A DNA stretch of 64,000 bases from Streptomyces dioscori (GTDB lineage: Bacteria > Actinomycetota > Actinomycetes > Streptomycetales > Streptomycetaceae). The stretch spans positions 372,001 through 436,000 of the forward strand of contig NZ_KZ679042.1 of NCBI RefSeq assembly GCF_003024195.1, read 5' to 3'. A model generated the notes under the pieces. The model had not been told where the DNA came from and made no database searches. It saw nothing but the letters and a program-made list of their open reading frames with translations. Both the position numbers and the translations under genes were made by a program. Of this stretch, positions 1 through 64,000 are shown piece after piece (the first letter of the stretch is position 1; each line of letters starts with the position of its first letter).

Positions 1-239
1 ATGGCACGCGTCGCCTCCCGGCGGGGTGCCTGTCCCGCCCGGCCTCGTGGTCCCCCTGGCGAAACCAGGGCTGCCACTGCCGACCGCACTCGGCGCCTTC
101 ACTCCTTCACAGCATTCCGAGCAGCACAGCGGGCGCGGCCCGCCGCCTCCGACCGACATCTGACGTCACCAGTCGACAGTCGACAGTCGATCCCCACCGC
201 GCCCGTTCCCCGGGCGCGGTATGCCTGTTGGAGGCACCC
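1..239. other. Left-edge non-coding stretch
   Basis: I see no convincing gene here. The open frame read rightwards from position 1 is Arg/Pro-rich, runs into the next gene in another frame and has no family resemblance. The only structure is a 7-bp tandem repeat, AGTCGAC, 2.9 copies at 171-190. The stretch is probably the leader and promoter region of the secDF gene that follows. Confidence 0.5.
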
Positions 240-2546
240 TTGACGCGCGCCATCCGCGTGCGGGCGTTCTTCGCCCTGGCCGTTCTGGCCCTTTCTCTCT
301 ACGTCACCCTGACCGTCCCGGTCCGCCTCGGGCTCGACCTGCGCGGCGGAACCCAGATCGTCCTGGAGACCCGCGACTCCCCCACCGCCGAAGCCGACTC
401 CGAAGCCACCGACCGCACGGTGGAGGTACTGCGCCACCGCATCGACGCGCTCGGCGTCTCCGAGCCCACCATCGCCCGTTCCGGGGACAACCGGATCATC
501 GTCGAGCTGCCCGGCGTCCAGGACCCGCGCGAAGCCGCCGACGTCCTCGGCCGCACCGCCCAACTGACCTTCCACCCCGTCCTCGGCACAGACCCAGCCA
601 CAGAGCCGGGCACAGAGCCGGGCACGGTCGACTCCGACGAGTCCGGTAGTCCCGTACGCCTGGGTCCGTCCGCGCTCACCGGCGCGGACGTCGACAGCGC
701 CGAGGCGCGTGTCGATCCGCAGAGCGGTACCGGCTGGTTCGTCGGCATCGAGTTCAAGGGTGCGGGCGACGCCTGGGCCGAGCTGACCGGCAGGGCCGCG
801 TGTCATCCGGCCGGCGACCCCGCCCGCCGCGTGGCCATCGTCCTCGACGACAAGGTCATCTCCTCCCCGCAGGTCAACTCGTCCGTGGCCTGCCGTACGG
901 GCATCGCCGGAGGGTCCACCCAGATCACCGGTTCGTTCAGCCGGGAGGAGGCCCGCGAACTGGGCCTCCTCATCAACGGCGGAGCCCTGCCGGTACCGGT
1001 CGAGACCGTCGAACAACGTACCGTCGGCCCCACCCTGGGCGCCGCGGCCATCGAGGCCAGCGCCTGGGCCGCCGTCGTCGGCACCGCGCTGACCTCGCTG
1101 TTCATCATCGCCGTCTACCGGCTCCTCGGCGCCCTCGCCGCCGTGGCGCTGGCCTGTTACGGGGTCATCTCGTACGCGGCCCTGGTCGCACTCGGCGCCA
1201 CCCTCACCCTCCCGGGGCTCGCGGGGTTCGTCCTGGCCATCGGTATGGCAGTGGACGCCAACGTGCTCGTCTTCGAACGGGCCCGTGAGGAGTACGCGGC
1301 CCGCCGCAAGGGCCTGCGTCCGGCCCTCACCGCGGGATTCCGCAATGCCTTCAGTGCCATCGCCGACTCCAACATCACGACCCTCATCGCCGCCGGACTG
1401 CTCTTCCTCCTCGCGTCCGGGCCGGTGAGGGGCTTCGGCGTCACCCTGGGCATCGGCGTACTCGCCTCCATGCTCAGCGCCCTGGTCATCACCCGCGTCC
1501 TCGCCGACTACGCCGTCGCCCGGCGGTCCGTACGACGGCGTCCCCGGCTCACCGGTATCGCGGACACCGGGCGGGTCCGCGACTGGCTCACCCTGCGCAA
1601 CCCCGACCTGATGCGGCGCGGACGCACCTGGCTGGCCGCATCCGCCGTCGCCCTCGTCCTGGCCACCTCGGGCATCGCGGTCAAGGGGCTGAACTTCGGC
1701 GTGGAGTTCACCGGCGGACGGCTCATGGAGTACGCCGCCTCCGCCCCCGTCGACGCCGACCGCGCCCGTGCGGCCCTGGCCGACGCGGGTCTGCCCGGTG
1801 CCGTCGTGCAGACCTCCGGCGACGGCGGTCTCACCGTACGCACCGATCAGCTGAGCAACGCCGAGGCGGCGAAGGTGGACAAGGCGGTCGGCGGGCTCGC
1901 GGGCGGTGCCGAGAAGGTACGGGACGAGCTGATCGGCCCCAACCTCGGGGACGAGCTGCGCCGTGGGGCTCTCATCGCCCTAGCCACTGCCCTGGTCGCG
2001 CAACTGCTGTATCTCGCGGTCCGCTTCCGGTGGGCCTTCGGGGCGTCCGCGGTCGCGGCGATGGTCCACGACACCCTGATCCTCGTCGGTGTCTTCGCCT
2101 GGCTCGGCAAGCCGGTCGACGGAGTCTTCCTCGCCGCATTGCTGACGGTGATCGGCTACTCGGTCAACGACTCCGTCGTCGTCTTCGACCGGATCAGGGA
2201 ACTGTCGGCCGCCAACCGGACCGACGACCCCGGCAGTCCCAACGGCCCGGACGGCCCAGACGGCCCCGGCGGCCCCCGAAAGAAGGTCCCCTTCCCGGTC
2301 CTCGCCAACACGGCGATCCTGCAGACCCTCCCCCGGACCGTCAACACCGGTATGGGAGCCGTCTTCATCCTCGCCGCCCTCACCCTGCTGGGCGGTGACT
2401 CCCTGACCGACTTCGCGCTCGCGCTGCTCATCGGCATCGTCGTCGGCACGTACTCCTCGATGTTCACGGCCGCGCCCCTGGCCATCGAACTGCACGCCCG
2501 CAGCAACCCGCCGCCGTCCGGCACACAGGAACAGCGCTCGCGGTAG
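240..2546 (+). CDS. secDF: Protein-export fusion protein SecDF
   Basis: Membrane protein that uses the proton-motive force to assist late steps of SecYEG-dependent protein translocation. One 768-residue chain carries SecD (residues about 1-420) followed by SecF (about 450-740). Visible hallmarks are the first membrane segment followed by RLGLDLRGGTQ, the SecD core GMAVDANVLVFERA, the SecF start NFGVEFTGGRLMEY and the SecF core YSVNDSVVVFDRIRE. The TTG start at 240 is chosen because GGAGG lies at 230-234; an in-frame TTG at 228 lies too close. A linker near the C-terminus (about 2235-2275) is a Gly-Pro-Asp tandem repeat. Streptomyces usually also have separate secD and secF genes, so this is likely the additional fused copy (family knowledge, not seen here). 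Confidence 0.93.
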   Translation: MTRAIRVRAFFALAVLALSLYVTLTVPVRLGLDLRGGTQIVLETRDSPTAEADSEATDRTVEVLRHRIDALGVSEPTIARSGDNRIIVELPGVQDPREAADVLGRTAQLTFHPVLGTDPATEPGTEPGTVDSDESGSPVRLGPSALTGADVDSAEARVDPQSGTGWFVGIEFKGAGDAWAELTGRAACHPAGDPARRVAIVLDDKVISSPQVNSSVACRTGIAGGSTQITGSFSREEARELGLLINGGALPVPVETVEQRTVGPTLGAAAIEASAWAAVVGTALTSLFIIAVYRLLGALAAVALACYGVISYAALVALGATLTLPGLAGFVLAIGMAVDANVLVFERAREEYAARRKGLRPALTAGFRNAFSAIADSNITTLIAAGLLFLLASGPVRGFGVTLGIGVLASMLSALVITRVLADYAVARRSVRRRPRLTGIADTGRVRDWLTLRNPDLMRRGRTWLAASAVALVLATSGIAVKGLNFGVEFTGGRLMEYAASAPVDADRARAALADAGLPGAVVQTSGDGGLTVRTDQLSNAEAAKVDKAVGGLAGGAEKVRDELIGPNLGDELRRGALIALATALVAQLLYLAVRFRWAFGASAVAAMVHDTLILVGVFAWLGKPVDGVFLAALLTVIGYSVNDSVVVFDRIRELSAANRTDDPGSPNGPDGPDGPGGPRKKVPFPVLANTAILQTLPRTVNTGMGAVFILAALTLLGGDSLTDFALALLIGIVVGTYSSMFTAAPLAIELHARSNPPPSGTQEQRSR

Positions 2547-2625
2547 GGACCGGACCGCGCGGTGGCGCCACTGCTATCGTCCTGGCCCACCGAAACGGGC
2601 GGGCGGGACGAAGGAGTGCTGCACC

Positions 2626-3876
2626 ATGCGAGTCCTCTTGGTCGGAGCAGGGGGCGTCGGCACCGCGATCACCAGGATCGCGGCCCGTCGCCTCTTCTTC
2701 GAGCACATGGCTGTCGCCGACTACGACCTCGCACGGGCGGAGTCGGCCATCGCGGCGCTCGGCGAGGACGGGCACCGGTTCGCGGCGGTGCGGCTCGACG
2801 CCTCGGACACCGACGGCGTACGGGCCGCGCTCGCCGAGCACCGCTGCGACGTCCTGCTCAACGCCACCGATCCGCGTTTCGTGCTGCCGCTCTTCGACGC
2901 GGCGCTCGCTCATGGCGCGCACTACCTGGACATGGCGATGTCCCTGTCCCGGCCGCATCCGACGCGCCCCTACGAGGAGTGCGGCGTCAAGCTGGGCGAC
3001 GCGCAGTTCGAGCGGTCCGCCGAGTGGGAGGCGGCGGACCGGCTCGCGCTGGTCGGCATGGGGGTGGAGCCGGGCCTGTCCGACGTGTTCGCCCGCTACG
3101 CCGCCGACGTCCTCTTCGACGAGATCGAGGAGATCGGCGTCCGTGACGGCGCAAACCTGGTCGTGGACGGCTACGACTTCGCCCCCACCTTCAGCATCTG
3201 GACGACGATCGAGGAATGCCTCAACCCACCGGTCGTCCACGAGGCCGACCGGGGCTGGTTCACCACACCGCCCTTCAGCGAGCCGGAGGTCTTCGACTTC
3301 CCGGCGGGCATCGGGCCGGTGGAGTGCGTCAACGTCGAGCACGAGGAAGTCCTGCTGATCCCCCGGTGGTTGAAGGCCGGCCGGGTCACCTTCAAATACG
3401 GTCTCGGCGACGAGTTCATCGGCGTCCTGCGGACCCTGCACAAGCTGGGCCTGGACCGCACCGAGCCGGTCACCGTGGACGGCGGCGGGAACAGGGTCGC
3501 GGTCTCCCCACGGGACGTCGTCGCCGCCTGTCTCCCCGACCCGGCCGGCCTCGGCGACCGCATGCACGGCAAGACGTGCGCCGGTACGTGGGTCAAGGGC
3601 ACCAAGGACGGCCGGCCGCGGGAGGTCTACCTCTACCACGTGGTCGACAACCAGTGGTCGATGCGTGAGTACGGCTCCCAGGCCGTGGTCTGGCAGACCG
3701 CGATCAACCCCGTGGCGGCCCTCGAACTCATCGCGTCCGGCGCCTGGCACGGCAGCGGAGTGCTCGGCCCCGAGGCGATGCCTCCCCGCCCGTTCCTCGA
3801 CCTGCTCACGGAGTACGGGTCGCCGTGGAGCATGCGCGAGGAGACCGCTCCCACCGCGGAACCGGACGCTCCATAA
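2626..3876 (+). CDS. Saccharopine dehydrogenase-like oxidoreductase
   Basis: A 416-residue NAD(P)-binding protein of the saccharopine dehydrogenase family. The N-terminus MRVLLVGAGGVGTAI is a Rossmann nucleotide-binding loop, and the later part (DGGGNRVAVSPRD, then the MHGKTCAGTWVKG stretch) resembles the substrate domain of saccharopine reductases. Members act in lysine metabolism or on carboxyalkyl amino acids; the true substrate cannot be read from sequence. The ATG start has AAGGAG about 10 bases upstream. It stands alone between secDF and a convergent DinB gene, so context does not help. Confidence 0.8.
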   Translation: MRVLLVGAGGVGTAITRIAARRLFFEHMAVADYDLARAESAIAALGEDGHRFAAVRLDASDTDGVRAALAEHRCDVLLNATDPRFVLPLFDAALAHGAHYLDMAMSLSRPHPTRPYEECGVKLGDAQFERSAEWEAADRLALVGMGVEPGLSDVFARYAADVLFDEIEEIGVRDGANLVVDGYDFAPTFSIWTTIEECLNPPVVHEADRGWFTTPPFSEPEVFDFPAGIGPVECVNVEHEEVLLIPRWLKAGRVTFKYGLGDEFIGVLRTLHKLGLDRTEPVTVDGGGNRVAVSPRDVVAACLPDPAGLGDRMHGKTCAGTWVKGTKDGRPREVYLYHVVDNQWSMREYGSQAVVWQTAINPVAALELIASGAWHGSGVLGPEAMPPRPFLDLLTEYGSPWSMREETAPTAEPDAP

Positions 3877-3893
3877 GCCTGGGCGGCGCGGCG

Positions 3894-4550
3894 TCACGCG
3901 TTCCGTTCGGCTTCCTGGGCCGCCCGCTCAAGCCTGCTTCGGTACTCCTCCCACCACGCCGAATCACCCGGCGCCATACTGCCGTTGGTCTCGTTCATCC
4001 CGACCGCCCCGTCCATGAGTTCGCGGAGGATGTCGGCATGGCCGGCGTGCCGGTGCGTGTCGGCGATCACGCGCACGACGGCGTGATGCAGGGTCACCTC
4101 GTTCTTATCGGCCGGCCACCACGGCACCCGGCCGACCGTGTCCAGGGCGAGCGCGTCGATCGTCGCGTCCGCGTGCGCCCAGGCCCGGCGGTAGAGGCCC
4201 ACGATGTGCTCGCGTGACTCGTCGGCGGTGGCCCACATGTCCGCGTTGGTCTCGGCGTCGGCCTCAAGCCAGGGCAGCGACTCCCCGTACGGCCGTCCGA
4301 AGGTGTCGCCGAGGTAGCCCGACTCCACCCCGGCCGCGTGTTTGACCAGGCCCAGGAGGTTGGTGCCGGTCGGCGTCGACGGGCGGCGGACGTCGTACTC
4401 CGAGAGCCCTTCGAGCTTCCACAGCAGGGCGTCACGGGCCGACTGCAGGTAGAAGTGCAGGTCGGCCTTGGCAGCGGTCTCGGGAGCGGCCTCGGGATCG
4501 GGATCGGGATCGGTGGTCCGGTGACCGGCGGCGGGATCCGATGTGTTCAT
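3894..4550 (-). CDS. DinB / DUF664 family protein
   Basis: A 218-residue four-helix DinB-like protein. Family members are metal-dependent and several use low-molecular-weight thiols such as mycothiol for transfer or detoxification. Seen here are a C-terminal histidine cluster, DTHRHAGHADILREL, and an upstream VKHAAGVES, which together would supply the three-His metal site. The N-terminal 25 residues contain an Asp-Pro repeat (DPDPDPE), encoded by GGATCG repeats near 4495-4515. The ATG start overlaps the stop of the upstream tetR gene by ATGA (4547-4550), so the two genes are co-transcribed and translationally coupled. Exact reaction unknown. Confidence 0.8.
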   Translation of the reverse strand: MNTSDPAAGHRTTDPDPDPEAAPETAAKADLHFYLQSARDALLWKLEGLSEYDVRRPSTPTGTNLLGLVKHAAGVESGYLGDTFGRPYGESLPWLEADAETNADMWATADESREHIVGLYRRAWAHADATIDALALDTVGRVPWWPADKNEVTLHHAVVRVIADTHRHAGHADILRELMDGAVGMNETNGSMAPGDSAWWEEYRSRLERAAQEAERNA

Positions 4551-5185
4551 GGGGCCAAGTCTGCCGCTCTCCCGATGATCGCGGACAGCCCGAACTCGAA
4601 GCGTTCGTCGAACGATTGCGCGTCGAGGTGGTGGAGGACCCGATGGAGGGCGGGGTGGGCCGTCCTGGAAACCGCGTTCGCCAGACCGTCGTTCAGGGGA
4701 GCGCGGGGCACCGCCTGTTCCTCCTGGGTGAGGCCGAGGGCGAGGTAGATGACCGTCCAGGTGGTCCAGGCGGCGTCCCGGTCGTCGAGACCGCCGTCCA
4801 GCAGCGCGGTCACCAGCGCTTCGGCGAAGGCCAGGGTGTGCGGTTCGGCGGTGTACGTGCCGACCACGAGCGCGGCGCCGTCGCGGTGGGCGAGCAGGGC
4901 GCGGCGGTAGCGGCGGGCGAGTTCGCGCACGCGGTCGTCCCAGTCGGCGGGAAGCCCGTCCAGCGGAGCCTCGCCGACGACGGCGTCCGCCATCAGCTCC
5001 AGCATCCGGGCCTTGGTCTTCACATGCCACAGCACGGTGTTCATGCGTACGCCGAGCCGGTCGGCGACCGCCCGCGTGGACAGCGCGTCCAGGCCCTTCT
5101 CCTCCAGCAGGTCCAACGCGGCCCGGACCACCGTCGCGGGGTCCAGCCGAGGGGCGCGGCCCTCACTCACTTGCCTATTGGTCAT
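4547..5185 (-). CDS. TetR-family repressor
   Basis: A 212-residue one-component regulator. The N-terminal helix-turn-helix (about residues 12-60; ALDLLEEKGLDALSTRAVADRLGVRMNTVLWHVK) is typical of TetR proteins, and the C-terminal region resembles the tetracycline-repressor ligand-binding domain. It is divergent from an FAD monooxygenase and heads an operon with the DinB gene. Two near-identical palindromes lie in the shared promoter region, one overlapping its own ATG, indicating autoregulation plus control of the monooxygenase. The ligand is unknown and is probably a substrate of the monooxygenase (inference). Confidence 0.88.
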   Translation of the reverse strand: MTNRQVSEGRAPRLDPATVVRAALDLLEEKGLDALSTRAVADRLGVRMNTVLWHVKTKARMLELMADAVVGEAPLDGLPADWDDRVRELARRYRRALLAHRDGAALVVGTYTAEPHTLAFAEALVTALLDGGLDDRDAAWTTWTVIYLALGLTQEEQAVPRAPLNDGLANAVSRTAHPALHRVLHHLDAQSFDERFEFGLSAIIGRAADLAP

Positions 5186-5193
5186 TGACCTAG
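5177..5193. promoter_or_regulatory. Operator 1 of the TetR/monooxygenase pair
   Basis: ATTGGTCATTGACCTAG, with GGTCA-T-TGACC as the palindromic core. It covers the start codon of the tetR gene (CAT at 5183-5185 on the plus strand), so bound repressor would block its own expression. It is repeated 34 bp away as operator 2 with one base change. Confidence 0.8.
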
Positions 5194-5210
5194 TTTACTG
5201 CGGGCACGTT

Positions 5211-5227
5211 ATTGGTCAGTGACCTAG
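5211..5227. promoter_or_regulatory. Operator 2 of the TetR/monooxygenase pair
   Basis: ATTGGTCAGTGACCTAG, identical to operator 1 at 16 of 17 positions and also palindromic (GGTCA-G-TGACC). It overlaps the first bases of the AGGAGG ribosome-binding site (5226-5231) of the monooxygenase gene, so occupancy would interfere with its transcription. Confidence 0.8.
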
Positions 5228-5235
5228 GAGGATGC

Positions 5236-6819
5236 GTGGAACAGCAGGTTGTCATCGCGGGCGGAGGGCCGGTCGGGCTGTGGCTGGCCGCCGAGCTGCG
5301 GCGGGGCGGGGTATCGGTCACCGTCGTCGAGGAACGGACCGACGTCGATCAGCGCTCCAAGGCGCTCACCATCCATCCGCGGACCATCGAGATCTTCGCC
5401 TCGCGTGAGGTGCACAAGCCCTTCCTCGCGGAGGGGCTGCGAATACCGGCCGGGCATTTCGCCATGCTCGACCACCGGCTCGACTTCAAGGAACTGGACA
5501 CCCCGTTCCCGTACACGCTCGCGCTGCCCCAGGCCCGTACCGAGGAACTGCTGGAGGAGTACGCGCTCGCGCTCGGTGCCACGATCGTGCGCGGGCACCG
5601 CGTCAGCGGGTTCGCCGAGGACACCGGGTCGGTGACCGTGCAGGTGCAGGGGACCGACGGGCCGTACGAGCTGCGGGCGGCGTACCTCGTCGGGTGCGAC
5701 GGCACCCGCAGTACCGTGCGCACCGCCGCCGGGATCGACTTTCCCGGTACGCCTTCCACGGTTCTGGGCTGGCTCGGCGATGTCGTGCTCGACCGGCCGC
5801 CACGACCCGGGTTCGGCGTCTTCGGGCTCCGGGGCGCGCTGATGGTCGCGCCCCTGCCGGGCGGACTGCACCGTCTCGTCGGTATCAGCCCCGACAGCCT
5901 CACCACCGAGTCGCCGCAGGACCTCACGCTGGACGAGCTGCGGGCCAAGGCCGTCGCCATCACCGGTGAGGACTACGGGATGCGCGACCCCGTGTGGCTG
6001 TCCCGTTTCGGCAACGCCACCCGGCTGGCCGCGGAGTACCGGCGCGGCCGGGTCCTGCTCGCCGGGGACGCCGCCCACCAGCACTTCCCGACCGGAGGCG
6101 TCGGTATGAACGTCGGCATCCAGGACGCGCACAACCTCGGCTGGAAGCTCGCCGCGACCCTCGACGGCCGGGCCCCGGACGGTCTGCTCGACAGCTACCA
6201 CTCCGAGCGTCACCCCGTCGGCGCCCAGCTGATGGAGCACAGTCGCGCCCAGACGGCCCTGATGACCGGTTTCACTCCCGAGGGCATCGATCTGCGGTCG
6301 TTCCTCAGCGGGATGATCGCCACGCAGCCGGACTTCGGCAGGGCCCTGTCCGAACGCCTCACCGCGCTCGCCGTCGCCTACCCGGCCCCCGAGACGACCG
6401 CCCACCCGCTCACCGGCGGCCGCGCCCCCGACCTGGCCTTCACCGACTCCGGGAGCGGCCTGCACGGGCGGGTGCGCGCGGACGGCTACCTGCTCCTCGA
6501 CCTGACGGGCGGCGCACCCGTATCCGTATCCGTATCCGTACCCGTACCCGTATCCGTACCTGGTCAAGACGTCCGGCCCGAGGGCGTCCGGCCGGAAGGC
6601 GTCCGGCCGGAAGGTGTCCTCGCGGACCGGGCGCGCCCGGGGCTCACCGTGCACACCGCGGCCCTCGACCGGCCCCCGGCCGCCTGGGCCGCGGTACGTG
6701 CCGCCCTGATCCGCCCCGACGGCCACGTCGCCTGGGTCGGTACGGACCCGGACGACACCGCGCTGGCCGCCGCCGCGGACCGGGCGCTCGCACTCGTACA
6801 CGGCCCCGCGGCCGGCTGA
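5236..6819 (+). CDS. FAD-dependent aromatic-ring monooxygenase
   Basis: A 527-residue class A flavoprotein monooxygenase (PHBH / TetX / RdmE-like). It has the N-terminal FAD loop VIAGGGPVGLWLAAEL, the DG-like segment LVGCDGTRSTVR and the GD motif RVLLAGDAAHQHFPTGG near residue 280, followed by a C-terminal thioredoxin-like region. Such enzymes hydroxylate phenols or polyketides, or inactivate drugs. The GTG start at 5236 follows AGGAGG (5226-5231). Between residues about 430 and 470 there are two in-frame repeats: alternating Val with Ser/Pro (hexamer GTATCC near 6519-6560) and VRPEG three times (15-bp unit near 6575-6620). Controlled by the divergent TetR through two palindromes. Substrate unknown. 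Confidence 0.88.
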   Translation: MEQQVVIAGGGPVGLWLAAELRRGGVSVTVVEERTDVDQRSKALTIHPRTIEIFASREVHKPFLAEGLRIPAGHFAMLDHRLDFKELDTPFPYTLALPQARTEELLEEYALALGATIVRGHRVSGFAEDTGSVTVQVQGTDGPYELRAAYLVGCDGTRSTVRTAAGIDFPGTPSTVLGWLGDVVLDRPPRPGFGVFGLRGALMVAPLPGGLHRLVGISPDSLTTESPQDLTLDELRAKAVAITGEDYGMRDPVWLSRFGNATRLAAEYRRGRVLLAGDAAHQHFPTGGVGMNVGIQDAHNLGWKLAATLDGRAPDGLLDSYHSERHPVGAQLMEHSRAQTALMTGFTPEGIDLRSFLSGMIATQPDFGRALSERLTALAVAYPAPETTAHPLTGGRAPDLAFTDSGSGLHGRVRADGYLLLDLTGGAPVSVSVSVPVPVSVPGQDVRPEGVRPEGVRPEGVLADRARPGLTVHTAALDRPPAAWAAVRAALIRPDGHVAWVGTDPDDTALAAAADRALALVHGPAAG

Positions 6820-6840
6820 CCGCGCCCGTCACCGGCGCGG
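6820..6840. terminator. Short hairpin between convergent genes
   Basis: CCGCGCC (6820-6826), a seven-base loop and GGCGCGG (6834-6840) form a GC-rich stem directly after the monooxygenase stop codon and before the convergent UvrA-like gene ends. It could act as a bidirectional terminator; there is no U-tract. Confidence 0.4.
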
Positions 6841-6878
6841 GGCCGCCGCACCACGGAGCCAGCCGCGAGAACGTACGG

Positions 6879-9269
<2,391 letters not shown>

Positions 9270-9280
9270 CATGTCTCCAT

Positions 9281-9328
9281 CTGTTGATCTGTCGCTCTGT
9301 CGACCTGTTGACCTGTTGACCTGTTCAC
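9281..9328. repeat. 8-bp imperfect tandem repeat before uvrA-like gene
   Basis: Six consecutive octamers on the plus strand: CTGTTGAT, CTGTCGCT, CTGTCGAC, CTGTTGAC, CTGTTGAC, CTGTTCAC, followed by a degenerate CTGCTGCG. They lie in the leader or promoter of the leftward UvrA-like gene. They could be a regulator array or a simple slippage product. Confidence 0.75.
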
Positions 9329-9349
9329 CTGCTGCGCCCGCCGGACCGT

Positions 9350-9763
9350 TCAGCGCCGCTCCTGGATGCGGATCATGTTGCCCGCGGGATCGAGGAAGGC
9401 ACAGTCCCGGACGCCGTACGGCTGCTGGGCCGGCTCCTGGAGGACCTGGCCGCTGCCCGCCGCCCGTATCCGCTCGAAGGTGGCGTCGAGGTCGGGGGTG
9501 GCCAGGAGGATGCCCGCGTACGCGCCCTTCGCCATCATCTCCGCGACGGTCCGGCGCTCGTCCTCGGTGACGCCGGGGTCGGTGACCGGCGGCTCCAGGA
9601 CGAGGGACGGGCCGGACCGGCCGGCGGCCCCGACCGTGATCCGACGCGTCGCGCCGTGGCCGACGTCGTCGCGGACCTCGAAGCCGAGGGCGTCCCGGTA
9701 GAAGGCCAGGGACGCGTCCGGATCGGTGTGCGGGAGGAAGCTCGCGTACAGGGTGACGTCCAT
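9350..9763 (-). CDS. VOC-superfamily (glyoxalase-like) protein
   Basis: A 137-residue single vicinal-oxygen-chelate unit. It starts MDVTLYASFLPHTDPDASLAFYRDALGFEV, typical of the beta-alpha-beta-beta-beta repeat, and ends with FLDPAGNMIRIQER, where a metal-binding acid usually sits. Family members include glyoxalase I, extradiol dioxygenases and bleomycin or fosfomycin resistance proteins; this one cannot be assigned further. The ATG at 9763 gives the normal start for the fold; an in-frame GTG lies three codons upstream. Confidence 0.78.
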   Translation of the reverse strand: MDVTLYASFLPHTDPDASLAFYRDALGFEVRDDVGHGATRRITVGAAGRSGPSLVLEPPVTDPGVTEDERRTVAEMMAKGAYAGILLATPDLDATFERIRAAGSGQVLQEPAQQPYGVRDCAFLDPAGNMIRIQERR

Positions 9764-9844
9764 GGCAGTCACGCTAGACGCGGCACCCGGGTCGGCGCTT
9801 CTCGATTCCTGATCGATCCGGCGCCGCGCGCCCAACCGGCGTCC

Positions 9845-10393
9845 CTACCTGCCAGGAGTGGTGATGCGGGTGATCGCCTCAAGGGTCAGGGCACGGTCGT
9901 GGGGCTCGTTGTCCAGGGCCCGGTGGAGGGTCAGCCCCTCGATCAGGGCGTCGAGTTGGCGTGCGGTGTCCGGGTCGAAGTGCTTCTCCAGATGGGTGCG
10001 GCTGCGGCCCATCCACTCATGGGTCAGCTCGCGGTAGACCGGCCGGCGTGCGGCGAGGGTGTACAGCTCCTGGGTGAGGACGAGATCGCGCTGGCTTCCC
10101 TCCGACAGCACATGGACCAGGTCCGCCACCGCCTGTCGCGCCTGGTCACGGTCGGCCGGGGCGGCGAGGTGGGCGTCGAAGACGGCGACGATGTGGTCGG
10201 CGAAGCGGGTGAACGCGTCCCGGAGCAGCTCGTCCATGCCGCTGAAGTGGTACGTCATCGACCCCAGGGGGACAGCGGCGCGGGCAGCGATCTTCCGGTG
10301 GGAGACGCTGGCGATCCCCTCCTCGGCGATGAGGTCGAGGGTCGCGGCGATGATGCGTTCGCGGCGCTGCGGGTCGGTGTGTCCGGTGGCCAT
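9845..10393 (-). CDS. TetR-family regulator of acetyltransferase/MFS module
   Basis: A 182-residue regulator with an N-terminal helix-turn-helix (ASVSHRKIAARAAVPLGSMTYHFSGMDELL) characteristic of TetR proteins. It follows the hexapeptide acetyltransferase by 11 bases on the same strand, so the two form an operon. An 18-bp near-palindrome directly upstream of that operon recurs upstream of the neighbouring MFS gene, which makes this protein the natural candidate for binding both (inference from proximity and motif sharing). Confidence 0.85.
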   Translation of the reverse strand: MATGHTDPQRRERIIAATLDLIAEEGIASVSHRKIAARAAVPLGSMTYHFSGMDELLRDAFTRFADHIVAVFDAHLAAPADRDQARQAVADLVHVLSEGSQRDLVLTQELYTLAARRPVYRELTHEWMGRSRTHLEKHFDPDTARQLDALIEGLTLHRALDNEPHDRALTLEAITRITTPGR

Positions 10394-10404
10394 GGCGGAA
10401 GCCT

Positions 10405-10986
10405 TCAGAGGGTACGGACCGGGCGGGCGGGGTTGCCGACGGCGACGACACCGGCGGGCACGTCCTTCGTCACCACGGCCCCTGCGCCGATGACGGAGTT
10501 GTCTCCGATGGTCACACCGGGCAGCACGATGGCGCCTCCCCCCAGCCACACGTTGTTCCCGATGGTGATCGGCCGGGCGGCCTCCAGCTTGTCGCGCCGG
10601 GGCTCGGGCTCCAAGGGGTGGGTGGGGGTGAGCAGTTGGACGTTCGGGCCGATCTGGCAGTCCTCGCCGATGGTGATCGCCGCGACGTCCAGGGCGGTCA
10701 GGTTGTAGTTGACGAAGGTGCGCGCGCCGATCGTGATGTTGCTGCCGTAGTCGACGTACAGCGGTGGCCGCAGGTGTACGTCGGGTCCGAGGGAGCCGAG
10801 CAGTTCGGCGAGGATCGGGCGGGCCGCCTCGGTGTCTTCGAGATAGGCGGCCTGATAGCGGGCGGCCAGCCGCACGGCTCGCTCGTACCGGCGGACGATC
10901 TCCGGGTCGTCGGCGATGTAGTGATCGCCCGCCATCATGCGTTCGAGATTCGTACGGGGATCCTGGGCGAAGTAGTCCGTCGGCAT
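10405..10986 (-). CDS. Maltose/galactoside O-acetyltransferase-like enzyme
   Basis: A 193-residue left-handed beta-helix acetyltransferase. It has an N-terminal Mac-type helical segment (MPTDYFAQDPRTNLERMMAG), hexapeptide repeats such as ITIGARTFV, ITIGEDCQIG, VTIGDNSVIGAG, the catalytic-type histidine in LLTPTHPLEPE and the C-terminal PAGVVAVGNPARPVRTL. It would transfer an acetyl group from acetyl-CoA to a sugar or small hydroxylated molecule. The start codon abuts the putative TetR operator, so its transcript may be leaderless. Confidence 0.87.
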   Translation of the reverse strand: MPTDYFAQDPRTNLERMMAGDHYIADDPEIVRRYERAVRLAARYQAAYLEDTEAARPILAELLGSLGPDVHLRPPLYVDYGSNITIGARTFVNYNLTALDVAAITIGEDCQIGPNVQLLTPTHPLEPEPRRDKLEAARPITIGNNVWLGGGAIVLPGVTIGDNSVIGAGAVVTKDVPAGVVAVGNPARPVRTL

Positions 10987-11004
10987 GCGTACGATCGTAC
11001 ACTC
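10987..11004. promoter_or_regulatory. Palindromic operator A (shared TetR site)
   Basis: GCGTACGATCGTACACTC immediately upstream of the acetyltransferase start. GTACGATCGTAC is a perfect 12-bp palindrome. The same 18-mer with a single changed base occurs at 12363-12380. Confidence 0.8.
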
Positions 11005-11045
11005 GACGTCGGACCGAGGCCCGGGAAACCTGCACGTCGGGGTGG

Positions 11046-12341
11046 TTACAGGCCCTTGCGGCGCCTGGGCTGCAGCACTCCGGCGAGCAGGAGCACGAGC
11101 AGACCGGCGAGGGGCACCACGAGCAGACCCACCCGCAGGCTGGCCGCGTCCGCGACGAGGCCGACGACCGGCGGGGAGAGCAGGAAGCCCAGGCGCATCA
11201 GCCAGGAGACGATGGCCAGTCCCGAGCCGGGCTTGAGGCCGGGCAGTTCGTCGGCTTCGTGCATGGCCGCGGGGACCAGGGTCGCCACGCCGAACCCGGC
11301 GGCGGCGAACCCGAGAATCGTGCCGGGCACCGTGGGCACGGCCAGCGCCAGGCCCATACCGGCCACGACGATGAGGCCGCCGGCGCGGGCCACCGTGCGC
11401 TGGCCGAACTTGTCGACGAGCCGGTCGCCGATGATGCGGCCGACGAACTGGGCCCCGACCAGGGCGATGTAGCCGGAGGCGGCCAGCGTCACGGACGCGG
11501 ACAGCGAGCCGGACAGGTAGAGCGCGGCCCAGGAACTGCCCGCGTCCTCGACGAGGGTGCCGGCCGTGGCGATGAGCACGAGGGCGGCCAGTACGTACGC
11601 GGTACGCCGGCCCGGCGTCGGACGCCCGGTCCGCCGCCCTGCACGGTCGTCGGGACCGGACTTGGACGTCGGGCCCGCCGCCGGCCCGAGGTCCGCCACG
11701 GGCTCGGCCCCGGCACCGGCACCGGCCTCGTCCTCGGTCTCGGTCTCGGTCTCGGTCTCGGGGCCGGAAAGGCAGAACCGCAGGGCGACGCACGCGGCCA
11801 CCGCGAACACCACACCCGAGATCGCCAGATGCTGCCCGCGCGAGAGGTCGAGCGCTATGGCCGCGGCGGCCATGGATCCGCCGGCGACGGCGCCGATGGA
11901 CCAGATAGCGTGGAAGGAGTTGATGATGGAACGTCCGTAGCGTCGCTGCACGCGCAGTCCGTGGGCGTTCTGCGCCACATCGGTGACCGCGTCCATCGCT
12001 CCGGCCAGGAACAGCGCCGCCGCGAAGAGCACGACCGAGTCGGCCAGACCCGCGACGAGGATGCCCGCACCGGTCAGCAGGGTGCCGGCTACCGCCGCCC
12101 GCGCCGAACCCATCCGACGGATCACCACTCCCGCGGCGAGACCGGCCGCGATGGCACCGGCCGGGAACGCGGCGACGGCCAGACCGTAGGCCGCGTTCCC
12201 TATGCCTAGATCCGCCTTGATCTGCGGATACCTCGGCAGGAGGTTGGCGAACAGGGCTCCGTTGGTGAAGAACAGCACGGCGACGGCCACCCGGGCCTGC
12301 CGTTCGGCCGACGCGGGTCGGCGCAGTACGTCAACAGTCAT
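11046..12341 (-). CDS. MFS transporter, 12-helix
   Basis: A 431-residue major facilitator transporter with about 12 hydrophobic segments. The first motif region (FFTNGALFANLLPRYPQIKADLG) and the loop after helix 2 (GVVIRRMGSARAAVAG) are as in YbjJ / AmpG-like members. The central cytoplasmic loop (around residues 195-245) carries a (TE)n repeat encoded by GGTCTC hexamers at about 11730-11760. The protein probably exports a small molecule. A TetR-type operator at 12363-12380 links it to the neighbouring regulator and acetyltransferase, suggesting a modify-and-export module. A TATAGG box lies between operator and start. Confidence 0.87.
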   Translation of the reverse strand: MTVDVLRRPASAERQARVAVAVLFFTNGALFANLLPRYPQIKADLGIGNAAYGLAVAAFPAGAIAAGLAAGVVIRRMGSARAAVAGTLLTGAGILVAGLADSVVLFAAALFLAGAMDAVTDVAQNAHGLRVQRRYGRSIINSFHAIWSIGAVAGGSMAAAAIALDLSRGQHLAISGVVFAVAACVALRFCLSGPETETETETEDEAGAGAGAEPVADLGPAAGPTSKSGPDDRAGRRTGRPTPGRRTAYVLAALVLIATAGTLVEDAGSSWAALYLSGSLSASVTLAASGYIALVGAQFVGRIIGDRLVDKFGQRTVARAGGLIVVAGMGLALAVPTVPGTILGFAAAGFGVATLVPAAMHEADELPGLKPGSGLAIVSWLMRLGFLLSPPVVGLVADAASLRVGLLVVPLAGLLVLLLAGVLQPRRRKGL

Positions 12342-12362
12342 GAGGGTGAGCCTATAGCGGGA

Positions 12363-12380
12363 GCGTACGAACGTACACTC
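12363..12380. promoter_or_regulatory. Palindromic operator B (shared TetR site)
   Basis: GCGTACGAACGTACACTC, 17 of 18 bases identical to operator A and in the same orientation relative to the gene it precedes. It sits 21 bp upstream of the MFS start codon, overlapping the expected promoter. Confidence 0.8.
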
Positions 12381-12410
12381 TCAATATCCGGCAGGTCAGG
12401 ACACACGGCG

Positions 12411-12442
12411 GGGCGGGACCGGCATGTGCGCCGGTCCCGCCC
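12411..12442. terminator. Rho-independent-type hairpin after terD
   Basis: GGGCGGGACCGGC (12411-12423), a six-base loop and GCCGGTCCCGCCC (12430-12442) form a perfect 13-bp stem. It lies downstream of the leftward terD gene and before the MFS promoter. No U-run follows, as is usual in Streptomyces. Confidence 0.75.
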
Positions 12443-12505
12443 CGTCCCGCCTGTGCGCGATCGCCACTGCGCGATCTCTTTCACGCGATCGCTTCCGCGC
12501 GTGAC

Positions 12506-13090
12506 CTACTTGCTCGCGGCGAAGCGCATCAGGGCCTGCTCGTCGCCCTGCTTGATCTTCCCGGTCTCGTTGATCACCTGCAGCTTCCAGGCCCCGCCGA
12601 CCCGGATCGCCTTGGCGACGGCGCAGCCGTTGTCGTTGCTGAGGAGGCTCGGCCAGATGTCCGCGACCTGCTGCGTGCTGCCACCGCTGGCGTCGTACAC
12701 CTTGAAGCTGATGTTCCGCGCCTTCTGGAAGGAACTGCTCTTCTTGTAGGCGGCGGCGACGAAGACGATCGAGGTGATGTTCGTCGGGACACGGGCGAAC
12801 TCGACGGTCACCGTCTCGTCGTCACCGGCGCCCTTGCCGGTCTGGTTGTCGCCTGTGTGCACCAACGAGCCGTTGCCCAGCGGGTCCAGGGAGTCCAGAC
12901 CCGCCAGCCGGACCGGGTCCGAGCCCTGCATGGCGATGGCGATCAGATCGAGGTCCGTGCCGGTCTTCTGGCGCAGCTTGCCGATCAGTCCGCCGCTGGC
13001 GCCGACGGTCGGGTCCCAGGACACACCGATCGACAGGTGGGTCACTCCGTCGAGGTCCGCGGGGCCGTCTTCCTTCGTAAGCGTGATCAT
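12506..13090 (-). CDS. TerD-family calcium-binding stress protein
   Basis: A 194-residue TerD protein. Family members bind calcium and are linked to tellurite, phage and general stress responses; Streptomyces encode many paralogues involved in development. The family core is plain: GVSWDPTVGASGG, then DLDLIAIAM, then LDSLDPLGNGSLVHTGDN with the Asp/Asn-rich calcium site, and the C-terminal beta sandwich. The ATG at 13090 starts the conserved MITLTKEDG sequence. Monocistronic, with its own terminator. Confidence 0.9.
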   Translation of the reverse strand: MITLTKEDGPADLDGVTHLSIGVSWDPTVGASGGLIGKLRQKTGTDLDLIAIAMQGSDPVRLAGLDSLDPLGNGSLVHTGDNQTGKGAGDDETVTVEFARVPTNITSIVFVAAAYKKSSSFQKARNISFKVYDASGGSTQQVADIWPSLLSNDNGCAVAKAIRVGGAWKLQVINETGKIKQGDEQALMRFAASK

Positions 13091-13268
13091 GCCTGTTCCT
13101 CTTGATCGTGAGAATGCCTGTATGCAGTGTGCCTCCCCCGTGTCACACCACATAGCCCGGGACCCACGCGAATCACCAGATCCCCGCCCCGCTCGGGTCA
13201 CAGGCACCCCGATACGCCCATCGGGCGATCCGTCCCCTCCTCGCGCCCTCGCGCCCTCATTTGACGGC

Positions 13269-14108
13269 TCACTGCCCCGTCTGGATGTCCCCCCGTGTGG
13301 AGGACGCGATCGTCTCGCGGTGGGCGAAGTCGCCCGGGGGGATGCCGGGGTGGTGGCCGAGGCGGGTCGGTGGCTCGGTGGCGGAGGGGTCGAGGGTGAG
13401 GCGGGAGACGATGCGGTAGCGGTCGCCGCGGTAGATCGAGTGGACGTATTCGACCGGGCGGCCGGTGGTGTCCGAGGTGAGTCGTTCGAAGAGCAGCGCC
13501 GGGGACAGTTCGGGAACGTCGAGCAGTTCGGCCTCGGCACGGGTGACGACGGTCGGCTCGATGGCCTGCACGGCCTCCTGGACGTGTACGCCGTGCTGTT
13601 CGCGCAGGTGCTCGTAGAGGTCACCGGCCTCCAGTTCCTGTGCGGACAGGGTGGGGACCAGATCGGCCCTGATGTGCAGATGCTCGATGGCCATGGGGGC
13701 GCCGTCGACCAGGCGCAGCCGTGCCACGTAGACGATCTCGGCGGCGGGTGACATCCGGAGTTTGCGGCCCACGCGCGCGCCGGCCGCGAAGGTGGTGAAC
13801 TCCAGCAGGCGGCTCGACCAGGCGCCGGAGGCCTGAGGTGCCGTCATGCTCTGCCGGCCGGAGACCAGTTCCTGGGTGATCTTCTCGGGTGCGACGAACA
13901 TGCCCCGGCCGTGCTCGCGGACCAGGAGGCCCGCGGCCACGAGCTCGTCGACCGCCGCGCGCAGGGTCGGGCGGGACACTCCCAGGCGGGCGCACAGGGA
14001 GCGCTCGGAGGGGATCGCGTCACCCGGGCTGCGCGACTCGACGAGGTCGAGGACGAAGTCGCGGACCCGCTCCCGTTTCAGCACCGCACCCGATGCGTCT
14101 TCCCTCAT
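13269..14108 (-). CDS. GntR/HutC-family sugar-responsive regulator
   Basis: A 279-residue regulator: a winged-helix GntR domain (residues about 12-80, with IPSERSLCARLGVSRPTLRAAVDELVAAGLLVREHGRGMFV) and a C-terminal UTRA effector domain (about 95-250). It is divergent from an ABC sugar-uptake operon and a GH20 hexosaminidase, the arrangement seen for the DasR group, which senses amino-sugar phosphates. The sequence is not close to DasR itself as I recall it, so a local regulator is more likely. The start at 14108 lies in the second copy of a 17-bp tandem repeat carrying ribosome-binding site and ATG. Confidence 0.87.
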   Translation of the reverse strand: MREDASGAVLKRERVRDFVLDLVESRSPGDAIPSERSLCARLGVSRPTLRAAVDELVAAGLLVREHGRGMFVAPEKITQELVSGRQSMTAPQASGAWSSRLLEFTTFAAGARVGRKLRMSPAAEIVYVARLRLVDGAPMAIEHLHIRADLVPTLSAQELEAGDLYEHLREQHGVHVQEAVQAIEPTVVTRAEAELLDVPELSPALLFERLTSDTTGRPVEYVHSIYRGDRYRIVSRLTLDPSATEPPTRLGHHPGIPPGDFAHRETIASSTRGDIQTGQ

Positions 14109-14134
14109 GCCGCTCCCACCCTCATGCCGCTCCC
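14101..14134 (-). repeat. 17-bp tandem repeat of RBS and start codon (gntR)
   Basis: Two units, 14118-14134 and 14101-14117, reading GGGAGCGGCATGAGGG(T/A) on the minus strand. Each contains a Shine-Dalgarno-like GGGAG and an ATG. The upstream ATG (14125) opens a 6-residue frame, MRVGAA, whose TGA overlaps the gntR ATG as ATGA (14108-14105). Confidence 0.85.
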
Positions 14135-14465
14135 CCTGATGACGTGCCCCTCATGACGCGCCCTCCACGCTGTGCCCCCACATGTTGCGCCCCTCATGCT
14201 GTGCCTCTCCTGCCGTCGTGCGCGACATCCCCCTTACCAGTTGACCAGTTGTCGGGCGCGGCGTCACTCCTGGTCGGGCGAAGTGTAACCGCTGTCTATG
14301 GATCGACGCCCGAGTACCGGCCCTTCCGGGCGCCAACAACCCATGCAGCACAAGGGGTTGACGTTCCTGATTGGTCTATGCCAGTTTCATCCCCGCATCG
14401 AGAGGTGAGCTGTCCAGTGGGCTTCACTGGTCAGGTGGTCTGCTCATGTCCTCCAGAGGTGAACC
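14109..14465. promoter_or_regulatory. Divergent regulatory region, gntR / sugar ABC operon
   Basis: No gene. The region is rich in ACCAGT/ACTGGT hexamers, the half-site of DasR-type (dre) operators. There is a tandem ACCAGTTG pair at 14236-14251, a dre-like 16-mer ATTGGTCTATGCCAGT at 14370-14385, and an inverted repeat CCAGTG / CACTGG at 14414-14430. A TTGACG at 14358-14363 is a plausible -35 box. These are the likely binding sites of the adjacent GntR regulator, though DasR cross-control is equally possible. Confidence 0.65.
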
Positions 14466-15722
14466 GTGAAGCTCCGCTTGTTCGCCGGTGTGTCCGCGCT
14501 CGTCGTGACCGCCGGGCTGAGTGCCTGCAGCAGTTCCTCCGACGCCTCCGACGGGAGCACCGCCATCGACGTCTGGCTGATGCGCGACAGCGTCTCGGAC
14601 CAGTTCCAGAAGGACTTCGTCAAGAGCTTCGAGGCGGCTCACCCCGACATCCAGGTCAAGGTGCAGATCCAGGAGTGGGACGGCATCGGCGAGAAGGTCA
14701 CGGCGGCCCTCGCCAGCACCGACGCACCCGACGTCATCGAGACCGGCAACACCCAGGTCGCCCAGTTCGCGCAGAGCGGGGGCCTGCTCGACCTCAGCGA
14801 CAAGGTCGGCGAACTCGGCGGGAAGGACTGGCTCAAGGGCCTCGCCGAGCCCGGCGCCTTCGAGGGCAAGCAGTACGGGATCCCGTACTACGCCGCCAAC
14901 CGCGTCGTCGTCTACCGCACCGACCTCTTCGAGAAGGCGGGCGTCGACCCGGCCACGATCAGGACCCGTGACCAGTGGACCGCGGCCACCAGGAAGCTCA
15001 ACACCGGTGGTACGCAGGGCATCTACCTGCCCGGCCAGAACTGGTACACCCTCGCGGGCTTCGTCTGGGACGAGGGCGGCGACCTCGCCACCGAGTCCGG
15101 CGGTAAGTGGAAGGGCTCGCTGGACACCCCCGAGGCCGTCCGCGGCATGGAGTTCTACAAGAAGCTGCAGGCACTCGGCAGGGGTCCCAAGGACTCGGAC
15201 GAGGCGACTCCCCCGCAGGCGGACGTGATGGCCAAGGGGAAGGTCGCCCAGATCATCTCGTCCCCGGGCGGCGCCAAAACGGTCGTCGAGAACAACCCCG
15301 CGCTCAAGGACAAGCTCGGCTTCTTCCCGATCCCGGGGAAGACCGCCGACGTGCCCGGCGCCGTCTTCACCGGCGGCTCGGACCTCGTCATCCCCACGGC
15401 CTCCGCCAAGCAGGACGCGGCCTACACCTTCGTCAAGGAACTCACCGGCGACACCTGGCAGAAGAAGCTCGCCGTCGCCATGAGCTACGTACCGAACAAG
15501 ACCACCCTGTCCGGCGCGGTCGCCTCCGATCCGGGCGCCTCGGCGATGGCGGTCGGCGCCGCCGAAGGCCACGCCACACCCAACACTCCCGGCTGGGCCG
15601 CCGTCGAGGCCAAGAACCCGATCAAGGACTATCTGACCGCCGTACTCACCGGAGGCGACGCGCGAAAGGAAGCCGCCAAGGCGTCCGAGGCCATCACCAC
15701 GGCGATGAACTCCGGCACCTGA
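14466..15722 (+). CDS. Sugar ABC transporter substrate-binding lipoprotein
   Basis: A 418-residue family-1 extracellular solute-binding protein. The N-terminal signal MKLRLFAGVSALVVTAGLSAC ends in a lipobox (LSAC), so the mature protein is lipid-anchored outside the cell. The body is typical of maltose/N-acetylglucosamine-type binding proteins (QIQEWDGIGEKVTAALAS, APDVIETGNTQVAQFA, and a C-terminal repeat of helical segments). It is the first gene of the uptake operon with two permeases and a GH20 hexosaminidase; no ATPase gene is present, as usual in Streptomyces, where the shared MsiK-type ATPase serves these systems. Chito-oligosaccharides or GlcNAc are the likely ligands by context. Confidence 0.88.
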   Translation: MKLRLFAGVSALVVTAGLSACSSSSDASDGSTAIDVWLMRDSVSDQFQKDFVKSFEAAHPDIQVKVQIQEWDGIGEKVTAALASTDAPDVIETGNTQVAQFAQSGGLLDLSDKVGELGGKDWLKGLAEPGAFEGKQYGIPYYAANRVVVYRTDLFEKAGVDPATIRTRDQWTAATRKLNTGGTQGIYLPGQNWYTLAGFVWDEGGDLATESGGKWKGSLDTPEAVRGMEFYKKLQALGRGPKDSDEATPPQADVMAKGKVAQIISSPGGAKTVVENNPALKDKLGFFPIPGKTADVPGAVFTGGSDLVIPTASAKQDAAYTFVKELTGDTWQKKLAVAMSYVPNKTTLSGAVASDPGASAMAVGAAEGHATPNTPGWAAVEAKNPIKDYLTAVLTGGDARKEAAKASEAITTAMNSGT

Positions 15723-15900
15723 ACCGGCCGGCTCCCGGACCGGTGCCGTACGAGGCGTCCGGCTCCCGCGCCCACCGGCCCCTGAGCCACCTGGCTCCCG
15801 CACCGCCAGGCTTCCGAACTCGGCCGATCCCGAACCGGTCGCCCCTCAACCGTCCCCGCACCGGCCGTCCGTGCCGGTGCCGCGCTGGAGGAAGTGTGCC

Positions 15901-16890
15901 GTGACGGCCGTCCGAGAGCAGACCGCGCACCACCCCCCTCCGAGCGCCGGGCGCCCCCGGCGCTCCCCCGGCCCAGGACCGCGCCGCCCGTCGAAGGACG
16001 GCGGGCCCGGCGTCTGGCCGTACGTCCTGATCGCACCCGCCGTCCTCGGCACGCTCTACCTGCTCGTCCATCCGCTGGTCCGCGCGGTGGTGATCTCCCT
16101 GCAGGACTTCGGACTGCGCCAGCTCATCCTGGGTGACGCGCGGTTCGTCGGACTCGACAACTACGGGACGCTGCTGGGCGACAGCCGCTTCTGGGAGGTC
16201 GTGCGCCGCACCTTCCTCTTCATGGCGGTCAACGTCGTCCTGATCATGGTGCTGTCCACCCTGGTCGCGCTGATGATCGAGCGGCTCGGCCGGTTCGGCC
16301 GGTTCGCGGTCCTCAGCTCACTCGTCCTGACCTGGGCGATGCCCGTCATCGCGGCGACCACCGTCTTCCAGTGGCTGTTCCACTCGGAGTTCGGCATCGT
16401 CAACGCGGTACTGACCGACCTGGGGTTCACGTCCTTCGACCGCTACGCCTGGTTCGCGCACGGGCCGGCCGCGTTCGCCATCCTGGTCGCGCTCGTCGTG
16501 TGGCAGTCCGTGCCGTTCGCGGCGATCACTCTGTACTCGGCCCTCACCACCGTCCCCGTCGAGCTGTACGAGTCGGCGCGGCTCGACGGGGCGTCGGGGG
16601 CGCGGATCTTCCGTTCCATCACCTTCCCGGTCGTCCGGCCGATCTTCCTGCTGGTGTTCTCGCTCGAAGTGATCTGGACGTTCAAGGCGTTCGTCCAGAT
16701 CTGGGTGATGACCAACGGCGGCCCCGGCGACGCGACCACGATCCTGCCCGTGTACGCGGTGCAGACCGCCCTGTCGAGCCAGCGTTACGACCTCGGGTCG
16801 GCGGCCTCCATCGTGACCGTCGTGCTGATGTCGGGCGTGCTCGTCCTCTACTTCCGCCAGATGTTCCGCCAGGAGGACGAGCTCGCATGA
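15901..16890 (+). CDS. Sugar ABC transporter permease 1 (MalF-type)
   Basis: A 329-residue inner-membrane permease with about six helices. The cytoplasmic EAA loop that contacts the ATPase is visible as ELYESARLDGASGARIFRSITFP. The start GTG at 15901 follows GGAGGA at 15887-15892. The gene comes 178 bases after the binding-protein gene and overlaps the next permease by ATGA. The N-terminal 45 residues are Pro/Arg-rich and precede the first helix. Confidence 0.9.
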   Translation: MTAVREQTAHHPPPSAGRPRRSPGPGPRRPSKDGGPGVWPYVLIAPAVLGTLYLLVHPLVRAVVISLQDFGLRQLILGDARFVGLDNYGTLLGDSRFWEVVRRTFLFMAVNVVLIMVLSTLVALMIERLGRFGRFAVLSSLVLTWAMPVIAATTVFQWLFHSEFGIVNAVLTDLGFTSFDRYAWFAHGPAAFAILVALVVWQSVPFAAITLYSALTTVPVELYESARLDGASGARIFRSITFPVVRPIFLLVFSLEVIWTFKAFVQIWVMTNGGPGDATTILPVYAVQTALSSQRYDLGSAASIVTVVLMSGVLVLYFRQMFRQEDELA

Positions 16891-17726
16891 CCACGACGCG
16901 CCCCCGTATGCGCCGCATTCCCCTCAACGCCGCCGCCGCCGTCACGGTCGCGCTCTGTCTGTTCCCGGTCTACTGGATGGTCGCGACCGCGTTCACCCCG
17001 GCCCGCGACATCCAGTCCGACAGCCCGCGGCTCGTCCCGCGGACATGGACGCTCGACCACTTCCGCACGGCTGTCGGCGCCGACGGCTTCGGTCTGTTCT
17101 GGCGCAACAGCCTCCTCGTCACGCTGAGCGCCGTCCTGCTCTCCCTCGTCGTGGCGCTCGGCTCCGCCTACGCGGTGGCGCGGATGCGGTGGAAGGGGCG
17201 CCGGCAGTTCATGCTCATGGTCTTCATCGCCCAGATGGCGCCCTGGGAGTCACTGATCATCCCGGTCTACATCATCTCCCGGGACACCGGCATGCTGGAC
17301 CGGCTGCCGACCCTGACCCTCGTCTATTTCATGATGACCCTGCCCTTCACGGTCATCGTGCTGCGCGGCTTCATCGGCACGATCCCACCGGAGCTGGAGG
17401 AGTCCGCGCAGGTCGACGGGTGCACCCGGCTCGGCGCGTTCCGGCACATCGCGTTCCCGCTGCTGGCACCGGGACTCATGGCCACCTCGCTGTTCGGCTA
17501 CATCACCGCCTGGAACGAGTTCGCCTACGCCAACTTCCTCATCATCAAACAGCAGGACAACCGCACCCTGCCCGTGTGGCTGTCCTCCTTCCAGAACGTC
17601 TTCGGCACCGACTGGGGCGCCACCATGGCCGCCTCGACCCTCTTCGCGGCCCCGGCGCTCGTGGTGTTCCTGCTGCTCCAGCGCCATGTCACGTCCGGTT
17701 TCGCCGCGGGCGCGGTCAAGGGCTGA
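16887..17726 (+). CDS. Sugar ABC transporter permease 2 (MalG-type)
   Basis: A 279-residue permease, partner of the preceding one. It contains the EAA loop ELEESAQVDGCTRLGAFRHIAFP and a conserved C-terminal region ITAWNEFAYANFLI. Its ATG overlaps the upstream stop codon (ATGA at 16887-16890), indicating translational coupling and equimolar production. Confidence 0.9.
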   Translation: MTTTRPRMRRIPLNAAAAVTVALCLFPVYWMVATAFTPARDIQSDSPRLVPRTWTLDHFRTAVGADGFGLFWRNSLLVTLSAVLLSLVVALGSAYAVARMRWKGRRQFMLMVFIAQMAPWESLIIPVYIISRDTGMLDRLPTLTLVYFMMTLPFTVIVLRGFIGTIPPELEESAQVDGCTRLGAFRHIAFPLLAPGLMATSLFGYITAWNEFAYANFLIIKQQDNRTLPVWLSSFQNVFGTDWGATMAASTLFAAPALVVFLLLQRHVTSGFAAGAVKG

Positions 17727-17802
17727 CCCCCGGCCACTCCCCCACGCGCATTCCCCACGTACTCCCGTGCACCCCCGCCGTACTCAGCTCCGGAGGCGAT
17801 CC

Positions 17803-19371
17803 GTGCCCGCACAGCCACCCGCGCCCACCCTCGTCCCCCGCCCGACCGAGGCCGCGTTCCGGCCAGGACACTTCACGCTCGACGCCGACACGGCGCTGCG
17901 GATCGGCGAAGGCGCCGAACCCGCCGCGCAACTGCTTCGCACCCTGCTCGCCCCCGCCACCGGGCTGCCCCTGCACCCCTCCCCGGACGGGCGGTTCACC
18001 CTGGCGCTCGACCCCGGTTCCGGTGAGCCGGGCGGTGGCGGTGAACTGGGCGGCTTCGGTGGCCTGGGCGAAGAGGGTTACGTCCTCACCGTCGACCCGG
18101 ACGCCGTGCTGCTGCGCGCCGCACACCCCACCGGTCTGCTCCGCGGCATCCAGACGGTCCGCCAACTCCTGCCCCCGGCCGCCCTGTCGGCGAACCCGCA
18201 GCGTGTCACCCGGTGGCTGCTGCCGTGCGCCGACATCACCGACGTCCCGCGTCACCCCTGGCGCGGCGCGATGCTGGACGTGGCACGCCACTTCCAGCCC
18301 GTCTCCTATCTGCGCCGGTACGTCGACCTGCTCGCCCTGCACAAGATCAGCGTCTTCCACCTCCACCTCACCGACGACCAGGGCTGGCGCATGCCGATCG
18401 CCAGTCACCCCAAGCTCACCGAGATCGGCGGCCACCGCGCCGAGTCCCAGCGGGGCCCGGCCGGCAGCGGCACGTACGACGGGATCCCGCACGGCGGGGC
18501 GTACACGCGGGCGGAACTCACCGAGCTGGTCCGGTACGCCACGGCTCGCGGTGTCACCGTCATGCCGGAGATCGAGATGCCCGGGCATGTACGTGCCGCC
18601 CTGGCCGCCTATCCCTCCCTGGGCAACCACCCCGAGCGGGCCCTCGACGTGTGGACGCGCTGGGGTGTGTGCGACACCGTCCTCGGCGTCCACGACGAGG
18701 TCCTCGACTTCTGCCGCGGTGTCCTCGACGAGGTCATGGACGTCTTCCCGTCGCCGTACATCCACCTCGGCGGCGAGGAGTGCCCTACCGGCGAGTGGAC
18801 GCACAGTGCCGCCGCACGGGAGCGAGCGGCGGCGGAGGGCCTGTCGGGTCCCGAGGCGCTGCACGGCTGGTTCCTCGGGAAGGTCGGCGAGCACGTCGTC
18901 AGGAACGGGCGCAAGCCGGTCGGCTGGGCCGAGACCGGGGCCGAACTGCCCCCCGAGTTCACCGTGATGACCTGGCGCGATCCGGCCCACACCCTGACGG
19001 CGGCCCGCCGCGGCCACTCCGTCGTCAACGCGCATCACCGGGCCACCTATCTCGACTACGCCCAGTCCGACGACCCGAAGGAACCGCAGGCCCAGCCGGG
19101 AGCCGTCGTCGATCTGCGCGCCGTCCACGACCACGACCCGGTGCCCGAGAAAGCGGACGCGGAGGTAGCCGGGCGGGTGCTCGGCACGCAGGCCCAGCTG
19201 TGGACCGAGTTCGTCCCGACGCCCGCGCACATCGAATACCTCACCTATCCGCGGCTGTGCGCCCTCGCGGAGCGCGGCTGGAGCGGCGCCACCGACTGGT
19301 CCGACTTCCGGTCCCGGCTCGACGGGCACATGGCCCGGCTGGACGCGCTCGGCGTCCGGCACCACCCCTGA
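17803..19371 (+). CDS. GH20 beta-N-acetylhexosaminidase
   Basis: A 522-residue family 20 glycosidase that releases terminal GlcNAc/GalNAc, for example from chitobiose, by substrate-assisted catalysis. The N-terminal GH20b-like domain (about 1-130) precedes the barrel, with HLHLTDDQGWRMPI and the catalytic Asp-Glu type pair in HLGGEECPTGEW (near residue 325). No signal peptide is visible, so it probably acts inside on imported oligosaccharides. GTG start at 17803 with GGAGG at 17792-17796. A Gly-rich repeat (GEPGGGGELGGFGGLGEEG) interrupts the N-terminal domain. Confidence 0.9.
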   Translation: MPAQPPAPTLVPRPTEAAFRPGHFTLDADTALRIGEGAEPAAQLLRTLLAPATGLPLHPSPDGRFTLALDPGSGEPGGGGELGGFGGLGEEGYVLTVDPDAVLLRAAHPTGLLRGIQTVRQLLPPAALSANPQRVTRWLLPCADITDVPRHPWRGAMLDVARHFQPVSYLRRYVDLLALHKISVFHLHLTDDQGWRMPIASHPKLTEIGGHRAESQRGPAGSGTYDGIPHGGAYTRAELTELVRYATARGVTVMPEIEMPGHVRAALAAYPSLGNHPERALDVWTRWGVCDTVLGVHDEVLDFCRGVLDEVMDVFPSPYIHLGGEECPTGEWTHSAAARERAAAEGLSGPEALHGWFLGKVGEHVVRNGRKPVGWAETGAELPPEFTVMTWRDPAHTLTAARRGHSVVNAHHRATYLDYAQSDDPKEPQAQPGAVVDLRAVHDHDPVPEKADAEVAGRVLGTQAQLWTEFVPTPAHIEYLTYPRLCALAERGWSGATDWSDFRSRLDGHMARLDALGVRHHP

Positions 19372-19477
19372 CCCCATTCCCTACCCCCACCCCCACCCGT
19401 CCCTTCCCCGATCCGCCCCTCCCCCCCCGACCCGTCCGTTTCCGGGAATCACCCCACCTTTCTGGAGAGGAACCACC

Positions 19478-20905
19478 ATGAGATTCGCCAAGAATCGGCT
19501 GCGCGCCACCGCCCACACCGCTGTCGCGGTGGCCATGGGCGCCGCCGCGCTCACCGCGCTCCCGTCCCCCGCGAGCGCGGCCGCCGACGGACTGAGCGTC
19601 CAGTACCGTACGAGCGCCACCGGATCCGGTGCCGACCAGGCCGAACCGTGGTTCAAGGTGAAGAACACCGGTACCGCGACCGTGCAGTTGAGCAGCGTCA
19701 AGGTCCGGTACTACTTCAAGGCCGAGTCGGCGGGCGCGAGCTACCGCTTCGCCTGTTCCTGGGCGGTCACGGGCTGCGCCAACGTCACGGGCACCTTCGG
19801 CACGCTCGCCAACCCGACCGCCACGGCCGACCGTTATCTGGAGATCGGCTTCACCTCCGGGGCGGGGTCGCTCGCCCCGGGCGCCGACACGGGCGACCTG
19901 CAACTCCGCTTCTACCAGTCGACCTGGGCGTCGCTGAACCAGAGCGACGACTACTCCTTCGGCGCCTCCCAGACGTCCTACGGCGACTGGTCCAAGGTCA
20001 CCGCGACGCTGGGCGGCACCACCGTGTGGGGCCAGGCGCCCGCGGGCAACGGGCCGACGGATCCGCCCACCGACCCGCCGACCGATCCCCCGGCCGACGC
20101 CGCCACGCTGTTCGACGACTTCAACTACAGCGGCCACAGCGACCCGCGGATCTCGGCGAACGGCTGGAACGTACGCTCCAACTCCGGTGGCCCCGGCGTG
20201 CCCGGCGCGACCTGGGCACCCGACAAGGTCACCTTCGCCACCACGGGCGGCAACTCCATCATGAACCTGGAGACCTCGACCGCCGGCACCGCGGCGAGCA
20301 CCAAGCAGACCGAGATCCTCACCAAGGCGACGAAGTTCAAGAACGGCACCTACGCGGCACGGGTCCGGTTCAACGACGCCCCCAAGTACGGCCCGGACGG
20401 CGACCGCCTCGTCCAGACGTTCTTCACCATCAACGACCTCAAGGCGCCGCTGGCGGACGACTACTCCGAGTACGACTTCGAGTATTTGCCCAACGGCGGC
20501 TGGGGCGAGCCGTCCAACATCCTCTACACGACGTCCTGGGAGACCTACCAGGCCGAGCCGTGGGTGGCCGTCAACGAACACACCGAGTCGAGGCGGAGCT
20601 TCAGCGGCTGGCACGACCTGGTACTGACCATCGACAACAACAGCATCAAGTACTACATCGACGGTCAGCTCTTCGGTACGCACGGCTCCGCGTATCTGCC
20701 GGAGCGGCCCATGTCGATCAACTTCAACCAGTGGCTGATCGACCTCGCGGGCCAGACCAGCACCACCGCGCGGGCGTACGACCAGCAGGTGGACTACGTC
20801 CTGCACGTCAAGGACCAGGTCCTCACGCCCGCGCAGGTCACCACGAGGCTGAACGCCTACCGCAGCGCGGGCACCACCTTCCAGGACACCGTGCCCGGCA
20901 GCTGA
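19478..20905 (+). CDS. Secreted CBM3-GH16 polysaccharide hydrolase
   Basis: A 475-residue secreted protein. The signal peptide ends near residue 35 (PSPASAAADG). Residues about 38-190 resemble a family 3 cellulose-binding module, then a Pro-Thr-Asp linker repeat (PTDPPTDPPTDPP), then a GH16-type beta-jelly-roll. The glycosidase signature is SEYDFEYLPNG, matching the ExDxE-type catalytic motif with EYDFE. GH16 enzymes cut beta-1,3/1,4-glucans, agar or related polymers; the exact target is unknown. It lies at the end of the hexosaminidase region behind a C-rich gap (19372-19477). The ATG has GGAGAGG upstream. Confidence 0.83.
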   Translation: MRFAKNRLRATAHTAVAVAMGAAALTALPSPASAAADGLSVQYRTSATGSGADQAEPWFKVKNTGTATVQLSSVKVRYYFKAESAGASYRFACSWAVTGCANVTGTFGTLANPTATADRYLEIGFTSGAGSLAPGADTGDLQLRFYQSTWASLNQSDDYSFGASQTSYGDWSKVTATLGGTTVWGQAPAGNGPTDPPTDPPTDPPADAATLFDDFNYSGHSDPRISANGWNVRSNSGGPGVPGATWAPDKVTFATTGGNSIMNLETSTAGTAASTKQTEILTKATKFKNGTYAARVRFNDAPKYGPDGDRLVQTFFTINDLKAPLADDYSEYDFEYLPNGGWGEPSNILYTTSWETYQAEPWVAVNEHTESRRSFSGWHDLVLTIDNNSIKYYIDGQLFGTHGSAYLPERPMSINFNQWLIDLAGQTSTTARAYDQQVDYVLHVKDQVLTPAQVTTRLNAYRSAGTTFQDTVPGS

Positions 20906-20926
20906 CCGCCCGCCCCTCGTCAGTCG

Positions 20927-21091
20927 TCAGAAACCGACGTCCGCCGGCCGGTAGGTCGGCGGACGTCGGGCTCTGCTGGCCTGTTCGTAGGTGCCGAGCA
21001 AGGGCGTGGCGGCCGCGGCGGTGCCGAGTGCGAGCACGGTGCGGCGTGAGGTGTCGGTCCTGTCCGTTCGGTGCGGCTCCCGGGACGTCAT
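20927..21091 (-). pseudogene. Possible remnant of a Tat-exported protein
   Basis: A 54-residue frame starting at the ATG at 21091. It contains a twin-arginine signal-like stretch, TSRRTVLALGTAAAATPLLG, then only about 20 further residues before stopping inside the hairpin. Most Tat substrates are far longer, so this looks like the 5' end of a truncated gene. It could equally be chance reading in GC-rich DNA. Confidence 0.25.
20934..20969. terminator. Hairpin terminator after CBM3-GH16 gene
   Basis: CCGACGTCCGCCG (20934-20946) pairs perfectly with CGGCGGACGTCGG (20957-20969) across a ten-base loop, 29 bases after the stop codon. The 13-bp GC-rich stem is a likely transcription terminator separating the sugar locus from the prodiginine cluster. 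Confidence 0.75.
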
Positions 21092-21534
21092 GCACCAGCA
21101 CGCCAGAGGTGTGGCCGGCGTTTCTCGCTCCGGCTGTCCCCCGCTTCCGTGGTGCGAGCAACCCCCTGCGGCAGCGGGGAACAGCCGGAGCAACCCTCTG
21201 CCGTGATTCCGCGCGTTTCCCAGTAGCCCCTCCGGACCGCGCCCCACCGGCACTCGTCCGAACGGCCGAGGTGTCGCTCCCCCGTCCTCCCACCGCAGTC
21301 AACCGTTCGTCGACTCCGGTCGCCGACCGTCTCAACGAAAGGTTGAGCCGACCGTGCCGCCGGACTCGACCGGATGTGTACGGGGGAAATCGACCGGCTG
21401 ATCGATGACATGCGCCAGAAGGGCTGAAATACTGAACCCCAGCAGTTTTCGGCCGCGCTTTCCGAAACAGCGCGGAATTCACGCCGGTCTCTCCATGCAG
21501 CAGCACGTCGCGCAGCACTCAACGGGGGAACAGC

Positions 21535-22347
21535 TTGCGGATCAACATTCTGGGACCAGTGTCCATCAGCATGAACGGCAAGCATCACACCATACGTGCC
21601 AACAAGGTACGGGCATTTCTCGCCCTTCTCGCGCTGGAGGCCGGCCGGGCCGTATCGAATGAGGACCTGGCGGAAGAACTGTGGTCCGGGCATCTGGTGG
21701 GCAACACCCGAAATGCCTTACAGGCGCATGCGACCCGGCTGCGCAAAGTGATCGTCGGCTCCGCCGAGCAGCGCCAGGGCGCCACCGTCCTGCGGGCCGT
21801 GCACAACGGCTACCTTCTCGAAGTGCCGCCCGAGTGCGTCGACAGCAACAGGTTTCTCGGCCTGGCCGCGCGAGGGGCCGCCGAGCTGCCGGTCCGCCCG
21901 GAACGCTCGCTTGAGCTCCTGCAGCAGGCCCTCGGGCTCTGGCAGGGACCCGCGCTGCTCGACGCCGGTGACGGACTGCGGGCCCGCGGCGCGGCCGCCC
22001 TTCTCGACGAACGCCGGCTCACGGCCTGGGAGAACCTGGTCAGCGCCTATCTGGCCGTGGGGGACGACGCGGGCGCTATCGCGGAACTTCGCCAGCTCGT
22101 CGCCCGGTACCCGCTGCGCGAGCGGTTCTGCGAACTGCTCATGCTGGCGCTGTACCGGACCGGCCGGCAGGGCGAGGCCCTGGATCTGTTCCAGTGGGCC
22201 AGAAGGCGGCTGGACGAGGAGCTGGGAGTCCGGCCGGGCGCGCTGCTCCAGCGCCGCCACACGGAGATCCTCGCCCAGGACCCGTCACTGACGCTCCCCT
22301 CCGCGGTCATCCCCGGCCGGCGGGAGCCCGCGGCCGCCAGAACCTGA
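21535..22347 (+). CDS. redD: SARP pathway activator (RedD-like), TTA-containing
   Basis: A 270-residue Streptomyces antibiotic regulatory protein: an OmpR-type winged-helix DNA-binding domain (residues about 1-95) and a bacterial transcriptional activator domain of helical repeats (about 100-250, ending RLDEELGVRPGALLQRRHTEIL). SARPs bind heptamer direct repeats at 11-bp spacing and recruit RNA polymerase. Position at the start of the cluster, next to redX, matches RedD, the activator of undecylprodigiosin genes. It starts with TTG at 21535 behind GGGGGA. Codon 62 (21718-21720) is TTA, the rare leucine codon read by the bldA tRNA, so translation should be tied to development. Confidence 0.92.
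   Translation: MRINILGPVSISMNGKHHTIRANKVRAFLALLALEAGRAVSNEDLAEELWSGHLVGNTRNALQAHATRLRKVIVGSAEQRQGATVLRAVHNGYLLEVPPECVDSNRFLGLAARGAAELPVRPERSLELLQQALGLWQGPALLDAGDGLRARGAAALLDERRLTAWENLVSAYLAVGDDAGAIAELRQLVARYPLRERFCELLMLALYRTGRQGEALDLFQWARRRLDEELGVRPGALLQRRHTEILAQDPSLTLPSAVIPGRREPAAART
21718..21720 (+). promoter_or_regulatory. In-frame TTA (bldA) codon in redD
   Basis: The leucine of the stretch RNALQAH is encoded by TTA. In Streptomyces the only tRNA reading UUA is the bldA product, which accumulates late. By eye, no other cluster gene has an in-frame TTA: all other TTA strings are split across codons, mostly as xxT-TAC. Confidence 0.93.
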
Positions 22348-22495
22348 CGCGTGCGGAACCGCACCTTCCGTGCGGTGTGAAATTCCCCCTCCGGGATCCC
22401 CCGGAATTCTCTGGGATTCAGTGTTCTCCGATGTTCCGCTCTCGCGGAATTCTTGCACCGTCGGCCGGGCCAACCAGCGGGAGTGTTCAGACATC
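22348..22495. promoter_or_regulatory. redD-redX spacer with 10-bp direct repeats
   Basis: A 148-base AT-richer gap. Three related decamers follow each other: CCGGGATCCC, CCGGAATTCT, CTGGGATTCA, and a further CGGAATTC occurs about 40 bases later. They may be a regulator-binding array for redX. No GTCAG heptamer array like that of redR/redP is seen here. Confidence 0.4.
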
Positions 22496-25471
22496 ATGCG
22501 GTTCGATTCGGCGGAACCCGTGGCGATCGTGGGTATCGCCGCCCTGTATCCGGGTGTGCAGGGCCCCGAAGAGTATTGGCAGTTGGTCAACGGGGAATAT
22601 CCCGTCACGACGGCCTCACGTGCGGCGGCGGGCCTCGACGACGTGGAAGTGGACGTCGCCCGGTTCGGAATTCCCCCGGCCCAGGCACGCTCCATGGCCC
22701 GCATGCAGATTCTCATGCTGGAGGCCGCACGGCAGTGCCTGGCGGACGCGGGGCACCCCGGGCGCGCGCTGCCCGTTGAGCGAACGGATGTCATCACCGG
22801 CACCTGCTTCGGCCTGGACCGCCAGCACGCCAACGCGCTGCGCGTCGAGGCGATCCGCCATGTCCGTGAGGTCGAACGCGCGGCTCTCTCCGCGGGCGCC
22901 GACTCCGGCAGTGCGCAGCGGGCCGCCGAGGAACTGCGGCTGCTCCTGGCCGGGCGCCTGCACGGTTCCCCGCACGACCGGGTCGGGGAGATGGCGAGCA
23001 CGATCCCGGCGCGTATCGCGACGGCCTTCAAGTTCCACGGCAGGACGCTGGCCGTGGAGTCCGCGGACGCGACCTCGTACGCGGGTGTCGCCCAGGCCGT
23101 GCTCAATCTCCGCGGCGGGCTGTCGGACGCGGTGCTCGTCGTCACCGGGCAGCGCCGGGAGAGCCCGCTGTTCGCCAGGGCGCTCGACGCGAAGGGGCTC
23201 ACCTCCACCGCGACCCGTCCCTTCGCGGCGGACGGCTCCGGCTCCGGTTTCGTGCTCGGCGAAGGCGTCGGGGCGCTCCTGCTCAAGCGCCTGTCCACCG
23301 CCGTGGGCGACGGTGACCGGATCTACGCCACGATCCTCGACTGCTCGCTGCGCCACGACGCCCGCCCGGGTCCGTTCGCCGCCTCGCCGTCCGTGGGGCT
23401 TCGCCACTCGACGGCCGCCGGCTCCCTGCGTGCGGCGGCGGTGCGCCCGGAGACCGTCCAGTACGTCGAGTGTGTCGGATCCGGTGTCGCCCACGAGGTC
23501 CGCGCGGAGCTGGCGGCGCTCGCCGCGCTCCACGAGGGCGCCGCCGCCGGGTCCGTGGCCGTCGGAAGTGTGAAGGACCGGCTCGGACACACCTTCGCCA
23601 ACGCGGGTGTCGCCGCTCTCAGCAAGGTCGCCCTCGCGTTGCACCACCGCAGGATCCCGCCCCAGCTGGAGCCGGGCGACGCGGCGGAGTTCGCCCGCTC
23701 CGGCACACCTCTGCGGCACTCCGACGCGGGCCGGCCATGGCCCCCGGGCAAGGAGGGCAGCCCCCGTCGGGCGACCGTGCACGGCACCTCCCTCACCGGC
23801 ACGCTCTGCCACCTCGTACTCGAAGAACACGTGGGACCCGTACACGTAGGACCGGACGGGCCGGCGGGACTCGTACGCGAAGGGCGTGCCGGGACGCACC
23901 CGCACGGCCCGACGCCGATCGGCGAGGCCGTGTGCCCGACGCGGCAGGCCCGGCTGACGCGGCTGCCCGGAGACGGCCCCGCGGCCCGGTACGCGGTTGG
24001 GGGCACGGCGTCGGACACCGAGCCGATCGCCGTGGTGGGGCTCGCGGGGTGGTTCGCCGACTCGCCCGACGCGGAGAGCTTCTGGCAGGCCGTACGGTCG
24101 GGCGTCAGCAGGATCGGCCCGGTGCCGGAGACCGTCCTCGACCGTGACCTGTACTACGCCCCGGGTGCGCTCAGCCTCACCCACAGCTACACCGACCAGG
24201 GCGGTCACACGACGCCGCCGACCGCACCCCCGCCCGGTCTGCGGATCTCTCCCTCGCGCCATGCCGCCATGGACGTCGCGCAGCGTCTGGCCCTCGATGT
24301 CGCCGCACAGCTCCTCGCCGGACGCGGCACGATCACGGCTGACGGCACGGGTGGCTGGGGCGGCCGGAACGGCCGGGGGCTGGTCGCCGTCGGCAGCAAC
24401 CTCGGCCTGTCCCGTGAACGCCGCCTGAACGCCGAGGCGTCGCTGCAGGATCTTGAGGACACGGTCGCCCGTCTCGACGCCCTCGGCGGTCTGTCCCCGC
24501 TGCAGCGGAAGTCGCTCCTCACGTCCCTGCGCGAGCACATGGGCCCGGCGGACGAGGGCGTACCGCCGGATCTGCTCGACGGCTGCCTGGCCAGCGGGAT
24601 CGCCGCTCTCGTCGCCAACGAGTACGGGCTCGACGCGGTCCCCCTCGCCGTGGAGGCGGCGTGCGCCTCCTCCCTCGCGGCGATCGATGTGGCGGTCACC
24701 GCGCTCCGCGCGGGGGCCGCCGACTACGCGATCGCCGGCGGCGTCGAACTGGCCTGCAACGCCCGGGACATGGTCCTGTGCTCCGCGCTCGGACTGCTGT
24801 CGCACAGCAGGAGCGCGCCGTTCGACGCGGGCGCCGACGGCTTCACGCCGGGCGACGGCTGCGGTCTGTTCCTGCTCAAGCGCCACGGGGACGCGTTGCG
24901 CGACGGCGACGAGATCCTCGGGCTCGTCCGGGGCATCGGAGCGTCCAACGACGCCAAGTCCCTGATCGCGCCCGATGTCGCGGGACAGACCCGCGCCATG
25001 GAACGGGCCTTCGCACAGGTCGACTTCGCCCCCTCCGCGGTCGACTACCTGGAGGCGCACGGCACCGGCACCAAGGTGGGTGACCGGGTGGAGATCGCCG
25101 CCGTCGCGAAGGTCTACGGCGGGTCCCGGCGCGCCCGTCCGCTGGAGATCGGATCGGCGAAGTCGTTCTACGGCCACACCTTCGCCGCCGCCGGGAGCGC
25201 CGGGCTGCTGCGCACGCTGCTCGCGATGCGGGCGCGGACACTGCCGCCCAACACGAACCTGCACACCCTCAACCCGGCGCTCGACCTGGCCGCCGTTCCC
25301 GCCGTGGTCCCCACCGAGCCCTCTGTGTGGCGCAGGCAGCCCGGGCGGCCGAGGCGTGCTGCCGTGAGTTCGTTCGGCACGGGCGGCATCAACTATCACG
25401 TACTCGTCGAGGAGCACGAAGAGCACATGGAGCGGACGCGACCCGTGGAACACCTGGACGGCGCACGATGA
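22496..25471 (+). CDS. redX: RedX-like double ketosynthase (KS0-KS)
   Basis: A 991-residue protein with two ketosynthase domains. By analogy with RedX/PigJ it condenses pyrrolyl-2-carboxyl-RedO with malonyl groups on RedN. The second KS (about 505-970) is intact: Cys723 in [18 protein letters not shown] and [12 protein letters not shown]. The first (about 5-440) is degenerate: the active-site motif reads [12 protein letters not shown], with Asp191 in place of cysteine, and the first histidine motif reads VECVGSGV; only the GHT histidine remains. It probably serves as a chain-length-factor-like partner. Start ATG at 22496; its end overlaps redW by ATGA. Confidence 0.9.
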
Positions 25472-26664
25472 ACTTCGAGTTGGACCCGGACGTCGAGGAG
25501 ATGCGCACCATGACGGTGGCGTTCGCCCGGCGCGAGCTGGACGGCCGGCATCAGGCGGCCGGCGGGCACGAGGGCGCCGGCGTGCCCTTCGACGCCGACG
25601 AGTTCCGCAGGCGCTGGCTCCTCGCGGGCAAGCAGGGTGTGGTCGGTGGCGTCGTCCCGGTCGAGTACGGCGGCAGCGGCCTGGACGCGGTCGCCGCGTC
25701 AGCGGTCATGGAGGCCCTCGGGTACGGCTCCTCCGACACGGGCTTCGCCTTCTCCGTCGCGGCGCACCTGTTCGCGTCCCTGATGCCGGTCGTGGAGTTC
25801 GGTACGGAGGAGCAGAAGCGGCGTCTGCTGCCGGCGCTCTGCTCGGGGGAGCGCATCGCGGCGCATGCCATCACGGAGCCCGAGGCGGGTTCGGACGCGC
25901 TGAACCTGCGTACGCGTGCCGAGTCGCGGGGCGACCACTACGTGCTGCACGGCAGCAAATGCTTCACCACGAACGCGCCGGTCGCCGATGTGTTCGTCGT
26001 CCAGGCGGCGACCGAGCCGGGCCGTGGCTTCTTCGGTCTGACGGCGTTCGTCGTCGAGGCGGACACACCCGGTCTCACAGTGGGGCCGCCCTACGCCAAG
26101 GTCGGCCTGCGGGGCTCCCCGACGGCCGATGTGCACTTCGACGGGTGCGTGGTGCCCTCGGCAAATGTGCTCGGGGCCCGGGGCGCGGGAGCGAGCGTGT
26201 TCTCCTCGTCCATGAAGTGGGAGCGCACCTGCCTCTTCGCCGCCTACCTCGGCGCCATGCGGCGCGTCCTGGAGTCGACGGTCGCATACGCGGGAGAACG
26301 CGAGCAGTTCGGCGCCCCCATCGGCAGTTTTCAGGCCGTGAGTCATCGCCTCGTCGACATGACCCTGCGGCTGGAGTCCGCCCGTCTCCTGCTCTACAAG
26401 GCCGCGTGGGGGCTGGCGCGGGGCTCCGAGGACGAGGTGGGTCCCGCGCTGGCGAAGCTGGCCGTCAGCGAGGCCGCCGTGCAGTTGGGGCTCGACGCGA
26501 TCCAGGTGCGCGGGGCACTCGGCGTCCTCGAAGGGGAGGCCGAGACGCTGTTGCGTGACGCGCTCCCCGCACGGATCTTCTCCGGCACCAACGAGATCCA
26601 GAAGAACAACATCGCCCGCGCGCTGGGCCTGAGCGGTAACCGGCGCCGCGCCGGGCGACGCTGA
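25468..26664 (+). CDS. redW: Prolyl-carrier-protein dehydrogenase (RedW-like)
   Basis: A 398-residue acyl-CoA-dehydrogenase-fold flavoprotein. In prodiginine pathways it oxidises L-prolyl bound to the RedO carrier protein to pyrrolyl-2-carboxyl. Visible are [19 protein letters not shown] (FAD/substrate contact), the catalytic-base region [29 protein letters not shown] and the C-terminal [18 protein letters not shown]. Start overlaps redX stop (ATGA, 25468-25471). Same-strand order redX-redW-redY is as in S. coelicolor. Confidence 0.93.
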
Positions 26665-26752
26665 TCCACCAATTGCAGTCGCTGATCCGCCGATTGCTCC
26701 GGCAACCACTCGTCGGGCCGGTCACCTCGGCCGGCCCGGAACGGAGTACACC

Positions 26753-27085
26753 ATGACGATCATCATTCACCGTATCCGGCTGCTCGACGGTGTGGCACCG
26801 GACCGCTTCGAGACCTGGGTGCGGGACGTCGACTACGCCACGTGCCCCGAGCTGCCCAGTGTCCTGTCGTTCAGCGTCCAGCGGACGGCTGGCCCGGCCG
26901 CGGAAGGACACGCGGCCGCCGAGCCCCCCGTCTACGTCGAAATCATCGAGGTATCGAGCCTCGCGGACTTCGAGCACGACATGCAGAGCCCGCCCTTTCA
27001 AAAGCTGGTCTCCGACTTCGACCAGATGGCCGAGGTCGTGTCCGAGACGGTGGGCGACCGTATCGGAGACGGCTATCGCGCGTGA
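26753..27085 (+). CDS. redY: RedY-like small protein
   Basis: A 110-residue protein at the position and of the size of RedY (related to PigK of Serratia). The pattern of alternating strands and helices (MTIIIHRIRLLDG, FETWVRDVDY, VYVEIIEVSSLADFEHDM) suggests a dimeric alpha-beta barrel like EthD or antibiotic-biosynthesis monooxygenases. It is thought to assist bipyrrole assembly, but no reaction can be assigned. Residues about 45-58 (AAEGHAAAEPP) form a flexible loop. GGAG precedes the ATG. Confidence 0.82.
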   Translation: MTIIIHRIRLLDGVAPDRFETWVRDVDYATCPELPSVLSFSVQRTAGPAAEGHAAAEPPVYVEIIEVSSLADFEHDMQSPPFQKLVSDFDQMAEVVSETVGDRIGDGYRA

Positions 27086-27132
27086 ATAGCGTATGGGCCG
27101 TCGGCGTCGAAAGGCGTATTGATTTGCAGTCG

Positions 27133-27900
27133 TCAGCTCCGGCCCGAGTCCTTTGAATTCTGTTCAATGGCCGCCATGAGTCCGGTCTCGTAGGCGACGG
27201 CCACGGCCTGGGCGCGACTTCCGACACCCAGTTTCCTCAGCAAATGGTGAACGTGGGAGCGAACAGTCGCTGTGGAAACCGATAGTTTCTCCGCTATCTC
27301 CGCGTTGGACTTTCCCTGTGTGAGCAGGGCGATCACCTCGGTCTCCCGTGGCGTCAGGGAGGGCACGACGCTCGCGGCGAGCGCGGAGGCATGGCGCTGC
27401 GGGAGATGGTCGAGGCTTCTGCGGGCCGCCTCGGGGATGACCATCGCACTGCCCGCACTGACCGTCCGCAGGACATGGATCAGCTCGTCGGCGGAGGTGT
27501 CGGGGGCGAGGACGGCACGGACCCCGAGACGCAGGATCTCGATCGAACGGCTGGCGTTCTCGGCCTTCGTGATGTGGACGACCTTGGTCAGTGCCGCGAG
27601 AGCGGTCAGCTCCCGCTTGTTCTCGATGGTCAGAGCGGGGGCCACCACCACGGTGACGTCCGGCGCGGAGTCGGCGGCGGCTGCTTCCGAATCCGTCCCC
27701 GTCGAGTAACCGATGACAGCGATGTCGGGCTGCTGGTCGAGGAGGGCCCGCATACCGGCACCCACGATCGATCCCTCACAGCAGACCAGCACCCGGATGC
27801 CGCGGCCGGCACCGCCACCTGGGGCAGTGTGGTGCGCCGGCGAAACCGACCAGTCGTCCCGCACGGCTCGGTGTCCCGACCTCCGCCGGTGGACGCTCAT
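27133..27900 (-). CDS. redZ: Pseudo-response regulator RedZ-like, LuxR family
   Basis: A 255-residue regulator with an N-terminal receiver-like domain and a C-terminal LuxR helix-turn-helix (SLTPRETEVIALLTQGKSNAEIAEKLSVSTATVRSHVHHLLRKLGV). RedZ activates redD in S. coelicolor and lacks the phosphorylation pocket. The same is seen here: the acidic start of the receiver reads VLVCCEG and the phospho-acceptor stretch reads DVTVVVAPALT, without an aspartate at the acceptor position. So it is probably not controlled by a kinase. Start ATG at 27900; an in-frame GTG at 27927 is possible. Unlike S. coelicolor redZ, this gene has no TTA codon. Confidence 0.9.
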   Translation of the reverse strand: MSVHRRRSGHRAVRDDWSVSPAHHTAPGGGAGRGIRVLVCCEGSIVGAGMRALLDQQPDIAVIGYSTGTDSEAAAADSAPDVTVVVAPALTIENKRELTALAALTKVVHITKAENASRSIEILRLGVRAVLAPDTSADELIHVLRTVSAGSAMVIPEAARRSLDHLPQRHASALAASVVPSLTPRETEVIALLTQGKSNAEIAEKLSVSTATVRSHVHHLLRKLGVGSRAQAVAVAYETGLMAAIEQNSKDSGRS

Positions 27901-28250
27901 CGCTCGGTGATCAGGTAGGTCGTCCACGCGAAACGATGAGTGGCATTGAGGCCCGTTCGCCGAGAGCAGTGCAAGGTTCGTTCCTCCCCCGAGATTGACG
28001 CGACCCTGCGTGTTCCAGGAGACCCTCGCTGCTTATCGGTCTCGCAACATCGAGGCCGCATGGCATATGCAGGGTAACACAAGAGACACACGATCACGGC
28101 TCTCGGAGGATCTCATGGAGTTTTACCACCGAGTAACCTCATGCCTTATCTGTCCGGTATTTGGTGGCTGGTTCTGACAACGCCCGGAGGAATTTCACGG
28201 GACCTTTGGGTGACGTGTCGGATCGTGGTCGGACGGCGGTCGGACGACAG
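27901..28250. promoter_or_regulatory. Intergenic region upstream of redZ
   Basis: About 350 bases between redZ and the end of redV, clearly more AT-rich than its surroundings. It should hold the redZ promoter on the minus strand; TTGCAC followed 17-18 bases later by CTCAAT (minus strand, around 27974-27946) is a weak candidate. It also contains a 20-codon frame on the plus strand with a strong ribosome-binding site (28115-28177). Confidence 0.5.
28115..28177 (+). CDS. Possible 20-residue peptide
   Basis: ATG at 28115 follows GGAGGA (28105-28110) at good spacing and opens a 20-codon frame, beginning MEFYHRV and ending GGWF, with two cysteines (SCLICP). Codon use is AT-rich at third positions, unlike its neighbours, which argues against a conserved Streptomyces protein but is common in leader or bacteriocin-like peptides. 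No homologue recognised; kept as a low-confidence candidate because of the ribosome-binding site. Confidence 0.25.
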   Translation: MEFYHRVTSCLICPVFGGWF

Positions 28251-29537
28251 TCAGATCGTGCGTACGGCATGGGCTCCTATCCGGCGTGGTGACCGCGGGA
28301 AATCTGTGAGAGGGCGCCCCAATCTGCTCACGAAGAAGGTCCGGCCGGGCAGTCCCAGCCGGTCCTGCAGCTCCTTTCGTACGTCGTCGTGCTGCAGGAC
28401 GACACTGACGGGGTGCAGCGCGAGTCCCGCCTCCGTGGCCCGCAGCCAGTACTCGGCCAGCCGGGCTCCGCCGCGGACGGTGGCCTCGACACCGGGGGAC
28501 GTGTCGGTGAGACCCATGGCGACGACGACCGGCGTCGGCCGTACGACGCGGGCGAGTTGGCGGGCGAGCACCCGGTGGTAGCCCGCGTGGCGGAGCACGC
28601 TCATCGTGGTGGGAGCCAGCGCGAGGCGCAGGGCGTGGCGCCGGGGCGCCGACAGCGGCCCGAAGAGCTGGCTGAGAGGGAAGCCGTCGCCGCGCGCCCG
28701 GGCCTCGGCCTCGTCGCGGCGCACGAACGAGTACGTCTCGCGCCAGGCCTGCCGGTGGCTGAAGTCGCGTCCTCCGTGGCGGGCCACGAGGCCGGCGAAG
28801 GCCGCGCGCTCACTGTCGGCCACGAGATGCCGGACGGTGACCTCCGCGCCCTCCGCGACACCGGTCGACGGGGCGGACAGGGCGTCCAGGACGGCTGGTT
28901 CGACCGCGTCGGGGCGGTAGGGCGCGCGGTTGGTCCGCCGGGCCAGGGCGGTGCGGCGGAGTTCGGCGAGCGAACCGGCCGGCTCGTCCGTGCGGCGCAG
29001 CCGGACCGCGCACAGGGGCGACCACGACACCGGCCAGGTGCCCCCGAGAGGGCGACCGGTGTCGTACGCCCCGCCCGTCCGTCCGCCGGTGGGCGGTTCG
29101 ACGAAGCGGATACGGTCCGTCGACCAGCCCTGGAGGGCCAGGGAGCGCAACAGGACCTGGAGGTACGCGCCACAGCTGGCCAGCATCTCGACGGCGTGCG
29201 CGGGCAGGGAGGTGAGTTCGCGCTCCCGGTCGAGGGCCAGGATCACGTACTCGTCCGTGTCACGTCCCTCGGTCCCCCGTACCCCAGAGGTGCTGTCGGA
29301 GGCTTCGGGGCCGTCGGCGGGAGCCTCGTCGACGAGCCGTTCCACCGCCCGGCGCGCGCCACGGCCGGTGGGCCAGGCGACCCCCCAGGGCTGGCAGTTG
29401 TGCGACGACGGGCCGAGCGCGGCGATGTCGGCCGCTTCGCGCAGAGCGTGTTCGAAGGACGCCCGGCGTTCCGCGGAGGGCGGCCGGGGTGTCGAGGCGG
29501 GCGAGCTGGTCACGGGGTCCGTTCTCCTCACTGCCAC
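28251..29537 (-). CDS. redV: RedV-like nitroreductase-family oxidoreductase
   Basis: A protein of about 428 residues related to nitroreductases. The FMN-contact start APSSHNCQPW-type motif is present as ALGPSSHNCQPW, with ARRTNRAPYRPDAV and GLTDTSPGVEATVRGGARLAEYWLRATEAGLALHPVS further on. RedV and its Serratia counterpart PigM are implicated in oxidising HBM (bipyrrole methanol) to the aldehyde HBC; I rely on recalled pathway knowledge for that. Start is uncertain: GTG at 29537 gives the full length, while GTG at 29513 has a better-placed GGAG. It is last in the leftward redR-S-T-U-V operon. Confidence 0.82.
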   Translation of the reverse strand: MAVRRTDPVTSSPASTPRPPSAERRASFEHALREAADIAALGPSSHNCQPWGVAWPTGRGARRAVERLVDEAPADGPEASDSTSGVRGTEGRDTDEYVILALDRERELTSLPAHAVEMLASCGAYLQVLLRSLALQGWSTDRIRFVEPPTGGRTGGAYDTGRPLGGTWPVSWSPLCAVRLRRTDEPAGSLAELRRTALARRTNRAPYRPDAVEPAVLDALSAPSTGVAEGAEVTVRHLVADSERAAFAGLVARHGGRDFSHRQAWRETYSFVRRDEAEARARGDGFPLSQLFGPLSAPRRHALRLALAPTTMSVLRHAGYHRVLARQLARVVRPTPVVVAMGLTDTSPGVEATVRGGARLAEYWLRATEAGLALHPVSVVLQHDDVRKELQDRLGLPGRTFFVSRLGRPLTDFPRSPRRIGAHAVRTI

Positions 29538-29578
29538 ACGAGTCCTTTCACTGCCGGACGAGGGTCACTGCCACACGA
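29528..29578 (-). repeat. Triplicated redU tail at the redU-redV junction
   Basis: The last five codons of redU (CTCGTGTGGCAGTGA, encoding LVWQ-stop) reappear as CTCGTCCGGCAGTGA 17 bases later and as CTCGTGTGGCAGTGA another 20 bases later, the last copy supplying the GTG region of redV. Stops are at 29565, 29548 and 29528 (lowest coordinate of each). Confidence 0.85.
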
Positions 29579-30347
29579 GTGCCAGGGCGTATCCGTCGAC
29601 TTCGCGGGCCCAGCTGTCGAAGCGGGAACCGTCGGCCTCGGGGGCGTGCCGGCGCAGTTCCGGCCCGGCCCGCCAGGCGAACCGGCCGTCGGGCCACCAC
29701 TGGGTGAGCCGCACCTCACGGCTGTCCACCCGCAGGCCGAAGCCGAAGTGTTTGAGCACCGCCTCCTTGCAGGCCCATCGCAGGGGCAGCGGCATGGCGC
29801 CCACTCCCCCGAGGCGGGGATCCGCCGCGATCTCCGGGGGATGCGTGAGCAGTTCCGCGAGCGGTGGTGGCACCTGGCGGCTGCGCTCGACGTCGATCCC
29901 GACGGCACGCGGCCCGCAGACGGCGACGGCGAAGTCCACCGAGTGGGACAGACCGACCTCCACGCGGGCGTCGACGACGGGCTTTCCGGCGCGGAGGCCG
30001 TCCAGGACGACACCTACCGTGATGTCGCGAGGGTGCACAGAGGTGCCGGCGTGCCGCCGCTGATAGGCGCATACGCTGTGCTTGATGGCCAGGCGTCCTG
30101 CCAGCCACTCCAGGCGCCTTTTGACGAGGCGCAGTTGTGCCGCCTGCTGGAGCTCGTCGTCGCTCAGGTGCCGGGCGCCGATCGTCGCGCGGTCCGTCTC
30201 GTCGCGTGCGCGCAGCCAGGCGATCGACACCACGGCGAGGGTCAGGGGGCCGCGGGCGTGAGTGACGTACAGGGGGCGCGCGGGGTCGAGCGCCATGCTG
30301 TCGTCGAGGCTGCGGGCCGCGGCACGGTCCGGCGGGGCGGTCGTCAT
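29565..30347 (-). CDS. redU: Sfp-type 4'-phosphopantetheinyl transferase (RedU-like)
   Basis: A 260-residue enzyme that transfers phosphopantetheine from CoA to the serine of carrier proteins, here RedO, RedN, RedQ and RedL. The metal and CoA motifs are present: VGIDVERSR and LRWACKEAVLKHFGFGL. Length fits the Sfp group. The ATG at 30347 lies ten bases after the redT stop; operon with redT and redV. RedU is known to modify RedO in S. coelicolor; breadth of action here is inference. Confidence 0.93.
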   Translation of the reverse strand: MTTAPPDRAAARSLDDSMALDPARPLYVTHARGPLTLAVVSIAWLRARDETDRATIGARHLSDDELQQAAQLRLVKRRLEWLAGRLAIKHSVCAYQRRHAGTSVHPRDITVGVVLDGLRAGKPVVDARVEVGLSHSVDFAVAVCGPRAVGIDVERSRQVPPPLAELLTHPPEIAADPRLGGVGAMPLPLRWACKEAVLKHFGFGLRVDSREVRLTQWWPDGRFAWRAGPELRRHAPEADGSRFDSWAREVDGYALALVWQ

Positions 30348-30357
30348 CGCCGGGCCT

Positions 30358-31248
30358 TCAGCGCTCCACGCGCGGGGGCAGCAGGAACGGGTAGGTGCGG
30401 CGTCTGATCCGGTGGTGCCAGAAGCGGTCGGCCTGCCGCAGCCGCTGGATGAGCTCCCACATCCGGGCGTCGTCCCGGTAGTAGGCGGCCACCTCCTCCA
30501 CGGTGATCGGCCGGGACAGGCGGGCGTTGGCCTGTTCGAGGAACGCCGGTACGAGTTCGTGGAGCCGTTCCTTGTACAGGTTGCCGAGGAAGTCCAGCAG
30601 GACACCGCGGGTCTCGTAGAACTTGTCGAAGATCGACTTGGTCATCGAGACCCGCACGGCGTCGCGCAGGAACCAGGGCAGCGAGCTGAAGAAGAGCCGG
30701 ACGTCCAGCCGTTCGCGGTTGCGGGCGTCCCGCATGAGAGGCGTCGTGACATCGATGTACACCAGCTCACCGCCGACATCCATCCAGTTGTTGGCCTGCG
30801 CGTCCAGACCGAGAGTGGGCTCCACGGCACGCTCGACGCGGTCGAGGAACCGGGAGAAGAAGTCCTTGATCCAGATGTCGTCCTCGGTGTGCAGCAGCCT
30901 GGAACAGAGCCGGTGCGCGGGCAGTTCGCGCTGCACGCAGTAGGCCGTGATCCGCCCCGACGGCAGCCGCGTGTGCCACAGCTCGGTGTCGGCGACGTCG
31001 AGACCGTTGTCCCCGAGCCTCCTCAGATATTCGCGCAGGCTCTCCTCGTACCGTTCGAAGCGTCCGCCGTCGGGAAACACCGGCAGCCGCTTGCACGCGA
31101 AGGCGCCGTCACCGCTCTCCAGCCGCAGCACCAGGCTGACTTCGCCGTAGCCGAGCACGTCGAGGGCACTGTCGTCCCTGGTCCTGAGCGCGGCTCGAAC
31201 CCGGTCTTCGAGCTGCGCGAGTTCGTCGTGCGGAACGGTGAAGGACAT
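30358..31248 (-). CDS. redT: RedT-like protein with divergent kinase features
   Basis: A 296-residue protein assigned to RedT by position between redU and redS. Function unknown in the family. The sequence shows features of a kinase or aminoglycoside-phosphotransferase fold: a glycine-rich start LGYGEVSLVLRL (residues 32-43), a lysine in FACKRL (Lys53), a catalytic-loop-like LDAQANNWMD (Asp149, Asn153/154) and a metal-binding-like Asp166 in VYIDVTTP. The usual HxD histidine is absent, so activity may be altered or lost. No membrane segment. Start ATG at 31248, ten bases after the redS stop. Confidence 0.75.
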   Translation of the reverse strand: MSFTVPHDELAQLEDRVRAALRTRDDSALDVLGYGEVSLVLRLESGDGAFACKRLPVFPDGGRFERYEESLREYLRRLGDNGLDVADTELWHTRLPSGRITAYCVQRELPAHRLCSRLLHTEDDIWIKDFFSRFLDRVERAVEPTLGLDAQANNWMDVGGELVYIDVTTPLMRDARNRERLDVRLFFSSLPWFLRDAVRVSMTKSIFDKFYETRGVLLDFLGNLYKERLHELVPAFLEQANARLSRPITVEEVAAYYRDDARMWELIQRLRQADRFWHHRIRRRTYPFLLPPRVER

Positions 31249-31258
31249 GGCATGACCC

Positions 31259-31702
31259 TTAGCTCTGGTTGTCCGTCCTGGCCCGCGAGGTGGCCGCGGC
31301 GGACGGGGACGGTGTGCGCCGGCGCCGCACGAGGAGGTGGATGGCCGCGGCGAAGAACGCGGCGTCGAGCACGAGGATCTGCGGCACGCTGCTGACGAGG
31401 ATGACGACCAGGCAGACCAGCATGAGCAGTTGGCCGTAGAGGGCGGCGACGACCAGATACCGGTCGAGGATCAGGACGACCCCGCTGACGACCATCGCCG
31501 CCGCGACGAACACGGTGACGCCGGTGGGGTGTTCGGCGAGCCAGTCGGTGAAGGGACCGAGGACGGCGACACCGTCGTTGCCGTCCGCGGCTCCGTCGAG
31601 GCGCTCTTCGACGGACTCGATCTCCGGGAAGAACTTGCCGATGCCGGCGATGACGTAGAGGACGCCCACTATGCGCTGGAGGATCAGGTCTCGTTTGGTC
31701 AC
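31259..31702 (-). CDS. redS: DoxX-like membrane protein (RedS position)
   Basis: A 147-residue membrane protein with four predicted helices (QRIVGVLYVIAGIGKFF; VTVFVAAAMVVSGVVLIL; LVVAALYGQLLMLVCLVVIL; LVLDAAFFAAAIHLLV) and a polar tail. The arrangement matches the DoxX/quinol-oxidase-subunit-like family. By synteny it corresponds to RedS, whose role is unknown; it may help localise the pathway at the membrane or couple it to redox carriers (speculation). GTG start at 31702. Confidence 0.65.
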   Translation of the reverse strand: MTKRDLILQRIVGVLYVIAGIGKFFPEIESVEERLDGAADGNDGVAVLGPFTDWLAEHPTGVTVFVAAAMVVSGVVLILDRYLVVAALYGQLLMLVCLVVILVSSVPQILVLDAAFFAAAIHLLVRRRRTPSPSAAATSRARTDNQS

Positions 31703-31828
31703 CCGATGGAGTCTTCCGGTGTCGTGGCCTGGCGGCCGGGGCTTTTTCGGACGAGATCCACTGCTGCCGCGATCCGGTGTCGGTGTGCACGCCGGTTCAG
31801 ACGGCCCGGTGTTCGCGTGTACGGCGGT

Positions 31829-33067
31829 TCAGGCGGCCGTGATCACCAGGACCGCGTTCTGGCCGCCGAAACCGAACGAGTTGCTCACCGCGACCTCCAC
31901 CTTCCGTTCCCGGGGCGACCCGGCGACGATGTCCAACTCGACCTCGGGGTCCTGCCGTTCGAGGTTGGCGGTCGGGGGGATGGTGCCGTTCTCGACGGTC
32001 AGCACGGTCAGCGCGGCCTCGATCGCTCCGGCTGCGCCCAGGGTGTGGCCGGTCACCCCCTTGGTGGAGGTGACCGCGGGTCCTTCACCGAGCAGCCCTC
32101 GCAGCACCTTGGCCTCCGCCGCGTCGTTGAGCGGTGTCGAGGTGCCGTGGGCGTTGACATGGTCGACCTCGTCGGGTGTGACGCCCGCTCCCGACAGGGC
32201 CGTGCGCAACGCCAGCAGAACCCCCGCGCCCTCGGGGTCGGGGGCGGTCATGTGGTACGCGTCGGCGGAGGCCCCGTACCCGGCGATCCTCGCCCGGACC
32301 GTCGCCCGGCGCGCCCGTGCGTCCGCCTCGCGTTCGAGGACGAGCATGCCGCTGCCCTCGCCGATGACGAACCCGTCGCGGTCCGCGTCGAAGGGGCGCG
32401 ATGCGGCGGACGGTGCGTCGAGTCTCCTGGACAGCGCGCCCATCTGCGCGAAGCCCGTCACCATCAGGGGGCTGACCCCGGCCTCGGCGCCGCCCGTGAC
32501 GACCACGTCGCAGCTTCCGTCGCGCAGGAGTTGCAGGGCCGTACCGATCGCCGTGGCACCTGAGGCGCAGGCCGTCGCCGTGACCAGATTCGGGCCCTTG
32601 GCGTGCAGGTCCATCGCCAGGTGCCCGGCGGCCATGTTGGGCACGAGCATGGGGATCAGCAGGGCGGAGACCGCTTCCGGTCCCTTCTCCAGCATCCGCC
32701 GGTGCTGGGTCTCCCAGGTCGCCACTCCCCCGAGGCCGCATCCGACGACGACGCCGACGCGGGCTCCGTCCCAGGTGCCGGGGTCGAGGCCGGCGTCGGC
32801 GACCGCCTCGCGTGCCGCGGTGATGCACAGCTGGCTGAAGCGGTCGTGTGCGAGGGAGCTGCGCCGGCCGACGTGCTCGCGTGCGGAGAAGCCGGGCACC
32901 GTGCAGGAGATGTCCACGGGGAGTCCGGCCAGCGAGGGGTCCGTGGCCGCCGGGGACCGGCCCGCGCACACACCCTTCCAGGTGTCGTCGGCGCCGATGC
33001 CGGCCGAGGTGACCAGGCCGACACCCGTCACGGCGACGGGTGGCAGCCTGCCGTCCCTCACACTCAT
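31829..33067 (-). CDS. redR: RedR-like FabF ketosynthase (KASII)
   Basis: A 412-residue beta-ketoacyl-ACP synthase II. It elongates the fatty chain on the RedQ carrier protein to the dodecanoyl stage used for the alkylpyrrole. The triad is intact: Cys in TATACASGATAI, His in VNAHGTSTPLND, His in KGVTGHTLGAAG. First gene of the leftward operon redR-S-T-U-V. Its ATG (33067) lies in the last of a series of 17-bp repeats that create three small overlapping upstream frames. A heptamer array of SARP type is located about 130 bases upstream. Confidence 0.93.
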   Translation of the reverse strand: MSVRDGRLPPVAVTGVGLVTSAGIGADDTWKGVCAGRSPAATDPSLAGLPVDISCTVPGFSAREHVGRRSSLAHDRFSQLCITAAREAVADAGLDPGTWDGARVGVVVGCGLGGVATWETQHRRMLEKGPEAVSALLIPMLVPNMAAGHLAMDLHAKGPNLVTATACASGATAIGTALQLLRDGSCDVVVTGGAEAGVSPLMVTGFAQMGALSRRLDAPSAASRPFDADRDGFVIGEGSGMLVLEREADARARRATVRARIAGYGASADAYHMTAPDPEGAGVLLALRTALSGAGVTPDEVDHVNAHGTSTPLNDAAEAKVLRGLLGEGPAVTSTKGVTGHTLGAAGAIEAALTVLTVENGTIPPTANLERQDPEVELDIVAGSPRERKVEVAVSNSFGFGGQNAVLVITAA

Positions 33068-33118
33068 GCGTCCCTCACACTCATGCGTACCTCACGCTCA
33101 TGTGCACCTCTCGCTCAT
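33061..33118 (-). repeat. 17-bp tandem repeat with three coupled mini-ORFs before redR
   Basis: Units on the plus strand: 33061-33077, 33078-33094, 33095-33111, and part of a fourth. On the minus strand each carries GAGG, four or five bases, then ATG. ATGs at 33118, 33101 and 33084 open frames encoding MSERCT, MSVRYA and MSVRDA; each TGA overlaps the next ATG (ATGA), the last being redR itself at 33067. Confidence 0.9.
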
Positions 33119-33186
33119 GCGATGCGACCCGCCGTTCCGGCGCCCCCACGGCGCCCCCACGGCACCGCTGCGTCACTTCGCCATCG

Positions 33187-33242
33187 AGTGTGGGCTGCGG
33201 GACTGACCGCCCGCTGACCGATGACTGACCGCGCGCTGACGG
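33187..33242 (-). promoter_or_regulatory. SARP-type heptamer array and promoter for redR operon
   Basis: Read on the minus strand: CCGTCAG (33242-33236), CGGTCAG (33231-33225), CGGTCAG (33220-33214), CGGTCAG (33209-33203), exactly 11 bp apart. Ten bases after the last comes CACACT (33192-33187), a plausible -10 box. Direct heptamers at 11-bp period just upstream of -10 are the known signature of SARP binding; RedD is the obvious candidate. Confidence 0.85.
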
Positions 33243-33269
33243 TCCGGCACCCAACGCCGGAGGTGCACT

Positions 33270-33325
33270 GCGTCAGTCATCGGTCAGTGCCTCGTCAGCG
33301 ATCGGTCAGCCCCTCGGACCAGACT
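33270..33325 (+). promoter_or_regulatory. SARP-type heptamer array and promoter for redP operon
   Basis: GCGTCAG (33270-33276), CGGTCAG (33281-33287), TCGTCAG (33292-33298), CGGTCAG (33303-33309), exactly 11 bp apart; the core GTCAG is invariant. Ten bases after the last lies CAGACT (33320-33325), a -10-like hexamer, the same spacing as in the mirrored array. The two arrays together also create a perfect 16-bp inverted repeat (33214-33229 with 33272-33287). Confidence 0.85.
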
Positions 33326-33329
33326 CGGC

Positions 33330-33393
33330 CCGGACATCGCACATGACCATCCGGACATCGCACATGACCGCCCCGGACATCACCCATGACCAC
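33330..33393 (+). repeat. 21-22 bp tandem repeat in redP leader
   Basis: Three units beginning CCGGACATC and containing CATGACC: 33330-33350, 33351-33372 and 33373-33393, then a partial copy. It starts where transcription from the CAGACT box would be expected to begin. Each unit contains an ATG without a good ribosome-binding site. Confidence 0.75.
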
Positions 33394-33565
33394 CCGGAAC
33401 ACATGACCCCGGTACCGCATGCCCGTCCGCACCACTTGGATCTCCGGAACACCTGGCCGTCCGGAAGACGAGGAGCACTCGCGTGGTTGCACGTCTTCGC
33501 GACCGACCGGCACCGCGACACCTCACCGGTGACCGCCTCGGCCGGCCGGGCCAGGACGGTGTCCG

Positions 33566-34573
33566 GTGAGCCGGGCCGCCGTACTGACGGGGGTCGGCAG
33601 CTGCCTGCCGCCCCGGGCCGTCCCGAACGACGAACTGGCCGCCGGGCTGGACAGTTCCGGGGAATGGATCCGCTCACGCACCGGTATCGAGCAGCGGTAC
33701 TTCGCGGAGCAGGGCACGGCGACCTCCGATCTGGCCGTCGGGGCGGGCGAGAGAGCCCTGAAGAGCGCCGGCGTCTCCACCGTGGACACGGTGCTCGTCG
33801 CGACGACCACCCCGGACCGCCCCTGTCCCGCGACCGCCCCCGTGGTGGCCGCCCGGCTCGGGATGAGGGGAACGGCCGCCTACGACGTGTCCGCCGTCTG
33901 CACCGGATTCGTGTACGGGCTGGCGACCGCGGCGGGGCTCATCGCCGCGGGCGTCGCGGACCGTGTACTGGTGATCGGCGCGGAGACGTTCTCCACGCTG
34001 CTCGATCCCGAGGACCGGTCCACGGCCGTGATCTTCGGCGACGGCGCCGGAGCGGTCGTACTGCGCTCGGGCGATCCGGCGGAGCCCGGCGCGCTCGGCC
34101 CGTTCGACCTGGGCAGCGACGGCGACGGCGAGGACCTGATCACCGTGCCCGCGGGCGGTTCACGTCAGCGCCTGTCCGGACTGGCACCGGCGGCCGGCGA
34201 ACAGTACTTCGCCATGTCGGGCAAGGAGGTCTTCCGGCACGCGGTACTGCGGATGACCGGATCGGCCCGCACGGTTCTCGACCGGGCGGGCTGGCGGGCG
34301 CGGGACGTCGACCATCTGGTGAGCCACCAGGCGAATCTCCGGATCACCAACCATGTCGCCGACGACCTCGGGATCCCCCGCGCCCGCTGTGTCAGCAACA
34401 TCGCCGAGGTCGGCAACACCGCGGCGGCCTCCATCCCGCTCGCTCTCGACCAGGCGCACACCGAAGGTGTGTTGCGGCCGGGCGGGCGGACGCTGCTCAC
34501 CGCGTTCGGCGGCGGGCTCACCTGGGGGTCCGCGGTACTGACCTGGCCGGACCTGGACCCGGCCCGCGCGTGA
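33566..34573 (+). CDS. redP: RedP-like FabH ketosynthase (KASIII)
   Basis: A 335-residue beta-ketoacyl-ACP synthase III. It starts the dodecanoyl chain by condensing acetyl-CoA with malonyl-RedQ. Catalytic residues are intact: Cys112 in VSAVCTGFVYG, His in LVSHQANLRI and Asn in EVGNTAAASIPL. GTG start at 33566. First gene of the long rightward operon; the order redP-redQ differs from the redQ-redP order I recall for S. coelicolor. Confidence 0.93.
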   Translation: MSRAAVLTGVGSCLPPRAVPNDELAAGLDSSGEWIRSRTGIEQRYFAEQGTATSDLAVGAGERALKSAGVSTVDTVLVATTTPDRPCPATAPVVAARLGMRGTAAYDVSAVCTGFVYGLATAAGLIAAGVADRVLVIGAETFSTLLDPEDRSTAVIFGDGAGAVVLRSGDPAEPGALGPFDLGSDGDGEDLITVPAGGSRQRLSGLAPAAGEQYFAMSGKEVFRHAVLRMTGSARTVLDRAGWRARDVDHLVSHQANLRITNHVADDLGIPRARCVSNIAEVGNTAAASIPLALDQAHTEGVLRPGGRTLLTAFGGGLTWGSAVLTWPDLDPARA

Positions 34574-34676
34574 GCATCAGAACCAGCACGGAATACCAGC
34601 ACCAAGGCGAGGGCCAGGGCCAGTGGACGGCACCAACAGGAGCGCGCGTACGAGCACGAGCGAAGGAGCACACGGC

Positions 34677-34931
34677 ATGAGCGTGATGTACGGCAGGCTG
34701 GTCGATCTGCTGGTCGACCGTTTCGAGGTGGACCGTGCGGAGATCGGCCCTGACACCACGTTCGAGGACCTCGACATGGACTCGCTGTTCCTCGTCGAGC
34801 TGCTTCTCGTCATCCAGTCCGATTTCGGCGTCCATGTCAGTGACGACGCCGCGTCTCCCGGGGACACGGTCACACAGGTCGCCGACCTGATCGAGCGCCT
34901 CGCGTCCGCCGAGGTCCCCACCGGGCCGTGA
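34677..34931 (+). CDS. redQ: RedQ-like acyl carrier protein
   Basis: An 84-residue acyl carrier protein. The phosphopantetheine serine is in DLDMDSLFLVELL. It carries the growing fatty chain made by RedP and RedR, which RedJ releases for RedL. ATG at 34677 is chosen because AAGGAG (34663-34668) lies eight bases upstream; the open frame extends 18 codons further without a ribosome-binding site. Confidence 0.9.
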   Translation: MSVMYGRLVDLLVDRFEVDRAEIGPDTTFEDLDMDSLFLVELLLVIQSDFGVHVSDDAASPGDTVTQVADLIERLASAEVPTGP

Positions 34932-34992
34932 CCAGGCCGCGGCCAGAGGGCAGCCAGGCCAGAGTCCGCCGGAAACCGAGTCGAGGACGACC

Positions 34993-35253
34993 ATGAGCAC
35001 CCAGCAGTCAATCATCAACTACATCGCCGGTGTGTGGCTCGACGGTGACACCGAGGGCCTCGACGCGCAGGTCCCCCTCGCCGAGCTCAACATCATCGAC
35101 TCGGCCGGGATCTTCGACCTCGTGCACTACATGCAGGACGACTTCCGTATCACCGTCCCGCTGCAGGAGATCTCCCCGGCGAACTTCCGGACGGTCGACA
35201 CGATGGCAGCGCTGGTCGAGCGGCTGCGGCGAGAGGGGGAGACCGTCCGATGA
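34993..35253 (+). CDS. redO: RedO-like peptidyl carrier protein
   Basis: An 86-residue carrier protein. The modified serine is in LNIIDSAGIFDLV, which departs from the usual GxDS context but suits prolyl carrier proteins of this pathway. It holds L-proline (loaded by RedM) during oxidation by RedW. Stop overlaps the redN ATG (ATGA, 35250-35253). Confidence 0.9.
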   Translation: MSTQQSIINYIAGVWLDGDTEGLDAQVPLAELNIIDSAGIFDLVHYMQDDFRITVPLQEISPANFRTVDTMAALVERLRREGETVR

Positions 35254-37298
35254 CGAACGCCACCGGGGACAGGCAGGACAGCCACGACCGGCAGACCGGA
35301 CAGCACAGGCAGCACGGGCAGGAGGGGCAGGACAGCGGCAGCGTCCGGAGTCAGGTCGTCGACATCATCGCCTCACGGACGCTGTACGACGAGTCCTACC
35401 TCCTGCCCGACAGTCATTTCGAGGCGGAACTCGGTATCGACTCGGTCATCTTCGAATCGATCCTGGCCTCGGTGAAGGAGCAGTTCGCGCTGGTGGCGCC
35501 ACTGCCGTCCGGCCTCGTGACGGTCGGCGACCTCGTCCGCGCGGTCGAGCGGGCCTGTCAGGCCTCCGGTACCGCCGTTCCCCGGCCGGTGGACACCGCA
35601 CCGGGCGGCTCCGGCTCGCTCCTGGAGACGGTCGTCACCACCACCATGCGGCACACCCAGTACCAGCGCGGTCAACTGGCGCCCGGCGCCGACTTCGAGA
35701 GCGAGCTGGGCATCGACTCGGTGCTCCTGGCCTCGATCGTGGCCGACGCCGCGCGTGAGCTCGGACTTCCAGCCGGCCTGGCGGGCACCGTCACCGCGAC
35801 GTCCCTGGACGAGCTGGTGGAGGCCCTGCGCCCGTACCACGAGGACGCGCGACGGGTGGATCGGGCACCCACCGGCCCCGGGGGTGCGGCACGGATCCCG
35901 GACGAACGAATCCTGGGCGAGCGAATCCCGGACGAACGAATTACGGACGAGCGCGCCGTGGACGCACGCGCCCAGGACGAAAGCGCCGCGGTGGAACACG
36001 CCGCGGACGGGCATGCCGCGGACGATCCGGGCACGGCCTGGGACGGCCGCTCCATGAAGGACTTCGTGGAGGAGCGTGACAGCGATCTCTTCGCCAAGAC
36101 CCGCAGTTTCGGCAGGTATCTGCGGCGGCGCGAGGCCGAACGCCTCTACTGGTACGGCATGCCGTTGCACTCCCGCTGCTCGAACCGGGCCGTCATCTTC
36201 GACGAACTGGAGGGCCGCGAACGCGAGTTCCTGATGTTCGCGTCGAACAACTACCTGGGTCTGGCCAACCACCCCAAGGTGATCGAGGCGATCTGCGACG
36301 CCACGCAGCGGTACGGGGCCACCCACACCGGCTCCCGGTTCATCGGCGGGACCAACATGCTCCACAAGGAACTGGAGCGGCGCCTCGCCGCCTTCAAACA
36401 GCGGCCGGCCTGCATCGTCTATCCAGGTGGCTACGCGGCGAACATCGGCGCGATCTCCGCCCTGGTCAAGAGCTACGACACCGTCGTCGTCGACAAGCTG
36501 AACCATATGAGCATCGTCGACGGCGCCCGGCTCTCGGGCGCCACCCGCAGGATCTACCAGCACAACGACATGGCGGACCTGGAACGCATCCTGAAGCGCT
36601 GCGACGAGGCGCCCGGCGGCAAACTCGTCGTGGCCGACGGTGTGTTCAGCATGCACGGCGACATCTGCGACCTGCCCGAGATCGTCCGCCTGGCCAAGGA
36701 GCACGGCGCCAGGGTCATGATCGACGACGCGCACTCGACCGGCGTACTCGGCAGGCGCGGCTCGGGAACGGCCGAGCACTTCGGCCTCAAGGGCGAGGTG
36801 GACCTGGAACTGGGCACGATGAGCAAGACACTCGCGGGCATGGGCGGGTTCGTCGTCGGCGACGAGGAGGTCGTCGAGTACCTCCGCTTCTACTCGAATT
36901 CGTACGTCTTCGCCGCGAACATTCCCGCGGGTGTCGCCGCCGGGCTGATCGCGTCCATCGACGTCATCGAGTCGGAACCCGAGCGGATCACGAAGCTGTG
37001 GCACAACATCCGTCTGCTGCGGAGCCAGTTGGCGGACGCCGGTTTCGATCTGGAGAACACCCGCAGCGCGATCCTTCCCCTGGTCATCGGCGACGAGCGC
37101 AAGGCGATGGAGATGGGCCGCGCGGTCCGGGCGAGAGGGCTCTACTGCCAGACCGTGGTGTTCCCGGGCGTACCGCTCGGTGACGCGCGCCTGCGGGTCA
37201 GCGTCACCTCGGAACACACCCCCGAGGACCTGGAGACCGCTGCGGGCATCTTCGTCGAGGCCGGCCGCGAGGTCGGTGTCCTGCCGTCGGCGGGGTGA
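35250..37298 (+). CDS. redN: RedN-like ACP-ACP-alpha-oxoamine synthase
   Basis: A 682-residue protein. Two tandem carrier domains (Ser65 in LGIDSVIFESIL and Ser157 in LGIDSVLLASIV) precede a PLP-dependent alpha-oxoamine synthase (about 285-670) with the Schiff-base lysine Lys526 in GTMSKTLAGMGG and IDDAHSTGVLG. By analogy with RedN/PigH it condenses the pyrrolyl-beta-ketothioester with serine to give HBM. The N-terminus (DRQDSHDRQTGQHRQHGQEG) and the linker at about 210-245 (repeated IPDER/ITDER) are repetitive and Asp/Glu/Arg-rich. Confidence 0.93.
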   Translation: MTNATGDRQDSHDRQTGQHRQHGQEGQDSGSVRSQVVDIIASRTLYDESYLLPDSHFEAELGIDSVIFESILASVKEQFALVAPLPSGLVTVGDLVRAVERACQASGTAVPRPVDTAPGGSGSLLETVVTTTMRHTQYQRGQLAPGADFESELGIDSVLLASIVADAARELGLPAGLAGTVTATSLDELVEALRPYHEDARRVDRAPTGPGGAARIPDERILGERIPDERITDERAVDARAQDESAAVEHAADGHAADDPGTAWDGRSMKDFVEERDSDLFAKTRSFGRYLRRREAERLYWYGMPLHSRCSNRAVIFDELEGREREFLMFASNNYLGLANHPKVIEAICDATQRYGATHTGSRFIGGTNMLHKELERRLAAFKQRPACIVYPGGYAANIGAISALVKSYDTVVVDKLNHMSIVDGARLSGATRRIYQHNDMADLERILKRCDEAPGGKLVVADGVFSMHGDICDLPEIVRLAKEHGARVMIDDAHSTGVLGRRGSGTAEHFGLKGEVDLELGTMSKTLAGMGGFVVGDEEVVEYLRFYSNSYVFAANIPAGVAAGLIASIDVIESEPERITKLWHNIRLLRSQLADAGFDLENTRSAILPLVIGDERKAMEMGRAVRARGLYCQTVVFPGVPLGDARLRVSVTSEHTPEDLETAAGIFVEAGREVGVLPSAG

Positions 37299-37305
37299 GG
37301 CGACG

Positions 37306-39075
37306 ATGACGGACACAGCACTGACGCGGACACCGCACGGCCGAGATTCCTCAGCGACCGGCTCCGGCGTCTCGCCGAACGACTGCGACGACACCTCGCT
37401 GATCCGGTTGCCGCGGTCGCTGTCCCGGGAACAGGCGGCCCGGCCCGCGTTCGTCGGCGACAGGACTGTCACGTACGGCCAGTTGGCGGCGGACGTCACC
37501 GCCGTCGCGTCCGGTCTGCTCGGGCTCGGCACGGCGATCGGTGACCGGGTGGCGATCTGGATGGACAAGACGCCACGCTACGCCGAGGCGATTCTCGGGA
37601 CCCTGCAAGCCGGTTGCGCCTATGTCCCCCTCGACGGTGGCCAGCCGGCCGCACGCGTGGAGCACATCCTCACGGACTGCGAGCCCGTGGCCCTTTTCAC
37701 CGACCACCGGCACCTGGAACTGCTGGCGGACCGTGAACTGCCCGCCTCCGTACGGGCGATCGTGGTGGCGGACGCCACCGGCCAGGAATCGAACGGGACC
37801 ACGTCGAGGCCCATGGCCCCCGTCCGGCCGTGGGCCGACTTCGCCGCGGCGGCAGGAGACGCGACGGCTGGAGGCGCGATAGCTGGAAACGCGATGGCTG
37901 GAGGCGCGTCGGCAGGACAGAGGGCGGCTCACGTCGAGGTCCCGCCCGCCCCGGATCGCGACGACCTCGCCGCGGTCCTCTACACCTCCGGCTCGACCGG
38001 TACGCCGAAGGGGGTGCGGATCTCCTACCGGAACCTGGCGAACTTCATCCGCTGGGCCCGTACCGAACTGACCGTGGGGCCGGACGACGTGTTCGCCAAC
38101 CACGCCTCCTTCAACTTCGACCTGTCGACCTTCGACCTCTTCACCGCGCTGTCGGTGGGCGCCGGTGTCTGGATCGTCGCCGACGACCAGGCACGCGACG
38201 TCGCGGCACTGGCCGGGGGAATCCGCGAGTACGGCGTCACGGTGTGGTACTCCGTGCCCTCCGTGCTGAACCTGCTGACCCGCGCGGGCGCACTCACCCC
38301 GGAAACGGTACGCACCCTGCGGTACGTCCTCTTCGCCGGCGAGGTGTATCCGATCGGGCAGCTGCGTTCCCTGGCGGCCCTGCTGCCCGGGGAGACGGCG
38401 CTCTACAACCTGTACGGGCCCACCGAGACCAACGTCTGCACCTACCACCGGGTCCGTGCGGAGGACCTTGCCCGGGACGAACCCGTGCCGATCGGCACCC
38501 CGGTGCCCGGCGCCCGCGTGTCCGTCGTGAACGAGGACGGACGCACGCTGCACGGGTCCGACGCGTTCGGCGAGTTGATCGTGGAGGGTGACTGCGTCAC
38601 GCCCGGCTACTGGCGAGGGGCGTCACACCCGGCCGACCTGGGAGACGTTGCCGCCGGACACAGGAAAGGCCGCCACGCCACCGGTGACCTGGTGAGCTAC
38701 GAGGGAGCCGGCCTCGTCTACCGCGGGCGCCGGGACCGGATGGTCAAACTCCACGGCTATCGGGTGGAATTGGGCGAGATCGAGGCCACGGCGCTCAAGC
38801 ATCCGGCCGTCGCGTCCGCCGCCGTGGTGGTCGACACAGCGGGCACGGAGCCACGGATCGCCCTCTACTACACGCTCGGTACGGACGCCCGCAGGCCGAA
38901 CCTCATCGAGATCAAGCGGCACTGCGCACAGCACCTGCCCCGCTACATGCTGCCCCAACTGGCCGTCTGCCTCGATGAACTGCCCCACAACGCCAACGGC
39001 AAGACCGACCACCACCGCCTGGGCAGTGGGACGGCCGGGTCTGTCCGGCACTCGCAGGCCGTGCCCGGCAAATGA
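37306..39075 (+). CDS. redM: RedM-like L-prolyl-AMP ligase
   Basis: A 589-residue stand-alone adenylation enzyme. It activates L-proline and loads it on RedO. Core motifs: LYTSGSTGTPKGVRISYRN, NLYGPTETNVCTY, ATGDLVSYEGAGLVYRGRRDRMVK and the C-terminal PHNANGKTDHHRL with its lysine. A Gly-Ala repeat (ATAGGAIAGNAMAGGASAG; 15-bp unit near 37860-37915) is inserted before the P-loop. The stop overlaps the redL ATG by ATGA (39072-39075). Confidence 0.93.
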   Translation: MTDTALTRTPHGRDSSATGSGVSPNDCDDTSLIRLPRSLSREQAARPAFVGDRTVTYGQLAADVTAVASGLLGLGTAIGDRVAIWMDKTPRYAEAILGTLQAGCAYVPLDGGQPAARVEHILTDCEPVALFTDHRHLELLADRELPASVRAIVVADATGQESNGTTSRPMAPVRPWADFAAAAGDATAGGAIAGNAMAGGASAGQRAAHVEVPPAPDRDDLAAVLYTSGSTGTPKGVRISYRNLANFIRWARTELTVGPDDVFANHASFNFDLSTFDLFTALSVGAGVWIVADDQARDVAALAGGIREYGVTVWYSVPSVLNLLTRAGALTPETVRTLRYVLFAGEVYPIGQLRSLAALLPGETALYNLYGPTETNVCTYHRVRAEDLARDEPVPIGTPVPGARVSVVNEDGRTLHGSDAFGELIVEGDCVTPGYWRGASHPADLGDVAAGHRKGRHATGDLVSYEGAGLVYRGRRDRMVKLHGYRVELGEIEATALKHPAVASAAVVVDTAGTEPRIALYYTLGTDARRPNLIEIKRHCAQHLPRYMLPQLAVCLDELPHNANGKTDHHRLGSGTAGSVRHSQAVPGK

Positions 39076-42000
39076 CGGAGACGCTCATGAACCAGGATCC
39101 CCACAAGACCCCCTGGCAGCCCTGGCAGGGGAAAGAGCCGAAGACCGTCGCCGGGCTGCTGCGCCGCCATCTCGAAGACCGTCCGGACGCGCTCGCCTAC
39201 CGATTCCTCACCGGAACCGATCCGGGCCGCGCCGACGACGGCAGCGCCGGAGAGACAGGAGGGGCGGGAAAGGCAGGAGAGACGGGACAGGCGGGACAAG
39301 CAGGAAAAGCAGGACGGTCGGGCGAGGCGGAACAGGGCACGTCATGGAACTACCGGGAGCTCGACCTCCGCACCCGGGCCGTCGCCGCACTCCTGCAGCG
39401 CGAAGGCCTCACCGGCAAACCCGTCCTGCTGCTCCACCCCCCGGGGCTCGACTACATCGCTGGCTTCCTCGGCTGCCTGTACGCCGGAGCCATCGCCGTA
39501 CCCGCCTACCCGCCGGACACCCGGCGCTTCGGCCAGACCATGCCCCGTCTCGCGGCCATCGCCCGGGACTCCGGCGCCACCCACGCCCTCACGACCGGGG
39601 CCCTGTCGCGCTTCGCGGCCACGAAACGACGCGAGATGGACTCGCTCGGGCTCGCCGGCCTGCGCTGGCTGGCGCTGTCCGGGCTGGGCACGGCGGGCGC
39701 CGACGACTGGCATGAGCCGTCCGTCGGGACCGATGCGACGGCCTTCCTCCAGTACACGTCCGGCTCGACCTCGTCCCCCAAGGGCGTCATGGTCAGCAAC
39801 GGCAACCTGCTGCACAACCTCCGTTCGATCCACCGCAGGCTGGAGCACGACGCCGGATCGGGCATGGTGTCCTGGCTGCCCCCGTACCACGACATGGGTC
39901 TCATCGGCGGCATCCTCACCCCCTTGTACGGCGGGTTTCCGGCTCACCTCATGTCCGCGATGTCCTTCGTACGACAGCCGCTGCTGTGGCTGGAGACGCT
40001 GTCGCGGACCAGGGCGTCCACCAGCGTGGCCCCCAACTTCGGCTTCGAGCACTGCGTACGCCGGATCACGGACGAGCAGCGGGACAGCCTGGACCTGAGC
40101 CACTGGAGGCTGGCGCTGAACGGCGCCGAGCCGGTACGCGCCGACACGCTCGACCTGTTCACCGAACGGTTCGCGCCCTGCGGCTTCGAGCGCCGTGCCC
40201 TGCTGCCCTGCTACGGCCTCGCCGAGGCGACGCTGATGGTGACGGGGGTCGGCGCGCACGAACCCCCGCCGGTCGGCGCGTTCGCGTCCGCCGCGCTGGG
40301 CACGGGGATCGCCAGGTCCGTACCCGACAAAGCCGTACCCGAAGGACCCGAAGGACCCGAAGGACCCGCAGTAACCGAGTCGCGGGGTGAGCGGGCGGTC
40401 CGGCTGGTCGGATGCGGACCCGCCGTCGACGGGGTGGATGTCGCGATCATCGACCCCGACACCCGACGGCGGATCGGCTCCGAGGGTCACGTCGGTGAGA
40501 TCTGGATCGCGGGCGGGAGCGTGGCGCACGGCTATTGGGGCCGCCCCGAGACCAGCGAGGCCACCTTCCGGGCCCGTATCGAAGGCGAAGGACCGGCACC
40601 CTTCCTGCGCACCGGCGATCTCGGCTTCCTGAAGGGCGGCCACCTCCACGTCGTCGGCCGTATCAAGGACGTCGTCATCGTGCAGGGCCGCAACCACTAC
40701 CCGCAGGACGTCGAACTCACCGTGGAACGAGCCGACGAGACGGTCCGGGCGGGGTCGGGCGCGGCCTTCTCGGTCGAGATCGACGGCGCCGAGGGACTCG
40801 TCGTCGTGCACGAGGTCGAGAGCAGGCGCCTCGACGGGGCGCAGGCGCTCCTGGCGAAGCTGCGCACGGCGATCGCCGAGGAGCACGACGTGGCACCCCA
40901 CGCCGTCGTCCTCCTCAAGAGGTCGACGGTCCACAGGACGACCAGCGGAAAGATCCAACGGCAGGCGTGCAAGCGGGACTTCCTCGGACTCGGGCTCACC
41001 GTGGTGGCGGCCAGCGTCACGAGGGACCTGACGACACCCCTTACCGCCCCGGCCGGGGACCTCGACGGCCTGTCCACCGCCGCGCGCCGGCAGCGGGTGG
41101 TCGACGCGGTCACCGAGGTCCTGACGGGTGTCCCGGCGACGCCCGACGCGCCGGACGTCACCGGCTGGACGTTCCTCGAACTCGACCTCGACTACCCGGC
41201 GCTCCTCACCGCCGTACGCGTCCTGGAGGAGCGGCTCGGCACCAGGATCCCCGTGGGGGCGCTGCTGGTACGCCCGAGGGTCGACACCCTGATCAGCCTG
41301 TTTCTCGGTGAGGAGCCCGGGGAGCAGCCGCCCGCCAGGGAGCAGTCGGCCGAGCTGTGGGACGCGGAGGCCGTGGAGGCCTGGCTGGTCGAGGAGGTGG
41401 CGACACGCCTCGGCCTGTCCGCCGCCTCGGTCGACGTCACCAGGCCGCTGGCCTCGTTGGGCCTGGACTCGAAGCAGGCCGTGGCCATCCTCGCGGAACT
41501 CGGCGCGCGGACCGGGCGCGAGATGAGCACAGGCACCGCTTTCGAGCATCCGACCATCCGGGCCGTCGCGGCCCATGTGGGTACCGCCGAGCGTTCGGCG
41601 GGCCCGGCGGGCCCGGCGGTGACGACGGCGGTGACAACGGCGGCAACACCTCAACTCCAGGCGCTGTCAGCGCCGTTGCCGTCGGCGTCGGCGTCGCGGC
41701 AACCGTCACCACCGCAGGACACCGGGCCCGAACCCATCGCCATCATTGGCATGGGGTGCCGTTTCCCGGGCGCCCCGGACCCGGACAGCTACTGGCGGCT
41801 CCTGGTTGACGGACGCGACGCGATCACCGGGGTCCCGGCCGGCCGTTGGGCCACCGAGCAGGTGGACGCACCCGCGTTCGGCGGCTTCATCGATCGCGTG
41901 GACGAGTTCGACGCCCGCTTCTTCGGCCTGTCGGCCAGGGAAGCGGCACGGATGGACCCCCAGCAGCGGCTGCTCCTGGAGACGGCCTGGCAGACCGTGG

Positions 42001-45000
42001 AGGACGCGGGCCTCGATCCGACCGGGCTGGCGGGCAGCGCGACCGGCGTGTTCGTAGGCATCAGCAGCCATGACTACTCCGAGCTGCAGATGAGCCGCCT
42101 GGAGACGATCGACGTCCACGCGGCGACCGGCAACGCGCACTCCATCGCGGCGAACCGGCTGTCGTACACCCTCGATCTGCGCGGTCCGAGTCTCGCGGTG
42201 GACACCGCGTGCTCGTCGTCGCTGCTGGCGGTGCATCTCGCCTGCGAGAGCATGCGGCGCGGTGAGTGCGACACGGCCCTGGCCGGCGGGGTCAACCTGC
42301 TGATCTCGCCGGGCCTCTCGGTGGCGTTCGCCCAGGGCAACATGCTCTCCCCCGACGGACAGTGCCGTACGTTCGACGACGCGGCGAACGGTTACGTACG
42401 CGGTGAGGGCGTCGGCCTCGTCCTCCTCAAGCCGCTCTCCGCCGCGCTCGCCGACGGCGACCCGGTCCACGCGGTGATCCGCGGCTCGGCCACCGCCCAC
42501 GGCGGCAGGAGCAACGGCCTGACGGCGCCGAGGGGTTCGGCCCAGCGGTCCGTGATCGAACGCGCCCTGGACCAGGCAGGCCTGAGCGGTCCGGACATCG
42601 ACTACGTCGAGGCGCACGGCACCGGCACCTCACTCGGCGACCCCGTCGAATGGGAGGGCCTGGCAGCCGCCTACGGAAGTGGCCGAGCCGAGGGCGGCCC
42701 CTGCCTGGTGGGTTCGGTCAAGACCAACATCGGACACCTGGAGTCGGCCGCGGGCATCGCCGGACTCATCAAGGCGGCCCTCGTCGTACGGCACCGCCAG
42801 GTCCCGCCGACGCTCCATCTGCGGACCCCGAACCGCCGTCTCGCCTGGGACGGCGCCGGGCTCGACGTGCCGACCCGGCTCACCGGCCTGCCGGACACGG
42901 GCAGCGTACGGGCAGGTGTCAGCTCGTTCGGGTTCGGCGGGGCGAACGCACACGTGGTGCTCGAATCGGCCCCCGAGCCGGATCCGATCGACGCGGTGGC
43001 CCCGAAGCGGCCCACGCACGCCCTGTGCCTGTCGGCGCACACACCCACGGCCCTCACCGCGCTCGCCCAGCGCTGGCGCACACACCTGGCCGCCCACCCC
43101 GACGCGGAACTCGCGGACCTGTGCCACACCGCCAACACCGGCCGGGCCCGGCTCGCCTTCCGGGCGGTCGTCACCGGCGGTTCCCAGGAGGCGTTCGACA
43201 CCGCGCTCGACGTCTTGGCCCGCGGCGGACCATCGACCGCCGTGGTGCGCGGGCGGGCCCGGCCGGGCCGCGCGCCGAAGGTCGCGTTCCTCTTCAGCGG
43301 TCAGGGAACGCAGTACACGGGCATGGGCAAGGGCCTGTACGACACCCACAGCGGGTTCGCCCGGACCCTGGACGCCGCCGACCGCGTCCTGCGCCCGCAC
43401 CTCGGTGTCCCGCTGACGGAACTGCTGTTCGGGGAGGGGAGCGCCGACCGGCTGGCGAGCACCCGGTACTGCCAGGCCGCGCTGGTGGCTCTGGAGGTCG
43501 CGCTCGCCGAGCTGTGGATCTCGCTGGGTGTGCGGCCCACCGCTCTGCTCGGGCACAGCATCGGGGCGTACGGCGCCGCCTGTGTCGCCGGGGTGATGTC
43601 CCTGGAGGACGCCCTGACGCTGGCCGTGGTGCGGGGCAGGCACATGGCCGAGCAGCCGGGCGAGGGCGCGATGATCGCCTGCGCCGGGGACGCGGAGGCG
43701 ATCCGCGCCGAGGCCGCCGTCGAAGACTCCGTCGCGGTCGCCGCCGTCAACGCCCCCGGGCATCTCGTCCTGTCCGGGCCCCGTACGGAGATCGACCGGG
43801 TACGAGCGCGGCTGGAGAGCCGGTCGGTCGTCGTCAGGCCGCTGACGGTGTCGCACGCCTTCCACTCCCCGCTGATGGCGGGTGCGGCCGAGCCGCTGCG
43901 TGCCGCGGCGGACGGTGTCGCGTTCCGGCGGCCGGAGATCCCCTGGGTCTTCGACGCGACGGGCGAGCCGGTCACCGGGCCGGTCGGGGCCGAGGACTGG
44001 GCGCGGCACATGCTGGGTCCGGTGCGTTTCGCCGACGGTTTCTCCGCACTGCGTCACCTCGGCTGCGATGCCTTCGTGGAGATCGGCCCGCATCCGACCC
44101 TGCTCAACATGGCACGCACCATGACCACTTCGGACGACGAGGAGTCGGTGCTGTGGCTGCCCTCGCTGCGCCGCGCACGCGGCGGCCCCGCGGGTGACGG
44201 GGACTGGCAGACGCTTCTCCAGTCGCTCGGCCGACTGCACTGCGCGGGCGGGCCGGTGAACTGGGCCGCGCTGGACGAGGGTTCGCGCAGGCCGCGGATC
44301 CCGGTACCGCACGCGGTGCTCGAAGGGCAGCGCTACTGGTTCTCGGCGCAATCGTCGACGACGTCGGAGGGCGGTGGCGCGCAGGACGGCATCGCTGATC
44401 CCAGTCCGGCACCGCAGCCCGCCCCGGCCGCCGCCCTCGTCACTACGGCCGCGGGCACCCCGGCCGCTCCAGCGGCTCCAGCCGCTCCCGTCCTTCCGAC
44501 ACCTCCGGCCCCTCCGACCCCTCCCGCCCCTCCGGCCTCCGACGGAGACGGGATCCGCAACGAGGTGGTCGACCAGGTGGCCCGCGCCTGCGCCTTCCTG
44601 CCCGAGCAGATCCCCCTGGACGCACGCCTGGGCGCGGACCTCGGTTTCGACTCGCTGATGCGCACCGAACTCGAACGCGCCCTCGCCCGCCGCTTCCCCG
44701 AGCAGCTGGACAGGTACCGCGAGTCGGTGCCCGAGGACCCGACCGTCGGCCAGCTCGTGGCCCTGCTGGACACCGGTGACCGGACGCCACCGGTCCACGG
44801 GAACAGCACTCCCCCGCCCGCGGTCGCGGGCCCCCCGGTGCGGCAGGAGCGCGAGTTCGAGGAGTGGGCCGAGTACGCCGAACTGCAGGGCCGTCTCCGC
44901 CAGACCACGACGAGCGGCGCCAACCCGTACGGCCGGATCCACGAGGGTCACAATTCCGGCCGCGTCTCCATGGACGGCCGCCCTGTCATCAACTTCTCCT

Positions 45001-47159
45001 CCTTCAACTACCTCGCGCTGTCGCACCATCCGCGGGTACGCAGGGCCGCGCAGGAGGCCATCGACCGGTACGGCACCTCCAGTTCGGCCACGCCCCTGCT
45101 GTTCGGCGAGACGCCGCTGCACCATGAACTGGACGCCGAGATCGCCTCGTTCCTCGGCACGGAGGCCGCGATCGTCTTCGCCGGCGGCCACGCGACGAAC
45201 GTGGCGACCATCGGGCATCTCTTCGGCCCCGAGGACCTGGTCCTGCACGACGAGTGGATCCACGACAGCGCGCTGCGCGGCTGCATGCTCTCGGGTGCGC
45301 GGCGCCGGCCCTTCCCCCACAACGACTGGCGCGCGCTTGACTCGATCCTGGGCACACTGCGCTCGCAGCACCGGCGGGCCCTGGTCCTCATCGAGGGCGC
45401 GTACAGCCAGGACGGTGACCTCCCCGATCTGCGCAGGTTCATCGACGTGAAGAAGCGCCACGGCGCGATGCTGATGATCGACGAGGCGCACTCGATCGGT
45501 GTCCTCGGGCGTACGGGCCGGGGCATCGGCGAGTACTTCGGCGTCGACCGCCGTGACGTCGATCTGTGGATGGGCACGCTCAGCAAGGCGCTCGGCAGCC
45601 TCGGTGGCTACATCGCGGCCCGCGGACCGATCATCGAGTACCTCAGGTTCACCGCTCCGCTGCACATCTTCAGCACCGGTATCTCACCGGCGAACACCGC
45701 CGCCGCCCTGGAGGCGATCCGGGTCGTCAGGGACGAGCCGCAGCGCGTGGCCCGGGTGCGGCGGCTCGCCGAGCACTTCCGCGACTCGGCCCGTGCGCGC
45801 GGCTTCGACATCGGTGTGTCCCGTGCCTCGGCGGTGATCCCGGTCGTCATCGGCGACTGGGAGAAGACGATGGCGCTCTCCAACGCCCTGCTGGAACGGG
45901 GCGTGAACGTCATGCCGATCGGCTATCCGGCCGTCGCCCGCGACGAGTGCCGGCTGCGCTTCTTCGTCACCGCGGACCACACCGAAGCAGACCTGGAACA
46001 CTCCCTCGATCTCCTGGGACGAGCCATGGCGGAACACACCCACACACCCCCCTCGCCCTCACCCTCCCCCGCGGAGCACCTGGCCGCAGCCTCACACCCC
46101 ACCGCTCCCGCCGCTCATCCTGCCCCTGCCCCTGGGCCGTCGGGCGACTCCGTCGCGGACGTCCTCGTCACCGGCGCGAGCGGTTTCATCGGCGGCCATC
46201 TGACGCGCCGGCTGACCGAACACGGCCACCGCGTACGGGTGTTGGTGCGCGAGGGCAGCGACCGTGCCGCCTTCGCGGGCCTGGACGTCGAGGTGGCGAC
46301 CGGTGACCTGAGCGACCCGGAGAGCCTGCGCCGCGCCGCGTCGGGCGTCCGGCACGTCTACAACTGTGCGGGCCTGTCGGCCGACTGGGGCCCGTGGGAG
46401 GAGTTCAGGCGGATCAACGTCGACGGCAGCCGCAACCTCGTGGAGGCCGCCCATCACGCGGGGACCGTGGAGCGTCTGCTCCACCTCAGCACCACCGACG
46501 TGTACGGCTATCCGGTCACCCCCTGCGACGAGAGCGCGGAGCCCAGGGACATCGGGCTGCCCTACAACCGCAGCAAGGTCCTGGGAGAGCGTGCGGTGCG
46601 GCAGGCCGCCGAGCGGACCGGGCTGCCGGTCACCGTCGTACGGCCGGTGTCGGTCTACGGGCCGCGCAGCAAGGACTTCGTGATCGAGATCGCGACGCTG
46701 CTGCTGAGCCGGCAGATGGTCTACGTCCGCGGGGGCGCCGTACCGGCGGGTCTCGTCTACGTGGGCAACCTCGTCGACGGAATGATCGCGGCCTGCGCGT
46801 CGGACACGGCGGCCGGCAGGGCGTACAACATGCGGGACCCCGATCCGACGACCTGGCGGGAGTACGTGGAGGCACTGGCCCGCGGTCTGGGCGTGAAGCC
46901 GCCCGCGTTCAGCCTGCCGACGCCGGTGGCGCGGGGCGTGGCCACGGTGTCCGAGAGGCTCTACGGCGCCCTGGGGATCAAGTCCCGGCCCGTGCTCACC
47001 CGTCATGCCGTCCATCTCTTCGACCGTGATCAGTCCTACGCCATCGACCGGGCGCGCGACGACTTCGGGTTCAAGAGCGAGGTGGGCTTCGAGGAGGGCA
47101 TCGAGCTGACGCTGGCCTGGCTGGACTCGCCGGAGGGCCGCGCACTCGTCAGCCGCTGA
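39072..47159 (+). CDS. redL: RedL polyketide synthase fused to RedK-like reductase
   Basis: A 2695-residue multidomain enzyme that makes the alkylpyrrole. Domains: fatty-acyl-AMP ligase (about 30-640); a carrier-like fold whose serine is tyrosine (ELDLDYPALL, about 680-740); carrier protein (Ser800, GLDSKQAV); ketosynthase (about 887-1300, Cys1047 in DTACSSS); acyltransferase (about 1400-1690, Ser1496 in GHSIGA, HAFHSP = malonyl-type); carrier protein (Ser1861, GFDSLMRTEL); alpha-oxoamine synthase (about 1905-2320, Lys2172 in TLSKALG), which condenses with glycine; and an extended short-chain dehydrogenase (about 2364-2690: VLVTGASGFIGGHL, YNRSK). In S. coelicolor the last is a separate enzyme, RedK, reducing the keto-pyrroline to 2-undecylpyrrole. 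Several linkers carry short in-frame repeats. ATGA overlap with redM. Confidence 0.93.
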   Translation: MTETLMNQDPHKTPWQPWQGKEPKTVAGLLRRHLEDRPDALAYRFLTGTDPGRADDGSAGETGGAGKAGETGQAGQAGKAGRSGEAEQGTSWNYRELDLRTRAVAALLQREGLTGKPVLLLHPPGLDYIAGFLGCLYAGAIAVPAYPPDTRRFGQTMPRLAAIARDSGATHALTTGALSRFAATKRREMDSLGLAGLRWLALSGLGTAGADDWHEPSVGTDATAFLQYTSGSTSSPKGVMVSNGNLLHNLRSIHRRLEHDAGSGMVSWLPPYHDMGLIGGILTPLYGGFPAHLMSAMSFVRQPLLWLETLSRTRASTSVAPNFGFEHCVRRITDEQRDSLDLSHWRLALNGAEPVRADTLDLFTERFAPCGFERRALLPCYGLAEATLMVTGVGAHEPPPVGAFASAALGTGIARSVPDKAVPEGPEGPEGPAVTESRGERAVRLVGCGPAVDGVDVAIIDPDTRRRIGSEGHVGEIWIAGGSVAHGYWGRPETSEATFRARIEGEGPAPFLRTGDLGFLKGGHLHVVGRIKDVVIVQGRNHYPQDVELTVERADETVRAGSGAAFSVEIDGAEGLVVVHEVESRRLDGAQALLAKLRTAIAEEHDVAPHAVVLLKRSTVHRTTSGKIQRQACKRDFLGLGLTVVAASVTRDLTTPLTAPAGDLDGLSTAARRQRVVDAVTEVLTGVPATPDAPDVTGWTFLELDLDYPALLTAVRVLEERLGTRIPVGALLVRPRVDTLISLFLGEEPGEQPPAREQSAELWDAEAVEAWLVEEVATRLGLSAASVDVTRPLASLGLDSKQAVAILAELGARTGREMSTGTAFEHPTIRAVAAHVGTAERSAGPAGPAVTTAVTTAATPQLQALSAPLPSASASRQPSPPQDTGPEPIAIIGMGCRFPGAPDPDSYWRLLVDGRDAITGVPAGRWATEQVDAPAFGGFIDRVDEFDARFFGLSAREAARMDPQQRLLLETAWQTVEDAGLDPTGLAGSATGVFVGISSHDYSELQMSRLETIDVHAATGNAHSIAANRLSYTLDLRGPSLAVDTACSSSLLAVHLACESMRRGECDTALAGGVNLLISPGLSVAFAQGNMLSPDGQCRTFDDAANGYVRGEGVGLVLLKPLSAALADGDPVHAVIRGSATAHGGRSNGLTAPRGSAQRSVIERALDQAGLSGPDIDYVEAHGTGTSLGDPVEWEGLAAAYGSGRAEGGPCLVGSVKTNIGHLESAAGIAGLIKAALVVRHRQVPPTLHLRTPNRRLAWDGAGLDVPTRLTGLPDTGSVRAGVSSFGFGGANAHVVLESAPEPDPIDAVAPKRPTHALCLSAHTPTALTALAQRWRTHLAAHPDAELADLCHTANTGRARLAFRAVVTGGSQEAFDTALDVLARGGPSTAVVRGRARPGRAPKVAFLFSGQGTQYTGMGKGLYDTHSGFARTLDAADRVLRPHLGVPLTELLFGEGSADRLASTRYCQAALVALEVALAELWISLGVRPTALLGHSIGAYGAACVAGVMSLEDALTLAVVRGRHMAEQPGEGAMIACAGDAEAIRAEAAVEDSVAVAAVNAPGHLVLSGPRTEIDRVRARLESRSVVVRPLTVSHAFHSPLMAGAAEPLRAAADGVAFRRPEIPWVFDATGEPVTGPVGAEDWARHMLGPVRFADGFSALRHLGCDAFVEIGPHPTLLNMARTMTTSDDEESVLWLPSLRRARGGPAGDGDWQTLLQSLGRLHCAGGPVNWAALDEGSRRPRIPVPHAVLEGQRYWFSAQSSTTSEGGGAQDGIADPSPAPQPAPAAALVTTAAGTPAAPAAPAAPVLPTPPAPPTPPAPPASDGDGIRNEVVDQVARACAFLPEQIPLDARLGADLGFDSLMRTELERALARRFPEQLDRYRESVPEDPTVGQLVALLDTGDRTPPVHGNSTPPPAVAGPPVRQEREFEEWAEYAELQGRLRQTTTSGANPYGRIHEGHNSGRVSMDGRPVINFSSFNYLALSHHPRVRRAAQEAIDRYGTSSSATPLLFGETPLHHELDAEIASFLGTEAAIVFAGGHATNVATIGHLFGPEDLVLHDEWIHDSALRGCMLSGARRRPFPHNDWRALDSILGTLRSQHRRALVLIEGAYSQDGDLPDLRRFIDVKKRHGAMLMIDEAHSIGVLGRTGRGIGEYFGVDRRDVDLWMGTLSKALGSLGGYIAARGPIIEYLRFTAPLHIFSTGISPANTAAALEAIRVVRDEPQRVARVRRLAEHFRDSARARGFDIGVSRASAVIPVVIGDWEKTMALSNALLERGVNVMPIGYPAVARDECRLRFFVTADHTEADLEHSLDLLGRAMAEHTHTPPSPSPSPAEHLAAASHPTAPAAHPAPAPGPSGDSVADVLVTGASGFIGGHLTRRLTEHGHRVRVLVREGSDRAAFAGLDVEVATGDLSDPESLRRAASGVRHVYNCAGLSADWGPWEEFRRINVDGSRNLVEAAHHAGTVERLLHLSTTDVYGYPVTPCDESAEPRDIGLPYNRSKVLGERAVRQAAERTGLPVTVVRPVSVYGPRSKDFVIEIATLLLSRQMVYVRGGAVPAGLVYVGNLVDGMIAACASDTAAGRAYNMRDPDPTTWREYVEALARGLGVKPPAFSLPTPVARGVATVSERLYGALGIKSRPVLTRHAVHLFDRDQSYAIDRARDDFGFKSEVGFEEGIELTLAWLDSPEGRALVSR

Positions 47160-47179
47160 ACCCGACCGAGAGGATCCAC

Positions 47180-48088
47180 GTGCACACGATCGAGCGGCCG
47201 GCGGCAAGGGGCCCGTCGGCTCCGCGACCACTCGCTGCCGGGTGGTTCCCCGGCTTCAACCCGAGCACGGACACCGCTGGAGCCACGGCCACGGCCACGG
47301 CCACTGCTACAGCCACGGCTGCGCGTGCCGGGGGCCGCACCGCCCCGCTGCGTCTCGTCTGCCTTCCGTACGCGGGCGGCACGCCGTCCGTCCACCGGAA
47401 CTGGGCGGCACACCTCGGCGACGACGTGCACGTCGTTCCCGTACTCCTGCCCGGCCGGGGACTGCGCTCGCGGGAGACGCCGTACACCGACCTGGGCGCT
47501 CTGGTCGCGGACCTCGCCGACGCGCTGATCGAGCACGAACTCGCCCAGGACTACGCGCTGTTCGGGCACAGCATGGGAGCGCTGCTCGCCTACGAGGTGG
47601 CCCGTGAGCTGCGGGACCGCGGGCTGCCCGAGCCGGCACATCTCTTCGTGTCGGGCAGCAAGGCACCGCACCTGTACGGCGATCGCCGCGACCACCTGCT
47701 CTCCGACGCGGATCTGCGGCAGCTGGTACGCGATCTCGGAGGCCTGGGCGCCGACGACACCATCGGCAGCTCGTACCTGGAGCGGCGGCTGCCGGTGCTG
47801 CGCGCCGACCTCACTGTCTGCGAGACCTACCGCTGGACCCCGCGCCGCCCTCTGAGCTGCCCGATGACCGCCTTCTCCGCCACCGGTGACCCGATCGCGT
47901 CCGCGCACGAGATGGAGGCCTGGCGCGTCCACACCCGGGGCTCGCTCCTGCGCCACCACGTGGAGGGCGATCACTTCTTCCTCAACGGCCCGTCCAGGCC
48001 GTACCTCCTGCGCGAGATCCGTGCCGAACTCGACCGCCACCTCGCCCGCCGCCTCGACCGCCTCGACCGCCTCGACCGCCCAATGTGA
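47180..48088 (+). CDS. redJ: RedJ-like type II thioesterase
   Basis: A 302-residue alpha/beta hydrolase. In S. coelicolor RedJ hydrolyses dodecanoyl from RedQ, freeing the acid that RedL activates. Catalytic residues: Ser131 in FGHSMGALLAYE, Asp in FSATGDPIAS, His in VEGDHFFLN. GTG start at 47180 behind GAGAGG. The N-terminal 55 residues are non-conserved and include an Ala-Thr repeat (hexamer near 47280-47325); the C-terminus ends in LDR three to four times (9-bp unit near 48046-48080). Confidence 0.92.
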   Translation: MHTIERPAARGPSAPRPLAAGWFPGFNPSTDTAGATATATATATATAARAGGRTAPLRLVCLPYAGGTPSVHRNWAAHLGDDVHVVPVLLPGRGLRSRETPYTDLGALVADLADALIEHELAQDYALFGHSMGALLAYEVARELRDRGLPEPAHLFVSGSKAPHLYGDRRDHLLSDADLRQLVRDLGGLGADDTIGSSYLERRLPVLRADLTVCETYRWTPRRPLSCPMTAFSATGDPIASAHEMEAWRVHTRGSLLRHHVEGDHFFLNGPSRPYLLREIRAELDRHLARRLDRLDRLDRPM

Positions 48089-48101
48089 AGAGGGAACCCT
48101 C

Positions 48102-49226
48102 ATGGATCTACTGAGCCTGGCCAGGACCGTCAAGGACCGGGTGGAGGCACCGATCACGGACGCGCTGGCCGTGGCGAAGGTCGTCACGGACCCGCGGACC
48201 CCCTTGTTGCTGGCGCTCTCCACGGTGGTGGTCACCCCCCTGTACCGGGCGGCCTTCCTGGCGTCCGCCTCGGGCTCGGGTGTGCTCCAGTGCCTGGCCG
48301 TCCGGCCCTGCGACCTGGACAGCCTGGTCGAGTACCTGGAGGTGCCCCAGGACCGGGAGCGGCTGCGCGTCTGGCTCGACGCCGGTGTCCGCCTGGGTGA
48401 ACTCGACGTGCGCGAGGGGTGTTACCGCCTGCGGAGCACTCTGGCCAAGATCCTGGCCCGGGCGGGCAACGACGCGGTGGCCGCCGCCCTCGAAGAGATC
48501 ATGCGCTTCCATGTGCCGGCGCTGCTGGACGCGCCCCGGATGCTCAAGGAGGGCCGTCGCTTCTCCCTCGGCGACCAGGACGGTACGGTCATCGCCCGTT
48601 CCTCCCTGGCGCTGCAGGGCATGGTGCAGGAAGCGATCGACCGCCACCTGGAGCGCGCCACCCCGGTCCGGCTGCTGGAGATCGGCTGCGGGACGGGGGC
48701 GTACGTCCGTCACTCCGCACGGCTCAATCCCCGCCTGACCGCCCTCGCGGTCGACCTCCAGCCGGACGTCGCTCTGCGGGCCGCCGCCAACATGGCCGAG
48801 TGGGGGCTGACCGACCGCGTGGAGACCCGCCAGGGTGATCTGCGCACCCTCGAACTCCAGCCCCAGTTCGATCTCGTCACCCTGCACAACAACATCTACT
48901 ACTTCCCCGAGGCCGAGCGGGTCGAGGTGCTGGAGCGGGCCCGCTCCTTCCTGGCGCCCGGCGGCCGGCTGCTCCTCACCTCGTCGTGCCAGGGCGGCGG
49001 GAACGCCGGGCTCGACGTGCTCAACCTCTGGTTCGAGTACGCCGACTTCGGTGGTCCGCTGCCCCGGGAGGGCGAACTGGTCGCCCAGCTGGAGAAGGCG
49101 GGGTTCACGGACGTCCGGGCCGCCGGGATCGTCCCCACACAGCCGTTCCGCGTGTTCACCGCGGCCAACGGCTCCCACAGCGTCAACGGCAGCCACGGCA
49201 CTCACGGCATCCACGTTCAGGCCTGA
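48102..49226 (+). CDS. redI: RedI-like O-methyltransferase
   Basis: A 374-residue SAM-dependent methyltransferase. A helical N-terminal domain (about 1-165) precedes the Rossmann part with motif I LLEIGCGTGAYVRH and the conserved VTLHNNIYYFPEAERVEVL. RedI/PigF methylates the hydroxyl of HBC to give MBC. Start ATG at 48102, 13 bases after redJ. The C-terminus is a Gly-Ser-His-rich tail. Confidence 0.9.
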   Translation: MDLLSLARTVKDRVEAPITDALAVAKVVTDPRTPLLLALSTVVVTPLYRAAFLASASGSGVLQCLAVRPCDLDSLVEYLEVPQDRERLRVWLDAGVRLGELDVREGCYRLRSTLAKILARAGNDAVAAALEEIMRFHVPALLDAPRMLKEGRRFSLGDQDGTVIARSSLALQGMVQEAIDRHLERATPVRLLEIGCGTGAYVRHSARLNPRLTALAVDLQPDVALRAAANMAEWGLTDRVETRQGDLRTLELQPQFDLVTLHNNIYYFPEAERVEVLERARSFLAPGGRLLLTSSCQGGGNAGLDVLNLWFEYADFGGPLPREGELVAQLEKAGFTDVRAAGIVPTQPFRVFTAANGSHSVNGSHGTHGIHVQA

Positions 49227-49245
49227 CGGGCCAGGAGACCTCATC

Positions 49246-51984
49246 ATGGACACACGCACGGCAAGCACTCCGGCCCCCGCCTCCTCCCCCGGCTCCTCCC
49301 CCACCCCCTCTCCCGCCTCCCTCGTGGTCGTGCTCGGTCGCACGACGGGCCTCGGCAGCGAGACGCTGGGCGGCAAGGCAGCCCGGCTGAGCGAGATGAT
49401 CGAGGCGGGGCTGCCCGTCCCGCCCGCGTTCTGCCTCACCACCGGGCTGTTCGACCTGTTCCTGCGCGAGACGGGCCTCGGCGCGGAGATCCGGGCCGCC
49501 GAGGCGCGCGACGCGGACCCCGGGGCCGTCCGTGAGCTGATCACGGCCCGGGAGATACCCGAGCCCCTCACCCGTGCGATCGTCGCCGCCTACGAAGAGT
49601 TGGGCAGGCCCCGGGTCGCGGTCCGTTCGTCGGCCTGTCGGGAGGACTCCGCCGCCCAGTCCTTCGCGGGCCAGCACGACACCGTCCTCGACGTGTCGGG
49701 CGACCAGGACCTGCTCGACGCGGTCAAGGTCTGCTGGGCCTCCCTGTGGTCGGACCGCGCGGCCGCCTACCGCGACGGGTCGGGTCCCGCGGGCTCCATC
49801 GCCGTGGTCGTGCAGGAGATGGTCCAGGCGGACGTCAGCGGGGTGCTGTTCACCGTCGACCCCGTCGGCGCACGGCCCAACCGCCTTGTCGTGGAGGCCT
49901 GTTGCGGTCTCGGCGAGGGGCTGGTCTCCGGGCGGGTGTCCAGCGACTTCTTCGTGGTCGACGACCGCACGCTGGAGGTGATCGAGGAGCATGTGCGGTA
50001 CAAGGTGACCAAGTGCGCGCCCCTCACCCCGGGCCGGATCGGTATGACGAAGGTCGACGCCGCCGACCGCAACGCGCCCTGTCTGACCAGGGAGCAGCTG
50101 GGTGTGCTCGCCGGCCTCGCGGTGGAGGTCCGTTCGCACTACGGCACCGAGCAGGACATCGAGTGGGCCATGCGCGACGGGGAACTGCACCTCCTCCAGG
50201 CCAGGCCCGTCACCACGCGCCCCCCGGACAGGGCGACGGCGGACGGGGAGCGCAGCCCGTATCTCAGGCGGCAGAGCGACCCCGTGCAGCACGGCACGCT
50301 CTGGTCGCGGATGGACATCGGCGAGATCTTCGTCGGGCTGATGTCACCTCTTGGTCTGAGTTTCGCGCAGTACTACCAGCGCCATGTGCACGGGGACTGC
50401 GCCGCCGCGCTCGGGGTGCGGGACACCGGTGACGTGGGCCTGCAGATGGGCTTCTTCCAGGGGCATGTGTACTTGAACATCTCCTACACCGCCTATCTGC
50501 TCGGGCAGTGTCTGCCCACCCGCGACCAGCGCCACTTCACCAAGCGCTTCGTCAGCGAGGAGGTCGACCTCGCCGCGTACAGGAACCCGTTCGGGACGTT
50601 TCCCGGGGGTGTGGAGGATCTGCTCTCGACCGTGCACTGGGTGCAGGCCACGGCCACCGAGATGCTGATCATGAAGCAGCGCGCCGAGGAGATGGCCGGC
50701 TCGCGGCTCTACGAGTTCGACCGCGCCCGGCAGCTCGACCTGACGCGGATGAGCCGCCGGGAACTCGACGCCGAACTGACCCGCTACCTTGGCTACTTCC
50801 ACGACGCGCACGTCGGCTACATGCCGTACTACATCAACGCGTTCGGGTTCTACGGCATCCTCACCGAGCTGTGCGCGAGCTGGCTCGGCGCAGACGGCGA
50901 CAATCTGCAGAACCGCATCAAGACCGACATGTCGAGCCTGCGGACCGTCGCGTCCGCGCAGGAGATCTGGGGGGTGGCCCAGGCGGCGAAGGCCAGGCCC
51001 AGCGTACTGAAGATCATCGACGAGGCTCCCCTCGACGAGATCGAGGAACGGCTGCGCGGCGACGCCGAGGGCCGGGCGTTCTGGGACGCGCAGGTGGAGC
51101 CTTTCCTGCGCGCCAACGGCACCCGGGGACGCCAGGAGATGGAGCTCACCCATCCGCGCTGGATCGACGACCCCTCGTACATCTTCCAGATGATCCGCCG
51201 CTACGCCGCCGACGGGATCTCCGTGGACGACCTCATGGGACGCAGCCGGGCCCACGTAGAGGGCGACGGCCGGGCGGTCCTGGAGAAGCTGCCGCTGCAC
51301 AAACGCAAGGTCCTGGAGACCGTCATCTCCATGTACAGCCTGTGCAGCGAGCTGCGCGAGACCACCCGCATGTCGATGATCACCTCGATCTGGCTGGTCA
51401 GGAACGTCGTGTACGAGGTGGGCAGGCGGCTCGTCGCGGAAGGGGTCCTGCACTCGCTGGACGAGGTCGCCTTCCTCGAATTCGAGGACGTACGGGCCTA
51501 CTTGGCCGGCACCGCCACGGAACGTGAGGCGTTCTCCCGGGCCGAGCTGGACGAGCGGCGGCGCCGGCACGAGTACCACAACCGGCTGCCCGAGCCGCCG
51601 CTCACGTTCGTCGGTGAGCACGACATCACCCAGGCGGTGCGGCCGGCCGCCGACGGGACCCGGCTCGAAGGACTGGGCTCCAGCCCGGGGCGGATCATGG
51701 GCCGCGCGCGGATCGTGGAGGACCTGGTCTGGCAGGCGGACGAGTTCCAGCCCGGCGAGGTCCTCGTCACCCGTTACACGGACGCGTCCTGGACACCGCT
51801 CTTCGCCATCGCCGGCGCGGTGGTCACCGACATCGGTTCGATGCTCTCCCACAGCTCGATCGTGTCGCGGGAGTTCAACGTGCCGTCCGTGGTCAACACC
51901 AAGCACGCCACGCAGCGCATCAACACGGGCGACCTGATCGTCGTCGACGGCGACACGGGTGTCGTGGAGGTCGTCGAAGGCTGA
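49246..51984 (+). CDS. redH: RedH-like PEP-synthase-type condensing enzyme
   Basis: A 912-residue ATP-dependent ligase that joins MBC with the alkylpyrrole in the last common step. N-terminal ATP-grasp domain like pyruvate phosphate dikinase (LGSETLGGKAARLSEM, PRVAVRSSACREDSAAQSFAGQ, LHLLQARPVTTRP) and a C-terminal phosphohistidine swivelling domain with His869 in SMLSHSSIVSREFNVPSVVNT. The middle (about 340-790) matches no general family I recognise beyond RedH/PigC and should hold the condensation site. Start ATG at 49246 with AGGAG eight bases upstream; residues 8-25 are Ser/Pro-rich. Confidence 0.93.
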   Translation: MDTRTASTPAPASSPGSSPTPSPASLVVVLGRTTGLGSETLGGKAARLSEMIEAGLPVPPAFCLTTGLFDLFLRETGLGAEIRAAEARDADPGAVRELITAREIPEPLTRAIVAAYEELGRPRVAVRSSACREDSAAQSFAGQHDTVLDVSGDQDLLDAVKVCWASLWSDRAAAYRDGSGPAGSIAVVVQEMVQADVSGVLFTVDPVGARPNRLVVEACCGLGEGLVSGRVSSDFFVVDDRTLEVIEEHVRYKVTKCAPLTPGRIGMTKVDAADRNAPCLTREQLGVLAGLAVEVRSHYGTEQDIEWAMRDGELHLLQARPVTTRPPDRATADGERSPYLRRQSDPVQHGTLWSRMDIGEIFVGLMSPLGLSFAQYYQRHVHGDCAAALGVRDTGDVGLQMGFFQGHVYLNISYTAYLLGQCLPTRDQRHFTKRFVSEEVDLAAYRNPFGTFPGGVEDLLSTVHWVQATATEMLIMKQRAEEMAGSRLYEFDRARQLDLTRMSRRELDAELTRYLGYFHDAHVGYMPYYINAFGFYGILTELCASWLGADGDNLQNRIKTDMSSLRTVASAQEIWGVAQAAKARPSVLKIIDEAPLDEIEERLRGDAEGRAFWDAQVEPFLRANGTRGRQEMELTHPRWIDDPSYIFQMIRRYAADGISVDDLMGRSRAHVEGDGRAVLEKLPLHKRKVLETVISMYSLCSELRETTRMSMITSIWLVRNVVYEVGRRLVAEGVLHSLDEVAFLEFEDVRAYLAGTATEREAFSRAELDERRRRHEYHNRLPEPPLTFVGEHDITQAVRPAADGTRLEGLGSSPGRIMGRARIVEDLVWQADEFQPGEVLVTRYTDASWTPLFAIAGAVVTDIGSMLSHSSIVSREFNVPSVVNTKHATQRINTGDLIVVDGDTGVVEVVEG

Positions 51985-52053
51985 CCACTCCGCCCCGTCC
52001 GTCAGCGAACAGTGCCGCTCCCGTGGAGCGGTCACCCCCAGGAAGGCAGCGAG

Positions 52054-53304
52054 ATGATCCCCAATCAGTGGTACCCGATCCTCCAGACCGGTGACATCAA
52101 ACGCGACAAACCCACCGGCGTACGACGCATGGGCGAGGAGCTGGTGCTCTGGCGCGACCTCGGCGGCACCCTCGTGTGCCAGAGCGCGCGATGCCCGCAC
52201 AAGGGCGCCAACATCTCCGAGGGCCGGCTCAAGGGCAACACGGTCGAGTGCCCGTACCACGGCTTCCGTTACGACGCCGAGGGCACCTGCAAGGTCGTCC
52301 CCGCGCTCGGTGCGAACGCCCGGATCCCCCAGTCGCTCCAGCTGAAGACCTACCCGGTGCGCGAGCAGCACGGGCTGGTGTGGCTGTGGTGGGGCGAGGC
52401 ACGCGAACAGCTCCCGGAGATCGAGCTGCCCCACGAACTCGTGGGCAACCCGCGCCCGTACGAGACGATCTCCTGGACGCGGCCGGTCCACTACACGCGG
52501 TACATCGAGAGCCTTCTTGAGTTCTACCACGTGACCTTCGTGCACCGGGATCACTGGACGAACAACATCGACTACACGTTCATGTACGGCACCGCGCGCA
52601 ATCTGTGGATGGACGGCCGGGAGCGCTACCTCGCCGCGAACAAGATCGTCAATCATGAGGTCGAGGTCGACGGCACCACCATCCGTTCCACCTTCGACCA
52701 GTGCGAGGAGGCGAACCCCGCCAACAGCTCGCACTTCGACCTCATCTACCAGGCGCCGGGACTGACCCACGTCAAGACCGGTCTGCTGGAGATCACGACC
52801 TGGCTCACGCCGATCGACGACGAGAACACCCTGGCGATCATGCGCCTGTACGAGTACCCGCAGTTGCGGACCATGGTGCCCATCAAGCCACTCAGGCCCT
52901 GGGTGTTGCGCGCCTCGCTCCTGATGGAGAAGCTCGTCCAGGACCCCCAGGACGTGGGCATCATGCTCCGGCAGGAGCCCAAGGTCAGTGAGCGCGGCGT
53001 GAACAAGTTCATCGCCGTGGACGAGATGAACGCCAAGTTCCTGCAGATGCGGGACCGGCTGAAGGCCGAGGCGTCGGCGGGGGCGCAGGTCGAGGCCGAT
53101 ACGAAGGCAGCCCCTACGGAAAGCGCGGAGACCCCTGTGGCACGGACCGCCGAGACACTTCCCGCGACCAACGGAAGCGGGAAGGGAAGCGCGAACGCCA
53201 ACGGCAACAGCAACAGCAACGGATCGAAGGGCGCGCACGCCACCCGCAGGAAGCGGACCGGGCCGACGGACCGTGAGGACGGCCTGTCGAAGGCCCGTTC
53301 CTGA
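52054..53304 (+). CDS. redG: RedG-like Rieske oxygenase
   Basis: A 416-residue non-haem iron oxygenase. RedG-type enzymes form the carbocycle of streptorubin B or metacycloprodigiosin from the linear prodiginine. Rieske cluster ligands are Cys47, His49, Cys66 and His69 (CPHKG, CPYHGF); mononuclear-iron histidines are in LLEFYHVTFVHRDHW. Only one copy is present. Residues after about 345 form a low-complexity tail (Ala/Thr, then Asn/Ser/Gly, then Arg/Lys). ATG at 52054 with AGGAAGG; stop overlaps redF start (TGATG). Confidence 0.92.
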   Translation: MIPNQWYPILQTGDIKRDKPTGVRRMGEELVLWRDLGGTLVCQSARCPHKGANISEGRLKGNTVECPYHGFRYDAEGTCKVVPALGANARIPQSLQLKTYPVREQHGLVWLWWGEAREQLPEIELPHELVGNPRPYETISWTRPVHYTRYIESLLEFYHVTFVHRDHWTNNIDYTFMYGTARNLWMDGRERYLAANKIVNHEVEVDGTTIRSTFDQCEEANPANSSHFDLIYQAPGLTHVKTGLLEITTWLTPIDDENTLAIMRLYEYPQLRTMVPIKPLRPWVLRASLLMEKLVQDPQDVGIMLRQEPKVSERGVNKFIAVDEMNAKFLQMRDRLKAEASAGAQVEADTKAAPTESAETPVARTAETLPATNGSGKGSANANGNSNSNGSKGAHATRRKRTGPTDREDGLSKARS

Positions 53305-53957
53305 TGTACGGCGGGTACGACGCCTCGACTAGACCCAAGATCCTGGTGACCACGTGCAACACGCTGGCCGTGGCGGCCGCCGGGTGGTTCCTGTTCGCCG
53401 GCACCGACCGGGTCGATGCCGAAGCGCTGCGCAGGGGGCTGCTGTTCGCCCTTTCGGCGGTCTACCTGCTGCGCTTCGTCGCCACGACCTTCGTCATGCT
53501 GAAGAGGAGCATGGAGTGGTCCGAGGCCGCCACCGTGGGCGTCTGGGTCGTCGTCATCCACGGCACGATGGCGTACCTGGGCGGCACCAACTCCGCTTCC
53601 GTGGGCGTGGTCACCTGGCTCGGGGTGCTGCTGTACCTGGTGGGTTCATACCTCAACACGGGCTCGGAGTACCAGCGCAAGCTGTGGAAGCGAGCACCGG
53701 AGCACAAGGGCAAGCTCTACACCGAGGGCCTCTTCAGGTACTCCATGCACATCAACTACTTCGGTGACGTCGTGCTCTTCACCGGATTCGCCCTGGTGAC
53801 GGGCAGCCCCTGGGCCCTGGTCATCCCGGCGGTCATGGCGTGCATGTTCTCGTTCATGAACATCCCCATGCTCGACAAGTACCTGGCCGAGCGGTACGGG
53901 ACAGCGTTCGACGAGTACGCGAAGAAGACGGCCAAGCTGGTCCCCTTCGTCTACTGA
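53304..53957 (+). CDS. redF: RedF-like membrane protein (DUF1295/ICMT fold)
   Basis: A 217-residue integral membrane protein with five to six helices. The C-terminal signature (LYTEGLFRYSMHINYFGDVVLF ending LDKYLAERYGTAFDEYAKK, cited in parts) is that of the steroid-reductase / isoprenylcysteine methyltransferase-like superfamily. RedF and Serratia PigN are required together with the RedI/PigF methyltransferase for efficient methylation of HBC; its own chemistry is unsettled. Overlaps redG by one base in TGATG (53302-53306). Confidence 0.82.
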   Translation: MYGGYDASTRPKILVTTCNTLAVAAAGWFLFAGTDRVDAEALRRGLLFALSAVYLLRFVATTFVMLKRSMEWSEAATVGVWVVVIHGTMAYLGGTNSASVGVVTWLGVLLYLVGSYLNTGSEYQRKLWKRAPEHKGKLYTEGLFRYSMHINYFGDVVLFTGFALVTGSPWALVIPAVMACMFSFMNIPMLDKYLAERYGTAFDEYAKKTAKLVPFVY

Positions 53958-54017
53958 CTCGGCCATGGACCGGCAAGACATCGAACGGCACACCGCACGA
54001 CGCAGGAGGAGGAGCGC

Positions 54018-54935
54018 ATGGCCGAGGCGGGCGACGAACGGTCCGGGAGTGCGGAGGAGCGGGTGAGCCCGGCCGAGTTGTTCACGGAAGTGATCGCCCA
54101 GGGTCTGCTGACTCTCGCGCGGGGCCGCGACCTCCTCGACCGGTGTCTCACCGAGGAGCAGGCGGTCGACGACTTCGGCTTCGACCCCGAACTCACGGAC
54201 GACCTGATCCTCGCCCCCTTCCGGCCCCTGTACGAGAAGTACTTCCGGGTGACGGTGGAGGGCCTGGAGAACGTGCCGGACGAGGGCGGCGCCCTGGTGG
54301 TGGCCAACCACTCGGGCACGCTCCCGCTGGACGCGCTGATGCTGCAGGTAGCTCTGCGCGACCGTCATCCCGCCCATCGCGCGCTGCGGCTGCTGGCCGC
54401 GGACCTGGTGTTCGACCTGCCCGTGCTGCGCACGCTGGCCCGCCGGGCCGGGCACACCCAGGCCCGTATGGACAACGCGCTGCGGCTGCTGGAGCGCGGT
54501 GAACTGGTCGGCGTGATGCCGGAGGGCTACAAGGGCCTGGGCAAGCCCTTCGGCGAGCGGTACCGGCTGCGGCGCTTCGGCCGGGGCGGCTTCGCGGCCG
54601 CCGCCCTGCGCACGGGGACACCGATCGTGCCGTGCGCCGTCGTGGGCGCCGAGGAGATCTACCCGATGGTCGCCGACGCGCGCCCCGTGGCCAGGCTCCT
54701 TCGGCTGCCGTATTTTCCGATCACCCCCACGTTCCCTCTGCTCGGACCGCTCGGCGCCGTTCCCCTGCCGACGAAGTGGACGATCCGTTTCGGTACGCCC
54801 CTGCCGACCGCCCCCTACGCGCAGGACTCGCTGGACGACCCGATGTTCGTCCACAAGATCTCCGACGAGGTCCGGGACACCGTCCAGGACATGCTCACCG
54901 AGATGGTCAGCGAACGCCGCTCGCTGTTCGGGTAG
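54018..54935 (+). CDS. PlsC-type acyltransferase at the redE position
   Basis: A 305-residue lysophospholipid-acyltransferase-like protein. The acyltransferase motif is ALVVANHSGTLPLDALML, with six residues between His and Asp and not the usual four; the second block is VGVMPEGYKGLGKPFGE, and a third PIVPCAVVGAEE. It lies 60 bases after redF on the same strand, so it probably belongs to the operon and occupies the place of redE, whose function is not established to my knowledge. It could remodel lipids in response to the membrane-active product or supply acyl chains (speculation). Confidence 0.78.
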   Translation: MAEAGDERSGSAEERVSPAELFTEVIAQGLLTLARGRDLLDRCLTEEQAVDDFGFDPELTDDLILAPFRPLYEKYFRVTVEGLENVPDEGGALVVANHSGTLPLDALMLQVALRDRHPAHRALRLLAADLVFDLPVLRTLARRAGHTQARMDNALRLLERGELVGVMPEGYKGLGKPFGERYRLRRFGRGGFAAAALRTGTPIVPCAVVGAEEIYPMVADARPVARLLRLPYFPITPTFPLLGPLGAVPLPTKWTIRFGTPLPTAPYAQDSLDDPMFVHKISDEVRDTVQDMLTEMVSERRSLFG

Positions 54936-54954
54936 GCCTGGCGTCGGGCACGCT

Positions 54955-55013
54955 CAGACACGGCAGACGCGTGCAGACGCATACAGACACGCTCAGGCGC
55001 GTACAGGCTCCTT
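54955..55013. repeat. 10-bp tandem repeat at the end of the cluster
   Basis: Six units starting CAGAC or CAGGC: CAGACACGG, CAGACGCGTG, CAGACGCATA, CAGACACGCT, CAGGCGCGTA, CAGGCTCCTT. It fills the gap between the PlsC gene and the convergent AraC-type regulator and runs into its stop codon. Confidence 0.75.
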
Positions 55014-55957
55014 CACGCGGGCCCTGAGCGGAAGGTGCGTCGGTAGGTGTCCGGCGGTACGCCGAGCGTGTGGTTGAAGTGGCGGCGCAGCGTGGTGGCG
55101 GTACCCATTCCGGTGGCCTCCGCGATGGCCTCGACACCGCTGTCGGTGGTCTCCAGCAACTCCTGGGCGCGCCGGATGCGTTGGGACAGCAGCCACTGCA
55201 GCGGGGTGGTGCCGGTCGCCGCCCTGAAGTGGCGGCCGAGGTGGCGCGAACTCATGCCCGCCCGGCGAGCCAGGTCGTCCACGGTCAGCGGCTGGTCGAG
55301 GCGTTCGATCACCCAGGGCAGCAGGGCGGCGAGCGGGTGGTCGTCCCGGGCGGGTACGGGCGCGGCGACGAACTGGGCCTGGCCGCCGGCCCGGTGGGGC
55401 GGTACGACCAGACGGCGGGCCACCGCGTTGGCGACCGCCGAACCGTGGTCGCGGCGGACGAGATGGAGGCACAGGTCCATCGCGGCGGCCTTGCCCGCGG
55501 AGGTGAGCACGCTGCCGTTGTCCACGTAGAGCACGTCCGGGTCGACCTGTACGCGGGGGTGGCGGGCGGCGAGCACGTCGGTGTGCGCCCAGTGCGTGGT
55601 GGCGCGCCTGCCGTCCAGCAGCCCGGCGGCGGCGAGCACGAAGGCGCCCGTGCACAGGGAGGCCACCCGCGCCCCCGCCTCGTGGGCCGCGCGCACCGCG
55701 TCGACGAGTTCGACGGGCGGGTCCTCGTCGACGTCGGCCCGGGCCGGGACGAGGACCGTGTCGGCGTGCGGCAGCCGGTCGAGCCCGTGGTCGGGCTCCA
55801 GCCGGAACCGGCCGACCCGTACGGCGGCGGACCCGCAGATCTCGACGTCGTACCAGGGGACGTCCACACCCGCCGGGGCGCTGCCGAACACCTCGCAGGC
55901 CACCGACAGTTCGAAGTGCAGCATTCCCTCGGTGGCGACCACCGCGACAGACCTCAT
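55013..55957 (-). CDS. GlxA-type AraC-family regulator
   Basis: A 314-residue regulator: an N-terminal DJ-1/PfpI-like domain (about 1-170, with the cysteine-containing VASLCTGAFVLAAAGLLDG nucleophile elbow) and a C-terminal AraC DNA-binding domain (about 210-310, LDDLARRAGMSSRHLGRHFRAATG-like, two helix-turn-helices). Start ATG at 55957 is favoured: TACAAT lies seven bases upstream on the minus strand, which would give a leaderless transcript. An upstream ATG at 55978 is the alternative. It is divergent from the next gene, its likely target. Confidence 0.86.
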   Translation of the reverse strand: MRSVAVVATEGMLHFELSVACEVFGSAPAGVDVPWYDVEICGSAAVRVGRFRLEPDHGLDRLPHADTVLVPARADVDEDPPVELVDAVRAAHEAGARVASLCTGAFVLAAAGLLDGRRATTHWAHTDVLAARHPRVQVDPDVLYVDNGSVLTSAGKAAAMDLCLHLVRRDHGSAVANAVARRLVVPPHRAGGQAQFVAAPVPARDDHPLAALLPWVIERLDQPLTVDDLARRAGMSSRHLGRHFRAATGTTPLQWLLSQRIRRAQELLETTDSGVEAIAEATGMGTATTLRRHFNHTLGVPPDTYRRTFRSGPA

Positions 55958-56130
55958 GTCCGTAATTGTACGCAGCATGTCGTTCCGGACACTCACGAGC
56001 AGGCACCGGCGCCCGACAGGATGATCGCAGCGGATCCCGAGCGGGTCCGCGGCAGATCCGAACAGCCGATCCGAACAGCGGATCCGGGCGACAGAACCTG
56101 ACGGACCTTTGAGCACGGGGAGCAGCAGTC

Positions 56131-57168
56131 ATGACATCCAGTCCGGGGCAGACGGTGGCGGTGTACGGCGCGTACGGGCACACCGGGCGGTTCGTGGTGG
56201 CGGAGCTGCTGGCGCGCGGGTTCGTGCCGGTGCTCTCCGGCCGGGACGCGGAGAAGCTGCGGGCGCCGGCGGCGACCCGTCCCGGGCTGGACGTCAGGCC
56301 CGCGTCGGTCGACGATCCGGCCGCGCTCGACCGCGCCCTGGCCGGTACGGCGGCGGTGATCAACTGTGCGGGCCCGTTCACCACCACGGCCGCCCCCGTC
56401 ATCGAGGCGGCCCTGCGCGCCGGGATCCCGTACGTCGACGTGGCGGCCGAGATCGAGGCGAACGCCGACACGCTCGCGCACTTCGACGACCGTGCCCGCG
56501 CCGCCGGAACCGTCATCGTGCCCGCGATGGCCTTCTACGGCGGGCTCGGCGATCTGCTGGTGACCGCGGCCATGGGTGACTGGACCGCGGCCGACGAGGC
56601 ACACATCGCCTACGGGCTGAGCGGCTGGCACCCGACCGCAGGGACGCGTGTCGCGGGCGCGGCCGTCCAGGCGCGGCGCGACGGGCAGCGCGTCCGCTTC
56701 CGCAAGGGGAGCCTTGAGTACCACCGGGACGAGCTGCCCACCCTCGACTGGGACTTTCCCGCGCCGCTGGGCACGCGGGCCGTCATCGGGGAGTTCACGA
56801 TGGCCGATGTCGTCACCGTCCCCAGTCACCTGGCCATCCCCGAGGTGCGCACCTACATGACCACCGAGGCGGCCGGCGACCTGGCCGCCCCGGACACCCC
56901 GGCGCCCACCGCCGTCGACGGGAGCGGGCGGTCCGCGCAGACCTTCCTCGTCGATGTAGTCGTACGCTCCGGCAGTACCGAACGCCGTGCCACGGCCTCG
57001 GGCCAGGACATCTACGCCGTCACCGCGCCCCTCGCCGTGGAGGCCGTCCACCGTGTCCTCGACGGACGGACAGGCAGGACGGGTGTCGCCTTCGCCGGTG
57101 CTGTCTTCGACGCCCCCGACTTCCTCGACGCGCTCGCCCCGCACATCACGTACTCGACGACAAAGTAG
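56131..57168 (+). CDS. Saccharopine dehydrogenase-like / trans-enoyl-reductase-like protein
   Basis: A 345-residue Rossmann protein. N-terminal VAVYGAYGHTGRFVVAELLARG binds NAD(P); the remainder resembles short saccharopine-dehydrogenase-like proteins, a group that also includes trans-acting enoyl reductases. It is divergent from the GlxA-type regulator, which probably controls it. GGGGAG precedes the ATG. Substrate unknown. Confidence 0.78.
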   Translation: MTSSPGQTVAVYGAYGHTGRFVVAELLARGFVPVLSGRDAEKLRAPAATRPGLDVRPASVDDPAALDRALAGTAAVINCAGPFTTTAAPVIEAALRAGIPYVDVAAEIEANADTLAHFDDRARAAGTVIVPAMAFYGGLGDLLVTAAMGDWTAADEAHIAYGLSGWHPTAGTRVAGAAVQARRDGQRVRFRKGSLEYHRDELPTLDWDFPAPLGTRAVIGEFTMADVVTVPSHLAIPEVRTYMTTEAAGDLAAPDTPAPTAVDGSGRSAQTFLVDVVVRSGSTERRATASGQDIYAVTAPLAVEAVHRVLDGRTGRTGVAFAGAVFDAPDFLDALAPHITYSTTK

Positions 57169-57311
57169 CGTCCGGCGAAGGGGTGTGGGGCGGCAACTAC
57201 CCACCGGCGTACACCGGTTGGCTCTATGCATAGGGTGTGGGCTGCGACAGCCGCCCGCACCGGTGCGGCGGTCACGCACGAGAACGCAGTCGAGGGGAAG
57301 ACCGCCGTCCG

Positions 57312-58379
57312 ATGAACCAGATCCTGTTTGCCGGGGCCATAGGCCTGTTCCTGACACTCGGCGGCACACCACTGCTGATCAAACTGCTGGCCCGCAAGGG
57401 CTACGGCCAGTTCATCCGTGACGACGGACCCCGCGGCCACCACGGCAAGCGCGGCACACCCACCATGGGCGGCATCGCCTTCATCCTGGCCACCCTCGCC
57501 GCGTACGCCCTGACCAAGGTCATCACCGGTGAGCCGCCGACCTTCCCCGGCGTCCTGGTGCTGTTCCTGATGGCGGGCATGGGTGTCGTCGGCTTCCTCG
57601 ACGACTACATCAAGATCGTGAAGCGGCGTTCGCTGGGGCTGCGGGCCGGTGCCAAGATGGCGGGCCAGCTGATCGTCGGCGTCCTGTTCGCCGTCCTGGC
57701 CATCCGCTTCGCCGACGACCGCGGACTGACTCCCGCCTCGCTGAAGCTGTCGTTCGTGACCGACTTCGGCTGGACCATCGGGCCCGTGCTGTTCGTCGTT
57801 TGGGCCCTGTTCATGATCCTGGCCATGTCCAACGGGGTGAACCTGACCGACGGACTGGACGGGCTCGCCACCGGCGCCTCGGCGATGGTCCTCGCCGGCT
57901 ACACCTTCATCGGCCTGTGGCAGTTCCAGAACTCGTGCGCCAACGCGATGAACCTCACCGACCCCGGCTCCTGCATCGAGGTACGCGATCCGCTCGACCT
58001 GGCCGTTGTCGCCTCCGCGCTGATGGGTGCCTGCATCGGGTTCCTCTGGTGGAACACCTCACCCGCCAAGATCTTCATGGGTGACACCGGTTCGCTCGCC
58101 CTGGGCGGTGCGCTGGCGGGTCTGGCCATCTGCTCCCGCACCCAGCTGCTGCTCGCCCTGCTGGGCGGGCTCTTCGTCCTGATCACCCTGTCCGTGGTGA
58201 TCCAGGTCGGCTCGTTCAAGCTGACCGGCAAGCGGGTCTTCAAGATGGCGCCGCTGCAGCACCACTTCGAGCTCAAGGGCTGGTCCGAGGTCCTGGTCGT
58301 GGTCCGCTTCTGGACCATCCAGGGGATCTGCGTGATCCTCGGGATCGGCGTGTTCTACGCGGGCTGGGTGGCGGGCTGA
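57312..58379 (+). CDS. mraY: MraY-type phospho-MurNAc-pentapeptide transferase
   Basis: A 355-residue integral membrane enzyme that links UDP-MurNAc-pentapeptide to undecaprenyl phosphate, forming lipid I. All signature stretches are present: [48 protein letters not shown] and [15 protein letters not shown]. About ten membrane helices. No murE, murF, murD or ftsW lies beside it, so this is not the dcw cluster copy. Start ATG at 57312 matches the family N-terminus MNQILFAG. Confidence 0.93.
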
Positions 58380-58464
58380 GCCCATGCCGACCTGTCCGGG
58401 TGCCGAAAGGCGCGGCGCCCCCGATTCTCCGTGCGTCGACCGGCGCCTGGGCTAACCTCCGGGG

Positions 58465-59148
58465 GTGAGCACCGGACGGGAAGACCCGCAGACCGAGCGG
58501 TGGCTGGCGGACACCCGGGCGTCCTACGACGCCGACGCCACCAATTACGCGGACGAGACACGCAACCTCCTGGCCGAACTGCCGCCCGAGCAGGAGGTCA
58601 TGGCGCTGTTCGCCGAGTCGGTGCGGGCGGCGGGCGGCGGGCCCGTCGCGGACGTGGGGTGCGGACCCGGAAGGATCACCGCCCACCTGAGGGACCTCGG
58701 CGTGGACGCCTTCGGTATCGACCTGTCACCCCGGATGATCGAGGTGGCTCGGAATGAGCACCCCGGCGTACGGTTCGAGGTGGGGTCGATGACACAACTC
58801 GGCCTCGCCGACGGCTCCTTGGCGGCCCTGCTCGCCTGGTACTCGATCATGCACGTCCCCGATGAGGCGATCGGCGGGGTACTCACCGGCTTCCATCGGG
58901 TGCTGCGCCCCGGCGGCCTGCTGCTCCTGGGTTTCCACGCCGCCGGCACCTCACCGCCCAAGGCGCAGGACGACGACGAAGCCTGGCCGGAGGCCTACGG
59001 CCGCCTCCGCCGCCCGAGCCAGGTGGCCGCCTGGCTCGCCGGGACGGGCTTCACGGTGGAAACCCACCCCACGATCACATCAGCGGCACGCACACTCGGC
59101 GGAGTACTGCTGGCGCGCCGCCATGTGCCTACTTCACATGGCCGGTGA
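58465..59148 (+). CDS. SAM-dependent methyltransferase, class I
   Basis: A 227-residue methyltransferase with motif I VADVGCGPGRITAHL, acidic loop GIDLSPRMIEVAR and the post-motif LRPGGLLLLGFH. It belongs to the Methyltransf_11/25 type; substrate cannot be inferred. GTG start at 58465. Its last 20 bases overlap the end of the convergent gene. Confidence 0.85.
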   Translation: MSTGREDPQTERWLADTRASYDADATNYADETRNLLAELPPEQEVMALFAESVRAAGGGPVADVGCGPGRITAHLRDLGVDAFGIDLSPRMIEVARNEHPGVRFEVGSMTQLGLADGSLAALLAWYSIMHVPDEAIGGVLTGFHRVLRPGGLLLLGFHAAGTSPPKAQDDDEAWPEAYGRLRRPSQVAAWLAGTGFTVETHPTITSAARTLGGVLLARRHVPTSHGR

Positions 59149-59794
59149 AGACGGCGGTCTCCGATTCGTAGTCGGGTGCGACCTCCACCTGTAAGTACTT
59201 CTGGTCCTCGGGGAGTTCGCAGGCCCAGACGACGGAGAGGGAGCGCCCGGCGAGGATGCGGGTCTCGGGGAGCCCGTCGAGCCCCTCGTCGAAGATGGCG
59301 TCACCCTCCTTGCCCTCGTCGCCGTAGGCGCAGTTGACGCTGAGCTCGTCGGCGTTGACGCTCGCGTCGGACCCGTTCACGATCTTGATGGTGAACTTGG
59401 CGTACGGCGTGTTCCCCGGGGAGGCGTAGTCGCTCGACGTGCCCCGCGAGAACTTCGACAGGCTGACCTCCACGTCGTTCTCGTAGGAGACCGGTTCGCT
59501 GAGGCCGTGGACGTCGTCGCCGGACTCCTCGGCGACCGGTTCGGTGCCGCCGTCGGCCACCGCGGGCGCGTCGTCGGCCGGCGCGACCTCGGTGACCGTG
59601 ACGGTCGGGCCCGGCCGGGCCGCGCCGTCACGGCTGCCGCTCACCGCGATGCCCGTGGCGACGACGGCGACGACGACCGCAGCCGCGGAGCCCATGACGA
59701 CCGCGTTCGAGGGGTTCTTCTTCCTCACGGGTGGCTCGGGCAGCGGCGGAGGCGGGAGGCCCGGCATGAGCGGCGGTGTCGACTCATGGCTCAT
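59129..59794 (-). CDS. Membrane-anchored hypothetical protein (DUF4352-like)
   Basis: A 221-residue protein: a Pro-rich cytoplasmic start, one membrane anchor (AVVMGSAAAVVVAVVATGIAV, in parts, near residues 30-50), a Pro/Ala/Asp-rich linker and an extracellular beta-sandwich-like domain (ENDVEVSLSKFSRG, YAKFTIKIVNGSDASVNADEL) resembling DUF4352 immunoglobulin-like domains common in actinobacterial cell-surface proteins. Function unknown. Convergent overlap of 20 bases with the methyltransferase gene. Confidence 0.72.
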   Translation of the reverse strand: MSHESTPPLMPGLPPPPLPEPPVRKKNPSNAVVMGSAAAVVVAVVATGIAVSGSRDGAARPGPTVTVTEVAPADDAPAVADGGTEPVAEESGDDVHGLSEPVSYENDVEVSLSKFSRGTSSDYASPGNTPYAKFTIKIVNGSDASVNADELSVNCAYGDEGKEGDAIFDEGLDGLPETRILAGRSLSVVWACELPEDQKYLQVEVAPDYESETAVFTGHVK

Positions 59795-59930
59795 GTGTCC
59801 CCCTGTGTGACGCTGCCGAGGCCTGCATCATGACGTTGCGAGCGGGACTTGTGGACCCTCTGTGGCCAAATAGTTCTCATGATGCGCGAGCACTGTCCGA
59901 TTCCCGCACCATGAGGCCGTCGACGGCGGA

Positions 59931-62405
59931 TCAGGACCCGGCCAACCGACGTGCCAGGTACGGCGCCGTCACACTCCGGCGTGCTGTCGCCACCTTCGCC
60001 GGAGGGCCTTCGGCGATCACCCGGCCGCCCGCGTCCCCGCCGCCGGGCCCCAGGTCGATGACCCAATCGGCGGTGGCGATCGTGTCCAGGTCGTGTTCGA
60101 CCAGGACGACCGTGTTGCCCGCGTCGACGAGCCGGTGCAACTGCCGCAGCAGCAGGGCGATGTCGGCGGGGTGGAGTCCGGCCGTCGGCTCGTCGAGAAG
60201 GTAGAGCGCGTGGCCGCGACGGGCCCGCTGCAACTCCGTGGACAGCTTGATGCGCTGGGCCTCGCCGCCGCTGAGTTCCGTCGCGGGCTGCCCCAGCCTC
60301 AGATATCCCAGCCCCACTTCCCGCAGTGTCTCCAGGCTCCGTGCGGCGGCCGGGAGGTCGGCGAGGAACCCGGCGGCCTCGTCCACGGGCATGGCCAGCA
60401 CGTCGGCGATGTGCGCTCCCCTGTAGGTGACTTCGAGCGTCTCGGCGTCGTAGCGCGCGCCGTGGCAGGCCGGGCACGGGGCGTACGTGCCGGGCAGGAA
60501 CAGCAGCTCGACCTCGACGAACCCCTCGCCCTGGCAGGTGTCGCAGCGGCCCTCCGCGACGTTGAAGGAGAACCGCCCCGCCGAGTACCCGCGCTCCCGT
60601 GCCTCGTCGGTCGCCGCGTACAGCTTGCGGACCGCGTCGAACATGCCCGTGTACGTGGCCAGGTTGGAGCGGGGTGTCCGGCCGATGGGCCGCTGGTCGA
60701 CCCGTACCAGCCGGTCGAAGGAGTCGAGCCCCGACGCGTCCCGCAGGTCGACCTCCAGCTCCGCGTCCTCCCCGTCGCTGTCGTCCGGGCCCTGGCCGAG
60801 GTGACGGCGTACGACCTCGGCGAGCACCTGGGTCACCAGGGTCGACTTCCCGGATCCGGACACACCTGTCACGGCTGTCAGCACCTGCAGAGGGATGTCG
60901 ACCGAGACGTCCCGCAGGTTGTGCCGCGAGACGCCGCTCAGGCGCAGCCGGCCCCTCGGCCTGCGCGGGCGGTGCTCGACCGGCGGCGCGTGTCCGAACA
61001 GATGGCGGCCGGTGGCGGACTCGGCGACCGCTTCGAGGCCGGGCACCGGGCCGCTGTACAGGACGCGTCCGCCGCCCTCGCCCGCCTCGGGGCCGATGTC
61101 CACCACCCAGTCCGCCCGTCGCACGACGTCCATGTCGTGCTCCACGACGAAGAGCGAGTTGCCGGACGCCTTGAGCCGGTCCAGCACGTCGAGCAGGGGC
61201 TCCGCGTCGGCGGGGTGCAGCCCGGCGGAGGGCTCGTCGAGGACGTAGACGACGCCGAACAGTCCGGAACGGAGCTGGGTGGCGATGCGCAGCCGTTGCG
61301 CCTCGCCGGGCGACAGCGTCGTCGAGCGGCGTCCAAGGCCGAGGTAGCCGAGGCCGAGCCCGAGCAGGACCTCGATCCGGGCGACCAGGTCCGCGCAGAT
61401 CCGTACCGCGACCTCGCCGGTCTCTCCGTCCGGGTCCGTCGCGGTGGCCGCCTCCGCCCCGGGCATTTCGGCGACGGGCCGCAGCAGGGCGACGACCTCG
61501 GTGAGGGGCAGCGCGTTCACCTCGGCGATCGAGCGTCCCGCGAAGGTCACGGCCAGGGCCTCCCGCCGCAGCCCGCTGCCCTCGCACTCCGGGCAGGGCA
61601 CACTCCGCACGAAGCGCATCGCCCGTTCCCGCATCCGCTCGCTCTTGGAGTCGGCGAGGACGTGCATGACATGGGCGCGGGCGCTCCAGAACTTCCCGTG
61701 GTAGCCGTAGTCGATGCGGTCGGCCTCCGGCTCGATCAGGACGGACGGCTGTTCGTCGGTGTGCAGCAACCAGTCGCGGTCCTTCTTCCTGAGCCGGCGC
61801 CACGGCTTGTCGATGTCGATGCCCAGACCGCTCACGACGCTGCGCAGGTTGGCGCCCTGCCAGGCACCGGGCCAGGCCGCGATGGCACCGTCGCGGATGC
61901 TCAGGGAGGGGTCCGGTACGAGCAGGTCGTCGGCCACGTCGATGACGGCCCCGAGGCCGTGGCACCGCGTACAGGCACCGGCGGCGGTGTTGGGTGAGAA
62001 CGCCTCGGCGGGCAGCCGCGGGACCCCGGGCGGGTGGGTGCCGGCGCGGGAGTACAGGATGCGCAGCAGGTTGCTCAGCGTGGTGAGCGTGCCGACCGTG
62101 GACCGCGAGCTGGGGGCACCGTGCCGCTGCTGCAGGGCGACGGCCGGCGGCAGCCCGGAGATCTCCTGGACGTGCGGGGCGCCGACCTGCTGGAGCAGCC
62201 GCCGGGCGTAGGGCGCGACGGACTCGAAGTACCGCCGCTGGGCCTCGGCGTAGAGCGTGCCGAAGGCCAGCGAGGACTTGCCGGACCCGGAGATCCCGGT
62301 GAAGGCGACCATCGCGTCGCGGGGAACATCCACGTCGACGTTCTTGAGATTGTGCTCACTGGCACCTGTGACGTGCACGAACGGGTCGGACGCAGCACGC
62401 TCCAC
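59931..62405 (-). CDS. UvrA-like ABC ATPase (short form), copy 2
   Basis: An 824-residue UvrA-type double ATPase. Walker A motifs GISGSGKSSLAF and GVSGSGKSTLVT, ABC signatures TLSPGEAQRLRI and ELSGGEAQRIKL, zinc pairs CTRCHGLG, CPECEGSG, CDTCQGEG and CPACHGAR. The first signature has Pro where Gly is usual (TLSPGE). Shorter than repair UvrA and distinct from the copy at 6879-9269. Streptomyces commonly carry such paralogues; some give drug resistance. Monocistronic. Confidence 0.85.
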   Translation of the reverse strand: MERAASDPFVHVTGASEHNLKNVDVDVPRDAMVAFTGISGSGKSSLAFGTLYAEAQRRYFESVAPYARRLLQQVGAPHVQEISGLPPAVALQQRHGAPSSRSTVGTLTTLSNLLRILYSRAGTHPPGVPRLPAEAFSPNTAAGACTRCHGLGAVIDVADDLLVPDPSLSIRDGAIAAWPGAWQGANLRSVVSGLGIDIDKPWRRLRKKDRDWLLHTDEQPSVLIEPEADRIDYGYHGKFWSARAHVMHVLADSKSERMRERAMRFVRSVPCPECEGSGLRREALAVTFAGRSIAEVNALPLTEVVALLRPVAEMPGAEAATATDPDGETGEVAVRICADLVARIEVLLGLGLGYLGLGRRSTTLSPGEAQRLRIATQLRSGLFGVVYVLDEPSAGLHPADAEPLLDVLDRLKASGNSLFVVEHDMDVVRRADWVVDIGPEAGEGGGRVLYSGPVPGLEAVAESATGRHLFGHAPPVEHRPRRPRGRLRLSGVSRHNLRDVSVDIPLQVLTAVTGVSGSGKSTLVTQVLAEVVRRHLGQGPDDSDGEDAELEVDLRDASGLDSFDRLVRVDQRPIGRTPRSNLATYTGMFDAVRKLYAATDEARERGYSAGRFSFNVAEGRCDTCQGEGFVEVELLFLPGTYAPCPACHGARYDAETLEVTYRGAHIADVLAMPVDEAAGFLADLPAAARSLETLREVGLGYLRLGQPATELSGGEAQRIKLSTELQRARRGHALYLLDEPTAGLHPADIALLLRQLHRLVDAGNTVVLVEHDLDTIATADWVIDLGPGGGDAGGRVIAEGPPAKVATARRSVTAPYLARRLAGS

Positions 62406-62607
62406 AACCCCTCCTCACCGGCGGGCTCGACCCCCACACCTCCACCCTGACCCTCCTGCCCCACTTCAGCACCCGGGGGAGGAACCGGGGCGCAGCCCCG
62501 TTCCTCCAGGGGCGCGGGGAACTGCGCGACCAGCCCCCACCGAACCCGCACCCAACCGCCGACCCAACCCCCGCACCCCCCGGCAAGGGGCACCGCTTGC
62601 CCGCTGA

Positions 62608-62624
62608 GGTACCTACTAGGTACC
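62608..62624. promoter_or_regulatory. Perfect palindromic operator of the RHH/Fic module
   Basis: GGTACCTACTAGGTACC: eight-base arms around a single central C, nine bases before the antitoxin ATG. Position and symmetry are those of an autoregulatory toxin-antitoxin operator. Confidence 0.8.
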
Positions 62625-62632
62625 ATCCGACC

Positions 62633-62872
62633 ATGCCGTCCTTGAACATCACCTACAGCGACGAGGAGATGCAGGAACTGCGCGCCGCAGCCGCAGCCGC
62701 AGGCACCTCCCTCAAGCAGTACGTCCACGACCTCTCCCTGCGCGAACGCCAGCGCCAGCAGTTCGTGCGCTACGCCGTCTCCTGGGGCGAGCTGCAGCGC
62801 GCGGAGTTCGACGAGGCGTTCCCGGACGAGATCCCGCCGGCCGGCCGCCACCAGGGAGCCGAAGCCGCCTGA
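62633..62872 (+). CDS. RHH-type antitoxin
   Basis: A 79-residue protein. The N-terminal part (MPSLNITYSDEEMQELRAAAAAAGTSLKQYVHDLS, in parts) has the strand-helix-helix pattern of ribbon-helix-helix DNA-binding antitoxins. The acidic C-terminal half would wrap the toxin. Its TGA overlaps the toxin ATG by one base (TGATG at 62870-62874). A 17-bp palindrome lies just upstream. Confidence 0.82.
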   Translation: MPSLNITYSDEEMQELRAAAAAAGTSLKQYVHDLSLRERQRQQFVRYAVSWGELQRAEFDEAFPDEIPPAGRHQGAEAA

Positions 62873-63243
62873 TGCTCCATGTCGACATCGCCTGGCTGCT
62901 CGACATCCAGGAGCAGGCCGTTCCCGAGGACGTGACGGTCGGGGACTACTCGGCCCTGGTGGCCGCGGTCGCCCGCCACAAGACCCGTATCCCCCGCCCG
63001 GGGATCGCCTCGCAGGACGCGTCCTGGCGGGCGGCGGCGCTCCTGCACACGATCGTCCGGCTGGAACCCCTGCCGTACCGGAACTCGCTGTACGCATGCC
63101 AGGTCGCCGTCGCCTACATGCACACCTCCGCCGAGGGCATCGATCCGCCCTACGGGGCGCTGGTGGAGCTGGTGCGCGACATACAGGCCCGCAAGGCCAC
63201 GGTCTACCAGGCCGCCGACCGGATCCGCACCTGGCGCATCTGA
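62872..63243 (+). CDS. Fic/Doc-type toxin with degenerate active site
   Basis: A 123-residue helical protein at the toxin position, similar to proteins annotated in Streptomyces as Fic-family toxin components. The Fic signature HPFxxGNxR is not intact: the corresponding stretch reads LEPLPYRNSLYACQVAVAYM, without histidine or the glycine-asparagine pair. So AMP-transfer or Doc-type kinase activity is doubtful. Translationally coupled to the antitoxin. Confidence 0.7.
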   Translation: MLHVDIAWLLDIQEQAVPEDVTVGDYSALVAAVARHKTRIPRPGIASQDASWRAAALLHTIVRLEPLPYRNSLYACQVAVAYMHTSAEGIDPPYGALVELVRDIQARKATVYQAADRIRTWRI

Positions 63244-63304
63244 CGCCGGACGGCCCGCTCCGACGCCGGACGGACCGACCGTAGCGGCCCTGGCAGCAGG
63301 CGAA

Positions 63305-63346
63305 GGCCGCCCGGTGAGCAGCGGGGAGGCATCTCACCGGGCGGCC
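63305..63346. terminator. Bidirectional terminator hairpin
   Basis: GGCCGCCCGGTGA (63305-63317) pairs perfectly with TCACCGGGCGGCC (63334-63346) around a 16-base loop, between the convergent toxin and glycosidase genes. Confidence 0.8.
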
Positions 63347-63359
63347 CCTGTGCATGACG

Positions 63360-64000
63360 TCAGACGCAGCCCGCGGGAAGGGGCCGGGACACGTCGTCGA
63401 TCAAGGCCTCGTGGGCGGCCTTCACCCGCTTCACATCGGGCTTGACGACCGCACGGTCGTACGTGATCAGCCCGTTCAGCTCGCCCTCGACGTCCGCGAT
63501 CTGGGTGTACACCGCGCCGTTGCCGCCCTTGCAGGCCAGCGCGTGCACCTCGGCGAGCTTGGTGAGGTAGTCGTCGGTGTACGTGGCCGGGTCGACGTCG
63601 ACATAGGACTGCTGCACAGACCAGGCATGTCCGGGCACGGCGAGTCCGAGACCGCCGTACTCCCCCATGACCAGGGCCCGTCTGCCGTCCGGACGCGGTG
63701 GCAGTGCCGGGCTCGGATAGCCGTGCTCGTCCATGATGTCGCCCGTACCGCCGTCGGCGCCGAGGTTGAGGCCCGACTGGTTGTTGACCAGGCGCGTCGG
63801 GTCCCAGGCCTTGGCCTGTTCGGCGATGCGGCCCACGTCGTACTGGCCCCATCCTTCGTTGAAAGTGACCCACATGACGATCGACGGGCTGCTGATGTGC
63901 TCGTCGATCATCTGCTTCATCTCGCGCTCGTAGGTGGCGCGGGCGGTGGCGGACGGGTTCACGCCCGCCGTCATGGCCGGCATGTCCTGCCACACCAGCA
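63360..64000 (-). CDS. GH2-family glycosidase, 3' part (runs off window)
   Basis: The C-terminal 212 residues of a larger protein; the gene begins beyond 64000. SPSIVMWVTFNEGWGQYD carries the Asn-Glu acid/base motif of GH2 glycosidases, and LVMGEYGGLGLAVPGH has the second glutamate region. Related proteins are annotated as beta-galactosidase/glucuronidase-like or sugar-binding-domain proteins. It ends in Cys-Val just inside the terminator. Confidence 0.82.
   Translation of the reverse strand, partial: LVWQDMPAMTAGVNPSATARATYEREMKQMIDEHISSPSIVMWVTFNEGWGQYDVGRIAEQAKAWDPTRLVNNQSGLNLGADGGTGDIMDEHGYPSPALPPRPDGRRALVMGEYGGLGLAVPGHAWSVQQSYVDVDPATYTDDYLTKLAEVHALACKGGNGAVYTQIADVEGELNGLITYDRAVVKPDVKRVKAAHEALIDDVSRPLPAGCV

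Follow-up and report, generated by a model that had tools for sequence, protein, structure and literature searches.

Promoters read by SARP activators are built on direct repeats at intervals of 11 or 22 bp, the 3′ one of which lies 8 bp from the −10 element; the afs box bound by AfsR extends from −40 to −19 (PMC10936776). The closest described counterpart of the promoter analysed here is the redP-redQ gap of S. lividans, for which Krause et al. (2020) reported GTCAGSS motifs and binding by the SARP PapR2 in EMSA; overexpression of PapR2 raised redP 57-fold and redQ 492-fold, and the same paper cites an earlier in silico prediction (Iqbal 2012) (PMC7040171). A 2025 paper includes a predicted RedD site ahead of redQ in a comparison (PMC12692060).

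The locus examined here lies between redR and redP in a window of 64,000 nucleotides (the whole stretch of DNA analysed, G000:C5:372001-436000) from a 10.24-Mb Streptomyces dioscori genome. We consider it highly probable that this gap is one bidirectional promoter activated by RedD, and the binding of RedD that we predict makes it a precise RedD operator candidate with broad comparative support.

Repeat arrays of the redR/redP gap

The gap separates two operons whose extents are presumed from gene order, the red gene names likewise being those that we take the gene order to imply. The left operon (28251..33067, minus strand) comprises redR, redS, redT, redU and redV, encoding a FabF-type protein (redR), DUF6041 and DUF6206 proteins, a phosphopantetheinyl transferase and an FMN oxidoreductase-like protein (redV). 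The right operon (33566..53957, plus strand) comprises redP, redQ, redO, redN, redM, redL and the genes that follow, and its products include a FabH-type protein (redP), an ACP, the redO product, an aminotransferase (redN) and then further proteins with domain matches. Elsewhere in the window, tandem repeats with CATG lie at the start of a GntR-family gene (14102-14205).

Within 33187-33325, four GTCAG-cored heptamers per strand lie back to back, with a pitch of 11 bp at every step on both strands. The minus-strand array on the redR-redV side (33203..33242) has its heptamer 5′ ends at 33242, 33231, 33220 and 33209, and the heptamers of the plus-strand array on the redP side (33270..33309) start at 33270, 33281, 33292 and 33303; both arrays were read directly and are conserved in orthologous gaps. 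All eight heptamers contain the GTCAG core, five of them as CGGTCAG and the rest as CCGTCAG, GCGTCAG and TCGTCAG. Since the SS tail of the PapR2-type motif GTCAGSS is found in only four of the eight, the other four having T after GTCAG, the arrays are of GTCAG type and not strict GTCAGSS sites. Ten bases past the last heptamer lies a predicted −10 hexamer on each side, CACACT on the left (33187..33192, minus strand, running from 33192 down to 33187) and CAGACT on the right (33320..33325, plus strand), and because this distance is exact, so are the limits of the element. Direct reading therefore confirms, in both directions, the two four-heptamer arrays (consensus CGGTCAG, invariant GTCAG), the exact 11-bp intervals and the CA(C/G)ACT hexamer ten bases after the last heptamer that the original prediction had described.

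This arrangement is rare. In the window, GTCAGn6GTCAG has six matches, all in the redR/redP gap, against 0.14 expected, and none of 100 shuffles reached six; a fuller pattern that includes the −10, with up to one mismatch, is matched three times where 0.17 would be expected, a count that likewise no shuffle in 100 reached. Across the 10.24-Mb genome, GTCAGn6GTCAGn10NANNNT occurs in two places only, which are the two arms of the gap (backward control, 1). The bare pair without the −10 is not rare, with 39 matches to the 14 of the backward control; the diagnostic feature is therefore the combination of array and −10 spacing. The exact genome-wide matches of a three-repeat syntax are the same two arms; with up to two mismatches it has eight matches (backward control, 4), of which four are shifted or exact readings of the redR/redP gap and three belong to one other array. 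When up to three mismatches over three repeats and the −10 were allowed, the window scan gave only one other match, at 28217 (+), with a simulated background averaging 0.2 matches over 20 simulated sequences. The stretch at 28217-28254 (+) holds three GTCGG and one GTCAG at an 11-bp pitch, in the gap before redZ, and points into the 3′ end of redV. The window scans found no array sites ahead of redD, redX or redW, and thus not every red transcript is covered by an array.

Conservation in other red loci and beyond

Among the best 80 of 126 relatives found in a RedN search, 34 are red-type loci (L001-L034); L035-L080 are general aminotransferases with 37–43% identity and were excluded from the red set. 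A divergent gap between redP and either redR or redQ is kept in 26 of these 34 loci and missing from eight, and in all 26 divergent gaps GTCAG arrays flank both sides, with two to five exact copies per side. Mirrored GTCAG arrays were also present in all six further non-duplicate gaps from other genomes. Twelve of the 18 loci from this genus search were discarded as 100% identical to earlier loci over the match, among them L129, a duplicate of L017 without the gap. A second genus draw, with RedN in 17 of 363 genomes, added no new locus.

For the alignment we combined 68 arms from 34 loci, namely the 26 gaps, the window, the six further genomes and one cluster that is not a red cluster (L159). 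Aligned on the proximal GTCAG only, the arms share an A at +16 in 68 of 68 cases and a T at +20 in 67 of 68, after four arms with a degenerate proximal copy (L016 and L018) had been moved manually by 11 bp; as the loci are kin, the 68 arms are not independent trials. The −10 A and T carry 2.93 and 2.82 bits, the positions of the proximal GTCAG 1.24–2.82 bits, and spacer and flank positions at most 0.90 bits. The alignment of orthologous gaps that had been proposed as a check thus finds heptamers that persist in every divergent gap while spacers and flanks vary more, the reverse of heptamers being lost from gaps whose flanking sequence is kept.

Conserved repeats and −10 spacing across 34 loci, set within more variable spacers and flanks, also bear on the notion that the array is a chance tandem repeat without function. 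In favour of that notion, the redR/redP gap is rich in other tandem repeats, and a five-copy GTCAG array at 11 bp occurs elsewhere in the genome, at C1:124341-124389. We rejected the latter as a further target, because it lies in antisense over the 3′ end of a gene (called by a simple script) and has no correctly placed −10. Given the conservation, we find it scarcely conceivable that the redR/redP arrays arose by chance alone and serve no function.

Outside the divergent gaps, GTCAG repeats precede redO, in other gene orders, in four of four Nocardia loci and the single Actinocrinis locus. In Actinocrinis (L019) there are three copies at 11 bp; among the Nocardia loci, L025, L027 and L028 have three copies at 11 and 12 bp and L029 has two at 12 bp, and none of the four gives a full-syntax match or fits the −10 rule. 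When chosen gaps of the eight loci whose gene order differs were searched de novo for three repeats at 11 bp, L019 alone came up. L033 has only a GTCAG pair 22 bp apart and no GTCAG array was found in L017 or L034, so the red genes do not always depend on an 11-bp array site. Ten loci (L003, L004, L005, L006, L007, L009, L021, L022, L026 and L125), which form one clade on the tree, show 11+23 spacing in both arms, with no exact repeat adjoining the proximal one; this layout is not predicted by a strict adjacent-dimer model. With redQ on either side of the gap and the Nocardia repeats ahead of redO, the promoter appears to outlast gene shuffling.

A genus-wide scan extends the picture beyond the red loci. 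Of 392 genomes, 33 contain the pattern GTCAGn6GTCAGn10NANACT, at 47 places in all; the backward control has three matches. RedN is present in 19 of the 392 genomes, 11 of which have a scan match; of the remaining eight, G213, G329, G351 and G391 have the 11+23 layout, G138 and G298 another −10 and G145 degenerate proximal copies, and G367 lacks an array. Close divergent pairs occur in eleven genomes, ten of them red genomes. The eleventh, G181, has no RedN match at 1e-150, and its mirrored 3+3 GTCAG array lies at the end of contig C34 (L159) in an NRPS-containing cluster, its neighbours being a SARP with 59% identity to RedD, a RedQ-like ACP (56%) and a RedR-like synthase (76%). The company of array and RedD-like SARP in a cluster without RedN suggests that activator and site travel together, and the scan pattern can point to candidate RedD-type promoters in other clusters. 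Among nine genus loci that were fetched, L162 and L165 lie near a gene that resembles RedD less closely (40 and 42%), and six have no RedD-like gene among their script-called genes. Similar GTCAG repeats 11 and 13 bp apart match the pattern in L160, L161, L163 and L164, with no RedD-like gene called nearby; those of L160 adjoin an AAA ATPase gene.

RedD and the predicted bidirectional promoter

The SARP gene that had been noted in the cluster is indeed there: redD (21535..22347, plus strand) encodes a small SARP of 270 aa with Pfam matches to BTAD (5e-40) and Trans_reg_C (2.4e-7), and its product is predicted to bind the arrays. The protein combines an OmpR-type DNA-binding domain with BTAD, has no further Pfam domain at E values up to 1e-6, and aligns with the SARP domain of AfsR (E 6.5e-26), EmbR being similar as well. 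The AfsR DNA-contact residues R92, R94 and K95 correspond to R, R and K in the aligned RedD, which differs at three other contacts (R87 to Q, the base contact T88 to A, and S91 to T). Across RedD orthologues the recognition helix shows good conservation. A TTA codon at 21718-21720 (redD codon 62), within the recognition helix, is the sole TTA among 21 cluster genes checked, redZ of the window having none. In the aligned stretches of other loci, TTA occurs in redZ (nine loci) or redD (L001, L004 and L018), and in both in L004, so the bldA checkpoint seems to shift between regulators; in S. coelicolor the TTA codon is, we take it, in redZ.

With a RedD query of 199 aa (21748-22344), the best match is 56–96% in the genomes of all 31 red loci with GTCAG repeats. 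The three loci that lack an array at 11 or 12 bp have a best match of 44% (L017), of 51% (L034) or none (L033), and as the step from 51 to 56% is small, the association of array and RedD is a trend and not a sharp line. The RedD matches in the L014 and L018 genomes contain one TGA each, so these copies may be broken or the match may overrun the end.

The cluster also contains redZ (27133-27927), which encodes a NarL-type response regulator with a GerE domain, and a RedZ match lies inside the examined stretch in 24 of the 34 red loci, which lends some weight to the arrays being the target of RedZ, with RedD acting elsewhere. Among 13 genomes searched, however, those of L019, L025, L028 and G181 combine GTCAG repeats and a RedD-type SARP with a best RedZ match of only 37–40%, compared with 48–97% for clear RedZ orthologues (G392, G401, G407 and G409) and an ambiguous 42–44% in L027 and L029. 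Head-to-tail 11-bp repeats with such −10 spacing are, moreover, the SARP layout (PMC10936776, PMC7040171). Judged from these comparisons, the arrays appear to track RedD better than RedZ, and a RedZ target seems to us very improbable. Still less probable, in our estimation, is that the natural user is another SARP or an 11-bp direct-repeat regulator such as AfsR or PhoP. Both of these also read 11-bp direct repeats (PMC10972967), and the S. lividans gap is bound by PapR2 (PMC7040171), but the AfsR/PhoP repeat is given there as CGTT(T/C)ATCG and not CGGTCAG, and the arrays accompany RedD orthologues across genera as well as the RedD-like SARP of the RedN-less cluster. Minor cross-binding by other regulators is possible.

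Under RedD control, we propose that the protein, made from the same cluster, would bind side by side along the heptamer rows, one protomer per 11-bp turn. The start-proximal repeats would occupy the −35 position on each side, and RedD would in this way recruit RNA polymerase with the main sigma factor to a weak −10 (CAGACT or CACACT), the two hexamers probably being real −10 elements. With these hexamers placed at −12 to −7, transcription is predicted to run left into redR-redV from near 33180 (−) and right into redP and beyond from near 33332 (+), giving leaders of about 113 and 234 bases, respectively. By its position the promoter would feed both operons, in support of the earlier proposal that one regulator drives both halves of the pathway. 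Tandem repeats with units of 17 and 21 bases, at 33052-33121 and 33329-33398, occupy parts of both leaders, each unit having an ATG on the sense strand of its own gene; those on the left take in the redR start codon and resemble repeated start sites.

Matched arms and comparison with known promoters

Copy number and spacing are equal between the two arms in 32 of 34 array loci, the exceptions being L002, with an extra distal copy, and L116, with differently placed GTAAG variants. Arms come as 4/4, 3/3, 3/3 with 11+23 spacing, or 2/2 exact copies; with L116 counted as a state of its own there are five states, which a tree of 33 loci built from RedP, RedR and RedT explains with five changes. A separate test of contrasts on the tree, run with one shared label for both arms, shows just how few of them there are, with only one or two independent ones per layout. 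In L014 and L121 the arms are identical over 27 bp, and in L018 and L116 the variant repeat GTAAG occurs in both arms. We compared spacers within and between 31 of the 34 loci (L016, L018 and L116 fitted no class), with permutation p values that ignore kinship between loci. In the compact three-repeat class, spacer similarity is 0.643 within loci and 0.554 between them (p 0.0004), or p 0.028 when L014 and L121 are left out. Neither the four-repeat class (p 0.20) nor the 11+23 class (p 0.39) showed a supported excess, and for the ten bases that precede the −10 no class did (p 0.11, 0.18 and 0.38).

The mirrored promoter may be one inverted-repeat element with arms evolving in concert, a reading that we hold to be less likely than not; the matching of the arms could come from common descent, from selection acting on both through RedD or from occasional conversion of one arm by the other. 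Either arm-to-arm conversion or selection for an equal RedD response would keep the half-pathways balanced, and if concerted evolution is real, the promoter would be a natural example of selection that keeps the expression of two operons in balance. We recognised no prior report of matched arms in a partial literature search whose terms were not aimed at arms.

Among other SARP targets, the heptamer of the ActII-ORF4 and DnrI promoters is, we assume, of TCGAG type, unlike the GTCAG found here. Those promoters likewise have heptameric direct repeats, three in number (PMC10972967). The afsS promoter read by AfsR shares with the redR/redP gap its 11-bp direct repeats and a weak CAxxxT −10 (CACTGT in afsS), and in both arms, as at afsS, the −10 begins 17 bp after the proximal repeat does (PMC10936776). 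The arms read as CGGTCAGnn, 8 bp, and CAGACT or CACACT, which is the 8-bp SARP spacing. With heptameric direct repeats in 4 + 4 copies at exactly 11 bp and a −10 spaced as at afsS, the SARP geometry claimed in the original prediction holds, although afsS has two CGTT(T/C)ATCG repeats in one direction, in contrast to CGGTCAG arrays in both directions here. The S. lividans redP-redQ gap is closer, with a GTCAG core before redP and motifs for both directions (PMC7040171); redR rather than redQ stands on the left here because redQ sits behind redP, only four of the eight copies fit GTCAGSS, and the binding reported there is that of PapR2 and not of RedD. The predicted RedD site is supported by its geometry, the cluster SARP and conservation, but the motifs of Krause et al. 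(2020) mean that the promoter is not new in kind. What is new is the breadth of its conservation, the gene swap behind it, the matched arms in nearly all array loci, and a module of RedD-like SARP and array that occurs where RedN is absent.
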